Assembly (NCBI RefSeq): GCF_019320115.1
Contig: NC_089581.1
Coordinates: 69,482,485 to 69,546,484, forward strand
From: Miscanthus floridulus
Taxonomy: Eukaryota; Streptophyta; Magnoliopsida; Poales; Poaceae
DNA length: 64,000 nucleotides
Direction: 5' to 3'
Shown: positions 1 to 64,000 of the stretch, piece by piece
Numbering within the stretch: the first letter of the stretch is position 1
Layout: each line of letters starts with the position of its first letter
The notes under the pieces: generated by a model
Told to the model about the DNA's origin: nothing
Databases searched by the model: none
What the model saw: the letters and a program-made list of their open reading frames with translations, nothing else
Position numbers and translations under genes: made by a program

Positions 1-45
1 CTAGAAGTCAAAGATTCGACTAAAGGTTGGCAAGATTTTAAAAAG

Positions 46-1258
46 GGAAAGGCTAGCGCCCTCCGGCCCTAGGCCCGCGTCCGGACGTTGCTCCCCGCGT
101 CCCGTGCCTGCTTTGTTCGGCACGCCCCACCCGCTCGAATTCTACGCTGCTCGAATGACTCGCCCCACCCATGCCGCCCGTCCTCACACTGGCCCATGTC
201 ACCCGAACACCACCAGTATCGAGAAGAGGAGGAGGCACCGAGGCGAGGTAGCAGAAGGTGAGGAGGGAGATGCAATACCCGATCTACTTTTAAAACATCC
301 AAATGAAACATTTGCAACATACGTTCAAAAATAATTGAAATACTTGCAACATACGTTTGAAACACTTGTAAAAACACTTGAAAACGTTTGAAAAGCCAAT
401 GCAAAATATATGCAACATCTAGATAAAAATACATGAACCGTATGTGTGAAACACATACAATATTCAGATAAACACACTTACAACATACGTCTGGAAAAGC
501 AACTAAAACATTAGGAACAAAAGCTTTTAACATACGTGTTGCAACATATAGAACATCCCGATCTACTTTTACAACATCCACATAAAACACATGCAACATC
601 CAGATAAAACATCTAAAACACTTAAAACATACTCTTGCAACATGTGTTTCCAGCGCGCAAATGTCACGTTGTTGCTTAGACGAATCACTGAGCTCGATGT
701 CGCTACGGCGCATGGAGCTCGTCGGTGCGCCCCTAGGCGAGGGCCTGCTCGGTGGCCTCGGTGGGCACCTACGCGAGCACCCCTGGGCGAGCACCTGCTC
801 TGTGGCCTAGGCTAGCTCGATGTCGCCACAACACATGGAGCTCGTCGGTGCGCCCCTAGGCGAGGACCTGCTCACGGGCCTAGGTGAGCAACTGCACGAG
901 GCGCGCGAGCACCCCTAGGTGAGCACTTGCTCCGTGGCTTGGGCCAGCACACCCTGGGTGTGGTGGGGGACAGAGGCGTCGTAGGGGATGGCGGCAGCGA
1001 TGCGCTAGAGTGGCATGGTAGGGTCGGTGGCCGAGCGTGGCGCGTCGGAGGTGGTCGCGCGCCACGCGCTCGCTGGGCCAGTGGCCAACCGCTGGAGGCG
1101 GTAGGCGAGCGGATAGGAGCAAATGAGCGGATAGAAACGAGTACATGGACGAGCTAATTTTTTATTTAGAAATGGAGCAGCGGGGGGTCTTGGGCTAGCG
1201 TCGCGCGACCCACCGATGGAGCGTCTGGCCCCCCGGACGACTGCTTCCTAGCATTAGC
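46..1258. mobile_element. Non-autonomous Mutator-like element (MULE) with 11-bp TSD
   Basis: An identical 11-bp direct repeat, ATTTTAAAAAG, lies at 35-45 and 1259-1269. The ends just inside it are imperfect inverted repeats: GGAAAGGCTAG on the left, and the reverse complement of the right end reads GCTAATGCTAGGAAG. A second shared block (GTCCGG type) lies further in. Target duplications of 9-11 bp are the hallmark of Mutator-like elements, so the assignment follows from family knowledge. No transposase is visible. Open frames here are short and low-complexity, so I call no gene. The interior has an AT-rich CAACATA-repeat half and a GC-rich half. Confidence 0.6.
270..645. repeat. Dispersed CAACATAC/AAAACA repeat inside the MULE
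   Basis: Variants of TTGCAACATACG and AAACACTTG recur roughly every 20-40 bases in this AT-rich stretch. The spacing is irregular, so it is not a clean satellite. It fills the left half of the MULE and explains the Cys/Val-rich spurious frame on the minus strand. Confidence 0.6.
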
Positions 1259-1269
1259 ATTTTAAAAAG

Positions 1270-1652
1270 CTATGATAATTTTTGCTTCATGCTTTTTATT
1301 CACATCCCAAAATCCAGATCTTATGGTGCAACACTAAGACAGGGACAACCATCATGCGACATCTAGCGAGTGTTGACAATCACTAACACCTGTTTTGACC
1401 ATCAACATTCCACCCAAAAGCATGATAAAGTAAGGTATATCATCATCATAAATGTTGTATTTTATTTATAATTCACCTAGTTCCACTTGTGCTTGTAGAA
1501 TTATTTGTATGCAGAAAAATATGGCAAAAATATGCAAAATAGTGACAAAAATGGACAAAGGGAGCAAGTGGACATGGCAGTGGGACCAAGGGCCCACATG
1601 CCATGCTGGTCAGCCCCATAAGGGCATTGCCCGGTGCCAGCTTGGCCCCTGC
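1270..1652. other. Intergenic, nothing recognised
   Basis: AT-rich sequence between the MULE target-site repeat and the start of the SIRE A LTR. I see no coding frame, inverted repeat or RNA gene. It may belong to an older element into which both neighbours inserted. Confidence 0.4.
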
Positions 1653-2139
1653 TGAAAGGTCTAGTTTGGTTTTGGTGAATTGATAAAACCCTAAGTGCTA
1701 ACCTAGTTTATCACAGTGATTATAAGATAGGTAGCACATTCCAAGTGGTGAAGCAAATGAAGATCATGACATGATGATGGTGATGCCATTGTGATGATCA
1801 AGTGCTTGGACTTGGAAAAGGAGAAAGAGAAACAAAAGGCTCAAGGCAAAGGTATAAATGGTAGGAGCCATTTTGTTTCAGTGATCAAGACACTTAGCGA
1901 GTGTGATCACATTTATATTTGATAGCCGTACTATTAAGAGGAGTGAAACTCATATCGAAATACGGTTATCAAAGTGCCACTAGATGGACTCATTGCATAT
2001 GCATTTAGGATCTAGTGGAGTGCTAACACCTTTGAAAATATTTGTGAAAATATGCTAACACACATGCACAAAGGTGATACATATTGTGTTTAGCACTTGG
2101 GAGCAAGGGAAAGAAACTCCACCGGTGGAGTGTCTGCCC

Positions 2140-2690
2140 GTAGATTTTGACGGTGCCACCGGCACCCTGTACAGAAAAGATAGGGTTTCACAGGGTGCAT
2201 CGAACGCTGGTCTTAACTGGACCGGAGCGTCCGATCAGTGGAAGCAGTGAAGACGCTGGCGTCAGTCTTCGACCGGACGCTGGGTCACTTTGTGACCAGA
2301 TGCTGGTGGGGTGCATCCGGTCCTACTGACGTGGCAGCGTACAGAGGAGACAGTGAGTGACAGAATGCTGGGTGAGTCCGGTCGGGCATGACTGGACACG
2401 TCTGGTCATGAGTGGAGGCTTACTGGAAGTGACTGGACGATGGGGTCCTACGTCTGGTCATGATCAAACTGATACGTCCGGTAGCAGCTGGAACCTTACT
2501 AGAAGTGACCGGACGCTAGGGTCCTGTGTCTGGTCGTGGCACTGTGTTGCGTCCGATCATCACTTGACTGTTGGGATCGGGCACTCAGTATTTGAAGAGA
2601 GGGATGACGTGGTAGCCGTCCGTTGATCGAATGCTGGCAGGGTGCATCCGATCAATCTAACCAGAGCATCTGGTCACCCCATGTTGTGCC
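2140..2690. repeat. Palindromic GACCGGACGC / GCGTCCGGTC motif cluster in LTR
   Basis: Short copies of ACCGGACGCT and its reverse complement recur in both orientations, spaced about 30-60 bases apart. Equivalent clusters sit in SIRE B at about 24520-24800, 31640-31950 and 36100-36340. Dispersed palindromic motifs in non-coding regions are a known trait of Sireviruses; assigning these copies to that trait is inference. Confidence 0.6.
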
Positions 2691-3458
2691 CAGTGAAGGG
2701 GTACAACGGCTCTATTTTGTGGGGGGCTTCTATTTAAGCTCCATGGCTGGCTCTAGCTCACTCTCTTTGCCATTTGCATTGACATAGCAACCTTATGAGC
2801 TTAGCCAAAGCCCTCCCACTCATCTCCATCATTGATTCATCATCTTTGTGAGATTAAAAGTGAATCCAAGTGTATTACTTGAGTGTTTGCATCTAGAGGC
2901 ACTTGGTGTTCGTATTTTGCTGTGGGATTCGCTTGTTACTCTTGGTGGTTGCCGTCACCTAGATGGCTGGAAGCAGCGAGGATCATCGAGCAGAGGTTGG
3001 TGATTATCTCCGGCTCTGATCATGGTGATTGTGAGGGGTTCTTGACCTTTCTCCGGCGGAGAGCCAAAAGGTACTCTAGTGAATTGCTCGTGGCTTGTGT
3101 GATCCTCATCTTGTGTTGGTTGTGTGGCACCCTATTGAGGGTTTGGTGTGTGATGCCAATTAGCGTGTGAACCTCTAAGTGAGTGAATTGCCACAACGAG
3201 GACTAGCTTGTCGGCAAGCAAGTGAACCTCGGTAAAAAATCATTGTGTCATTATTTGATTCTGAGGTGATTGGTCTTCTTTGATATTGATTCTTGTGATT
3301 GATTGGTTCATTCCTCGACACGACGGTATAACCATCTTACTCTCTGTCTTTACATTACCGCAAACTAGTTATCAAGCTCTTTAGTGTAGCTAGTTGTGAG
3401 AGCTTGTTAGTTTTGTTAGTGTGGCCTTTTTAGTTAGTCTTTGAGAGCACACTAACTT

Positions 3459-4223
3459 TGTTGATGCAAAAGTGGATCTGCAAACACAAAGGGCTAATAC
3501 CCGAATCGATATCCAAAGCGTGCCAGTCGATTTGACCTGTTAATCGACAAGGATGAAGATACGAGCACTTTGGTCCTGACAACAGCGATACGCCCGGAAG
3601 TCACGACCAAGAGGTACTCACGTGGAACTCGAGAATCGCCGAAGGTCGCACTGAAGCGATGCAACTCGCCGAATCAATGAGAACTCATAAAAAGGAAAAA
3701 TATGCAAATTGACGAAGTCGCCGAAAAGTAAGTAGATGCAAATAGGAGTAAAAATTGGTTTTGATATTGATTGATATATATTACATTGCCCCTCAATCTA
3801 CATTTATACCCTGATCTAAAGAGACATAACCAAATACGACTAGGACACCAAGTCCATATCTAAGGAAACACGTGACTCTTACATGAATCATACTCTAATA
3901 AATATAGAAAAGGAAATCAACTCCTATCTATTTCCCTGTCCGCCTCAATTACGATGGAATTCTCACCGACCTCCTTTCCATCGGCATACTTCCTGTTTCA
4001 TCGGCAGTAGTTTTCAAGCCTTCCTTCATCGGCATCGACAATAACATCTCCAACCTTATCGGCAACGCCCGAGTCTAAATCAACCTTTCCATCGATCACC
4101 ACCATTCATCGGCAACCATCTTTACAAGCTGATTTTCATCGGCTGTCAGCGTATACAGTAACTTTCCTCCTGCCAATTAGCCCACTCTGATTATTTTGAC
4201 ACGTGCAAAAAACGGTGTCAACA
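3459..4223 (-). repeat. G1 3' LTR
   Basis: Begins TGTTGATG and ends GTCAACA on the plus strand, giving TG...CA ends with an inverted repeat. It is the same length as the other copy at 15020-15784. It contains five ATCGGCA motifs. Confidence 0.9.
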
Positions 4224-4236
4224 CATGCCCCCCAAT
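4224..4236 (-). promoter_or_regulatory. G1 polypurine tract
   Basis: On the minus strand a purine run, AATTGGGGGGCATG, directly precedes the 3' LTR. This is the usual place and composition for the plus-strand priming site. Confidence 0.7.
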
Positions 4237-4653
4237 TTTGGAGTATAAAACCATTAATGCTCCGAAATTTACTCCAGATAACGTTTGCCTTCGCCCAATT
4301 ACCGTAACTCATCCTCCAAGCCAAAACTTGATCTGTTATCAAATCTAATCAAATCTAGTCCTGATTCACGCACCTCAGTAAATATCGCACAATTTCCAAC
4401 CACTCTTGCCCTGATTATGGTTAAGATACCGAAACAATAATCCATCGGCAAGATCCTAACATAATAATGCCGCCATTTTCAGAATTAAAATATCCTGTAC
4501 CGAGATCTCTTCCAAGTCATGATTACTTGCCATCAAATCATCTGTACAATCCCTTGATTATCGTGCGAACAGTTACCATATCCATCTGAACCACCTCGAC
4601 CCATATGCGCGCGGCATAGAGATAAGTCCAGAATACCCCTACTCCAAGCGGCT

Positions 4654-4662
4654 TATAAATAG
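4654..4662 (+). promoter_or_regulatory. TATA box of the antisense PMD gene
   Basis: TATAAATAG sits about 170 bases before the first ATG (4825) and about 430 bases inside the 3' LTR boundary, so the promoter lies in unique internal DNA and not in the LTR. A pyrimidine-rich leader (4665-4720) follows, as expected around a plant transcription start. Confidence 0.6.
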
Positions 4663-4824
4663 ATTTCTCGGGAACGCTCGTCTTCTACTCTCAGACTCCA
4701 ATCTTTGACATTCTCTCTTTCCGGCGGCGACTCCGACGAACAACTGCACGACCTCAACCAACAAGAACTTTTCTCCAGCGTCAACCTCGAGTCTCCAGCT
4801 CGTGCCCCCGTCTACCTCAAGATA

Positions 4825-7800
4825 ATGGCAATCAACTTCGATGTCCCTGCGGTTCGTTCCACTTCCGTTACTTTTTACCTCGATTCCTCTGGTCTTTGCG
4901 AGTTCATACAGTTGGTAATTTTTTCTCTTTTTCTTTGTTCTTCGGATCCTCTAAACTTAGGAACTTCGCAACAAATTAGTTATTCCAACCGATCAGCCGC
5001 ATTTCCAATGCCTAGGACCAATGGGCAACCCAGATCCAACTTATCTGATTAATGTAGAAGTTAACAGAATCCCTTTTAGAGCCCAAAATTTCTCTCTGAA
5101 TTTATGGAAAGATACATTCCGATCTTGGCCCAAAACCACCAAAGGGTGGAAAGATTGGTACTTGAGGGTCAACAGGTCGATGCAAGTACACTGGGCAGAA
5201 CGGAAGCTAGACCAATGCATTAGGCTATCCATTGCCGATATGCAAAAGAACGAGTCAATGATGATTGCAGCTGCTTACTTCTGGTCAGACACAACAAACA
5301 CTTTTATGTTTGGACATGGCCCAGCTACTCCCACACTTGCCGATGTCGACATGCTCACTGGCTTGGACATTTCAACTGCCGATGAAGGCTCCATCTATGA
5401 CAGAAAATCTAAATATAGGGTGAATACCCGCAACATCGGTGGTTGGATGGGATACATTCAAGAATGCCAGAGGACCGGGACAGTTAACCAGACGGAACAT
5501 GCCACATTCTTGAATATGTGGTTAGAAAAATTTATCTTCTGTGGTCGATCAGTAGGACCAACCAACGCCTTCCTCCCCGCGGCTGAACTTTTGGCCAATG
5601 GTGTAAGGTTCCCTCTTGGCCGATACCTTCTGAGCTCCACTTATCATCTTCTTCATCAAGTGTCTCAGAAACTTTTGCTTGGCGAACCCATCGGCAACTT
5701 AGGAGGCCCGTGGTGGTTTATCAACATGTGGCTGAATGCCCATATGCACAAACATTTGCAATGGGACTTCTTTGCCCAACAATTCCCACAAGAAATTGCT
5801 GAAGACCACGTGCTTGGGATGAGGAATCGGCAACACGCTCACCCCTCAATTTTGGTGAAGCAATAATTGTCCTCCCTGGAACAGAGGCCAATGAAGACCA
5901 GATCGGCAGATTCTTCCAAAGCTTCTACAATGGTCTTTCTCATGATCATAGGGCCTGGGTACCTTATATTGACGAAGAAAACAGATTCCCCCTTCTTTTC
6001 AACTTTGCCGATGACACTCTGAATCAGGATAATGAACTCATGATGGCCATCATTACTCCCAGGGCAATCCTAGTAAACACATTCGGTAGTGGGAAAAACA
6101 CCAATATCACATATGAATTTTACAATCCATCGGCAGTATCCCGTCAATTGGCTTTTGGGCAACTGCCAATCAAACTTTGTTTTGCCGATGTGATCAAACC
6201 CAGAGAAACAATCGCTTGCGGAACAGATTGGAGCAGGGTAGTGCGACTCTCCCCCGATGCCGATACTACAGATGTCGATATATCCATCTGGACGCCAGCA
6301 TCTTTCATCATCGAATCATATAAGCAATGGTGGCGAGAGTGGAGGGAACAACTGTTTGCAACATCTGCTCACACATATCAGCACATGATCGACCCTGAAT
6401 ATGCCATTCCCGATGACGCAGTAAGTTTCTTTTAACTCCCTTCTGCTTTTTCCTTTCATATATCGGTAACTAACTTTCTCGTGACAGGTTAACAACCCAG
6501 CACCATCTATGAGCAAAAGTGGGAAACCCTTCGATCTTTGGCCTGTTTCCCCGATATCACCGATCGGCTACAACGCCTCCACCTTAGCTGCTTTGACTCA
6601 CCAGAAGACCCGTGCCAAGACCATCACCTCCAAGTCCAAATTGGCTACAGCTAGGGCCACTCCATTGGCTGCTGCTACAACCCTGATCAAGGCATTCAAG
6701 GTAACAACCCTATTTATTTCTACTCATGCCGATCACAAACTGTATTAACATTAATCATCAGGGTGTAAGAGCCGCTGCTGGATCATCATCGGCAATTCCT
6801 CTGACATCAAGCACCACTACATCTGACAAACCTTCAGAGGTATTCCTTTGATTTTACATTTTATCTGTTAAATATCATACCTTACACTTGTTTTGCAGCA
6901 ACAAATGGGTACATCGGCAAGCGTACCAGATGTTCAAGCTCCACAACCAACAAGTGCTGATGCCCCCCAGCCAACCGTTGCTGAGGCCCAAGCAAAGCGC
7001 AAAGCCTTAACAGATGCCGAGGCACAGCCAAAACGATAGAAGTCCATGCCGATCCCCACATCTGCCCCAACGTCATCGGTCATCATACCCCAAGGGCCAA
7101 CCACCGATGAGGCCACAGAGGATATCCCATCGGCAAGCTCAGCTAATCCTCCACACGGCATACTCCAGGCTGCTTCCTCCAACCAAGTACAGGAAATTGC
7201 CTTGAAACAGGTAAGCCGATTGACCTAGTCGATTTATAATATTCATACTTATCCTTAACTGACCTTTTTTTCTTTTTCTCAGGAACAAGACTCCCCAAAC
7301 AGCCTATTTTCCTTTGCCATTGACGTTTCTGACGATGATGGAGAGGAAACAAGTTCTTCCCTTGCACTGGGAACAATATCGGCAGAAATTAAGTCCAAGT
7401 TGGAAGCTCTCCTGGACTTGTTACAGTAGGATACCACCCAACTGGTAGATGACTCGGACCCCGCAAAGGCAATTTTCAAAACAATCCGTGGCCAGGTCCC
7501 TGCCGATGTTGAAGAAGCACTCTTCCCAGCAGCCCATTTAGAAAGCCGCCAACTGCAATATCAACGGGCTGCTCAACGCATTGCCGATAGAGCAGCTCAG
7601 GCTCAACTCAAAGAAGAGATGCTACAACTGAAACAGATTGCCGATGAGAAGCACAAGGGCATCGGCAACTTGCAGACTTTGGGCGTTGAACTTAAGCAGA
7701 AAATCTTAGATTTATCGGCAAAGAGGATGGCTCTATTGGCTGAATTGAAAGAAGTCGAGGCAGCCTTAACTCATCCCCAACAAGAAGAAAGCCAGCTACC

Positions 7801-7978
7801 CGATGCCATCAAGGCCCTTCAGCAAGAAAGAGACATCCAGGCTCGCAAAGCCTTGGCCATGAAGAAAAAACTCAAGCCTATGGAGGGTGCTGCCGATGAA
7901 GACATCAAAGAAATGAAGGAAGCCGACCAGATTCACCTGCGTGCGATATTGGCTATCCAATCCTTGTTAAACTTGTAA
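4825..7978 (+). pseudogene. Antisense spliced gene in G1: plant-mobile-domain (aminotransferase-like) protein with coiled-coil tail
   Basis: My model has six coding exons: 4825-4851, 4961-6420, 6488-6700, 6762-6839, 6899-7210 and 7283-7978. All five introns are GT...AG, short (59-109 bases), and preserve one reading frame. The ATG at 4825 is preferred because the next in-frame ATG (5021) would drop conserved sequence encoded by 4961-5020. The N-terminal about 480 residues resemble the plant mobile domain (WxxWYLRV near 5150; AAYFWSDTTNTF near 5275; ADVDMLTGLDI near 5340; GPWWFINMWLNAH near 5710). Then come a Pro/Ser/Thr/Ala-rich linker and a 200-residue Gln/Glu/Lys-rich coiled coil (7430-7970). 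Defects are one lost base in the C-run near 5845 and in-frame TAG at 7037 and 7427. PMD proteins occur both in TEs and in host silencing factors (MAIN family). The function here is unknown. Confidence 0.72.
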
Positions 7979-8064
7979 ATATTGTCTATTGCATCGGCAC
8001 TTTATGAGACATTGACATCCTTGTATAATTTTAGCCGATAGGATTGTTATCGGCACTTATACTT

Positions 8065-9996
8065 TTATGCATCCATCCAGATACTAGGGTAATATTTCTT
8101 TAAATATTTTCCATTTAATGCTCTGGGAAACACAACCCCTTCGAGGGTTTCTAGAATATATGCGTTACTAGGAACAGATTGATTTATCCGATATGGACCT
8201 TCCCAATTAGGAGACCACTTTCCAAACTTTGAACTTTTAGTCCCAATCGGTAAAATCAATTTCCAGACCAGATTTCCATCGGCAAACTCCTTTACCTTCA
8301 CCTTCTTGTCATACCATCTAGCTACTCTTTTCTTATTTTCTTCGATGCTAACTAAAGCCCTTAACCGATGACCCGCCACATCTTCTAACTCATCCTTCAT
8401 AAGAGTATCATAATCATCGGCTGTCAGCTGATTTTGAGAACGTATTTGCCTAGAGCCAGTTTTAATTTCCCAAGGCAATACTGTGTCGTGTCCATATACT
8501 AACTGATAAGGCGTTACTTTGGTTGTACCATGACATGACATCCGATATGACCACAAGGCTTCATTTAATACTATATGCCACCTCTTAGGATTTTCTTTAA
8601 TTTTGCGCTTAATGAGTTTGATGATCCCTTTGTTAGAAGCCTCATCCTGACCATTAGCTTGAGCATAATATAGAGAAGAATTTAAAACTTTAATTCCCAT
8701 ACCTACAGCAAACTCATCAAATTCTCCCGATATAAACATAGTACCCTGATCGGTAGTGATAGTTTGAGGAATACCAAATCGGTAAACAATATGCTCTTTC
8801 ACAAAATCGATCATATTAGCCGATGTCACCTTTTTTAAAGGAATTGCCTCAACCCATTTTGTGAAATAATCGATAGCAACCAGAATAAATTTATGTCCTT
8901 TGCTTGATGGCGGATAAATCTGACCGATGAGATCGATAGCCCATCCCCGGAACGGCCAAGGTTTAATTATAGGGTTCATAGCCGATGCAGGCGCTCTTTG
9001 AATATTACCAAACTTTTGACACCCCTGACATCCTTTAAAATATTTAAAACAATCTTCAAGAATAGTCGGCCAATAGTATCCATTCCTTCTGATCATCCAC
9101 TTCATCTTGAAAGCCGATTGATGCGCTCCACACACTCCTTCATGAATTTCACCCATCAAACTTTTCGATTCATCACTGCTAACACATCTGAGTAAAACTC
9201 CATCTATAGTTCGATAATATAATTCATCATCGAGGAGCACATACTTGGTAGCTTGGAACCTTATACGTGTTTCAACCTTTTTATATGGATCCTTTAAATA
9301 ATCGACAATCTCCTTTCTCCAGTCATCGGTATCGACTGTCGATGTTAGCACTTCCTGAATAGGCTGATACCCTGAAGCATGCTGAGCTAGTCGATTAGCC
9401 TCCTCATTATGTAGTCGAGAAATATGTTCAAGACGAAAATCTCTAAACCCTTTCAGCAATTGCAAACATCTTTCATAATACGAAATTAAAACTTCACTTT
9501 GGCATTCATAAATCCCAGCCAATTGATTTATAACTAGCATAGAATCAGCAAAGATTTCAACAGCATCGGCACGTATCTCCTTCAGCAATTCTAACCCTTT
9601 TATCAAGGCTTGGTATTCAGCCTGATTGTTTGTCGATGTAGCAACAATCGGCAACGAAAACTCATACTTCCTTCCTTGAGGTGAAATCAACACAATGCCG
9701 ATACCTGCTCCTTCACCACATGTGGACCCATCGAAGAAAAGTGTCCAAGGAGCAACCTCCACAGAGTCCACTGTATTACAATGCTGAGTGACAAAATCAG
9801 CCATAACTTGCCCCTTAACTGCCTTAGTCGATTCGTAACGTAGTTCAAATTCTGATAATGCTAAAATCCACTTGCCGATTCTACCACCTAATATCGGCAT
9901 CGACAGCATATACTTGACTACGTCGTCTTTGCATATGACCGTACATTCGGCAGATAACAAATAATGTCTAATTTGACACAAGAAAAGTATAAACAC
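8065..9996 (-). pseudogene. G1 pol, part 2: second RNase H and integrase
   Basis: It continues pol after the shift near 9967 (HYLLSAEC, KYMLSMPIL). The additional RNase H shows FFDGS (about 9735), TNNQAEY (about 9630) and FADSMLVINQL (about 9545), an intact D-E-D set. The integrase follows with an HHCC zinc finger (HEGVCGAHQ to CQGCQKF, 9150-9020) and a DDE core: WAIDLIG (about 8940), TTDQGT (about 8750), and NGQDEASNKG (about 8640, where relatives usually have Ala before Glu). A GPY/F-type WEGPYRI segment near 8190 ends the protein. A second RNase H is a Tat-lineage trait. No stops interrupt this 640-residue section. Confidence 0.87.
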
Positions 9997-11300
9997 AGAT
10001 ATAATTTTTTGATGGCTGAATACCTTGTCTCAGCATCCACTAATCTTCTGCTCAAATAATAAATAACACGTTCTTTCCCTTCAAATTCTTGAATAAGAGC
10101 TGAACCGATAACGGTATCATCAGTTGACAAATACAACCTGAAAGGTTTCCCGTGTTGAGGTGGAACTAGCACTAGAGGATTTGTTAAATATTTCTTAATT
10201 TCATCTAGGGCTAACTGCTGCTCAGCTCCCCATACAAATTCCTGATCGGCTTTCAATTTAAGTAATGGACTGAAAGCCTTGATCTTACCCGACAGATTAG
10301 ATATGAATCTTCTAATGAAATTAATCTTACCGATCAAAGATTGCAATTCAGTTTTATTGGCAGGAGCAACCACCTTGTTAATTGCATCAATAGACTTCCT
10401 ACTGATTTCGATGCCCCGCTGATGCACCATAAAACCCAAGAATTGACCTGCCGATACACCAAATGCACATTTATTAGGATTCATCTTCAATCCATGCTTC
10501 CTTGTGCACTCTAGTATCTTTCGTAGATCGGCTAGATGTTTTGTGATATCTCCAGACTTAATCACTACATCATCAATGTAGATCTCCACTAATGTGCCGA
10601 TGTATTCATGAAAAATAAAGTTCATAGCTCTTTGATAAGTAGCGCCGGCATTTTTCAAACCAAACGCCATGACTATCCACTCAAACAACCCTACATGACC
10701 TGGACATCTGAAAGCAGTCCTGGGAATATCTTCTTCAGCCATGATTATTTGATTGTAACCTGCATTACCATCCATGAAGCTGATAATTTGATGTCCGGCT
10801 ACAGCATCAATCAACAAATCAGCAATCAGCATTGGATAGCCATCCATCGGTGTGGCTTTGTTGAGATTCCTGAAATCAATACAAACACGAAGTTTTCCAT
10901 TTTTCTTATAAACAGGAACCACATTAGAGATCCACTCTGCATATCGACACTGCCGAATAAACTTTGCCTCAATTAATTTAGTTATTTCGGCCTTAATGTC
11001 AGGAAGTATATTAGGGTTGCATCGGCGCGCTGGCTGCTGATGTGGCCGAAATCCAGATTTGATAGGTAACCGATGTTCAACTATCGATCGGTCTAATCCA
11101 GGCATCTCAGTATAATCCCAAGCAAAACAATCTTTATACTCTTTTAACAAATCAGTTATTTGTTGCTTATACTTGGAATCTAACTTAGCACTAATAAAAG
11201 TAGGTCTTGGCCTATCGCCATCACCAATATCTACTTCTACTAAATCATCTGCTGATGTGAACCCTTGACCTAATTTTCCATCATCGGCAAACCTATCCAT
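9918..11300 (-). pseudogene. G1 pol, part 1: reverse transcriptase and RNase H
   Basis: It begins at an ATG overlapping the gag-protease stop (TAATG). It has the canonical gypsy RT order: CIDFRNLNKATP near 10890, FMDGNAGYNQI near 10780, FRCPGHVGLFEW near 10700, and the catalytic YIDD box near 10575. The RT-linked RNase H follows (RLYLSTDDTVIGSAL near 10120; YYLSRRLVDAETRY near 10050). A single-base loss near 9967 shifts the frame within the RNase H tail, after which the reading continues in the next entry. The catalytic residues I can see are intact. Confidence 0.85.
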
Positions 11301-14300
11301 TAAAACTCTTCTTCAGAACCGACTGCTTGGATCGGTGGAATTTCATAATCAGCAACTCTAAGGAACTCTTTTTCCCAAACTTCTCCTGATATGCATTTAG
11401 TTCGCTCATAAGTATCTGATTCTGCCGATGCGATGATATAAGAAGAATCACCAGGGACAAACTCAATCTTATCCCCAATCCACTGTATGAGGCATTGATG
11501 CATTGTAGAAGGAACACAACAATTAGCATGAATCCAATCCCTCCCTAGAAGCAGATTATATGCACCCTTGCCATTAATAACAAAGAACGTCGTCGGCAAG
11601 GTTTTACTGCCGATGGTCAATTCAACGCATACTGCCCCTTTAGCCGGTGACACATTGCCTTCAAAATCCTTCAGCATCATATCGGTTTTGGTCAAGTCTT
11701 GATCTCCCTTACCAAGTTTCCGATACATCACATAAGGCATAATATTAATCGCAACCCCTCCATCGATAAGTATCTTAGATACAGGCTGCCCATCAACTCT
11801 GCCTTTCACAAACAAAGCCTTAAGATGCTGTCTCTCGTCATCGGTAGGTTTCTCAAAAACAGCCATCATTGGATCTAGTGTCAACTGAGCTACTTGATCA
11901 GAGAGAACAACTTCTTCCTCATTATCAGATAGTGCCAAAAACTCCATCGGCAACATGAATACCATATTAACATCTGCCGATGGACCCTTATTTTTGTGTT
12001 TTACCTGCCACTGCTGATGACCAGACCTCTCATTGGAGGAATTTTCCTCTCGGTATAAATCCTCTTGATGCTCACGTTGCATCCTCCTTTTCTGTGTCTT
12101 TGTCAGACCCTCCGGGCACCATCGAGGAAACTTGGTTTTCCAAACCGGCTGATAACAGGTCCTAGTTGATTCTACACGGCGTATATTAGGGTCCCTGTAG
12201 AATATTTCTTCATCGGGAACTCTTGCGTTTGCCATCTCCTCAAGCTCCTCTTGATTCCTTGGAAAATATCCAGCACGTTTACCAAGCCTCTCATGTACAC
12301 TAAGTCTGCCCCCCAGCCGATCATGCACTGATGCTCTGCCTTTGATCGGCTCATTGATAAATAAACCCTGATTGCCAGGTTGAAACCTCCTTTCTGACCG
12401 ATTGACCCCATAATAACCATTGCACTCAGGGTAATTTTCAACAGTTGGCAATTTAATACCTTCTTCCCAGCAATAGATGAAAAACGGGCACCTCCAATGA
12501 TCTTTATGCCGATACCATTCTTCCTGACGTCTCTCTTCTTGCTGTTGTCGATATCGGTCCTTACGCTGACACCAACCCTCCTGCTGCCTTCGATGGGTAA
12601 TCATAATGCCAGGTCGAGGAGGGTTTTTGGAACTACTGCTTTCTCCTAGCAAACCCTTACTTTTTGCATCATCGGTAGTTATCCGATGTTGGGGATCCAC
12701 TGATGCGTTTTTCTCAGCAGCCTCTGACGTCAATACCTTGGTCTTCCCTTTGGCCTCCAACATATTTGCTAGAAAAGGGTGTTGATCAATTTTCATCGGC
12801 TTCTGGGCCTTGGAAGTACCAAACTTAATTCTCCCAGATTCAATAGCCGATTGTAACTGTTGCCTGAACACCTTGCACTCATTTGTACTGTGTGAAGTTG
12901 CATCGTGCCATTTGTAGTACAAGATCTTCTTCAACTCTTCTACCGATGGGATCACATGATTAGGTGATAGCTTAATTTGGCCCTCTTGAAGCAGAAGATC
13001 AAATATCTTGTCAGCCTTGGTGATATCAAAGGTAAACTTTTCTGGCTCTTTCTGACCAAAGAGACAAGATATCGGCTTTTTATTCTTAACCCACTCAGCT
13101 AAGCCGATAACTGGTTCTTCATCAGAATCAGAATCTCCTACTTCTTCAACAAATGATACTTTTTTACTCCAATTCTTTTTAGGTTCAAAAACCCTAGTAT
13201 CTTGATCAGAGATCCTTTGCACAAGATGACTGAGGCTTTCAAACTCCTGAGAAGCATATCTGTCTTTAAGATGTGGCAATAACCCTTGGAAAGCCAGATC
13301 GGCAAGCTGCCGATCATCCAGCACCAGGCTGTAGCACTTATTTTTTACATCTCGTAGCCTTTGCACAAAGCTTTCTACCGATTCATCATTACGCTGTCTC
13401 AATTTTACTAAATCGGTAAGCTTCTTTTCATGGATTCCAACAAAGAAATACTTATGAAATTGTTTTTCTAGATCAACCCAAGTAATAATAGAATTTGGTG
13501 GTAATGAAATGAACCATGTAAATGCCAATCCAGACAAAGATCATGAAAATAATCGAACTCTTAATTCATCTCTGCTAGCTGCCTCTCCGCATTGAATAAT
13601 GAAGCGATTGACGTGTTCCATTGTTGATGTATCATCTTGCCCAGAGAATTTAGTGAAATCTGGTATCTTGTACCGATTTGGGAGAGGAATTAAATCATAT
13701 GCAGGAGGGTATGGAGTCCGATAAGAATAAGTATTGACCTTGGGCTTTATCCCAAACTGATCCTTCATAATTTCTGTTATCTTATCGGCCCAAAAAGCAT
13801 CAGCCTCCTGCTGATGAACTGGCTGAATTTCTACAGGAGGTACCTGCTGATATCCCTCCACATATCTTTGTGGCCCACGATCTCCAGCAATCGGCATATT
13901 TGCCGTTACTTGTGGTCCATTAACCTGTTGGAAAGGATTCATCGGCTGAGCTGCTGATGCTTGATTCTGGAAACCAGCTTGCATATGACCTTGTTGAATC
14001 CCTGCAACCTGCTGATTTTGCTGAACTGTATGTTGAACAGGTAACTGTCCTAACCAACCATTATTAGAACTCATCGATACAAAACTTACCGATGGCTGGT
14101 AATTTGCTGACATTGTTGGATAATTATAACCAGCTTGAGGCATGAACTGAACCCCAGTTTGACTCATAGTAGGGGCTTTCTGCTGCATCGGCAGTAAGCT
14201 TGCCGATGGACTTGAATTGGGTGTTTGAACCAAAGGCATCTGGAAACCTCCTGGAGTTGGTTGCACAGTAGTTGCTGTGGCATATTGAGGCACTTGAGCC

Positions 14301-14977
14301 ATCGGCGAAACAGCCGATGGTATAGGAGCTTTTCCTACTGCATCAAACACTTGAGGTAACCCAGGATTGAAAGTAGATGACTCCGGAGGCATACCATATC
14401 CCCACCAATTAGCAGGAATCTGGCTATTCTGAGACACAGGGCCTGACATAGTTGATGCCGATAGATCTGTATTAAGCTGAACTCGTCCTCCTGGTAGTAC
14501 CGGATCTGATCATATCGGTGTAGATTGAATATTAGGTAAGCCTGCCGATACTAGAGGAGAAGTAACTTCTGTACCCACAATGGCCGAGGGAGCCAATGGA
14601 GTATTGACAGATGCCGGCTCTGGTTGGTGATAGGCAGGCCCAACGTAATGCGGTGATGCTTGTCCTTCTTTGAGAGTTCAAACCACAGCATTATGAATAG
14701 TATTGGACAGCACATTGGAATGATTAATCAAAGCATGATTTACTGCAGAATTAACCATCTCTTGAAGTTTACTAGGATTGGAGTCAAAGGTAACCTGCCG
14801 AGGCAATGACAAATCTTGCTTCTGGATGACTTGTCCACTCTTGTTTAGGCTAAACGATCTCAGACAAAGCTGCCTGTATTCTTCTATAGCCTTTTCCATA
14901 GCCTGCCTCTGCTCTTCCTTAAGATCTTCTTCTGATACCGTGATAATGTTCCCTGAATCAATCTCGGGATTGAACAT
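11300..14977 (-). pseudogene. G1 gag-protease
   Basis: One minus-strand frame runs from the ATG at 14977 (MFNPEIDSG) to a TAA at 11300-11302. It is interrupted by three TGA stops (14678-14680, 14510-14512, 13541-13543), each plausibly a former CGA. The first 400 residues are Gln/Pro/Met-rich. The capsid-like region (13700-13200) contains FTWFISLPP and FEQ/DLEKQFHKYF-type motifs typical of the retrotransposon gag domain. A degraded zinc-finger segment lies near 12900. The aspartic protease motif LIDGG followed by INIMPY lies near 11740-11775, where Tat elements usually have DGGSAINIMPY. The last codon overlaps the pol ATG as TAATG. Confidence 0.8.
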
Positions 14978-14994
14978 ATTGATCGGATTGATTT

Positions 14995-15012
14995 GTCCCA
15001 CCGAGCGTGCCA
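14995..15012 (-). promoter_or_regulatory. G1 primer-binding site
   Basis: On the minus strand TGGCACGCTCGGTGGGAC lies seven bases after the 5' LTR. It is one base from the TGGCACGCCCGGTGGGAC type that I recall from grass Tat-lineage gypsy elements. Confidence 0.75.
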
Positions 15013-15019
15013 AAAGATG

Positions 15020-15784
15020 TGTTGATGCAAAAATGGATCTGCAAACACAAAGGGCTAATACCCGAATCGATATCCAAAGCGTGCCAGTCGATTTGACCTG
15101 TTAATCGACAAGGATGAAGATACGAGCACTTTGGTCCTGACAACAGCGATACGCCCGAAAGTCATGACCAAGAGGTACTCACGCGGAACTCAAGAATCGC
15201 CGAAGGTCGCACTAAAGCGATGCAACTCGCCGAATCAATGAGAACTCGTAAAAAGGAAAAATATGCAAATTGACAAAGTCGCCGAAAAGTAAGTAGATGC
15301 AAATAGGAGTAAAAATTGGTTTTGATATTGATTGATATATATTACATTGCCCCTCAATCTACATTTATACCCTGATCTAAAGAGACATAACCAAATACGA
15401 CTAGGACACCAAGTCCATATCTAAGGAAACACGTGACTCTTACATGAATCATACTCTAACAAATATAGAAAAGGAAATCAACTCCTATCTATTTCCTTGT
15501 CCGCCTCAATTACGATGGAATTCTCACCGACCTCCTTTCCATTAGCATACTTCCTGTTTCATCGATAGTAGTTTTCAAGCCTTCCTTCATCGGCATCGAC
15601 AATAACATCTCCAACCTTATCGGCAACGCCCGAGTCTAAATCAACCTTTCCATCGATCACCACCATTCATCGGCAACCATCTTTACAAGCTGATTTTCAT
15701 CGGCTGTCAGCGTATACAGTAACTTTCCTCCTGCCAATTATCCCACTCTGATCATTTTGACACGTGCAAAAAATGATGTCAACA
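15020..15784 (-). repeat. G1 5' LTR
   Basis: Full-length match to 3459-4223 with about 18 substitutions and no indel seen. Most differences are C/T or G/A, as expected from deamination of methylated cytosine. It abuts the PBS on its left side (minus-strand orientation). Confidence 0.9.
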
Positions 15785-15978
15785 AACTTAGTGTAGTGAC
15801 ATAGCCATTATGTAGATAGAAACTATAGAAACTAGAATTGTGGTGGGTGGCTTACATTTTTAGTAGGCTAGCGCAACACTTGCTTCGCCTCATAATTGTC
15901 TAACTAGTTTGATTAAGTGTTGTTGTAGATTTTTTTAATAGGCTATTCATCCCCCTCTAGCCATTAGGACCTTTCAAG

Positions 15979-15991
15979 TGGTATCAGAGCC
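15979..15991 (+). promoter_or_regulatory. Primer-binding site of SIRE A
   Basis: TGGTATCAGAGCC lies two bases after the LTR end. It matches the 3' end of plant initiator methionine tRNA, the usual primer of Copia elements. Related sites follow the LTRs of SIRE B (25565) and SIRE C (62851). Confidence 0.85.
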
Positions 15992-16033
15992 GAGGTCACC
16001 GTGATTTGAGGCTTAACAACCTTCGGTGTAAAA

Positions 16034-17887
16034 ATGGCTCAAATCAACAACACCAAGAAACCACCCTAATTTGATGGCTCAAACTATCCCTATTAGAAGG
16101 CTAAGATGACAACTTATATCAAGTCAATCAATAGGAAGGTTTGGAAGGTAGTAGAGACCAAGGTTGAGATTGATGATGAAGAGGCTCTCACCGCCACCAA
16201 AGAGATGTTACTTCAAAACAATGACATTGCTCTTAGTGCCATCCATGATGCTTTGGATGAGAGAACATTTAAACAAATCAAGAACATTGAGAGAGCTCAT
16301 GAGGCATGGAAGAAGTTGGAGGAATCATTTGAGGGCACTCAAGCCATAAAGGGTGCAAAGGCATACATTCTCAAGAAAAAGTTTGCAAGCTTCAAGATGA
16401 AGAAGGATGAGAGTGTGCCAGAGATGTTTCATAGGCTTCATGTGCTTATCAATGATCTCAAAGCACTTGGAGAAGAGGTGAAGGACAAGGACTTCTCCCA
16501 TAAGTTCTTGAGATGCTTACCTTCAAGATTTGGCATATTAGTCACTATTCTAGTGAGGAGTGGTTTGGACACCATGACACCAAACCAAGTGTTGGGAGAT
16601 ATAATGACCGATGATACATATAGAGATGATGATGATGAGAAGGAAGAAAAGAAGGAGAAGAAGGATGAGAAGAAGGATGACAAGAAGAAGAGTGTGGCAT
16701 TCAAGGCCACATCATCCAAGGGCAAGGCAAAGCAAGATACATCAAGTGAAGATGATGGTTCATGGGATGATGATGATGATGATGAGAAGATAGCTCTCTT
16801 TGTCAAGAGATTTGGCAAGTTCATGATGAAGGACTACCGTGCTAGAAGGAAGAAATCTTCATCTAAGAACTAGGAAGAGTTAAGAAGGTGCTTCAATCAT
16901 GGAAGCAAAGATCATCTTATTGCTCAATGTCCATACAATAGTGACAAAGATGATGACAAGAAGAACAAGAAGAAGGACAAGAAGGAAAAGAAAGAGAAGA
17001 TGGACAAGATGACATTCAAGAAGAAGAAGGGTGGTTCATATGTAGTCACTTAGGATAGTGATGCTTCCTCAAGTGATGATGATGATGATAGTGATGATAA
17101 CAAGACCACTAAGAAGAAGGTTCTTACAAGCATTGCTATCAATGAGAAGCCTTCTCTCTTTGAATCTTCATCATGCTTCATGGCTAAGGCCACTAAGGTA
17201 CAATCTTATGATGATGAAACTGATGAAGAATATGATGATGAAAATAAACATGAAAATGAAAATGATAGTGATAGTGATAATGATGAACCCACTAAAGATG
17301 AATTATTTGACATGCTAGAAGATGCTAAAGAACACTTTGATATCAAGAGAAGAGAATGCAAAAGCTTGCGTAAGGAACTAATAGCCCTTAAGCAAGCCTT
17401 TGATGAGCTCAAAGCATCTCATGAGAGGCTAGATGAAGCCCATGAGAAGCTTGGCAAGGCTCACAAGAAGTTTGAAAAAGCTCATTCCACTTTGCTTGAT
17501 GAGCAAAACAAAAAGAAGCATGTTGAGACTTGTGATGTAGGCTTAACTTGTGATATAATTGATGAATCATTATCTATGCCTATCATTGTTGCTCCCGCTA
17601 ACCCTTCTTGTAGTACTTCTACTTTCACCTCATCTAGTAGTGTTGGTTTCACTTGTGATTCCTCACTAATGGTTGAGAATGAGACCCTCAAGAAGGAGGT
17701 CAATAAGCTCACTAACACCTTAGCTAAGGCCTATGGTGGTGAGGATCGCTTGCTTATGTGCTTGGGTAGCCAAAGATCTTCTCTCTACAAAGAGGGATTG
17801 GACTATACCCCCAAGAAAGGCAAGGCAGCCTTTGCTCCTCACAAGACTAGTTTTGTGAAGAACAATGATTGGTTTTGCACTAGTTGC
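16034..17887 (+). pseudogene. SIRE A gag polyprotein, stop-ridden and truncated
   Basis: The ATG at 16034 follows the PBS by 43 bases and begins a recognisable Copia gag. An N-terminal FDGSNY-type segment precedes a UBN2-like alpha-helical capsid region (16106-16600), Lys/Asp-rich low complexity, a degraded zinc knuckle near 16890-16930 in which the second Cys is His, and a long coiled coil (17180-17720). One frame runs throughout but is broken by stops at 16067, 16094, 16871 and 17051. The frame ends in a CTSCK motif at about 17887, where it meets G2 sequence, so the C terminus is missing. It is not functional. Confidence 0.75.
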
Positions 17888-17889
17888 AA

Positions 17890-18260
17890 GCGGAGCATCG
17901 GGGGTGCTGACCGTGGTGGGGACACACCATCCGCACCTGGACTTTGCCACCATCTGTAGTGGATATGCTAAAGGCATGAGCATGGCAGACATCCAGTCGA
18001 TCGGGGAGAGCTTGCTGCCGTACGCACGGTCGGTGGCAGACCAAGTCTCCGCCGAGTGGGTGATGGACGTCCACCGTGAAGACCTAGCCAAAAGCGCGCG
18101 TGGAGAGGATGCTATAGAGCTTTTAGATGGCGTAGAGCCTGGGTCAAAGGTGAATGTCGCCCCGGTCTTGGCCGAGCCGGATGCTGTGCTGTCGGGAAGT
18201 GAGCAGCTCATGCCTTCGTCGGTTGCACCATCGTCGGATGTCGTCGGGCCAGCCCAGTAG
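17890..18260 (+). pseudogene. C-terminal fragment of the G2 antisense ORF
   Basis: The frame reads THHPHLDFATICSGYAKG and VADQVSAEWVMDVHRED, then an acidic tail ending at TAG 18258-18260. The pattern resembles C termini of grass proteins usually labelled putative gypsy-type transposase, encoded antisense to gag-pol in large grass gypsy elements. The N-terminal part is absent because the junction with SIRE A falls at about 17890. The codons used are much more GC-rich than in G1's antisense gene. Confidence 0.5.
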
Positions 18261-19348
18261 CATGTAAAAATAATAGTAGTTTAGTGGAAGTAGATAGTTT
18301 TTAAGTTTGTGGGGGAAGCCCCTGTATAAAACGTTCGTGTGCTTAACAGTTATAATGGTATTTTGTTTTCTGTGATGGAGTCACTCTGTTTGGGGAAGCT
18401 TGTTCCCCTTCGTTCCTTAGTTTTCCCTTAGCATAATTTTGTTTTTTAGTTCTTTCTTTCTCTTACCTGCCTGTTTGTTCCATAGGTTGTGACCTTGTGA
18501 GCCCAGGGCGTGGCCTGCGAGGCTCAGCTGTTCGTAACCATAGGAAAGAGTGGGGTGTGATCAGTCAAAATTTTAAAGCAAAGCTACGTAAGGTAAATTA
18601 AAGGAATGAACTACCCCTTCGTTAGGGTAGGAAGGAATTTCTCCATACAACAGTAAACAAAACAGAGAGGTAGTAGTGCCCCCTAGTGGAGCCCCCGAGC
18701 GCCCTGAGTCGAAAAACATTTAGGTCGGGGTGCTCTTACAGGAGCGTACGTTAAGTAAATAATGGTAAGACTGAAACTTAGGGGGAAAGAAAATGACGTA
18801 GTTGTTCCAAGGTGCTTGGTGAGAGCGTCGTCGTCGTTATCGTTCAGTCGGTAGGCGTCCGATCGGATCACTTCATCCTTTAGTCATCTGGATCCCTATC
18901 CGCTGCGCCCCCTTCTTCGGCCACTGCCTCTTCTCCTTTTTCTTGGCCTGCCAGCCTACCTCAGCAGGCGCTTGAGGAGCAGGTAGTCCTTGTAGAAGTG
19001 GTTCATGGGGTAGTCATGGTTGGTGCATGGACTCTCCATGAGCTCGTGGAAGTGGTCGGAGGGGCCCTACTGGGATGGCGTGCCTGCATGATCAGCCATG
19101 GCGACCAACACGGAGTTGGCCGGTTGGCAGCGATTCTTTCTATTCTTTTTTCCCCTCTGAGTGGAGGGGCCCTCGTCTTGATCCTGGTGCTTGGCCTTTC
19201 TTTTGCCATGGCGTCCGTTGAAGCGCGGTGGGAACGGTGCTTGCTGGAGGTGTTGGGCGAAGGTCGGTGGCCCTGGGCTATCAGGGCTAGGACTCCGGTC
19301 GATGCCGCGCGTGCCTCGGTTCGGTCCGAGGCATGTGTAGATGGGTAG
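18261..19348. other. G2 internal non-coding sequence
   Basis: Between the antisense ORF stop and the gag fragment. It looks like the trailer of the antisense transcript (T-rich, 18290-18480) followed by GC-rich sequence with no convincing frame. Pol would be expected here in an intact element and is missing. Confidence 0.4.
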
Positions 19349-20059
19349 TCAACATAGAGCGGTCGTCAAGTCAAGATGAGGTGCCGTTGTGGCTTCCTGT
19401 GCCACACTTCGTGGTTGTGAAGGTGATAGGGCATAGTGCCCCATCTGCTGCGTCTCTGTTCCCCGGATGGGGAGCGAGGTTGTGAGTCGGCGTCGCGATA
19501 TGGAGCTCTCCGCTTGTTGAACGGCAGTGGTCTCCACCAATGCCCGGAGGTTCCGGTGGATCACCTGTTCGCGAGGGTCGTTCGTCTCGGACAAGCTATG
19601 CAGGAGCATTACCGTGGCGGCAATGTTCTGGCTGGCCCGAGCGAACTGTGGGGGATTGGTTCCCCTATACGGGGTGTTGCGCTGGACCCGACGGGCGTGA
19701 CCCCGGGCGCCGTTCACTGGTCTATGCGCGCAGGGCGCAGCGTGGTGCGCCGAGCATGCTGGAGTAGTTGGTGGCTGATGCGGCCACTGTCGTTGTAGAT
19801 CCTCCCTGTGCTCGTGCATGAGCTCGGGGGTCTCTACATGAGGGCCCGGAGGGGTGTGAGTCCGTGCAGACTCCGTTACCCCTGGCGGTAGTTTCGGAGC
19901 GTCCATCATAGCGCACTCGTGGGACGGACGGTGGCTTGGTGCCACATCGCTGATGCTGGAGTCGTCACTCCCAACATCGTCGTCCATGAAGTCAAGATAG
20001 CTAGGACCATAGCCCTCCATCCCCATGAGTTCAGATGTGAGAGGGGGCGGCATCGGCAT
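19349..20059 (-). pseudogene. G2 gag N-terminal fragment
   Basis: A 236-residue minus-strand frame. The segment SQNIAATVMLLHSLSE...RNLRALVETTAVQQAESS resembles the N-terminal gag of grass gypsy elements, where a helical block ending VQQAESSASRR is common. The upstream Met-Pro-rich leader (MPMPPPLTSELMG) lies about 500 bases from the PBS. The frame ends without any capsid core, so it is truncated. Confidence 0.5.
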
Positions 20060-20553
20060 CCGCTAGAGCCCCCGAGCATACGCGTCCATGGGAGACACGA
20101 GGCCATAGGAGAACCGGTCGTATGGCGGCTACGATGGGGACAACGGTAACCCACCGGGTATTTGGCGGAAGATAGAACGTAGTAAGTAAATAATAGCATG
20201 TATATTACTCACAACGGGGTTTAAGCAGAGAGTTTGCTCGGAATGAAGCACAGATGTCGAGCCATTGATGTCGCACGTCCTAGAGTCGAAGGAGGGCGCC
20301 CCTTCGATGGGTGCCAGAGCATGCGCCTTCTCACAGACGTGGAGTATGCTGAGCCGGTCGGCGATGAAGTCTAGGCTTCTAAAGCGGAAGGCCTAGGAAG
20401 GCTCAAAGACGGGTGGAACCCACATCTCGGTGGGCGAGAGTGCGGGAAATTCCATCGAGCCGAAGCGAATCGTATCACCCGAGCCTGCCATGGTGGGGGT
20501 GGCGGAAAAATGGGCCATCTGATTACCAAAAAAGTGTTGAACGTACAGCGTCT

Positions 20554-20571
20554 TCCCCACGGACGGCGTCA
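20554..20571 (-). promoter_or_regulatory. G2 primer-binding site
   Basis: On the minus strand TGACGCCGTCCGTGGGGA, one base from the TGGCGCCGTCCGTGGGGA type seen in grass gypsy elements, two bases from the LTR edge. Confidence 0.7.
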
Positions 20572-20573
20572 AC

Positions 20574-21816
20574 TATCGGTATAGAAAGTGACCAACTAGT
20601 AAATATTTGTAGTTTTGCTGCACGTTGTGATCGGAGGTGGCCTAGCACTTAATGACACGGGATTTATACTGGTTCAGGCAACGTGCCCTACGTCTAGTGT
20701 GGGTCGGTCAGTGACTTTATTCCTGAACCCAGGTGCTCGAAGTCTGTAGTGGGGTTACAAACGAGAGAGAGAGAGAGATGGGGTGTCCGATCGGTCCGGT
20801 CAGAAGGGCCTTGATCGATAGGAGCTATGCTATGAACGAAGTGTCCAAGCGTGTGCTTGAGGGGTTGCGAGTTATCGATCTAATGAACTTGAACTTGAAG
20901 AAGTCGACTTGGGTTAACTGCCTGTGTTTGGAGGGAGCACATCCCCTTTTCTAGAAGAAGGGGATGGCTTTACAAGTGAGAGGGAGAGAGAGTATGGACG
21001 TTTCTAAGCCTTGTTGCCCACGCCAACAGGGATGGGATAATGGTGGGCGCCCACAATACTGTTGATGTCACTGCAGAATGTCAGGTACATGTGGGAGGTT
21101 GAGCTGCTTTCTTCAAGACTGGAGGACGTCGGTACCTGCAAAAATGTTGTCTCACCGACTAGAGGCATGGTTGTACCATGTTCACCTGGTACGGTGAATT
21201 CTGGCACCCATAATACTATTGATGCCTAGAGGCACATGGGGGGTCTTACTGTATGGGTGTTTTGACCGGCGCCTACAATACTGTAGAGGTAAATGTTGGC
21301 GCCTATAATACTATTTGTGGCAGGGCGGTTGTAAAGTACTGTTCCGTAGGGTATGGTCCCTGGTACCATGGTTTGACTTGCGAGCCCTGTCTTGCCTTCC
21401 TTCATATGCCTTCTGGTTCTTTCCGAGCGGGCATCCCCGGTCGGATGGCCCCAGTCAGTTCTGGTGCGCCAGTCGGAGAATAGCGATGGGTAGGGTTTTC
21501 TATGAACCCGGTCGGAGACATGGGGTTGGAGTTGGAGGCGGTCCTTGGGTCAGGCTTTCCGAGTGGAGGTTGTGTGAAGGCAGCCGGGGCCTGACGCTAG
21601 CGCTCCAATCAGAGAGGCCGTTCGGAGTTGGCCTGAGCCTGAGCTAGTGCTCCGGTCGGAAAGATGGGCCAAAGGCGGCCAGGGCCTAAAGCGAGTGCTC
21701 TGGTCTATTGAGTTTAGACTCTTAGGCCAGTCCAGAAGAAAAAAAGGCCATCCTCCTAGGCCGAGCCCTGGCATAGAAGCCGGTCCCCGAGGGACCCTGG
21801 GTTTATGAACCCGACA
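20574..21816 (-). repeat. G2 5' LTR
   Basis: The left edge reads TATCGG, probably TGTCGG with one transition, directly beyond the PBS. The right edge ends CCGACA at 21811-21816, completing a TGTCGG...CCGACA inverted repeat. The right boundary is less certain than the left because no second LTR is available for comparison. It contains a short (GA)n tract at 20762-20778. Confidence 0.55.
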
Positions 21817-22030
21817 AGAAGACAAAGCTTACAGAAGTTAGAACTAGAAGACCTCTGTGATCTCCTCTATGTTCCTATTATCTAGCCTTGATTGTGAAGT
21901 TGGGATAAGTTAGATTTGATTATTCTCACACACGTTTCCTCAAGTTTGATATAAAACTAGGTACTCCTGATGAAGTGCTACATCAATATAATATCCGTAC
22001 GCTTGTGGATTATTCTGTGTGTATTAATTT
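21817..22030 (+). other. Possible gypsy LTR tail before the Helitron gene
   Basis: The phrase AATATCCGTACGCTTGTGG (about 21992-22010) resembles the LTR tail at about 58255-58280, which precedes an Athila-type PBS. No PBS is seen here. Low-confidence fragment. Confidence 0.25.
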
Positions 22031-24088
22031 ATACCAACAACATCTTGAGCTTTACTTCTATGATGATGATCCAAGCCTTGAGCACCGCTTTCAATGATGT
22101 CATGAAGAGAAGTGCCAAAAAGACAAGGAAGTCATTGTGAGGCTTGTCGCCATCCTTCATGACAACCCATACTCACAACATCTTAGGAGTGTGGGCCAGG
22201 CTGAACACCTTGAGGACTATCATGTCACACTAAACCTTGACCAAAGGCTAGACCAGAGAACATACAACGTGCCATCAAATTTAGAGGTGGCTGCTGTTTG
22301 GATCGAGGGAAGCAAACTCTTTAGTCAGTTCCAAAATAGTGTTGTCCTTCATGGGAAAGATAGAAGCAGACATGGCATCCGCTCATATAATGGATGTTAT
22401 GATGCTCTTTCATACCCTCTATTCTTCCCTAAGGGTGAGCTTGGGTGGCACATGGATATTCCAAACAAAGGAGTTAGTATGGAAGAAGTCATCGAGTACC
22501 ATGCCCTGTAGAAGGCTCGTAGTGGGTCAGAAGAAGAAACAAGTTTGTTATTCTTCTTATTTAATACTTCACATACATGTACCTCAATGGTTTTTCTACA
22601 AACAACTCTAATTCATGGCTATTTTTGTAGACTCCCCTAGCACACTATGTGTGTCTGTGCGTGACTACTACTGCTACAAATTTTAGATGCGTCCAGGAAT
22701 ATTTAACCCCCATACTTTATGGCAAGCGTCTGTTCCAATAGTTTGCTGTTGACACATACATCAAGATTGAGAGTTCTCGATTAGATTATATACTCAACCA
22801 TCAAGATGATATTAGGGCTGACCTCTACCAAGGATTGGTTGATAGCCTACATGCTGGTGAAGGTAGAGCAGAAGCTGTTGGAAACCGGATAGTGATGCCT
22901 TCATCATTTATTGGAGGCCCACATGACATGAGGCGTCGGTACATGGACGCCATGGCTTTGGTATGGAGGTTTGGTAAACCGGACATCTTTCTCACTATGA
23001 CATGTAACCCAAACTGGGATGAGATCAAGTGCGAACTCTACCCTGGCCAGACGTCACAGGATCATCCAGATCTCGTTGTTCGGTCTTTAGAGCGAAACTA
23101 CAAGAGCTAAAGGATAAGCTACTAAAAAAGGATATCCTTGGAAAGGTGCGAGCACATGTTTATGTTGTGGAGTTCTAGAAGAGGGGTCTGCCACATGCAC
23201 ATTTTTTGCTAATCATGGATAGGAAGTACAAGATCACATGTCTAGAGCAGTATGATCGTCTCATCTCAGCTGAGCACCCGAACAAGAAGAAGTACCCAGT
23301 CTTGTACAAAATGGTTATCAAACATATGATGCATGGCCCTTGCGAAGTGCTTAATCATGATTGTCCATGCACAAAGGGTCATGATTCCTACAAGAACCGT
23401 TACCCTAGACCTTTTTGTGATGTCACAATATAGGGCAAGGATTCATATCCAGTTTACAGATGGCGTGAAGATGGCCGAAAAGAAAAAGTTCGTGGACATG
23501 ATCTTGACAATAGATGGGTCATGCCTTACAACCCGTATCTCCTCCGTCTATTCAACTGCCACATCAATGTTGAGGCATGTGGGAGCATCAAGGCTGTCAA
23601 GTATCTATTTTAAATACATTTATAAGGGTCATGACCGGGCATCTGTGGCTGTGAGAGAGGCTAACAAGGAGGATAGTGAAGGGAACGTTGATGAGATCAA
23701 GCAGTACAAAGATGCTAGATGGGTAACACCCCTAGAAGCCTTATGGAGGATATATGGGTTTGATTTGAGTGATAGGTACCCTACTATTTTGTCCTTACAG
23801 CTACATCTTCTAGACATGCACATGGTGTCATTTCATCGACGTGAGGGGATTCGACGAGTGCTTGATCGTCCAGGTGCTGACAAGTCAATGCTTCTAGCAT
23901 ACTTTGAGAAGAATAGGACAGATGAAACAACTCAAAGTATATTGCACCGGGACTTCCCTGAGTTCTATACATGGCAAGCATAGGGCAAAGTTTGACAAAA
24001 GAGGGTACGCCATGATACATTATGATAGATTGGAAGAATCGTGGCTACCAATCCAGCCGAGGGGGAGCGTTACTACCTTAGGGTTCTC
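22031..24088 (+). pseudogene. Helitron Rep domain, N-terminal half of RepHel
   Basis: Recognisable segments in order are ELYFYDDDPSLEHRF (22045), the Helitron-like N domain (22137-22508: LHGKDRSRHGIRSYNG, SYPLFFPKGELGWH), FLTMTCNPNWDEI (22990-23030), the HUH relaxase motif LPHAHFLLIMD (23188-23220), HMMHGPC (23323), KYIYKGHDRASVAV (23610-23650), RRYPTI/LQLHLLDMH (23780-23825) and GERYYLRVLL (24067-24090). The HUH histidines are intact. The frame is broken by several shifts and stops, for example a TAG just before the HUH motif and a base insertion near 23611. It ends at the SIRE B junction. Confidence 0.75.
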
Positions 24089-25562
24089 CTAGTTGGGTTT
24101 TGGTGATTAATGACAATACGTGATTACTGTGACTAACGTGTGTTTTGTAGAGGCAATTAAGTTAGGTCACGGTAATGGAGATCGATTGGGCTATCATGAT
24201 GGTCATGCCCCTACGATGGAAATCGTTTCAGTTTTCAAAGGATGGACGACAAGGTTAATGATGGACTAGTTCTAAGTGTCAATTGAAGTTGGAGTGACAC
24301 TTAGAGTAGTTTAGGACTTTGTTTTTCCTTTGGCCATACTATTAAGGGGGGTACGGACGGGTAGCTTGACCTAGGTGAGTCTAGTGGGTTAGGTGTGGTG
24401 CACACTTGCTAAAACTAGTGCTAGGTAGCTCTAAAATAGTCCTTAGATCCAATGGAGCAAACTTCATTCACATATGATCGAGAGTTGGAAGTAAATGGAG
24501 GGTCAAATACTGACCGAACGCTGGCATCAGTGTGATCGGACGCTGGCTCAGAGTTTGGTCAGTTCATTTGATCAAGTTGAAGTCGTTTGGATGCGACCGG
24601 ACGCTGAGAAGTGAAGTGACCGGATGCTAAAGGCCAGCGTCTGGTCGACATCAGTAAGGTTCCAGTGAGGGTAAATTGCTATCGGACACGTCCGGTCAAT
24701 GCTGACCGGACGCTGGCCAGCGTCCGGTCACACTATAAACACTGGGTTTCAGGGTGAACTGACTGGCACATTCGGTCAACATGACCGGAGCATCCGGTCA
24801 CCCCGCAAAGGCACATAACGGTTCATTTTTTAGCCCATGTTATAAATACCACCTCCATTCGTGTGTGGGGGTACTTTTGCTTATTCCAACACCTGAGAAA
24901 CACGTTTGAGAGTGCCAAGAAGAGCAAGGTCCTAGTGAGATAATTGAGATTTGAGAATCCCAAAGGGAGCCCTCATTAGTGAGATCAAGAGTAGCAAAGT
25001 GTGCATCCACCCTTCTCATTAGGCTTGTCGTGGTCAAGTGAGAGTTCGTGCTTGTTACTCTTGGTGATCGCCATCACCTAGATGACTTGGTGGTGATTGG
25101 GAGTTTGGTGATCATCCGGCGGAGCTTGTGGGTGACCCAACTCAAGTTGTGAGCGGTTGTGGGTGATTCACCGCGACGAAGTGTCAAAGAATTAACCCGT
25201 AGAGAGCACTTGATCCTTGCGTGGATCAAGGGGGAGCTACACCCTTGCACAGGCGCTCCAACGAGGACTAGTGGAGAGTGGCGACTCTCTGATACTTCGG
25301 CAAAACATCGCCGCATTCCTTCTCCTCTCTTTACTTTAAGCATTTACTTTGAGCAATTCAATACTTGTCTTTTATATTCCTAGAATTGCCATGCTAGAGT
25401 AGGATTAGAACTCAGGGTGCTAAACTTTTGTGTGTTAGATCAATAGAAACACTTTCTAGGCATAAGGGGTTAATTGGGCTAACCATAGGATTTGATTATT
25501 GCAAAGAATTTTGTAATTAGCCCAATTCACCCCCCCCCCTCTTGGGCATCTTGATCCTTTCA
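24089..25562 (+). repeat. SIRE B 5' LTR (5' end deleted)
   Basis: Matches 35684-37100 from CTAGTTGGGTTTTGGTG onward but lacks about the first 20 bases (TGAAAGCGTC...) present in the other copy. It ends CCTTTCA at 25562. It is longer than the 3' copy by a block of palindromic CCGGACG repeats near 24640-24740. Confidence 0.85.
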
Positions 25563-25564
25563 AT

Positions 25565-25577
25565 TGGTATTGGAGCC
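25565..25577 (+). promoter_or_regulatory. SIRE B primer-binding site
   Basis: TGGTATTGGAGCC, a two-base variant of the TGGTATCAGAGCC initiator-tRNA site, two bases after the LTR. Confidence 0.75.
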
Positions 25578-25615
25578 TCATGCTCACGAATTTAGGCTTA
25601 ACCGCCTAGAGCAAG

Positions 25616-28021
25616 ATGTCTCACGGGGGTGGACCTCCTCCTATCTTTGAGGGAGATAATTTTTCTTATTGGAAAATTCGCATGGAGGCGTATTTAGAAG
25701 CTCTAGATGTTGGTATTCTTAGAGCCATCTCACATGGCTTCCCAAAACCTCAGGATGCTACTCACCTACAAGGCGATGAGGTGAACTACGAGAAGTGGAA
25801 TGCAAAGGCTTGAAACACCATCTTTAGAGGACTTTGCAAAGATGTGTTCAATCGGGTGAGGAACCACAAAGATGCCCATGCACTATGGTCGGACGTTTGT
25901 GCGCTCCATGAGGGAACTAAGAGTAAGCATGAGGAACGCTATCATCTTGTCATGAAAAAGCTCAACTCTTTTGAAATGCTTCCTAAAGAATGTGCTAATG
26001 AGATGTATTCACGTTTGAATGTTCTTGTAGAGGAAGTCAATGGGCTTGGACTCACTCAAATGCAACCATCCGATGTTGTAAGAAAAATTTTGAGTGTCCT
26101 CCCCATAAATAAATATGGGCATATTGTGACCGTGCTTCATCAAGGTGATCTTTCCACCGCTACACCAACACAAATCTTGGGAAAGATCAATGCTCATGAG
26201 ATGTACATGCACATCACGCCACAAGATGGCTCATCCTCTATCAATAAGAAAGATAAGGACTTAGCATTCAAAGCTAGCCAAGAGAAGGGCAAAGCTAGAC
26301 TTGAGTATGAGAACTCAAGTGATGATGAAGTTGATGATGAAAGTCTTGCTCTCATGGTGAAAAAGACCACCAAGATGCTAAAGAAGCTCAACAAGAGTGG
26401 CATCAAGTTTGATGGCAAGAAGAAGAAGTTCTTCACTAGCTCTAGAAGGAAGCCAATCTCCGAAATGGATTGCTTCAATTATGGAGAACTTGGTCATCTA
26501 GCACACCAATGCACTAAGCCCAAGAAAGAAAAGTTCAAGAACAAATACAAGGGCAAGAAAGATGACTCAAGTAATGAAGAAGAAGAAGAGAAGAAGAAGA
26601 ACAAGCCATACAAGAAGAGAGATGGCAAGAAGAAGGACTTCCACAAGAAGAAGAAGAGTGGAAAGGCATACATTGTCGGTGATTGGCTCACGGACATTGA
26701 TTTATTTAGTGCCTCATCCGATGATGATAGTGACAACGAGAAGGTGGCCGCAATTGTTATCAACTCTTCATCATCTTCATCGCCACCACCGCCATCATCC
26801 TCTATACACCTATGCCTTATGGCCAAGGGTGACCGCAAGGTATCTAACAATGATGATAGTAGTGATGATGAGCATGCTAGTGATGATGATAGCGATAGTG
26901 ATGATGATGAATATGAATCACCTTCTTATGATGATCTTGCTAGATTGCTAAAACAATACACTAAGATCATTATAAAAACTAGAGCTAAAAATGAAAAGCT
27001 AGAAGCTAAAAATGATTCTCTTTTAGCCAAATGTGATATAGCGGAAAAGGCTAGTGTTGAGCTTAAAGAAGCAAATGATGCTATATCATCCAAACTCAAG
27101 GAGCTCAAATCTTCTAAGAAAGAGCTTAAAGAAAAACATGATAAACTTGAGAGGATACATAATGAGCTCATCACTAGCCACAACAAGCTAAGAGAAGAAT
27201 ATATTACTCTTAAGGTTAATCATGATAATCTTGTTATTGCTCAAGAATTCTTATCCAATGAGCCACATGATGCTACTAACGATGTTGTTAAGATTGATAT
27301 AGCTACATCATGTGATGACTTGATTATTGAGAGCATTGAGCAAAGTTCTAGTAGCAAGGGCAAGCAAGTGGTTGAAGTCGATGATTATGGTAAGTTTGTC
27401 AAGCTCAAGAGTGACAATGAAAAGCTTAAGAAAGATCTTGAAGAACTCAAAACCACCAAGTCTATTGTGCTAGAAACTATTGTTCATGATGATGGTTTGA
27501 TCCTTGAGAATAAGAAGCTCAAAGATAAGAACAAGAAGCTCAAGGAAGAGAAAAACAATGATGCTCTCAAGGAAGAAAACAAGAAGCTCAAGTTGGAGAA
27601 AGAGCATCTTAAGATTGGATTGAGCAAGTTCACTAGAGGCAAGCATCTTCAAAGTGAGCTACTAATGAATACCATCATGAAGATGGATAGAAGTGGCATT
27701 GGGTACTTGGCAAACCAAGAGAAGAAGGCTCAAGCTCAACAACAACATAAGTCCAAGCCAAAGCCAAAGAGATGTTTTGAGTGTGGACAAGAAGGCCACT
27801 TTACTCATGAGTGCCAAACTCCACCACCATAACCCTTGCCCAAGCATGCTAGACCTTTTCCCTTCAATGCTCACTACATGCTTAGAAAGGATTCTAGTGG
27901 AAAGATGAAAGTCATGTTCTTAGGTCCTCCCAACAAGAATAGGCTTAAGAAAATTTGGGTTGCAAAGTCACTTGTTGAGAAGGTGAAGGGCCCTCAACAA
28001 GTTTGGGTTCCTAAAGCTTGA
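25616..28021 (+). pseudogene. SIRE B gag
   Basis: The ATG at 25616 starts MSHGGGPPPIFEGDNFSYW, a typical Copia gag N terminus, followed by a UBN2-like region (25850-26250). Two zinc knuckles are visible. The first (about 26470-26511) reads CFNYGELGHLAHQC with the second Cys replaced by Tyr. The second (about 27775-27816) reads CFECGQEGHFTHEC and is intact. Between them are Lys-rich and Asp/Ser-rich low-complexity tracts and a 250-residue coiled coil (26950-27660). Stops fall at 25811 (TGA), 27830 (TAA) and 28019 (TGA). A large gag with a coiled coil is typical of Sireviruses. Confidence 0.82.
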
Positions 28022-28035
28022 TCTCTTGTGTGTAG

Positions 28036-29607
28036 GTGAACTACCAGACCGGTGGAAGTCATTGGGTTATTGATAGTAGTTGCACACAACATATGACCGG
28101 TGATCCTCGTATGTTCACCTCACTAGATAAAGAAGTAGATGGACAAGAAAGAATCACATTTGGAGATAACTCAAAGGGCAAGGTCAAAGGATTGGGCAAA
28201 GTGGCTATATCAAATGATCATTCCATCTCCAATGTGCTATATGTTGCTTCTTTGAGTTTCAACTTGCTATCCGTTGGACAATTGTGTGATCTTGGCTTCC
28301 AATGCTTGTTTACCGAGAAGGAGGTTGTTGTATCCAAGAAGGATGATGATCATGTGATATTCAAAGGATTTAGATACAACAACCTATATCTAGTGGACTT
28401 TACCTCTGAAGATGCAAACTTGAAGACATGCCTATTCACCAAAACAATACTTGGGTGGCTATGGCATAGAAGACTTGCTCATATTGGGAATAGCTCACTC
28501 AAGAAGCTAATGAAGAATGATTTGGTGAGAGGGTTGAAGGATGTGATGTTTGAGAAGGACAAGCTTTGTAGTGCATGTCAAGCCAGCAAGCAAGTTGCAA
28601 ATACCCATCCAACAAAAGCTTTCATGTCAACCGCAAGAGTGCTAGAACTCCTTCATATGAATTTATTTGGACCAACAACATACAAGAGTTTGAGAGGAAA
28701 TCTTTATTGTCTTGTGATTGTTGATGACTATTCAAGGTATACATGGGTATTCTTCCTTCATGACAAATCCAAAGTTACATCTTGTTTCAAGAAGTTTACC
28801 AAGAGAGCACAAAATGAATTTGAAGTGAAGCTTAAGAAGATAAGAAGTGACAATGGGAAGAAATTTGACAACACAAACATAGAAGCCTATTGTGATGAAG
28901 TTGGGATCAAGCATGAGGTCTCCGCAACATATATTCCTCAACAAAATAGTGTAGTTGAGAGGAAGAACCAGACATTGATCACTCTTGCAAGAACAATGCT
29001 TGATCAGTACAACACCCCCGAAGCTCTATGGGCAGAAGCTATCAACACCGCATGCTATGCATCAAACCGCCTATTCCTTCAAAAGTTCCTTGGCAAGACA
29101 TCTTATGAGTTGCTCAATGGAAAGAAGCCAGACATCTCCTTCTTTAGGGTGTTTGGTTGCAAATGCTACATCTACAAGAAGTGCCAACACCTAGAGAAGT
29201 TTCAAAGATGTTGTGATATTGGTTTTCTTGTTGGTTACTCATCAAAGTCCAAAGCATATAGAGTATTTAATCATGCCACCGGCTTGGTTGAAGAAACATA
29301 TGATGTGGAATTTGATGAATCTAACGGCTCCCAAGGAGCACATGAGAATCTTGATGATGTAGGTGATGAACCATTGAGGGAGGCTATGAAGAACATTTCA
29401 GTTGGAGACATCAAGCCTAAAGATGATGTACAAGTGATTGAACCACCTTCTTCATCAAGTATGCCACAATATGGTGATAAAGATGGGAGAGTAGAAAATG
29501 AAGACACTCATGTCTCCCATGATCAAATGGTGGTACAAGCACAAGATGTTGATGCTCCGCAACCTCCTCCTCAAGTGGTCAATAGAAGAAATACACCTCT
29601 ACTATAA
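28036..29607 (+). pseudogene. SIRE B protease and integrase
   Basis: Pol lies in a different frame from gag. The protease motif reads WVIDSSCTQHMTG (28066-28105), where DSG/DSGC is usual. GAG-pre-integrase zinc residues follow (WHRRLAHIG near 28460; CSACQASKQ near 28570). The integrase core reads HMNLFGPT (about 28655), VDDYSRYTWVFF (about 28720), IRSDNGKKF (about 28842) and VVERKNQTL (about 28952). The first catalytic Asp (HMDLFGP in relatives) is Asn here, so the DDE triad is broken. The C-terminal GKKPDISFFRVFGCKCY and GFLVGYS segments are normal. The frame ends at TAA 29605-29607; the same frame continues downstream. Confidence 0.85.
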
Positions 29608-31253
29608 GATTATCAACAAGATCTCATCATAGGGAGTCCATCAAAGGGTGTAATGACTCGCTCACAAAAACTTGCTTCATTTATTGCTCATCACTCTTTT
29701 GTCTCTTGCTTTGAGCCTACTAAGGTAGAAGAAGCTCTTCAAAATCCGGATTGGATAAATGCAATGCATGAAGAGTTGACCAACTTCACCCGTAATGAAG
29801 TTTGGACTCTTAAAGAGCGACCCAAAGGTGCAAGAGTCATTGGAATAAAGTGGGTGTTTTAAAATAAGCAAGATGATCAAGGCATTGTTGTGAGGAACAA
29901 GGCAAGACTAGTGGCAAAGGGGTTCTCTCAAGTTGAGGGTTTGGATTTTGGAGAGACCTTTGCACCGGTTGCAAGATTAGAAGCCATCCGTATCCTCCTT
30001 GCATATGCATCACATCATGAAATGAAACTTTATCAAATGGATGTGAAAAGTGCTTTTTTAAATGGCTTTATCAATGAACTAGTCTATGTTGATCAACCTC
30101 TCGGGTTTGAAGACCCTAGATATCCTAATCATGTTTATAGATTGTCCAAGGCATTATATGGACTTAAGCAAGCCCCAAGAGCTTGGTATGAGCGCATTTA
30201 GGACTTCCTCATTGAGAAGGGCTTCACCATTGGGAAGGTCGACACCACACTATTCAGCAAGAAGCTTGATGGGCATATCTTCATTTGTCAAGTGTATATT
30301 GATGATATCATATTTGGATCATCAAATGAAGATTCTTGCAAAGAGTTTGGTGAATTGATGTCGAAGGAGTTTGAGATGTCAATGATTGGAGAGCTTACAT
30401 TCTTTCTTGGTTTTCAAGTCAAGCAAATGAGAGAAGGGATTTTCATCTCTCAAGAGAAATATACTAATGATCTTCTCAAGAGATTCAAGATGGATGAATG
30501 TAAGTCAATCAAGACACCAATGCCAACTAATGGACATCTCGACCTAGATGAGGGAGGTAACCCGGTTGATCAAACTCTCTACTGCTCAATGATTGGTAGT
30601 TTGTTATATTTAACCACTTCTAGGCCCGACATCATGTTTAGTGTGTGTATGTGTGCTTGATTTCAAGCTAATCCTAAGGAAACTCATTTGATTGCCATTA
30701 AAAGAATCCTTATGTATCTTAAGCACACACCAAGCATTGGCCTTTGGTATCCCAAAGGAGCTATATTTGAATTAGTTGGCTATTCCGATTCAGATTATGC
30801 CGGTTGCAAAGTTGATAGAAGAGCACATCCAGAGGGTGCCATTTGCTTAGTAGATCACTTGTGTCTTGGTCCTCCAAGAAATAAAATAGTGTGGCTTTGT
30901 CCACCGCCGAAGCGGAATACATTGCCGCGGGTGCTTGTTGTGCACAAATACTTTATATGAAACAAACTTTGCTAGACTATGGTGTAGTTCTAGAAAAAGT
31001 ACCTCTTTTATGCGACAATAAAAGTGCAGTAAAACTTGCAAACAATCTGGTTCAACACTCTCGCACCAAGCACATAGATATACGCCTTCACTTTCTTAGA
31101 GATCATGTTGCTAAAAATAATATATCACTAGAAGGTGTAAGGACCGAGGATCAATTGGCGGATATCTTCACTAAACCGCTAGATGAGACAACATTTTGTA
31201 GATTGCGGAATGAGCTCAATGTGCTTGATTTTAGTAACTTTACTAAAAAATGA
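29608..31253 (+). pseudogene. SIRE B reverse transcriptase and RNase H
   Basis: The same frame as the protease-integrase continues with stops at 29860, 30199 and 30658. Copia RT segments are in order: WINAMHEEL (29755), [16 protein letters not shown] (29905), [12 protein letters not shown] (30035), [15 protein letters not shown] (30155) and the YIDDIIFGS box (30295). A frameshift near 30830 moves RNase H to another frame (LSTAEAEYIAAGAC at 30897; LCDNKSAVKLANN at 31009; HSRTKHIDIRLHFLRDHV at 31060; EDQLADIFTKPLD at 31147). It ends TGA 31251-31253. RNase H residues look intact in the shifted frame. Confidence 0.85.
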
Positions 31254-32729
31254 GCTTGTGTTGTCCCTTGCATTGCATTGTAATATACAACATGTTTAAT
31301 GTCTTGTAATGCATATAGGGCTTGTCTAACATGGTTAAGATAACCGCCGAAAAGCGTGTGAAGAAGCTTAACCTTGGATCAAACTTGACAAGCAACTAGA
31401 CTTATTTTCAAGTATTGCATTGCATATGCATGGTTGTTGTTTGTCGTTTGTCTTCAATTGCCCTCTTATTGCCTATTTTCTTAAAAAGAATTATAGCCTA
31501 AGGCAAAATATTTTGAAAAACTTGAGGGTTTGAGAGAGGTCACTCATATCAGTCCCAATTGGTGTTTATTTGGATCTTATTTGAGTTGGGACTTGATTGG
31601 GAACAGGCAGCACGAAGGACTTTGAAGATTCACTGAAAAAGGAGTGATCGGATGCTGCACCAGACTCTGATGTCCAGCATCTGGTCAGTTCACAGGAGGT
31701 GAACTGCTGTCGAGAAGGAGTGATCGAACGCTAAAACAGTGTTTTTCTAGCGTTCGGTCAAATGGAGCTTTAGCGTCCGGTCAAGAAAGAAGGCGTCAAA
31801 GCATGGTGACCGAACTCTGCCTGCATCCGGTCGGTGTCCACCAGACGCATCCGATCATGATTCCAGGAGATTTGGACCTCTCTAGAATTGACCGGACGCT
31901 GGGTGGCAGCGTCCGGTCGCTGCCACTAGAGCGTCCGGTCAACAGGATTCATGCGGCATACGAACTCTTTTCCTCTTTCCTTATCCAACTCCGTCGGGGG
32001 ACCCAATTAACCGCAAGCCACTGCGCTTTGTGACCTAATCCACCGTGCATCCAAGCTAGGACAGGCCACCTCGCCACGCCGTCGTGTACCTGAGCCCTAG
32101 CCACCGCAAGCTCCAGCGCCCAAGTCATCATTCCCATGCACCACCGCAGCACCGCCGCACAGTCTCACCATGAGCCCGTGGCTCTCCTGCGCCACCATTT
32201 GCGCCCGCACCACTGCAGCACAGCTACCCGAGCCCTAGCGCCATCGAGCCTCTGCCCATGCCGTCCACGCCGCATCGCCGCTCCACCGCGCCGTGTCATG
32301 CCCTAGCCGCCAGCACTGCTTACGCCGCCATGCCAGCCTCCTTGCGCGCTCCACTGCCCTAGCACCGCCCACTGTCATCGCCAGTACTCTAGTGCCGCTG
32401 TGCATTGCCCTAACCCTAGCCTCGTGATTCGGTGGTTCCCCACGTGTCATTTCTCTTCTCCTCGGATCACCGGTTCGTCAGGTAGCAAGCCCACGTTTCT
32501 ATTTCATACCTAATTGCTTGCTTTTATAGGGTTTCATATCTCTAGATGTATAATTAAAATTATTTGTATATCCTATCTATTCCATCATGCAGCGAGTCGG
32601 TGTTGTTGAGGTCTTAGTGGCAGTTGTCAGTTAACTCGGGGCCAAGCTCGCGAGTATGGATCAAGGCCAAGCCTCGGAAGTGACAGTCGGCAGTTGTCGC
32701 TTGTCAGCGGTAGTTGTTCTCTTCAGATC
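31254..32729 (+). other. SIRE B spacer between pol and the third ORF
   Basis: Non-coding. 31640-31950 holds paired ACCGGACGCT/AGCGTCCGGTC motifs like those in the LTRs. 32030-32440 is GC-rich, CACCGC/GCC-repetitive and without a convincing frame. A pyrimidine-rich segment ending TCAG (about 32440-32481) could be a splice acceptor feeding the downstream ORF; that is inference. Confidence 0.5.
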
Positions 32730-35272
32730 CAACCGATGGTTCACGTCAAGAATGTTGGGGGCGGTCCGGGTGATGAGGATCCGAGGCGTCCGCCTCGCTT
32801 GCCTACAGATCCAAAAGGCAAGATGACAAAGAAGACTTGAACAAAGAAGCACAAGTACCCAGATGTAGAGATAGCTAGAGCAGCCATAATTGCAGGGGCT
32901 GCAGAGCGTGCCGAGAGAGGAGGTGCTCACAGTGGAGTCCGGATTACAGATTAGCTTTCACCAGAAGCAAGGGCTACACTTGAGCGGGTTGAGCGCCTTC
33001 ATGGTGGTCCACCTGGGACTCTCATGATTGGAGGACGACGTGTTGCCATTGATGAGGGTTAGCCTCAGGGGGAGTCACAGTAGCAGGCACCATTAGTAGA
33101 GCCAACTCAGGAGGGACAGCAGGCCAAGGAGATAGAGCAGGCACCTCAGCCATAGCTTTGCCGCTCTGGTCATACCCATGCTCCAGTCACGCCAAGGGCG
33201 GATACACAGCGGAGGGGTTCTCGTCCACCACCCAAACCACAGGGTCCACCTCCTGTGACACACTTGGACTTTAGGGCCGCCACGGCCAAGCAGGTGTAGC
33301 AGCTCAGGTTTGTGGAGTTTGAGCAGTGGTTCCCACTAAGGAGGGATTACAGAGCATCAGAGGACTTGTACACACCACTCTAGGAGGATTTCTACAATGC
33401 ACATCTTAACAGTGGAGCTATATTCAGACCTTAGAGGGTGTGCAACATTGAGTCTATAGTTGCAGCAGTTGGAGAGCACATACGCCCCTACCTTATATAT
33501 CTACCAGGGCTAACAGACTTGATTGAATGGACAGGATTATATGTTCCATCTTGGGTCCATCAATTCTATGCTACTCTATGGATTGACCTGCAACACAGAT
33601 ACATTCACTTTGTATTCAGAGACAGGGATTACAAGCTGACAAGCACTAGAGTCAGGGAGATACTTAGGCTTTAGGAGCAGCCTGTCAGGTTACATGATGT
33701 TTGCTATGGACAGACAGCGCCTCCCACATGCCCTCATGGCGGTATGGTGCCTCCCACAGATTTGGTTCGCCACTGCTTCAAGGAGCCTTTTGGCGAGGGG
33801 TCGAGCAGGACTCCCAGTGATCTCACTCCTATAGCTAGAGTGTTGGATGCCATTATAAGGAGGACCTTGATTTCGAGGATGGGGTATCGCGAGGGCTTGA
33901 CTCGCTTGCAGCTATGGCTTCTCAACTTCCTGATGCAGCAGACCGTATTTTACATTTGGGATCTCCTTCTTTCAGAGATGGAGGATACTATTGCTGAGGG
34001 GTTTAGAGGTCATCGATAGTTGCCCTATGCCCATTAGATCACATTTCTTATTCACAGGGCAGTTACAGTGAGGTTGCTTGAGATGTTAGCTGAGTACAGT
34101 GGTGCTACTACAGAGTTCCCTATATACAACCTGACTCAAATGATCCGCTATAGTACACCACAAGCACCTAGTCAGCCGCGCCATCGTCCAGATGTACCCG
34201 AGACTAGCCTAGCAGGATGCTATTATCAGAGGTATTGCAGTTACTGAGGAGCAGCTTGCTCAGCAGGAGGGGATGGTCGAGAGCAACCCTAGTGACAACT
34301 CAGATGAGGACTATCGGGACATTCCTTAGATGCCTGCACGTCGACATGATCATGAGGCCGGCAGCTCTAGTTCAACCCCACCTGCACCGTAGATAGACCC
34401 CGCTCTCCTTGCTAAGCGGATGAGGCAGGATTAGGCACGCCAGGCTTAGGAGACCGCTGCCACTTTTGCACAGTTCCAGACTCGGTAGGACGAGTTTCAG
34501 CGATAGCAGCTAGCTATTCAGCAGCAGACGTAGGCTCTACAGCAGTAGCAGTAGGCCATGCATCAGCAGCAGATCGTCATGCAGCAGCAGCTACTTTGAT
34601 TTATGCAGCATGTAGTGACAGCGATTGGGGCTCCACCGCCATAGCCTTCGCCCTAGCTTGGTCAGCCTGCCACCACTTTGATGACTCTAGCATTATAGCC
34701 TAGTGGGCTTCAGAGTTAGGGATAGCTACCAGCACAATATGCTTCACCTACAGAGCAGGTGTCCTAGTATTTTGCTTTGCCAGTGATAGCCCCGCAGTTC
34801 ACACCTCTTTAGATAGGCTTCACACCGGCTGCGATGCCCTCGCTGCTAGTGCTAGAGACTACAGTGTCTAGGAGCCTTAGTGCTTCCTTTAGTGAGTTGA
34901 CAGGGTAGCCTACTCCTCCATACTTACATGTCCTAGGTCCTTCTATCGTTGCACCTATTATCGGGACTACAAAGACGCTCCCTTCATCAGTGGCATCATT
35001 AGAGCCAGCTGCTTCAGTCATACCAGCACAGCCTACATCAGCTCCTGTTCCTGATCCGACCCAGATTGCTTCAGCATCGTTTCCAGCTACAGAGGGTCAG
35101 ACTGCTTAGAGCTCAGGGTCAGATGACGATGGCGTCCAGTTTTAGCTCGCTCCTCGTACCTCAGCGCCTAGCTCGTCCGCTGCAGCTCCGCTGACCGACC
35201 CTTAGGTTTTGGTGTTTGACGCCAAAGGGGGAGAGGGCTCGAGTATGATAGCCTTAGGGGGAGCTTAGCTTA
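32730..35272 (+). pseudogene. SIRE B third (env-position) ORF, decayed by TAG stops
   Basis: An 800-residue ghost frame can be followed from about 32730 to about 34210, then in a shifted frame to 35272. It encodes a basic Pro-rich N part (DPRRPPRLPTDPKGK), a globular domain (33270-34150: LRFVEFEQWFPLRRDY, LPGLTDLIEWTG, FVFRDRDYKLTSTRVREIL, RLQLWLLNFLMQQTV) and a Gln-rich then Pro/Ser/Thr-rich tail. I count about 33 in-frame stops, about 31 TAG, two TGA and no TAA. Sireviruses often carry an env-like ORF here. I see no clear signal peptide or membrane anchor, and the globular part looks more like the 'putative plant transposon protein' domain of TE-linked ORFs. Function unknown. Confidence 0.55.
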
Positions 35273-35669
35273 CTTAGTAGTTCATTATCTAGTACATTTG
35301 GAGTTTTATGTGTGATACACTTTTATGCATTCGTCATGTGTTTACTTTTATGCATTAAACTATATCTTTGTGATAGTGATATCTATGTGATCGTGATATG
35401 TGACATGTGAGCTCTCTACTTTGAATCATTTATATGTCATATCACTTGTGCTATGCTCTTTTGCTTTGCTTCTACGTTTTACTTCGATGCAAATGAGCTT
35501 TATTACTTATACTCATGCTTATTTCATATCTTTTGAGTACATCACATTGGCTTGGGTCATATAAGCTTGCCTAATACTTTTGTTCTTATTGCCAAAAGCT
35601 TATATGAACCAAGCATGTTAAAAACCTCATCTCTTTCACATACTCGAGATGGTATTGTCATCAATCACC

Positions 35670-35683
35670 AAAAAGGGGGAGAT
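35670..35683 (+). promoter_or_regulatory. SIRE B polypurine tract
   Basis: AAAAAGGGGGAGA directly before the 3' LTR. A second similar run (AAAGGGGGAGAGGG) occurs near 35222-35238, and repeated polypurine runs upstream of the 3' LTR are known in Sireviruses. Confidence 0.75.
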
Positions 35684-37100
35684 TGAAAGCGTCTAGGCCT
35701 CTAGTTGGGTTTCGGTGATTAATGACAATACGTGATTACTGTGACTAACATGTGTTTTGCAGAGGCAATTAAGTTAGGTCACTGTAATGGAGATCGATTG
35801 GGCTATCATGATGGTCATGCCCCTACAATGGAAATTGTTTCGGTTTTCAAAGAATGGACTAGTTCTAAGTGTCGATTGAAGTTGGAGTGACACTTAGAGT
35901 AGTTTAGGACTTTGTTTTTCCTTTGGTCGTACTATTAAGGGGGGTACAGATGGGTAGCTTGACCTAGGTGAGTCTAGTGGGTTAGGTGTGGTGCACACTT
36001 GCTAAAACTAGCGCTAGGTAGCTCCAAAATAGTTCTTAGATCCAATGGAGCAAACTTCATTCACATATGATCGAGAGTTGGAAGTGAATGGAGGGTCAAA
36101 TACTGACTGGACGCTGGCTTCGGTGTGACCGGACGCTGGCTTAGAGTCCGGTCAGTTCATTTGATCAAGGTGAAGTCGTCTGGATGCGACCGGACGCTGA
36201 AGGCTAGCGTCCAGTTGACATCAGTAAGGTTCTAGTGAGGGTAAATTGCGACCGGATGCATCCGGTCACACTGTAAACACTGGGTTTCAGGGTGAACTGA
36301 CCGACGCGTCCGGCCAACATGACCAGAGCATCCGATCACCCCGCAGAGACACATAACGGTTCGTTTTTCAGCCCATGTTATAAATACCACCTCCATTCGT
36401 GTGTGGGGTACTTTTGCTTATTCCAATAGTTGAGAAACACGTTTGAGAGTGCCAAGAAGATCAAGGTCCTAGTGAGGTGATTGAGATTTGAGAATCCCAA
36501 AGAGAGCCCTCATTAGTGAGATCAAGAGTAGCAAAGTGTGCATCCACCCTTCTCATTAGGCTTGTCATGGCCAAGTGAGAGTTCGTGCTTGTTACTCTTG
36601 GTGATCGCCATCACCTAGACGGCTTGGTGGTGATTAAGAGTTTGGTGATCATCCGGCGGAGCTTGTGGGTGACCCAACTCAAGTTGTGAGCGGTTGTGGG
36701 TGATTCACCGCGACGGAGTGTCAAAGAATCAACCCGTAGAGAGCACTTGATCCTTGCGCGGATCAAGGGGGAGCTACACCCTTGCATGGGCGCTCCAACG
36801 AGGACTAGTGGGGAGTGGCGACTCTCCGATACCTCGACAAAACATCATCGCGTTCCTTCTCCTCTCTTTACTTTAAGCATTTACTTTGAGCAATTTTGCT
36901 CAATACTTGTCTTTTACATTCCTAGAATTACCATGTTAAAGTAGGATTGAAACTTAGGGTGCTAACTTTTGTGCGTTAGATCAATAGAAACACTTTCTAG
37001 GCACAAGGGGTTAATTGGGCTAACCATATGATTTGATTATTGCAAAGAATTTTGTAATTAGCCCAATTCACCCCCCCTCTTGGGCATCTTGATCGTTTCA
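35684..37100 (+). repeat. SIRE B 3' LTR
   Basis: Begins TGAAAGC and ends GTTTCA, following a polypurine tract. 1417 bp. Similar to the 5' LTR but with many substitutions and several small indels, so this element is older than G1. Confidence 0.88.
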
Positions 37101-37790
37101 AGGACCATGGACGGCAAACTCCTACCGACATTCTATGAAGCTACAGAAAGAACGGGCCTAATCGAAGAGGACAACACGCTGAACGAGAGTCTCGCTGAGG
37201 CAACCGGGTGGATGATGCCATATGCGCTGCGAAGGCTCTTTGCAACAATATTGGTATTTTGTGAGCCCAGCGATGTGTTTGGACTTTGCGAGAAACACAA
37301 GGAGGCAATGTCGGAGGACTACAGGCGCAATAATTAATCCACCATGGTGGAGCAGATGATCCTCATAGATATTCAAAAGTTGCTACAATCAATGCAGAAG
37401 GATATAAAGATGTACCCACTTCCTGATATCGATGACACATATGACGTCTCTCGTGATATTCCTAGAGAGATTTTTGAGGAGGCTAGCATTGAGGCTAACA
37501 AGGATGATGTGGCTCTGTCAAACACTCTTAATGAGGAGCAGTGGGCTGCATACGATGAGATTATGTCCTTAGTTGATACCGAACACGAGGGCCTCTTCTT
37601 TATGGATGGTTCTGGTGGGACCGAAAAGACTTATCCGTATAGAGCACTTCTAGCTACTATACGCAGTCAGAAAAAGATTGATGTGGCAATAGCTACATCT
37701 AGTGTCGCAGCCTCAATTATACCTGGTGGTAGAACCGTCCGCTCACGCTTTAAGATTGACTTAGAATTATTTATGGGCGTTGTACCCAAA
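37101..37790 (+). pseudogene. Helitron helicase (PIF1-like) part, continuation after SIRE B
   Basis: Resumes with DGKLLPTFYEATERTGLIEED and MPYALRRLFATILVF (37105-37260), then SEDYRRNN, NEEQWAAYDEIM (37535) and a Walker A region reading GGTEKT (about 37615), where PIF1-like helicases have GGTGKT. The Gly-to-Glu change should abolish ATP binding. There is a stop and frame change near 37337. Homology fades after RTVRSRFKI (about 37755), so Walker B and later motifs are missing. Confidence 0.72.
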
Positions 37791-38695
37791 CCGGTTTTGG
37801 GCCTGTCGGAGCCCGTGTGGCTTGCATGGGCTTGCATTGCAAGTACAACATTTGCATGGTACGTAGCATTTTATTTGTTTTCTTCCGTATATACTCCCTC
37901 TGTATCGTTTTCATAGTCGTTTTAGCCCTCAATAAGGTTCAGTAAAGATTCTTTGAACCAAGATGATGCTGTGTCCAGATGCATGGATAGATTTCTGAAC
38001 CTGGACGTTTTAATGCAGTGCCAGATCGACTCTGAAAAATGGAGGAGTACTGTACATGTATACGCTTGTTTGGACTTAGCATCTAGTGCCTGCGCACACT
38101 GGTGGTGTTCCTGGGCCAACATGGCCTGGCTTGCTAAGGTGAAGAGAGGTGTTGCCGGGCTGCGCCGCTCCGCCGCCGCGGTGGACATGCTTGCCGTTCC
38201 GGCGATCGCCGGACTCACTGTTGACTGGCGCTTTGTCGAGCCGTAGGGTGCCGTATTTGCCACGGCCATGGACGAAACTGCGCGTTCACCGGGCTGCCGT
38301 TTCTGCCGGCCGGGCCGCCACGGTCGTCGTGGATGTGCCGTGTTGCCGAGACGCCGCACCTACGTTCGTCGCGGGCCCAAGATGGCGGCCGCCAGGCCGT
38401 TGAACTGGGGCAACATCAACGGGCTGCTGGCTTGCCCGGTTGCCGCAAGCCGTGGATGCCACGTGGCTGAGTTGCGACGTGCGTTCGTTGCCCACGGTGC
38501 CGTGCCATGCGCTTGCCGCCGGTGACTTATACGGCCAGTCCCGCAGTGATGTTGGTGCTGCCGAGATGGCCCCAGACGTGTCGCCGTTCCGGCACCGGTG
38601 CAACTTGCCGTCGCCCGTGCCGGGATTGCGCACGAGGCCCTGAATCATAGCTACGCAGGGGGGTCAAATACGGATCATTGAAATATGTACAGAAT
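37791..38695. other. Unclassified segment; GC/CpG-rich from 38130
   Basis: 37880-37925 (TACTCCCTCTGTATCG...) resembles the end of a Stowaway/mariner MITE, but no partner end is clear. 38130-38640 is very GC- and CpG-rich, with recurring TGCCG/CCGGAAC words and open frames on both strands that match nothing I know. High CpG in a TE-dense neighbourhood suggests either young or unmethylated sequence. It could be a captured gene fragment of the Helitron, but that is speculation. Confidence 0.35.
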
Positions 38696-38698
38696 CTC

Positions 38699-39048
38699 AC
38701 CCTCGAAGTGAGCAGCCATGGCGATGTTGATGTCGAGGTACGGACGTCGCGCCGAGTCTCCGAGGTGGCTGCCGGCGAGGCTCCTGCTGTGCTCGCCGGA
38801 CCGGGCGCTCCGGCCTCCGGGGAACTGGTGGATGGCGAGGAACGCGTGTGTGTGCAGCAGGGCGGCGGCGTGTGCGTGAAGAATGTGTGTGCGCAGGGCG
38901 GGGGTGTGGAAGCAGTGGAGCAGAGCGGCGGCGTGTTGGTGATCGAGTGTGTGTGTGTGTGTGCAGCCTGACGGCGGTGTGTTATGATGGAGTGCGCGTG
39001 TGTGTGGTGAGAGGGAGGAGGGCTTGTGTATTTAATTTATATATATAG
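38699..39048 (-). other. Possible promoter and first exon of a minus-strand gene
   Basis: On the minus strand CTATATATAAATT (39034-39048) looks like a TATA box. A CA-rich leader with an (AC)n run (38945-38965) follows, then an ATG in good context at 38719 (GCCATGGCTGC, reading MAAHFE) and an immediate GAGG|GTGAGA donor site (GT at 38699-38700). It faces the MATH-BTB promoter head to head, with about 230 bases between the TATA boxes. No convincing downstream exon was found, so it may be a broken gene, a non-coding RNA or chance. Confidence 0.3.
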
Positions 39049-39278
39049 GCCAGATGAGCTAGCGAAAATAATCTGTTACCACCCGCGTCACGTACCCAGC
39101 TTGATCGATAGCACTCGGAGGGCGCGCGCACGAGACGAAAGCCATCGGTGGTTTTTAGGTGTAAATAAATAAAATAACAGATACACACATACTATTACAG
39201 CCGTACATCGTACATACGACCTGGCAGGCCCCTTCGTTTGGTTCGGGGGGCTTAGAGCGGCTGCAGCAATCGAGTACC

Positions 39279-39285
39279 TATAAAA
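39279..39285 (+). promoter_or_regulatory. TATA box of the MATH-BTB gene
   Basis: TATAAAA, 139 bases before the ATG at 39424. It predicts a transcription start near 39310 and a leader of about 110 bases. Confidence 0.65.
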
Positions 39286-39423
39286 CGTCATCGCAGGGCC
39301 GGTGGGCAAGCACACACACGTACAGCAACCACAATCCTTTCACCTTTTTTAGGGGAAAACTTGATTCACCCCAAACCCGGCCTCCGCTATTCCATCCATC
39401 TCGTAGTCCCTTCCCACACCACA

Positions 39424-40530
39424 ATGTCGTCGTCCTCATCCTCCATTGTCGCCACCTCCGCTTTCGGCTCGCACGTGCTCAAGATCGACGGCTACATGCG
39501 CACCAAGGGACTCGCCACCGGCATCCACCTCAGGTCCTGCTCCTTCAGCGCTGGTGGCCACACCTGGCACCTCGCCTACCTCCCCAACGGGGACTCCGCG
39601 TGGAACGCTGACTTCATCTCGTTCTACCTCGTCCTCGAGGACCCCCCCGCCAACGGCACCCCGGTGCTCGCGCAGTTCTGCATCGCCCTGCTCGACCGCG
39701 CCGGCAATCCGGTGCCGTCCCACACCCAGGCCCGCCCCGTGACCCGTTTCGCCGCCCACGCCGCGCACTGGGGCTTCAACACCTTCATCCAGAGGGAAGT
39801 GCTCGAGAAGTCGAGGTACCTCAACCTCAAGGACGACTCCTTCTGCGTCTGCTGCGAGGTCAACGTCATCACTGGGTTCCGCGCTGAGGACGCCGCCTCC
39901 GTCGCCGCCAAAGCTGCTGCCACCGCGTGCGTCCGCGTCCCGCCGTCAGACCTGTCGCAGAACTTCGGCGAACTCCTGCGGAGCGAGCTGGGCGCCGACG
40001 TGCGCTTCCGGGTCGACGGGGAGGACTTCGTCGCACATCGTTGCGTGCTCGCGGTAAGATCGCCGGTGTTCCAGGCCCAGCTGTTCGGTGCCATGAAGGA
40101 GGCCTCGCTTTCCGCTGGGGAGCATTGCTGGGTGGAGATGGATGACATGAGGGCAGACGTGTTCAGGAATTTGTTACATTTCATCTACACCGACGCGCTG
40201 CCCACCAAGCCCGAGCGCCAGGAAGAGACCCTCATCATGGCTCAGCACCTGCTCGTCGCCGCCGACAGGTATGGCATGGAGAGGCTCAAGCTCATCTGCG
40301 AGGACATTCTGTGCAGGCACATCGACGTCAGCACCGCGGCCACCACGCTGGCCCTTGCTGAGCAGCACCGATGCCAGGGGCTCAAGGAAGCATGCTTTCA
40401 GTTCCTCAAGAAGTCTCCTGGGTCGCTGAATGCTGTTATGGCAACTGATGGATTTGACCATCTGGCCAACAGCTGCCCGGCCATTATAAAGGAATTGATG
40501 TCTAGACTTGTTGCTGCCCATTCCAACTGA
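39424..40530 (+). CDS. MATH-BTB (BPM-type) protein, CUL3 ubiquitin ligase adaptor
   Basis: Uninterrupted 368-residue frame. ATG 39424 is the first Met of the frame, within CACAATGTCG and 139 bases after a TATA box. Residues 15-150 form the MATH domain (SHVLKIDGY at 16, STRCSF-like RSCSFSAGGHTW at 37-48, YLNLKDDSFCVCCEV near 132-145), the substrate-binding part. Residues 178-300 are the BTB/POZ domain (ADVRFRVDGEDFVAHRCVLAVRSPVFQAQLFGAMKE at 191-226; FRNLLHFIYTDALP near 247-260), which in this family binds CULLIN3. Residues 300-368 are a BACK-like helical tail. Length and single-exon structure match the large grass-expanded MATH-BTB clade, whose members evolve quickly and often in clusters. 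Codons are strongly GC-rich, unlike the surrounding TEs. It is probably cytosolic/nuclear; targets cannot be inferred. Confidence 0.93.
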   Translation: MSSSSSSIVATSAFGSHVLKIDGYMRTKGLATGIHLRSCSFSAGGHTWHLAYLPNGDSAWNADFISFYLVLEDPPANGTPVLAQFCIALLDRAGNPVPSHTQARPVTRFAAHAAHWGFNTFIQREVLEKSRYLNLKDDSFCVCCEVNVITGFRAEDAASVAAKAAATACVRVPPSDLSQNFGELLRSELGADVRFRVDGEDFVAHRCVLAVRSPVFQAQLFGAMKEASLSAGEHCWVEMDDMRADVFRNLLHFIYTDALPTKPERQEETLIMAQHLLVAADRYGMERLKLICEDILCRHIDVSTAATTLALAEQHRCQGLKEACFQFLKKSPGSLNAVMATDGFDHLANSCPAIIKELMSRLVAAHSN

Positions 40531-41317
40531 ACAAGATTAAGGACATGTTGTCCAACATGACAGCAGCAATGCGAAATGCAACTGTCCACTCCCTGTTATT
40601 GTGTGTTAGTCACAATATTAAAGGTGCCGCTCCGGATATGCTATGTATGTTTAGTTCATCTTATTAAACTTTATTTAGTTATATGTGATATCCCAATGTA
40701 TGTTTAGTTAGTTATAATCTTATTAAACTTTGGTTTTGGAAGGAGAACTATATATTCCGAGGGGAAATCCTTTCAAAGTATTGTAGTTTTATTTTTTCTA
40801 TGCTTGGTACAAATATCATTATGGAAATTAGTTCTCTAAGATACATTATTATGGTTATGGAGAGGGTGTTCAATGTCAAGCAACATTACACATTGTTCTG
40901 CCTGCGAGGAGTATTTGCTCTAATAGTTACATGTGTACTTTAATCCTAATTAAAAATGGCACATTATTATTGTATCATGTTCCTTTTTTTCTTGCTTGGT
41001 TGTTATATATGTATCCGATCGAGGACAAATGTATGTTGATACGACTGCATGGCAATCCCATGTTCATTTCAAGGTCACCACATTAGCCGATACCTTGCCG
41101 ACATTTGCCCAATTTCATGATAATTGAAGCAATTGCAGTACTAGCTACAACTTTGTATTGGCGCTGATGGTATTATTGTTACCCAGTTTTGTTGTTGTTC
41201 AGTACAAAATCCTTTTTGTAGACTTGTAGCTAGATTCAGCTCGATCTGGACATGCCTGGAGACAGGTGCTCATTATTCCTACGAGGTTTATTTTGTTTAC
41301 ATGTACTCTTTCTTCTA
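40531..41317. other. 3' UTR and intergenic sequence downstream of MATH-BTB
   Basis: AT-rich with no coding frame. A short duplicated phrase (TATGTTTAGTT...TCTTATTAAACTTT) occurs at 40645-40675 and 40697-40730. Polyadenylation probably occurs within the first 300 bases, but no single signal stands out. Confidence 0.45.
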
Positions 41318-41480
41318 CTCCTTCAATTCGGTTCCAATTTAAAGGTCATTTTTTAAAGTTTTTTACATACACAAAATTTACTAGATATTTAGACATATCA
41401 TATGTCTTGGTGCATAACAAAAGCTATGTACCTAGAAAATCCAAAAATAACCTATAATTTGGGACAGTGGGTGGGATGAG
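41318..41480. mobile_element. Stowaway/mariner-type MITE
   Basis: The left end CTCCTTCAATTCGGTTCCAA and the reverse complement of the right end (CTCATCCCACCCACTGTCCCAAATTATAGG, shortened here) are decayed versions of the CTCCCTCCGTCCCAAATTATAGGTC terminus of grass Stowaway MITEs. A TA flanks each side (41316-41317; TTA after 41480). About 163 bp, no coding. Confidence 0.6.
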
Positions 41481-42480
41481 TTACCTTTAACAGCTGATAG
41501 TTTATATTGTTTGTTGGTGCAATTTGTGCATGTACAGGTGAGAAAAATTGATCCATAGAAGCTATATTCTGCTCAAAACTTTAGTGTTATTTGGATGACA
41601 TTGCCCACCATAGTTAATTTTGTTTCCCGACAACATATGTTGATTGCAGAACTGGTTCCATGATTATCTAAAGAAAGAAGCTCTAAAACGGTATATGTAC
41701 CGGTAGTTGAGAGCTTTTTCTAGGTCATTTTTTGAAATGTGATAAGCCATTTCCATTATCACGGAAATTAGTGGTCATTATTATTTTGATGAAATGATAC
41801 TCCTTAGCTCACTTATGGAAAGCATGGGGTATTTTTTTTTTGGAAAAAGCATGGGGTATGTTGATAAAGTAGGTTTGCAAAGGCCGCATGAGAGGCATAT
41901 TCAACTTCTCTAGAAGACCGTGTATTATGTACATATATAATATGCCCTAGAGACCAACCATATTGGATCAACGAATAGGCTCAGAGGGATTATGATCCAT
42001 TAGGGTTTTAGTTAGAGTTATAATATGCCACAAGCATTGAAGAACCATTAGTAACGTTTATATATAGGAGGCGGTGGTGGAGGGCGTTTGCATGCATTGA
42101 CGGCCTTCACCAACGAAGTTTCCATATTTAGACATAACAAATTTACTAGACTCAATAGGACATAATCGTTCGAACATAACAAGGATGTTACATGTTCTTC
42201 AGATGCCCAATGTTCCCTAAAGTGGCATTTAGTTCGATTAGGGATGAAAACAATCAAAAAGGTCGGGAAAAGTCTCTAGTCACTTTTAGTTTCACAAAAC
42301 GAAAATGGAATCGGGAACCTTGGTCGGGAAAATAGTAAGGGAAATGTCAGAGAATCGAAAATAGGAGAATTCGATTGGGTCCACGTTGATAATGGTCGGA
42401 ACCGATTCAGGAACACCAAACAATGTAACCATGACTTTAAGATTTAATTGGCCACAACAAAACTATATAAGATCATACAA
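41481..42480. other. Intergenic, nothing coding
   Basis: AT-rich intergenic DNA. A GGGAAAAG/TCGGGAA-rich patch (42240-42420) may be old TE sequence. No gene or RNA recognised. Confidence 0.4.
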
Positions 42481-43226
<746 letters not shown>

Positions 43227-44095
43227 TTCCAAAAAGCATGATGCACGTGAAATTTATCATCAGTGTATATTTCCATGAAGCCATAGACTAGGGAATATAA
43301 ATTTCAATTCTCGTTATTTACTTTGGAAAGCATAATTAGATAACCGTAAAAAAACATGGAAAAATGGAAGAAAATAAAACAAATTGGCCAACTATTTGTG
43401 ACAAAAAAAGCAAAACACGCGGGATAAAATAAAATATACAAATTGCGGGTGTGCTAGTGTACTAAGTACACAAACAAAGGCAAGTAGGTAGAGAAAACAT
43501 GCATTTCATTAATTCTTTAATCAACAAAATTAAGCGCGCGTGGCGTCGTCTTCGCTTTTTTGCCTTCTCCGTGCATGGTGATGGTAGATGGATGATAATT
43601 AATGTAGGTGTAGGCGTTGGTATGATCCATGGCCTCGTCGGTCATGGGCGACGTGTGAACGTCAATGGTTGGTTAGTAATATGCATGAAGAAGAAACGAA
43701 GCGTCGACTTGATATTGACCAATAAATATTAAAGTTGCTCAACAATTAAGATAACCCAATCTCCGGCTCAGACAGTCGACGAGATGACAGTTTGTGCTCT
43801 CGGCCTCGTCGCATGCATGTGCTATCTGCACCGTTCAAAACTGCTTTGAGATTCGTGCTGCGCACACACTACTGTTTGGCATTACACGTATCTCGAAGCG
43901 CAGTGTGGACGGCTGCGATAGCACATCCTCGATGTGCATGTATGCACCAAAAAAGTTGCTTTGGAATGGAAGACACATTCGTGCACCAGCTAGATGGCGC
44001 TTTTATTATTTGTCGATGTAACTGATGGGCTTCAACGCCCAAAGCAGCTCCCTAGGAAGGACCGGACCGTACCCCTCCCGATGGCGCGAAGAACT
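43227..44095. other. Intergenic, no recognised gene
   Basis: Several open frames under 80 codons, none with recognisable motifs or splice structure. 43440-43500 is AT-rich; 43780-44030 has balanced composition but no match I know. Confidence 0.4.
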
Positions 44096-44896
44096 CAACG
44101 TACAGCTAGCCATCAGACGTCGTTTGTGGCTGCTTCAATGAGCTAGCATCAGCAGCAGCATGCCGGCGTGGTACGTCAGCGCCGGCTTCGTTGGCTTCTT
44201 CGTTAGACATGCGCGGGGTTGATTTGAGGTTTAGAAGACTGAGCTCGCCGAAGATAACAATGATGGTGCAGTGACCCATGTCGATAGGCAATGCACGAGT
44301 GCGACGACGGTGGTCTCGGCAGCGGCGATGGATCCGATCATCACGGACTCGTAGCTATCGATCTTCTCGGCAGCATCGATCTTCTTCATAGCTAGGCTCG
44401 CTCGTAGCTATCGACCTTCTCGGCAGCATCTTCATAGGCTCGATCGTAGCGATAATCGACCTTCTCGGCGGCATCTTCACAGGCTCGCAGCTATGGATCG
44501 GATGTTCTCGGCGGCATCTCCGATCCGATCCGGTGACAATCTGGCTGAAGAAAATCTTCTCGGCGTGCATGTAATTAACTGAGGAAATAGAGAGAGATCA
44601 GTTTGTGTGACTACCTGTATGTGCCGGCCATGATCTCCACCATCCAGCAGCTAGCTACTAGCTGATGATCTCCAGGCGTCTCCCATGTACGTGGCCGGCC
44701 GGCCGGCCGGCGACGAAGCTGGAGCTTTGCCTTCTCGATCTGTATTATGTACTGGCGTGTGCGTGTCTGGTCTGAGTGTGTGAGCTATATAGCGTGTGTT
44801 GGTGTGAGAGACAGTCTCCTCCTCTCGTATGAGTGTGTGTGTGTGTGCCTGCGGACCCTCGCTCCCTGGCGTGTGTAGCGGCTCTCCTTTTATAGG
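44096..44896 (-). other. Possible small minus-strand gene with TATA box, unrecognised
   Basis: CCTATAAAAGG on the minus strand (44886-44896) is a strong TATA box. Downstream (44860-44700) is a CA/CT-rich leader with TATATAGC, then ATGGGAGACGCC (about 44690) and ATGGCCGGCACATACAG|GTAGTC (about 44632-44612), the latter with a plausible donor. Between 44570 and 44106 are two open frames, one spanning a 39-bp minisatellite and one ending with MSNEEANEAGADVPRRH. I cannot assemble a confident model. It could be a young grass-specific gene or a long non-coding RNA. Confidence 0.3.
44340..44535. repeat. Minisatellite, about 4 copies of a unit near 40 bp
   Basis: The phrase TAGC(TATCG)ACCTTCTCGGCAGCATCTTCATAGGCTCG recurs with small changes (unit shown is a composite, not continuous). 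It reads through in more than one frame on the minus strand (for example as DAAEKVDSYE). Confidence 0.7.
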
Positions 44897-44939
44897 CCAA
44901 CGGCGATGCAGCTAATGACCCTACAGCTGCCTAATTAAT

Positions 44940-45300
44940 AATACCCATATTCATATTATTTCCTTGTTAGCTTTTGTATCGTTTTCTTCTTTCTTTTTAT
45001 ATATGAGCACCAACCAATCAGCTTGATCGATACTTGCCATAGATAGGATCATATCACCAGGTGAGTGCGTATTATTCCTTGGGCCTGTAATGACCCTCTT
45101 TTGGTTCGTTTGGCGCGCTTGGGCAGGTGTTTTTGCGAGTAGTTCTGCTGGTAGGTCAAGTTGGGCCATGTTCGCTGATCCCTTGGTGATTAGCCTAGTG
45201 GCTGGGCGTTAGCTTTTGTTTACGTTTCTTGCAGTACTGTTAAACTGTGTAATTTCGTTACATCAGTAATGAAATTTGGTTTTACCGTGGTGGAAAAAAA
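44940..45300 (+). other. Possible 3' end of a truncated LINE
   Basis: A TTGTTTACG...TTACATCAGTAATGAAATTTGGTTTT segment ending in an A-run (45293-45301) resembles 3' ends of grass L1-type elements. No coding remains and no target duplication was found. Confidence 0.3.
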
Positions 45301-45374
45301 ATATATCAAGCGAGTATATATAATTGGCTAGCTTTCCATTTGTGAAGCACGTCCAGCCAGTACATAATGGACCA

Positions 45375-45376
<2 letters not shown>

Positions 45377-45438
<62 letters not shown>
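45377..45438. repeat. (TA)31 microsatellite
   Basis: 62 bases of uninterrupted TA, abutting a MITE on its right. Confidence 0.98.
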
Positions 45439-45442
<4 letters not shown>

Positions 45443-45552
45443 TGTTTCGCTGAAAAATCATGGCTGAAAGTACCGTTCGCTGATTTGTTGTGAGAGAAAA
45501 ATACTGTTCCTTTGCTGAAACAGTACGGCTCATAAGACAAGCGAACATGGCC
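45443..45552. mobile_element. MITE (GGCC...GCGAACA type), left end lost
   Basis: GCTGAAAGTACCGTTCGCTGATTTG...AGACAAGCGAACATGGCC matches the interior and right end of the MITE at 56588-56717. The left terminal bases are replaced by the TA tract. The Tyr/Phe frames here are spurious. Confidence 0.6.
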
Positions 45553-46186
45553 ATAATAGCTCAATTGCAATTGTCGTCGACACACCTAATTAATTATATG
45601 ATGCAAATAAATATATATGTACACGTGCATCAACGCCGAACGATGATAAAATATTACGCCGTAGTATGTATTTGCTAGCCACGCACGTACACTCATAATA
45701 GTTCTTTCCTTCTTATATCATTTCTCACTATTTTATTTTAGAACAAAAAAACACAAAATGCATACGTACTGCCGCCTTCAAAACCTGCACATATCACTCC
45801 ACGTCTCTTTTATCAAAGGTACGGTGTCAATAATTTAGTGAGGGCTTTAGTGTACGAAAATCCATCAAACATTTTTAGTGGAACCATTCAACATTTTTTT
45901 TTTTGAGTGGAACCATTCAACATGGGTCAACTCCCAAGTTTGTGAATGAACTTGGGCCAAACCAGTTGCGCTTGGGGCCTGCCAGTGCCAGGAGTACAAA
46001 ACTGGACCGAGCGTGGGCTGGCTTCCAAGTGTGAATGACCAACGAAACGAGGACTCAGACTAGGTTTTTTGCGCTTTTCCGCACAAGCACAGGCACAGGC
46101 GGGCCGCCGGCGGAGTGGTCCACTCTCCTGCCGAGCGAACCCGAGAGCAGGTGCCACTGGCATAGAGGGAGCGGCCGGGGTACAGG
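45553..46186. other. Upstream region of the GTPase gene
   Basis: No coding recognised. 45930-46186 rises in GC and probably contains the promoter and leader. No clear TATA box is visible, which is common for plant housekeeping genes. A tandem CAGGCACAGGC run lies near 46085-46100. Confidence 0.4.
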
Positions 46187-49100
46187 ATGCGGGGGTTGAG
46201 ACGCGCGGCGAAGCGCGCCGGGGAGATGGCGTTCAACGCCGCCGGCGGCGCCGTCAACTGGTTCCCGGGCCACATGGCCGCGGCCTCCCGTGCCATCCGC
46301 GACCGTCTCAAGCTCGCCGACCTCGTCATCGAGGTCCGCGACGCCCGCGTGAGTCCCCCGCGCCCCCCTCCTCTCTTCTCTGCCTAACTTACTGAGCGCC
46401 GCGCGTTGTTGGCACGGGCGTTCGGGGTCAGGGCTGCTCTTGGCGCTCGGTCGGTGTTCGACCGAATGAAATAATAAGATTATCTACTATATAGATAGAA
46501 AATACAACAGTCAAACAGAACTTAAGGAAGTTATGATATACCAGGATTGCTTCTCATATCAATCTAGTCTGCAGTAGTATATTACATTATTATTACCCGA
46601 CGGTGACGCCGCTCATTGATACACTTGTGACCGCCGGCTGATCGCCGTCGACATGAGCACACAAGAAATACAATATTTGGAGTGGTAGATTCGCAGAGAG
46701 GAGGAACCATCCTCAGCTCTGTCGAGTGTTTTCTGAATAAGCAATGAACTGAGTTTGGTCATACATAACATGACACTTAAGTACTAGAATAAGACACTGC
46801 CAGATATAGTTCTACTGTGCGCCATCCGACTATGAAAACGTAGCTCTTCTCCTTCAGTTGACGCCTGTAGTGTCCTGCATGACACTCATGCTCAACGGCC
46901 CCTCTCAATCAGTCCCCAACAAACCTGGCGAAAAATATTTGATGGGGCTGATTTCAATGTTTTCCCCCCTTCTTTTGCCATCTTATGTACATAGCATATA
47001 CTTGCTTAGTGTTCTTTACTTCTCTGATTATCGGTGTACTGCTACTGTACTTATGACCAGATTCCATTATCCTCAGCAAATAAAGACCTTCAACCAGTGC
47101 TCTCAGCAAAGAGGCGAATTCTTGCTCTAAACAAGAAGGATCTTGCAAACCCCAATATAATGAATGTATGTATGGCTCAGTCTCTTAGCCTGCAATCCTC
47201 ACTTCCTTCTTATTTACATTTATTTAAAAAATAAAAATGTGTATGCTGGTTGGTTTAATGTTCTCCACATATTCCAATTTTGATTAACTCATCATAGTTT
47301 GTTGTTCACTTTTTCTATGTACTGACCATCACAGGTTCATATTTACTTTTTATTTACAGAGGTGGATTAATCATTTTGAATCATGCAAGCAGGATTGTAT
47401 TTCAGTAAACGCACATAGCTGCAGTTCTGTTAATCAGGTTACTTATCTGTCAGTTTCATGTTTATGCATTTTTGTCATTGAAACTTCACACTATATATTT
47501 TTGTGCTGGAAGGTTTATGGTTGAGTGAGTATCAAGCTGTGTAATTCTGTAGTATACAATATATTTTTTATCTCATAATTTCTTAAAAGGTCAGTTAAAA
47601 TCATCATCATTTTCTATATGACTAGTACAGGTCTTTAAGAATTCAACAATAAACAATGGCAAAAAAAAGTAAGCCATGAACTCTTGTGGTATAACATGAA
47701 ATCTCTCTTGTTTCAAAATAATTCTTTCAAATAGTTTCAAGCAAGTTATCATCAGAGTATGATTTTACTCGATGCACTGGATTGAGATTTAGTTGCTGTG
47801 TTTAATACTTGACTTGAGTGAACTACTGGAAGTGTCGGATATCTATACCCAGGTATCTGAGCCAAAAGATTAATGATCCTCACGTCGCCTCATCCGATGG
47901 TTAAGGACGAAACTGCGGCCTCGTCCGACCTCCCAGGGGTTGGGCGGGGCCTCGTCCAACTCCGAGGACGAGGTTTCCGCCTCGTCCGACCCCAGGGGCC
48001 AGGCACGACTTGTCCAACTCCGAGGATGAGGTTTCCGCCTCGTCCGACCCAAGGCGTGGGCTCCAACTCTAAGGACAAGGTTTCCACCTCGTCCGACCCC
48101 CAAGGGCCGGGCCACGCCTCGTCCAACTCCGAGGACGAGGTTTCCGCCTCGTTCGACCCCAAGGCGTGGGTTCCGACTCGTCCGGTCCCACAGGAAGGGC
48201 TTCGCCTCGTCCGACCCCCGAGGGTCGGATTCTGTCTCGCCCGGCCCCCACGGCGAGATTTCCGCCTCGCCCGTTCCCTATGAGTCGGATTTACAACCGG
48301 ACAAAAGCAGTGTCCCCGGGGTAGGACCCGAACCGCTTCAACCACTACGGCTTGGAGGCGCACGCCCGGGAGCACGTCTCGGACGTGACCTGATGTGACT
48401 GGCGGTTGCATCAGGCCATGCTGGGAGACTCACGTTGCCCACCCCGTCAACATGCCAGCACTGTGCTGCCAACTCCCTGCTTGACCACCGTCCAACGTCA
48501 GTCGACCGGCGTCAGTTGACTGGCACTGTATCGCTAGCCCCCCGTATGGCCTTTGTCAGGGACCTTTTGACCATTCTGTCCGCTCGGATGGGATGGAAGA
48601 CAAGAACGACGCATGCCGCCCGCCCGCATGCTGCAACGGCTAACAGGACTCCGGTACGACGCCGCTGCTACCATGATCTACAGGGTCAGCGGGACCTACG
48701 CGAAGAGGAGAACGACACACCTCCGGGAGCCTGTTTTCTCTTTCTCTTTCCCTCTTCCCTTCGGCTGTAACCCCTGCTTTCCCTTAGGCTATAAAAGGGA
48801 AAGCAGGGCGTCCCACTGGGGGGGGGGGAGACATCGAACAAGTGCATCCCATAGCATCGGTTCACCGCACCAAATCACGAACAACACATCACCAGAGACT
48901 TGGGACCAATCCCTCTCTCGTCCGTTTGTAACCCCTACTACGAACTTTTCAGTGCTAAGTAATACAAGCAGCAGCCAAGAACTAGACGTAGGGACATTCT
49001 GCCCAAACCAGTATAAATCTTGTGTCTTCTTAGCACATCATCCGGGCCAGACGCGTAATATACAAATTTACTCGTTGGTGTTTACTCAAAACACCGACAG

Positions 49101-52100
49101 GAAGTATATGAAGTTGTATGTTACACGAAAATTGTAGTTGAAGAATTTTTTCTCTGTTCCTCTCAGAATTCCCAGAATTCAAGTTTTGCTGCAAAAAGCA
49201 AAGGAAGGAAGCAATACTTACAGAAAAAGCTCTTTAGGTGCCTTCACTTTTACCACAAAGGCCTCCACATATTCCAATCAATGGCCTCTATTTTGCATAA
49301 CCTTTTTCTATATGGGAGACATGACTGATGACTCCGATAAAAAAATTGTAAGCAATGAGGATTGCTTGCAATAATAGATTGACTGATTAGGATACAAGGT
49401 ACATGTATATATGGAAACAGAATCAATCAAGATTCCTTCTCCTATCCCTAACCAACCCAATAGTGCTGGCTGTGCTATGAGCGCACAGGCCCTATATATA
49501 CACGCATAAGGTGCATATGACACAAATGTGTCAAACAAAATGATGTTAATATTTTCATTATGATATAAACAGGGTTTTGGCATTTTTTAGGATCCATATG
49601 ACAATCAAAGGTATGTAACCATTGGGTGAACTGTTCTATCAGTTTGATCCCAGATGATACTGTATGTTGTCTTTAATGTACATTATAGTTTAAAGTCTGT
49701 TATTGATTATTATTTTTTTGTATTTACAGCTTCTTGGTTTTGCTGAGCTGAAACTAAAGGAAGCAATCTCAAAGGAGCCCACCCTTCTGATTATGCTTGT
49801 TGGTGTCCCTAATGTTGGCAAGTCTGCACTCATAAATTCCATTCATAGAATTGCTACTTCTCGATTTCCAGGTATAATAATTTCAGAAGAAATTAAGTCA
49901 TTTTTTATTGTTTGTGATCCATGTTTATATTGCTGTATATCCAGTGAAAGATAAAAATAAACGGGCTACAGTGGGGCCTCTGCCAGGTGTTACACAAGAT
50001 ATTGCAGGGTATAAGGTAATGCTGTTGAGCCAATGTTTCTTTAACATCAAAGACTCCTTTATATTTATGTTTTTATTCTTTCCGTATTATTTTGCTAGAC
50101 AACAGAAAACATGAAGATCATCTATGTTAACCATTTTGCCTCCTAACTGCTGTTATTTATGTGGGACACTGTCATTATGAACATCTTTCTTTTTGTCACT
50201 TGATGTTAACAGTAAATGTTGTAAAAGGGAAGATTGAGGCACACACACCCATGGAGTATGATTCATTAAAAATGATGTGCAGTCTCTGGCAAAAATTGCA
50301 TGGGCCCTACATTTTTATTACTGCATGAAACACCTGATTCATGGTATATGCATTTTTTTAACATTTTTTGTTTCTCGAACAACGCAGGAGAGCTGTGTGT
50401 CATTAAATTAAGAAGAAAAATAGTACAGGGAGAGATCAAGAGGCCTCTCCAAGTCCCAACCCGTTACAAAGCACCAACTCCTATTACAAAACTGAAACAA
50501 AAATATGACCTCGACCAGAAAAAAACATCCCCTCAAGATAGGACGCCTGGGGAGAGCTATTATGAACTTTAGTTCATTTGGGGATAACCATTGCCAGGAA
50601 GATAGCTGGGCAAAGTCGGCTTGGAAGGGAGACTAGAGTACTTGGGGGAATTGGATTGTTTGTTCTTCTTCCTTGTTTCTTCATCCATCAGCTCCCCTTT
50701 ATGTAGATAGCATTCCATGACTCCTATGGAAGGCCCAATCAAATCCTAGGAAACCATATCCAATCTTATCTTTAATTGATTCAAATCTAATCCGATCCTT
50801 CTAATTGATCCTATGGCTCCCTAACTGATGCCCCATAACAAGAGCAACCTAGCGAGTTTGCTGAGAGTCCAGCAGAGCACCAAAGGACACATTCCTCCCC
50901 CACTTTGTGCAGTACCATCTGAACACAGGGGCTAGCTCCTTAAAAAAACAGAGTTTCTATGCTTCCAAGCTTCCCAGACTACTAGAATGATCAATGTATT
51001 AAGTCCTTTTCCCAGAACTTTAGGTAGTCCATTGATAGCATTGCACCATCAACTAGAGAAATGAGATACAGAAGGTTGAGGTGCCTGATCAAATAGACCC
51101 AGCCTCTGGAAGATGACTGCCCAAACCTGCCTTGAAAAAACACATGAGACGAGGATGTGCTGAATTGTCACACAGGGGACAGGCTGCCGGGTGTGTCAGA
51201 CCTCTCTTAGCAAGCGGTCAGCTGTCCATCATCTATATACCAAGCAAAATGAAGAGCTTGCAATGTAGCGGGGCCCAACTTTTCCAGATGCGTTTCCATG
51301 GTGCAAATATGATCAATTCTGTGAAAAAAACCACATGCAGATTTACTGCTGTATTTTCCTGAGATTGATAGTGTCCAGAGATGCTGATCATCAACTGCCG
51401 GGTCAAGGACCATGCTGTCCACAAAGTCCCAAATCAGAAGATATTCAGTGAGCACTTGGACTGTTAATGCTCCCCTATATCAGAAACCCATCTTCTATTA
51501 ATTAGGGCTTCTGCAACCGTCCTATGCTTTCTTGCCCTTTTGGAGATTAAGTTGAAAAGGTTCGGAGCCAATTCCAGGACTGTTTTTCCTTGGAGCCACC
51601 GATCAGTCCAAATTTAGTTGATTCTCCATTCCCAACCACAGATTTTACTGCAATTCCAAAAAGAGCATGAGCATTTCCTGGGACTTGAATGGGCAGACCT
51701 GTCCAGGGCCTTGATGGATCTGTTTTCTGCAACCATAGCCACCAGATGTGTAAAGCACAACCCAAGGTTTCGAGACTATGGATGTCAAGACCACCATGTT
51801 GAAGTGGTTGTTGCACCTTTCTCCAAGAAACCAGGCAATTGCCCCCATTGTCATTCTCCCGGCCTTTCCAAAGAAAGCCCCTACGCCTTTTGTCAATAGC
51901 CTTTATCGAAGATGATCCAAGGCAAATCCAAGGCGATCATGAGGTAAATGGGAATGGCTGTTAAAACAGCCTGGACCATGACAAGCTTACCAGCCCTGTT
52001 CATTAGAGAAGCTTTCCATCCTGGTAGGTTGTCGGCGACCTTGTCAATTAAAGGTAGCAAGTCTGCTTTCGACATCTGCATAGAAAGAGATCCTGTGCTT

Positions 52101-55100
52101 AACCTGTTGTACTGCCTAAGGCTGCAGGAGGTGCTCATTTGAAGCAAGATTAATCATGGTATTCAGCACATCCATGACAAGAATGAAAAGCATTGGGGAT
52201 AGAGGATCACCTTGGCGAAGGCCTCGATGATGTGGATCATTTCCCCAGGTTCACCATTCAACAAAATCTGAGTGGTTGATATTGATAGCAGCAAGCAGAG
52301 CAGATTGCACCATCGGTGTCCAAAACCGAGCTGTTGTAAAACTTCCAGGAGAAAAGGCCAGGCAACCGAATCAAAAGCCTTGGAAATATCCAATTTAAGA
52401 AGGATGTGAGGTTCTTTTTTTCCCATGCAAACATCTTGCCATTTATTGCACCAATAAGAAATTATCCTGAATATTTCTTCCTTTGACAAAAGCGCTTTGA
52501 TTCACAGAGACCAAATCTGGGAGAATAGGAGCTAGTCGATTTGCCATGAGCTTAGCAACCAATTTAGCAAAACTATGGATTAGGCTAATTGGTCGGTAGT
52601 CCCTGACTTGTGAGGCGTCAACTTTTTTGGGAAGGAGAGTAATGAAAGCCGTGTTGAGTAATCTGAACTTAAAAACATGCCCTCGTTGGATAGACGGAAG
52701 TGCTTGCAGCAAATCATTCTTGATAATTTCCCAACAGAACGTATAAAATCTACTAGTGAAGCTATTGGGTCCAGTGGTGTTATCGAGGGGCTTCATTTTG
52801 ATGGTTGCCCACACCTCTGGAAAAGGTTCCTCCAAGGAAGAAAAATCATGCTTACTGTTGTGGATGGCAGGGACGTTTAGAGTACAATTTCTGTCCACGT
52901 CTGATCCCAGCAGTTGTTCATAAAAATTGAAAACAGTCTTGTGTTTGTCGTCCTGAGATGTGACGAGGCTGTTTCCCACCTACAGCTTAGCAATGAAATT
53001 CTTCCTACGAAACTGGGCATGCTGGTGGAAAAAGGAGGTATTAGCATCGCCCTCCCGGATGTGAAGAATCCTTGAGCGAAGTCGAGCAATAGTATGCTCA
53101 AGTGAGGCCAAGCCTAGTGTTGGGATCGCTGCTACTGCCCCTCAGGAAGTAGTCGTGGGAGGTAGGTGGGCGTGGCTTGATCTCACGGCGGCGGCGAGGT
53201 TGCGACGCCGTCCTGGCGGTCGGCGTCGAAACAGAGAGAACGAGAGCGCAAGGAAACAGAGGGAGCGGGAGAGATTAATCAATCTCCAGCTGAACTTATC
53301 ATTAACCAAGTGTTTTGGCTTTATAGCCACATCCTAACAAACTCACCAAACTGACTAACAAACTTCAAATCGACTAACTGAACTGAATCTGAGATCCTAG
53401 ACTCTAGGAACGGCGCCCACTCTGGACGCGGTCACCATGCAGAGGCCGTGTGCCGTGCGCGAGCTGTTGCCGCTGCTCAGCCACGGCTGCGCTTACGGCG
53501 CTGATAGACCTGGCCCACCATAACACCTAGGCAGTGGAGTTTTAATTTCTTGCTCAACCACTCCTCTCCAGGGGAGAGATCCCTTGAGTCCCTAGCTATC
53601 TCAAGCCGATGTAAAATCTCCTTTGCCATGCCTAGCTGGGTGTTGGCATTGTCTATTTTTCCTCCATTTCTGAAGTCCAATGCTTAGCCGCTGCAATTTG
53701 AGAAACAGGACGCTCAACCGCACAGGTGGATGCCACGGGAACAGTCCAATTCTGCTGCACGGCCTCATTGAATCCCGGAAGCTTTGGCCAAAAGCTCTCA
53801 AAATGAAATCGTCATTTGCCATGGGTGTTAACTCAGCCCAAGATGAGGGGCAGTGATCTGAAACAGCTGAAGCTGTACTCTGCAGTATGGAATCCGGGAA
53901 GATGTCCTCCCATCCAGCACAACAAAAAACCCTATCGAGTCTGACGTAGGTGAGACCCTTTCATTTGACCCAGTGAATTTTCGGCCTAACAGGGGATTTT
54001 CCTTGATCCATTAATTGTTAGATTGGGAGCTCTGTTAAACATGCTCTAATATGATTGGAATATTCTCATCTATTGCATCTGAGAATATAGGATGTGTTAT
54101 TTAATAATAGTAATAACTTGGGCATTGGTACCTCTTGCATTTGGGTTCATCTGCACGAGTCCTGTTCCACTAAATGGTTACGAGTATTGTTAAATAAGAT
54201 ACCCTGTTCCATCTGTTGCATTTGGGAGTTCTGAAAAGAGGATATCTTATTTATAGTAGTTATTACAATACAACTCTTCTAGATTCCTATTCCACTGAAT
54301 GGTTTATCAGTACAAGTAATATCTGTTTTCTGAAATTTGTGGTTTCTTTTCTTTAGTGATCAACTGAATAAACTAACAGCCATATTTGTCATGGACAGAT
54401 TGCAACTCAGCCCAGTATTTATGTGCTTGATACACCTGGTGTTCTTGTGCCAAGCATACCAGATATGGAGACAGGTTTAAAGCTTGCTTTAACAGGTAAA
54501 ACATTGGGACATGTTTTTTTTGTGTCATCTACTCATCTTTCTGTGATTTGTGCATAGATAGACAATAATCAAAGTTAATCATGATTTCAGTTTTAGTCTA
54601 TTAATATTTGTATCGTTACATTCTTTTTTCTGAAAGAAAATTTTATTGTTACATTCTTCCACTGCTAAATCAATATAGCATCCTTTTCAATCATATGCAG
54701 GAGCTGTTAAAGACTCGGTAGTCGGGGAAGAACGTATAGCAAAATATTTATTATCTCTTCTTAACATTAGAAAGACACCTCTACACTGGGAGCGGCTGTT
54801 GCACAGAGAAGAAGAGTTGTGTGAAGAGATATGCAGCAGCAATAAAAAAGACAATTCATTACGGAGGAGACGGTTGAATAACTCTGATGCCATATATGTT
54901 CAGGTTCTACCTCTTATCTGAAAGTATAATCCATGAGCTATCATTGCTGTGGGGACATTTCCACTCATGCCTAGTGCTTCTATTTGTCTGCCAGGGGCAG
55001 CAACCAAACAGGCCCTTGTGCCTCAACGCATTACGGCATTAGGCTGAACTACTTATGTGGGCATGGTAGTCTTTTGGTTCTTTTGTCATATTGAACCTCT

Positions 55101-56098
55101 TGGTATCATGTGCTCGGTTGGTGTGTGTTACCAAAACATTGGGGGTGGGATTATGATTTTAACTTTGTTTGGTCATACTACTTTTGGGGTGCGTTTGGTC
55201 ACATGGGCCACCGACAGCATCCAACCTGGCAGATCATGCCATGTGTAGTTTGTGTTGTGAGTCCAACAGGACACATCTGTCATGGGTGTCGGGGTTCAGG
55301 GAGGCAGGAACTCGGCTACGGAGTTCGTTGTCTCGGTTGGTAATGGCGCGGGGTTTATCCCCTCGACGCCCTATGGTGAAGGAGGGAGATTAGGAAGAAG
55401 AGGGGATTAGGAAGTAATCTGATATTGCTTAATCTCAATCGAGTGTCATACAAGAGGTAAATAGGCCCTTGGCTACTAACAAACTGGAGATGGAAATCTC
55501 CTAATTCTAGGCACTTGCCAAACTGAACGTTCGCAGTCCCTCTCTGGCCGTGGTCATTGCGCTCCTACGTCGTGCGCAGCGCGCTCGACATACTTCTGGC
55601 CACGTCCCTAGTGCGCGCCCGGCGCTTGTACTGTTTGGCTCACATGACATGATCATGTCCACTGGTCAGATCATGTTGATGACTATCTGTTTAGTAAAAA
55701 AAAATGTCTGCTTGCCATTTAGGGTGTTCTGATCTGTGGGAGTTCAATTATTCAACCAAACAAGTTGTACTGTTAGCACTCTGTTTCTCTACCTAACCGT
55801 ACTTCCCATTTTTCCAACGATACTAACAAACCCCCTTCTATTCTAGGATTTAGTGACGGAGGTGCAGAGGACACTATGCCATACATTCCTGAACTTCACC
55901 GGCAACACTGAGGAAGAAAGTGAGCTGGAAACCCTCATAGACATGCAGCTTGTGGCGCTCCGCAAGGTGTTCAGGATACCTCATAAGCCGTTCGATGAAA
56001 CGCAGGGCCCTACCTCTAAGAAGCTGCTGACTCTCTTCAGATCAGGGAAGCTTGGGCCGTTCATCCTCGACGACCTTCCTGATGGATCTGAGAATTAA
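46187..56098 (+). CDS. MTG1: Mitochondrial MTG1/RbgA-type circularly permuted GTPase (DAR GTPase), 8 exons
   Basis: Coding exons: 46187-46348, 47061-47165, 47360-47437, 49730-49871, 49945-50015, 54399-54495, 54701-54903 and 55847-56098. All introns are GT...AG and phases join without a break to give 369 residues, close to the family's usual length. The order of GTPase motifs is permuted, as in YlqF/RbgA: G4 NKKD (78-81), then G1 GVPNVGKS (140-147), G2 around T171/T179 ([10 protein letters not shown]), then G3 DTPG (197-200). NWFPGHM near residue 24 is the family's N-terminal signature, and the basic first 11 residues fit a mitochondrial presequence. Family members assist large ribosomal subunit assembly in mitochondria (bacterial RbgA, yeast/human MTG1, Arabidopsis DAR GTPases such as SIN2). 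The paralogue is not certain. Introns 3 and 5 are swollen by TEs, yet every exon is clean. Confidence 0.9.
47833..49099 (+). mobile_element. Solo LTR (gypsy-type) in GTPase intron 3
   Basis: TGTCGG at 47833 and CCGACA ending at 49099 are flanked by a perfect 5-bp duplication GGAAG (47828-47832 and 49100-49104). 1267 bp, no internal region, so it is a solo LTR. CTATAAAAGG at 48789-48798 is a TATA box in the same direction as the gene. The GC-rich left part contains tandem GAGGACGAGGTTTCCGCCTC repeats. Confidence 0.85.
47905..48280. repeat. CpG-rich tandem repeat in the solo LTR
   Basis: About six imperfect copies of a unit near 60 bp built around GAGGACGAGGTTTCCGCCTCGTCCGA (shown only in part). 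It produces long spurious open frames on both strands. Confidence 0.75.
52163..53101 (-). pseudogene. LINE reverse transcriptase fragment
   Basis: Two overlapping frames (52979-52443 and 52489-52163) plus the preceding [21 protein letters not shown] segment (53090-53000) form the RT fingers and palm. The YADD-type catalytic box expected a little further on is not readable here. Confidence 0.75.
53118..53525. mobile_element. Solo LTR inserted in the LINE
   Basis: TGTTGGGATC at 53118 and CATAACA ending at 53525 are flanked by a perfect 5-bp duplication CCTAG (53113-53117 and 53526-53530). Removing it restores LINE homology across the site. 408 bp. CTATAAAGCC on the minus strand (near 53320) suggests minus orientation. 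The length suits a Copia LTR, but the family is not identified. Confidence 0.8.
55060..55740. other. Intron 7 insertion-like segment
   Basis: Intron 7 (54904-55846) contains a GC-shifted patch (55185-55680) with TGTCGGGGTTCAGGGAGGCAGG and CGTCGTGCGCAGCGCGCTCG that looks like TE sequence. I could not define ends or a target duplication. Confidence 0.35.
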
Positions 56099-56585
56099 TC
56101 TTCTCACATGAGTCTTTTTATTTTGCTCTGCGCAGCTGATGTTCTGCAATGGAAGGCATTGGTACGAGCTGTTACTGTAAATGGCATCTTGCAGGGAACA
56201 TCTATGTAGCAAAACTACAAGATGCCAAGAGATTCTTTCAATGCTGCTGTATGTTATACTGGGTTTGCATGATACCCATTTTTTCCGGATGATAGGACCG
56301 TAGGCCTTGTTAATAGCGGGGCATGTTGATCTGTCTCCCTCGTTGGCTGTTTTGGAATTAAAGGTTAGTAAAATACTACCAAAGCCAAGGATCGGGGTTA
56401 GGGTTAGATTAATCTAATCCATTTTATTTTGGGGATCCCTCCTGTGTTTCGACTTTCGACCGGTACGGCCTCTTGCCGCCCCGTCTTATCTTCGTGACTG
56501 CTGTGGCTCATATGCCGTCCACCAGTGAAGCCCGTTGCTGCATCGGCACATCGTGACTCACCTGTGCCAGGTTGTGTACGTCTGT
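56099..56585. other. 3' UTR and downstream sequence of the GTPase gene
   Basis: No coding. The first 200 bases are probably 3' UTR. 56340-56440 has AGGGTTAGGGTTAGATTAATCTAATCC, a short palindromic patch of unknown origin. Confidence 0.4.
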
Positions 56586-56587
56586 CC

Positions 56588-56717
56588 TGTTCGTTTGGGC
56601 TTGTTTGACTGATAAGCTATGGTTGAAAGTACTGTTGGCTGATTTGGTATGAGAGAAAAATACTATTTGTTGGCTGAAAAAGTACGACTTATAAGCCAAA
56701 CAAGCTCAAGCGAACAG
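56588..56717. mobile_element. MITE with CTGTTCGTTTG...CAAGCGAACAG ends
   Basis: The left end CTGTTCGTTTGGGCTTGTTTG and the reverse complement of the right end CTGTTCGCTTGAGCTTGTTTG differ at two positions. The interior (GAAAGTACTGTTGGCTGATTTG) matches the MITE at 45443-45552. About 130 bp, foldback structure, no coding. Confidence 0.7.
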
Positions 56718-56881
56718 AGTGTCCATCGGCCTGTTCAGGTCATCTAATTGGAGTACCAGATTGTCATCTGCACTTTCTTTGTTGTGCCTCATGTGGCCTT
56801 CGTCCTGCTGCTGTGGTGCTGTTCTGCTGCAGTGGTGTGCTGAAGTTTGGTGACACTATTCTGCTACTGTGGTGATGCTAT

Positions 56882-56948
56882 TCCGCTAATCTACTACTGT
56901 GAGACTCAGTTTGCTGTTCCGCTAATCTACTACTGTGACACTCAGTTA
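56882..56948. repeat. Tandem duplication of about 31 bp
   Basis: TTCCGCTAATCTACTACTGTGA followed by (G/C)ACTCAGTT occurs at 56882-56912 and 56918-56948. Confidence 0.85.
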
Positions 56949-56949
56949 T

Positions 56950-57068
56950 GGCCTTGGCTTGTTCGGCTTTTTTTTTCAGCCGGAACAATGTTTTTTTCTC
57001 ATAAGAATTCAGCCGAAACAGTGTTTTTTAGTCAATTTCAACCAAGTTTCAGACCAGCGAACGGGGCC
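56950..57068. mobile_element. Diverged MITE of the same family
   Basis: GGCCTTGGCTTGTTCGGC at the left and CAGCGAACGGGGCC at the right form decayed inverted ends. The interior keeps the AGCCGAAACAGTGTTTTT phrase. It shares the terminal GGCC...GCGAAC layout with the copies at 45443 and 56588. Confidence 0.5.
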
Positions 57069-58311
57069 TATGTCGTGGTACTGGCCAAACCTGGGCCATC
57101 CAAGGGATCGGTGGATCCACCTTGGGCTCCCCTCAGGCCAAGCTTCCACCTAGGCCATGCAAACACCTTCATCAAGCTATCCATGCCGTCCATCCACAGG
57201 CTATGGATCCCATTGGGAGAAGGCGGTTCGGCTGAATCGTCTCTGGCTCATAAAGGCGCCCAATTTGTTGTACCACCTCCTATGGTCCTTGGCGATTATA
57301 AAACCATAGCATACCCGCCTAGCTCTCAGTACCACACAGCAGGAGGCCTCAATACACGTACACTTGTAACCATTCTAGCTCTAGGTTCTTAGTGGAGCTA
57401 GGCCGGTTCAAGCTAGTTCATAACTCCTGAGTTGTCTTGGTGAGTTGTACTAGGGTTCTCTTCTAGTTCATATTCTTGTAAGACTTTGGTCTAAATCAAT
57501 GGCATATTCATCTTTTGCTCTGTTATGTTCATCATTCGTATAATGTTATGATTATGTTAGCTATGAGTTTGCATACTAGTATGATCATGATATTATGTTG
57601 GTTACATACTTTACATGTTACTTTGCAATGTGATAGTAGAACGAATGATTCATACTTGGATATTGGTCTGGCGTGCCTTTGGTTTACTCTTGTTCTTGAC
57701 GAGAGGATAAAAGTAGTGTTTGCTAGTGTAATAAGAGTAGTGTTTGCTAGTTTAAACATGGTGTTTGGGCTAGTAGACATCGTCGGATGTGCTTCTTACT
57801 CCATGGATTGTAGGTTAGGTGGCAGGTGGTGACAGCCCTATCCATCCTTTGTAATCCCCCATGTTCGAGTCTGACGTAGGTTATTGATAAGACATTACGC
57901 TTCGTAGCTACCACTATGTTGTAGGCAATACCTAACATATATGAGGTGTTCAATCTAAGTTCTAATACTAGTTGCTAAGTACATATATGTATGCTATAGA
58001 ACCTTTACATAGATGTGACATAGTAGTTGAGTTTGTTGTTGCATGTTCGCCACTAGGCCTAGTGTTATTCTTTGTAGTGAGTAGATTCTTTGTGTGTGTC
58101 ACACTACAATTATCATATTATTTACCCATGATTAGACTTTGGTGTTTAGTTATGTTATAATCCTAAGGATGTCAAATATCATTACTTTATATCAACACCT
58201 GCCCTGTGGAAAAACAAATAACGATACCTGGAATACAATCAAGGAAATGTTACAACAATATCCTTGCACTTGTGGATTTTATATGCAAACGTTAAGAATA
58301 CCAACAAGCAT
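57069..58311 (+). repeat. Athila-like gypsy LTR remnant
   Basis: TATAAAA at 57297-57303 and a tail reading CAACACCTGCCCTGTGGAAAA...ACCAACAAGCAT (58190-58311) directly before a TGGTGCCATTGTCGAGGA PBS fit the 5' LTR of an Athila/Tat-class gypsy element. The left edge is not defined. Confidence 0.4.
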
Positions 58312-58329
58312 TGGTGCCATTGTCGAGGA
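58312..58329 (+). promoter_or_regulatory. Primer-binding site of the Athila-like remnant
   Basis: TGGTGCCATTGTCGAGGA is a transition-decayed form of TGGCGCCGTTGCCGGGGA, the common Athila-class PBS (three C/T or G/A changes). Confidence 0.5.
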
Positions 58330-58560
58330 AGGCACTAGTTATAAAGTTTTGATACATTGCTACTTGAGATTATATAGATAATTCTTCATGACTACTCTAC
58401 TAGACTTACCCTTGTCTATTTTCTCTGTTGTGTGAAAATAGGGTAGTGTATAACTAGTTTCACTTTGCCGACAAACTTCATCGAGAACCTGAAAGCACTT
58501 TTGAGAAAGACTCGGTGTCATCGATCTTTCCAAAGGTTCATCTTCGGCAACTAAACCCAT
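58330..58560 (+). other. Internal stub of the Athila-like element
   Basis: About 230 bases after the PBS without a recognisable gag, ending where SIRE C LTR similarity begins. Confidence 0.35.
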
Positions 58561-61500
58561 CATTGCATCTAGTGGCACTAGTTCATCGGTGGAGCCTTAG
58601 TTTTATTCTTGTTACTCTTAGTGGTTGTCGCCACCTATATGGCCTAGTGGATTGGTGGATCATTGAGGGGCTTGTGGTGATTGTTTGCCACCTCCGATCA
58701 GGGTTGATTATAAGGGGCTCTTGTGCTCATCCCCATGGGAGATCATGAAGAGCAACTCTAGTGGAATTCTCGTGACTAGTTAGAATGCTTCTTGTATTTG
58801 ATTCTTGCGGCACCCAAGTTATGGGTCTATCTTGAGTGTCTAGTTAGCGCGTGAATCATCAGATTAATTAAGACTCGCCACAATGAGGACGTAGGTTGTC
58901 TGTGGCAGAACCTCCTAAATTATAGGGCCCACATGCACCTGTCACTGTCCAATGACCTCTGACGACTATGCATATGTTCCCAGTAACTTAAGAAGACTGT
59001 CGGGTGTCCTTGAAGAACCCCGAATCATCCACGATTTTCTAAATAGGATCCATTACAGAGTCATTGCAGTATTACAATAGTTTATTCATTAATTTACATC
59101 AGAGTGAAAATAGCGAAAGTCTTACAGTAACTTAGTTACAAAACAGTTGTTTCACAAACTAAGTACGATTATTATTACAAACCATAGTAGTGGAGTGGCA
59201 TTAGTAACATAAACATAACACACAAAGAAAGTGCCCTGCCCAAGGGCCACATATTTACTTGTCATCTTCGATTTGAACAACAGTCATGGAGCACGGTCCA
59301 AAGCAGACCTGCTCATGAGACTCACCTGCAACAAGGGTTAACGAACCCTGAGTACAAAAGTACTCAACAAGACTTAACCGGAATAAAAACTGATAAGACT
59401 CAGGAATGCAGGCTTAGGGATTCAAGGTAAGGCTTTAGCAATTAACAAGGTTCTTTTGCGCAAAAGCTCTTTAAAAGATTCTTTCTTTTAACATATAACC
59501 CTTATCAAGATCATATACGAACCTGCCATGATCTGTATTGAGATCATGACCTTCATATAAAACCCTTTCTCAAAACTTCCTCAAGTTTCATTTATTAACT
59601 ACGATGATGAACAGTGAGTTGAGCCTCCATAACCGAGGAGCAACGATGATTCAAACCGATTATAACCCAGCCGGGGATTCCCAACCACACGACATATGCA
59701 GGTCCCTGACCTACATATACCAACCCACCCTGAGATCCTCTAAAACAAGAACGGGTCCACGCCACCCGAGAATACAGTACTCCACCAATCCAGCCCATTG
59801 CCACATGGGTACACGCTATTCTCACCATCTCTCCACTCCTAGTGCGCGAGTAGCCATTCACGTAATAGAATAGCCGAGTTAAGGCTTACCGGAGTATGTG
59901 GCTAGTACTACAAAGTCTCACCTCATGCAATTCAACAACGGACGATTCTTAATCGACACAGGCGGAAAGAACCTGCTTACAAGACCTCCATGTCTTATGG
60001 CTCTCATACCCCGAGTCCACCCCGTCTAGATTTATTACTCCACATGCTCATATATCATAATAACATAAATAACCACTCGTATCCAAGAAACCATTTATAT
60101 CTCGCAGGTGACCGGTAATCACCCGACTTTTATCGTTCTAAGCATGGTTAAGCATAATTAAGCATTCTCGGATTGAAACGGATAACAAGGTTGATATGAA
60201 AAAACAAGGTTGGTAATGCACCAATTAGGTTTTCACTCAACTCCTAATCACTTAATGCAGTATTTAAAAGCAAAAGTGATATAAATTTGTAAAACACAAG
60301 GTAGGTTTAAATGCATCCGGGGCTTGCCTTGATTGTCGAAAAAGTTAGGTTCCGAGGATGTTCCACAGATATCAAACCCAACCTCAACAGGTGGATTAAC
60401 TTCTTCAACAACTTGGTTGACTACCACGTTCTCACTTTCGTTCACTACACGTAGTAATAATGCCATGTTTAATATGATGCGCGATATAAAACATGATGCT
60501 TGACGATGGATGCAAAAGTTAATAATTTGAATACAACTTTCCTTCGCGGTACAGTTGCAAACCAACAACTGAATAACCCTTTTCATAAACCCAAACACTT
60601 ACTTTAAGTACCAAGGATCATTTTATGCTAATGACCCAAGGTCATCACTCAATCCCAAATTCAAACAAAACCTAAATCATTAGGGTTTACTATTTGTTTT
60701 TATTAATTAATAACTAATTAATAATTATGAAATAAATCAACTTTCTCCAAATGAGCTCAAAATTTTTGTGAAGACTCATCACATGATAACTAAGTGGCAA
60801 AACAATTTTCATAATTTTTGGACAATTATTTAAGCCTTGAAAAATCATGGAAACCCATTTATTAATTAATTTGAGCAATTTTTATCCCATTCAAAATATA
60901 CTGAAAAATAACATTTCATATTTTTCCTAAATATTTTACATATCAAAGAGGTCACACAAAAATTTTCATAATTTTTGGAGCTCTATTTAATTCTATACAA
61001 AATAAACCAATATTTACACTATTCATTATTTTCTGAAAAAGAAAAATTTCCATTTCTAATTCAAACCGTCACTGACAGTGGGGTCCCACTCGTCAGCACA
61101 GTTCTCCCACGCATAGCAGCAACGACCACGCTTTGACCGGTGATTTCTCGCCGCCGGTGAGGTTTCTGGCCACGACCAAGGTACCGGCATGATCACCACG
61201 ATAAGGCACACCCATTGGTGGCACTAATTGCACCAATTACTGCACAAACCTAGCTTGACGCCGGCCATGGCGGACATGGCAGTGTTGCTGCGCTACGCCA
61301 GCGAAGTGAGGCTGGTAGCGGTTAAATAAAAGGCTTGGGAAGACTTAGTGGCTCACCCCAAACACGCTCGAGCTGATGGCTTAACCGGAGAAGCAACAGA
61401 GAAGCGGGTCGACGATCAAGGCAGTCACGGCAGCGTTCCAGCGTCGACGGTGGCTTTCTGGTGGCTACAGTGGATGAATGGATCAACTAAAAGGCCACAA

Positions 61501-62848
61501 AGCACCAGGGCAACATGGTGAAGATGAAACCAAGCTTGAGAGATCGAGAAAGCTACCGGAGCTTGCTAGCCACGGAGAAACGAGCTCGACGGTGATGCTG
61601 CCGGCCGCGAGGAAGAAAGGCGACGTGTAGCGTAGCTCGGTGAAATCAGGCACCTAGGTCTGGTCGGCTGGGTTCGCGAGGAACAGGTAGAGCTGTGGCA
61701 TGCTTTGCTAAGACTAGGAGAGGTCTACGGCGATGGCGTGAGCTCGTCGGACCTAGGTGACGATGACGGGAAAAGCAGAGGAGAAGAAACAAAGAAGAAC
61801 GGCGATGGCGTAGGCTTTATAGCGCGGCTAGGAAGCAAGAAGAAGCCACGCAGCAGCCTTCCCATGCCAGTATGAAGCCGAAGATGGCCACGGGCGCGAC
61901 TAGAACGCGGTGGAAGATCACCGACGGTGAGGTGTCGCCCGCTGACACTGTTCACAATATTTACCGAATTGCCACTCATCTAATTTCTCAAATTACTCCC
62001 AAATTTGCATGGTAACTCAAAAATCTCCAAAAATAAAAGTTGTTCCAAATTCAAAGTTCTACAACTTTTCTTTAATAACCATACCCAAATTATGTCTATA
62101 TTTTGAAATGCAAGTTTAAAATCAAAAGGGGACACTTTAAGAACTTATCGCCTTTTCAAATTACTTCAAATTTTATATATCAACTTTGAAAACTCCAAAA
62201 ACCAACTTTGTAAAAATTGACAAACTCTACACTTTTTATTTTAGGCTCAACCCCAAAATGAACTTAGATTTTGAATTAGGTTTTCTAGGGTAGAATTAAT
62301 TGCTGGAAATTAGGGTTTTCGGAAATCCAATTCAACACAAATGTTTTTAAATTGATTCATCCATACAAGTCAACACATATCATCATAAAAATAAACTTGT
62401 TTTAGTGAATGCATATCAAAATTTTCACTAACACAAAAATGATGTGCAATGCATACGATGACATGGCATATTTTAGTATTTAAAACACCCGAGGTGTTAT
62501 AGTTGTCGATGAGCAACCTAACCTCAGGGATAAATCATTGTGTTCATCTCTTGCCCGGTTTGGTATTGTGCTCCACACTTGTTGATTTACATTCACTTCT
62601 TGCTTATGTCATAGTTGCTTGTAGAGGTAGCTCACTAGAGTAGTTGTAGTAGTAACTACTAGTAGTTGCTTTGTTGTATAGATCTCTAGCATAGTTTGCC
62701 TAGCTAGTAGCTCTTGTTTGGTGAGGTGCCTTAGTGTAGCTATTAGGACTTGTTATTTTACTAACCACTTTGCTCTAGTATTTGTTCCTTTGTTGAAAAA
62801 AATTTATAGGCTATTCACCCTCCTGTAGCAATCTAGATCCTACTTTCA
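58561..62848 (+). repeat. SIRE C 5' LTR fragment, split by a 3.6-kb solo LTR
   Basis: 58561-58900 aligns with the SIRE A LTR at about 2885-3210 (TTGCATCTAG...TTGTTACTCTT...TGGTTG), and 62508-62848 continues it (AACCTCAGGGATAAATCATTGTG) to the LTR end CTTTCA at 62848. The 5' part of the LTR is missing. Confidence 0.65.
58901..62501 (-). mobile_element. 3.6-kb solo LTR inserted in the SIRE C LTR
   Basis: It starts TGTGGCAGAACC and ends GGTGTTATA. On the minus strand this is TATAACACC...GGTTCTGCCACA, TG...CA with the first G changed to A. It is flanked by a 6-bp direct repeat GTTGTC (58895-58900 and 62502-62507). The host LTR reads continuously across the site. 3601 bp with no coding and no PBS or PPT pair inside, hence a solo LTR, probably of a large-LTR gypsy family. 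61130-61950 is GC-rich, with a TATA-like TTTATAGCGC near 61815. Confidence 0.65.
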
Positions 62849-62850
62849 TG

Positions 62851-62863
62851 TGGCATCAGAGCC
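62851..62863 (+). promoter_or_regulatory. SIRE C primer-binding site
   Basis: TGGCATCAGAGCC, one base from the initiator-tRNA PBS, two bases after the LTR end. Confidence 0.8.
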
Positions 62864-62908
62864 AAGTCAGTGTCGATATCTAAGGTATAACAACCTATGG
62901 TGTGAAAG

Positions 62909-63223
62909 ATGGCCACAAATCATGTCAACAAGCCCCCACACTTTGATGGAAACAATTATGATTATTGGAAGAAAAGGATGTGCTTGCACTTGAAGGCAAT
63001 GAGCCAAAAGATATGGGGTGTTGCGGGTGTTGTGGAGGAGCCATTCATTGTATTAGATATGAAGGACCCAACACCAAGAGAGGAGGAGAATTTGTAATTG
63101 AATGATCAAGCTCTCAATGTGATCTATGAAGCTCTTGATCCCAAGGTCTTTGAGTCAATCAAAGACTTAGACATAGCACACAAGGTTTGGAAGAGGCTTA
63201 ACAATGTTTCTCTACACAACCTT
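62909..63223 (+). pseudogene. SIRE C gag N-terminal fragment
   Basis: The ATG at 62909 starts MATNHVNKPPHFDGNNYDYW, a Copia gag N terminus closely similar to SIRE A. After a TAA at 63095 the same frame continues (NDQALNVIYEALDPKVFESIKDL, AHKVWKRL) to 63223, where the SIRE D LTR begins. Confidence 0.75.
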
Positions 63224-64000
63224 TGAAAGCCCTAGTTTGGTTTTGGTTAATTGATGAAACCTATTTGGACTAATCCTTGCATCTAAGTGTGTGACTAGAT
63301 AGGATGGTCCAATCCAAGTGGTGGAGCAAGTTGAAGTCCATGGTGATGATGGTGATCATGCTCTAGACTTGGAAAAGAAGAAAGAGAAAAACAAAATGGG
63401 CTCAAGGCAAAGGTAAAATGAATCAGGCCATTTTATTTTTGGTGATCAAGACACTATAGAGAGTGTGGTCACATTTAGGATAGATGGTCATACTGTTAAG
63501 AGGGGAGCTCTTATCGGACAACTCGATCATCTAGTGCCACTAGGTGTTGGAAAACTTGCATATGCATTTTAGGCCTAGTGCACAATCCGTGAGAAGTGAT
63601 TAACCTTTGGAAAATTATTGTGAAAATGCTAACACACTTGCACGTGATGGTGAAATACTTGGAGTGTTAGCACATTTACAAAGGTGGTGAAAAAGGCGAA
63701 GAAAAGGAGGCAAATCTTGGCTCAGGGTGCTGCCCTAGGGGCACCATCATGCCCTATCTAGTGCACTACCACCCCTATGGCGGTGACCGGCTGGACAAGG
63801 CCGAGAGGGAAGTGTTGGGTTGGCACATCCACCCCTAGGGAAGTGTCCACCTGACTCTGGCCGAGAAGCAGCAGAAGAGAGGGCGGCGCCGGAGTGTTCG
63901 GTGTTCACCGCCATGGTGAGGGCGGTGCACCACCTGGTCACTACCGCTGGTATGAAGGTGCCACCACCGCTTTTTACCCAAAGGTAACTGAAGTAGGGTT
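63224..64000 (+). mobile_element. SIRE D: start of another Sirevirus LTR, running off the window
   Basis: TGAAAGCCCTAGTTTGGTTTTGG at 63224 (shown in part) matches the first bases of the SIRE A LTR at 1653, and similarity continues over 300 bases. It interrupts SIRE C gag, so it inserted later. Its other end is outside the window. Confidence 0.75.

Follow-up and report, generated by a model that had tools for sequence, protein, structure and literature searches.

Why should an LTR retrotransposon repeat one seven-letter word over and over, inside its genes as well as between them? The question is raised by G1, an element in the 64-kb stretch of DNA analyzed here (the window), and by its heptamer, ATCGGCA or, on the other strand, TGCCGAT. 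The data demonstrate that the heptamer is enriched in G1, is confined to it within the window, has independent flanks, and uses synonymous codons far beyond chance. This suggests that it is read as an address label by a protein, perhaps one of G1's own.

The element and its antisense gene

G1 (3459-15784) is a Tat-type Ty3/Gypsy element with LTRs, a short target site duplication and the order gag-PR-RT-RH-INT; its gag-pol lies on the minus strand, with a plant-mobile-domain (PMD) gene antisense to it (Table 1). The sequence AACTT is duplicated on both sides, and the LTRs run TGTTG...CAACA and differ at 18 aligned sites. The RVT_3 domain (additional RNase H) found in the 8068-10029 stretch, at residues 99-218, follows RT_RNaseH and precedes Integrase_H2C2 and rve; an additional RNase H between RH and INT is, in the cited passages of PMC6317226, a feature of Ogre and Retand. 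The PMD domain of the original prediction is real: the antisense gene, between pol and the 3' LTR, encodes PF10536 (Pfam, E 9.3e-23, in the first open stretch of 4961..6435). Along G1, neither G+C nor CpG content is uniform.

Table 1. Features of G1 in window coordinates, with heptamer positions followed by their strand
Feature	Position	Strand	Heptamers and remarks
Target site duplication AACTT, left copy	3454..3458	.	
Left LTR (3' LTR in gag-pol sense)	3459..4222	-	5 heptamers, all plus: 3980, 4000, 4028, 4058, 4108; ATCGGCT at 4138
LTR heptamer cluster (probably U3 side in gag-pol sense)	3980..4114	+	
Region upstream of and into PMD gene	4223..4960	+	4444+ (single)
TATA-like TATAAATA	4654-4661		Within the 4223..4960 region
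ATG of PMD gene region	4825	+	MAINFDVPA...; starts of relatives: P0003 MAVNFTVPEV, P0006 MAISFIVPEV
PMD-coding exons	4961..6435	+	5233-, 5338-, 5377-, 5690+, 5826+, 5902+, 6006-, 6129+, 6183-, 6258-; two open stretches, each in its own frame, sharing 5803-5866
Presumed PMD intron(s)	6436..7429	+	6727-, 6788+, 6913+, 7047-, 7129+, 7378+; no plus-strand stretch of at least 90 aa listed
C-terminal PMD exon (coiled-coil-like, by eye only)	7430..7978	+	7501-, 7582-, 7639-, 7661+, 7714+, 7891-; 6/6 permitted places
Gap between PMD gene and pol	7979..8067	.	7993+, 8049+
RNase H (RVT_3) and integrase stretch of pol	8068..10029	-	8278+, 9565+, 9647+, 9696-, 9873-, 9893+; Pfam RVT_3, Integrase_H2C2, rve
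Reverse transcriptase stretch of pol	9921..11312	-	10449-, 10595-, 11283+; RVT_1
Gag and protease stretch	11303..13540	-	11423-, 11608-, 11946+, 11975-, 12507-, 13298+, 13308-; Retrotrans_gag, gag-asp_proteas
Open stretch, N-terminal side of gag	13544..14509	-	13890+, 14187+, 14201-, 14456-; no Pfam match
Leader	14510..15019	-	14543-
Right LTR (5' LTR in gag-pol sense)	15020..15784	-	15589+, 15619+, 15669+
Target site duplication AACTT, right copy	15785..15789	.	

Heptamers between and within the genes

The heptamer is the commonest 7-mer of G1, with 30 exact copies on the plus and 24 on the minus strand (54 in all), where a first-order Markov model expects 1.37 and 500 dinucleotide-preserving shuffles of G1 hold a mean of 1.38 and a maximum of 7; the enrichment is about 39-fold, and the top 7-mer of any kind in those shuffles never exceeded 19. 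The remaining 51.7 kb of the window hold two copies (20052 and 56542) against 5.1 expected, and G2 (24089-37077), a copia element unrelated to G1, contains no copy; these counts describe one copy of G1, compared with other DNA of the 64-kb window. The original prediction had named about 54 copies, about 1.5 by chance and about two elsewhere, and was to fall if enrichment lay below 5-fold or was equaled across unrelated elements or genes of the genome; its figures proved accurate, and no other DNA of the window is similarly enriched.

By region, the LTRs hold 8 copies, the interval from the left LTR to 4960 holds 1, the PMD exons 16, the presumed intron 6, the inter-gene gap 2, the gag-pol stretches 20 and the leader 1, which agrees with the spread over LTRs, untranslated DNA, antisense gene (its introns presumed) and gag-pol that had been claimed. 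In all, 36 of the 54 sites fall within DNA taken as coding. Density per kb is 6.5 in the left LTR, 1.4 upstream of PMD, 6.0 in the presumed intron and 10.9 in the C-terminal PMD exon.

The base before the heptamer is a pyrimidine in 45 of 54 copies (p = 4e-7); otherwise the flanks show little similarity. As they share only this pyrimidine, and as the copies stand in both orientations and in five of the six codon phases (different frames had been foreseen), neither duplication nor codon bias made them, and the earlier dismissal of a tandem repeat was sound. No helical phasing or regular spacing was seen (R ≤0.20 at six periods; spacing CV 1.20), nor any preference for inverted pairs (10 direct and 7 inverted among 17 neighbor pairs within 60 bp). 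The further claim that shorter derivatives abound needs narrowing: the excess is limited to one-mismatch variants of the C-to-T/G-to-A class (42 versus 7.9 expected in G1, with ATTGGCA, at 5 versus 2.9, as its sole weak member) and to ATCGGCT (19 versus 1.2), while the other 16 one-mismatch variants are jointly at chance (23 versus 21.2).

Within the genes, we call a place permitted if its amino acids are compatible with the heptamer; the seven open coding pieces have 61 such places. It should be noted that this test, like the comparison of PMD with gag-pol below, was devised after inspection of the data. The exact heptamer stands at 35 of the 61 (57%), a further 10 are one C-to-T/G-to-A step off and 7 read ATCGGCT, giving 52 altogether. 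Mean filling is 2.5% over the 767 heptamers that, like ATCGGCA (itself counted), have four G/C and a CpG; random heptamers (237) average 4.3% and permuted ones (188) 3.7%. The other ORFs of the window, a small control, have 0 of 14 permitted places filled. Synonymous-codon shuffles leave a summed mean of 4.2 heptamers in the coding pieces versus the 35 observed. Similarly, ATCGGC spells 8 of the 15 Ile-Gly pairs (about 5% predicted from codon use away from the motif), GCCGAT 18 of the 27 Ala-Asp pairs (about 16%) and TCGGCA 7 of the 18 Ser-Ala pairs (about 4%), so that codon bias, as had been argued, is no explanation. When a word is spelled through codons at this share of its permitted places, it strongly marks selection acting on the DNA itself within genes; the pattern looks like such selection expressed via synonymous codons.

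The heptamer is most nearly complete in the PMD gene, whose pieces have 15 of 17 permitted places filled versus 20 of 44 in gag-pol (p = 0.003). The ratio of intact heptamers to C-to-T/G-to-A variants is 24:5 in 4961-8067 versus 20:31 in 8068-14509 (p = 1.8e-4).

Residues at motif places are no more conserved in relatives than those at motif-free permitted places (p = 0.45 and 0.45 for the nearer classes, 0.73 for the distant one). This comparison covered four of the seven pieces, with 16, 21 and 17 motif places set against 10, 13 and 12 control places, once alignments shorter than 80 residues and places with fewer than four relatives had been dropped; the relatives were 120 of 405, 56 of 56 and 120 of 1672, among the matches listed. 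In a protein-shadow test against distant relatives (four pieces), the rank of the heptamer out of 8170 by scaled difference was 139 in sisters, 17 in close relatives and 74 in G1; by plain ratio it was 441, 157 and 354, respectively. These ranks, with composition and shared ancestry uncontrolled, are suggestive only, hinting at the same heptamer in relatives.

Candidate readers of the heptamer

Our best explanation is that YATCGGCA, about 8 bp with a last position tolerant of T, is a dispersed binding site on double-stranded DNA, its likeliest reader being the PMD protein encoded antisense in G1 itself. Each site would have arisen singly by point mutation, mostly synonymous in genes, and not by repeat expansion, and selection among retrotransposon copies would have fixed the motif at most places that G1 can afford. 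By covering G1 DNA, the LTR and PMD gene included, the protein may keep family copies open or expressed (anti-silencing), and the sequence specificity of its recognition would spare the host. Selection, binding, reader and effect are what we infer here, at a probability of about 0.5. A little below that we place a whole-length second code, in which the genes of G1 double as a binding-site array for its own PMD protein, marking family copies as self and keeping them expressed.

In the passages cited, a DNA motif of promoters is connected with PMD complexes (PMC7156037, PMC9899485), the chromatin contact of the published complex being called unknown (PMC9899485); the PMD-A1 and A2 clades occur in Gypsy elements and nowhere else, and for PMDs captured by MULEs a part in anti-silencing was put forward as speculation (PMC5418596). 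No solved structure matched a profile built from 36 PMD relatives at E ≤1, and two AlphaFold models of the relative P0001 (mean pLDDT 44.7 and 47.3) are too poor for use.

Some observations count against our best explanation. The presumed PMD promoter lies in an interval, from the left LTR to 4960, with 1 site in 738 bp; the LTR heptamers are no denser than those of the PMD exons; residues at motif places are not extra conserved; and G1 lacks the DOWN motif (CATGCAGTTT) given for the published PMD complex. In addition, two of the five LTR motif pairs have diverged (the right LTR has ATTAGCA as the counterpart of 3980 and ATCGATA as that of 4000), so sites are not kept after insertion.

A host DNA-binding protein, such as a transcription factor or chromatin opener, might read the heptamer instead, G1 having gathered sites to exploit it while PMD does something else. 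The data indicate selection on DNA without naming the reader, and the five U3-side LTR sites cluster in one orientation, as a promoter response element would. However, the rest of the window, 51.7 kb that include a host-type gene and other elements, falls short of its expected number of copies, sites across the gag, RT, integrase and PMD stretches reach wider than a promoter needs, and saturation peaks in the PMD gene. We regard a host reader as rather unlikely.

We give a low probability to a neutral drive, in which mutation, repair or template switching favors ATCGGCA and protein selection merely purges harmful copies; if strong, such a drive would also leave permitted places saturated. It should, however, convert one-mismatch neighbors, yet outside the two excess classes these are undepleted; DNA that is presumably less constrained (left LTR, presumed intron, PMD upstream region) does not exceed the C-terminal PMD exon in density; and the differing LTR pairs set the motif against a C-to-T/G-to-A form, easier read as loss, although direction is unprovable from two copies.

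Retroelement RNAs carry signals, and the heptamer might act in genomic RNA (packaging, export or as a small-RNA target), but an orientation of 22 versus 24 outside the LTRs, and both orientations in two genes coded on opposite strands, make this very improbable. An ordinary artefact of codon bias, tandem repetition or base composition, for which the varying G+C and CpG content could speak, has a negligible chance against the dinucleotide and synonymous-codon shuffles, flank independence, control heptamers and control ORFs (14 places). Segmental duplication was rejected along with these, on shuffles, codon-pair spellings, flank independence and control heptamers.

Comparison with known systems

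Bacterial DNA uptake sequences are short words repeated genome-wide, genes included, and driven by uptake bias. They resemble the heptamer as a repeated short word found also inside genes; no comparable process is known to us in LTR elements. No related DNA was confirmed among viral and prokaryote contig records, where, given their origin, little plant DNA was expected.

In the passages cited from PMC7156037 and PMC9899485, MAIN, MAIL1 and PP7L with the DOWN motif resemble what is proposed for G1, in that PMD proteins are associated with a short DNA motif and with the control of silencing; unlike G1, these are host genes, the motif lies in a promoter (that of MORC1), and direct binding is left open.

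Gypsy-borne PMD-A (PMC5418596) and the antisense ORFs of plant Gypsy elements (PMC7264820, PMC11963269, PMC6317226) have in common with G1, in the portions cited, an extra ORF antisense between pol and the 3' LTR, a PMD domain, and an additional RNase H before integrase; a saturating heptamer is not mentioned in those portions. PMD is found there in 57% of Ogre and Transposase_28 in 23% of Retand elements (PMC6317226), and Retand carries TRP28 and tandem repeats (PMC11963269); the role of the antisense genes is called undetermined or unknown (PMC7264820, PMC11963269). TRP28 had no match in the seven pieces of G1.

The VANDAL parallel drawn in the original prediction holds as an idea and fails in anatomy. 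In the cited passages of PMC5735166 and PMC10398659, VANDAL elements of Arabidopsis, like G1, have many copies of their own short motif and a candidate reader gene (VANC). Their sites (YAGTATTAY for VANC21, AGTTGTCC/AGTTGTAC for VANC6) are tandem repeats of noncoding DNA, whereas the heptamers of G1 are dispersed, with independent flanks and exons included, in an LTR retrotransposon with a PMD gene in place of VANC. The known VANC motifs are absent from G1 (0 YAGTATTAY, 0 AGTTGTMC). If our reading is true, not only VANDAL but also LTR elements evolved a sequence-specific recognition of self, G1 being an exon-embedded LTR-retrotransposon counterpart of VANC/VANDAL, and Gypsy-borne PMD proteins gain a function. 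The heptamer offers an immediate assay target for the PMD protein, and the permitted-places test can be applied to any transposable-element library for other element-specific words. As in VANC/VANDAL, strong enrichment of the motif is restricted to the element, here within the 64-kb window.

The heptamer and the element that carries it

By direct count, the heptamer ATCGGCA or its reverse complement TGCCGAT occurs exactly 54 times in G1, a Tat-type Ty3/Gypsy element at 3459-15784, vs 2 times in the other 51.7 kb of the window, which are the figures that the original prediction gave as approximate. That prediction put the chance expectation at about 1.5; dinucleotide composition predicts 1.4 copies in G1, and in a shuffled control (500 dinucleotide-preserving shuffles of G1) the heptamer count reached 7 at most and the most frequent 7-mer of any kind 19. 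G2 (24089-37077), an unrelated copia element recognized by its LTR pairs and its integrase and pre-integrase domains, has 0 exact copies by direct count. These heptamer data come from one G1 copy in one window.

The LTRs of G1 are 764 and 765 bp long, with a 5-bp duplication, AACTT, on both sides. Aligned with each other, they show 18 differences, 17 being transitions. Gag-pol occupies several open stretches of the minus strand, broken by stops or frame switches, that comprise gag with protease, reverse transcriptase, RNase H with an RVT_3 domain, and integrase. On the plus strand, pol and the left LTR are separated by a plant mobile domain (PMD) gene (PF10536, E 9.3e-23), whose sequence shows an ATG at 4825 preceded by a TATA-like box at 4654-4661. 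Its frame switches within an overlap at 5803-5866, and a protein relative (P0001; about 91-95% identity, 95% over 88% of the query) reads through, so that the G1 copy looks damaged and intact relatives appear to exist.

Motif copies aside, gene bodies and leader are poor in CpG (observed/expected 0.43-0.68), and the LTRs and 4223-4960 are undepleted (1.09-1.19). The latter segment, upstream of the PMD gene, has a ratio of 1.19, LTR-like and unlike gene bodies, suggesting a little-methylated promoter. ATCGGCW holds 24 of the 92 CpGs of 4961-7978 on 5.6% of that length.

Features of the window and density of exact heptamers along G1
Feature	Position	Heptamers per kb
Left LTR	3459-4222	6.5
Left LTR end to 4960	4223-4960	1.4
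PMD N exons		6.8
Presumed PMD intron		6.0
PMD C exon (presumed C-terminal)	7430-7978	10.9
89-bp gap		22.5 (2 sites)
IN/RH		3.1
RT		2.4
Gag/PR		3.1
Gag N		4.1
Leader		2.0
Right LTR	15020-15784	3.9
Second copia-type gag (PF14223), adjoining G1, then stretch with long acidic runs	16097-17959	
MATH-BTB-BACK gene, open (BPM/SPOP type)	39421-40527	

The heptamer in coding sequence

Codon bias does not explain the copies, as had been claimed beforehand: the coding pieces hold 35 heptamers vs a summed mean of 4.2 when synonymous codons are shuffled inside each open piece, keeping protein and codon use (eight pieces, among them a leader ORF with 0 heptamers). The listed codon frequencies outside the motif, multiplied together, predict ATCGGC for about 5% of Ile-Gly pairs, GCCGAT for about 16% of Ala-Asp, and TCGGCA for about 4% of Ser-Ala; the observed counts are 8 of 15, 18 of 27, and 7 of 18.

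We also asked, in a test designed post hoc with the data already seen, how many of the places where the protein would allow the heptamer, in whichever of six phases, actually carry it. Seven pieces, from which site 5826 in the frame-switch zone was excluded, offer 61 such places; 35 have the exact heptamer, 10 are one C-to-T/G-to-A step off, 7 read ATCGGCT, and 9 are farther away. A comparison set of 767 heptamers, ATCGGCA among them, that have four G/C and a CpG and for which 15 or more places are permitted shows a mean fill of 2.5%. By filled fraction ATCGGCA comes second in this set to CCGATGA (15/26), which overlaps it when read as its reverse complement, and the twelve top-ranked heptamers listed have ATCGG, TCGGC, or CATCG in common with it. 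Random heptamers (n=237) fill a mean of 4.3% and a maximum of 28%, permuted ones (n=188) 3.7% and 31%; in a small control, seven other ORFs of the window carry the heptamer at 0 of 14 permitted places. Most of the room left by the G1 proteins is therefore taken up by the heptamer. Filling is more complete in the PMD pieces (15/17) than in gag-pol (20/44; p 0.003).

Named relatives of gag-PR (56 of 56 matches) include Panicum, Sorghum, and Oryza proteins; for the integrase stretch, Oryza and Lolium come first and dicots are more distant among the matches listed (best 120 of 1672); and a Saccharum hybrid supplies the closest organism-named PMD relative among the matches listed (90% identity across 56% of the query length). 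These relatives make a grass the probable host. In 60-85% relatives, agreement at motif residues vs others is 0.90 vs 0.70 for PMD_a, 0.84 vs 0.72 for gag/PR, and slightly lower, 0.63 vs 0.68, for PMD_b; below 60%, motif residues fall slightly under controls in the two PMD pieces (0.49 vs 0.52 and 0.30 vs 0.38) and above them in gag/PR (0.53 vs 0.45). Such agreement points to a motif placed largely without change to the protein. In a stricter comparison, against permitted places without the motif, no difference in conservation was seen (p 0.45 for each of the two nearer classes and 0.73 for the distant one).

Three residue sets that the motif demands in gag/PR (DRQ, NRH or YRH, and LPM) occur in 4/6, 8/10, and 8/9 of 60-78% relatives and are rare below 60% (0/27, 0/21, and 1/19). 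Motif-compatible residues per 1000 are 20.7 in close, 21.1 in sister, and 12.5 in distant relatives (G1, 19.0), the sister rank being a modest 139 of 8170 by one measure and 441 by another. Together these hint that sister families may carry the same word. Searches of viral and prokaryotic contig collections confirmed no DNA from any relative.

Form, variants, and a putative reader

The unlike flanks of the copies rule out that a longer unit was duplicated to spread them: only 6 of 54, forming three left-right LTR pairs, have flanks copied from each other, and the remaining 48 are solitary. In an alignment centred on the heptamer, 45/54 copies have a pyrimidine at -1 (p 4e-7), position +7 is weakly biased (25 A, 14 G, 11 T, 4 C), and every other flank position stays at or below 0.25 bit. 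Orientation is 22 plus and 24 minus outside the LTRs, and plus in 5/5 left-LTR sites.

The abundance of derivatives noted earlier was borne out, with ATCGGCT at 19 vs 1.2 expected and one-mismatch C-to-T/G-to-A forms at 42 vs 7.9 (ATTGGCA alone weak); the other 16 one-mismatch variants show no excess (23 vs 21.2 summed). This is what either cytosine-deamination decay of an older, larger set or a degenerate site would leave. Intact heptamers and C-to-T/G-to-A variants stand at 24:5 in 4961-8067 vs 20:31 in 8068-14509 (p 1.8e-4). Of the five left-LTR sites, two are mismatched to the right-LTR partner, each by two adjacent transitions; 4 of the 18 LTR differences fall inside two 7-bp motif copies (3980-4006 vs the right LTR), events too few for significance.

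Short, strand-symmetric, coding-independent, and element-specific within this window, the word is best read as a putative protein binding site kept by selection (probability roughly 0.8). The PMD protein would be a candidate reader, at even odds, its gene being the only one found in G1 beyond gag-pol and the place where the word is most complete. Anti-silencing is a more tentative suggestion for the effect. A preprint has reportedly proposed that modules of a PMD protein and a DNA motif counter Polycomb. In PMC5418596, PMD-A clades are confined to Gypsy elements, and an anti-silencing use of MULE-captured PMDs is speculated upon; PMC7156037 and PMC9899485 tie PMD complexes to a DNA motif, with no contact shown there. 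Retand antisense ORFs may bind DNA, the domain there being TRP28 (PMC11963269).

The VANDAL parallel drawn in the original prediction holds insofar as VANC/VANDAL is the nearest known system; its tandem, noncoding motif arrangement was tested for in G1 and is absent. Searches of the open PMC literature yielded no report of a saturating word in a retrotransposon, and the letters ATCGGCA matched a software paper only.

Other motifs and elements in the window

G2 has a motif of its own, about TGACCGGACGCTGG (GACCGGA 27 times and CGGACGC 20 times in the window). Its clusters, at 24537-24793, 31773-31934, and 36127-36306, occupy the LTRs and a single internal patch and include both direct and inverted copies. 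The arrangement in this second, unrelated element is nearer to VANC targets than that of G1. The TGACCGGACGCTGG-type motif also appears at 2220-2549. Helicase-like-looking open stretches flank G2 at 23330-23983 (no Pfam match) and 37338-37916 (PIF1, E 2.7e-21); a helitron-type element may have been the insertion target of G2.
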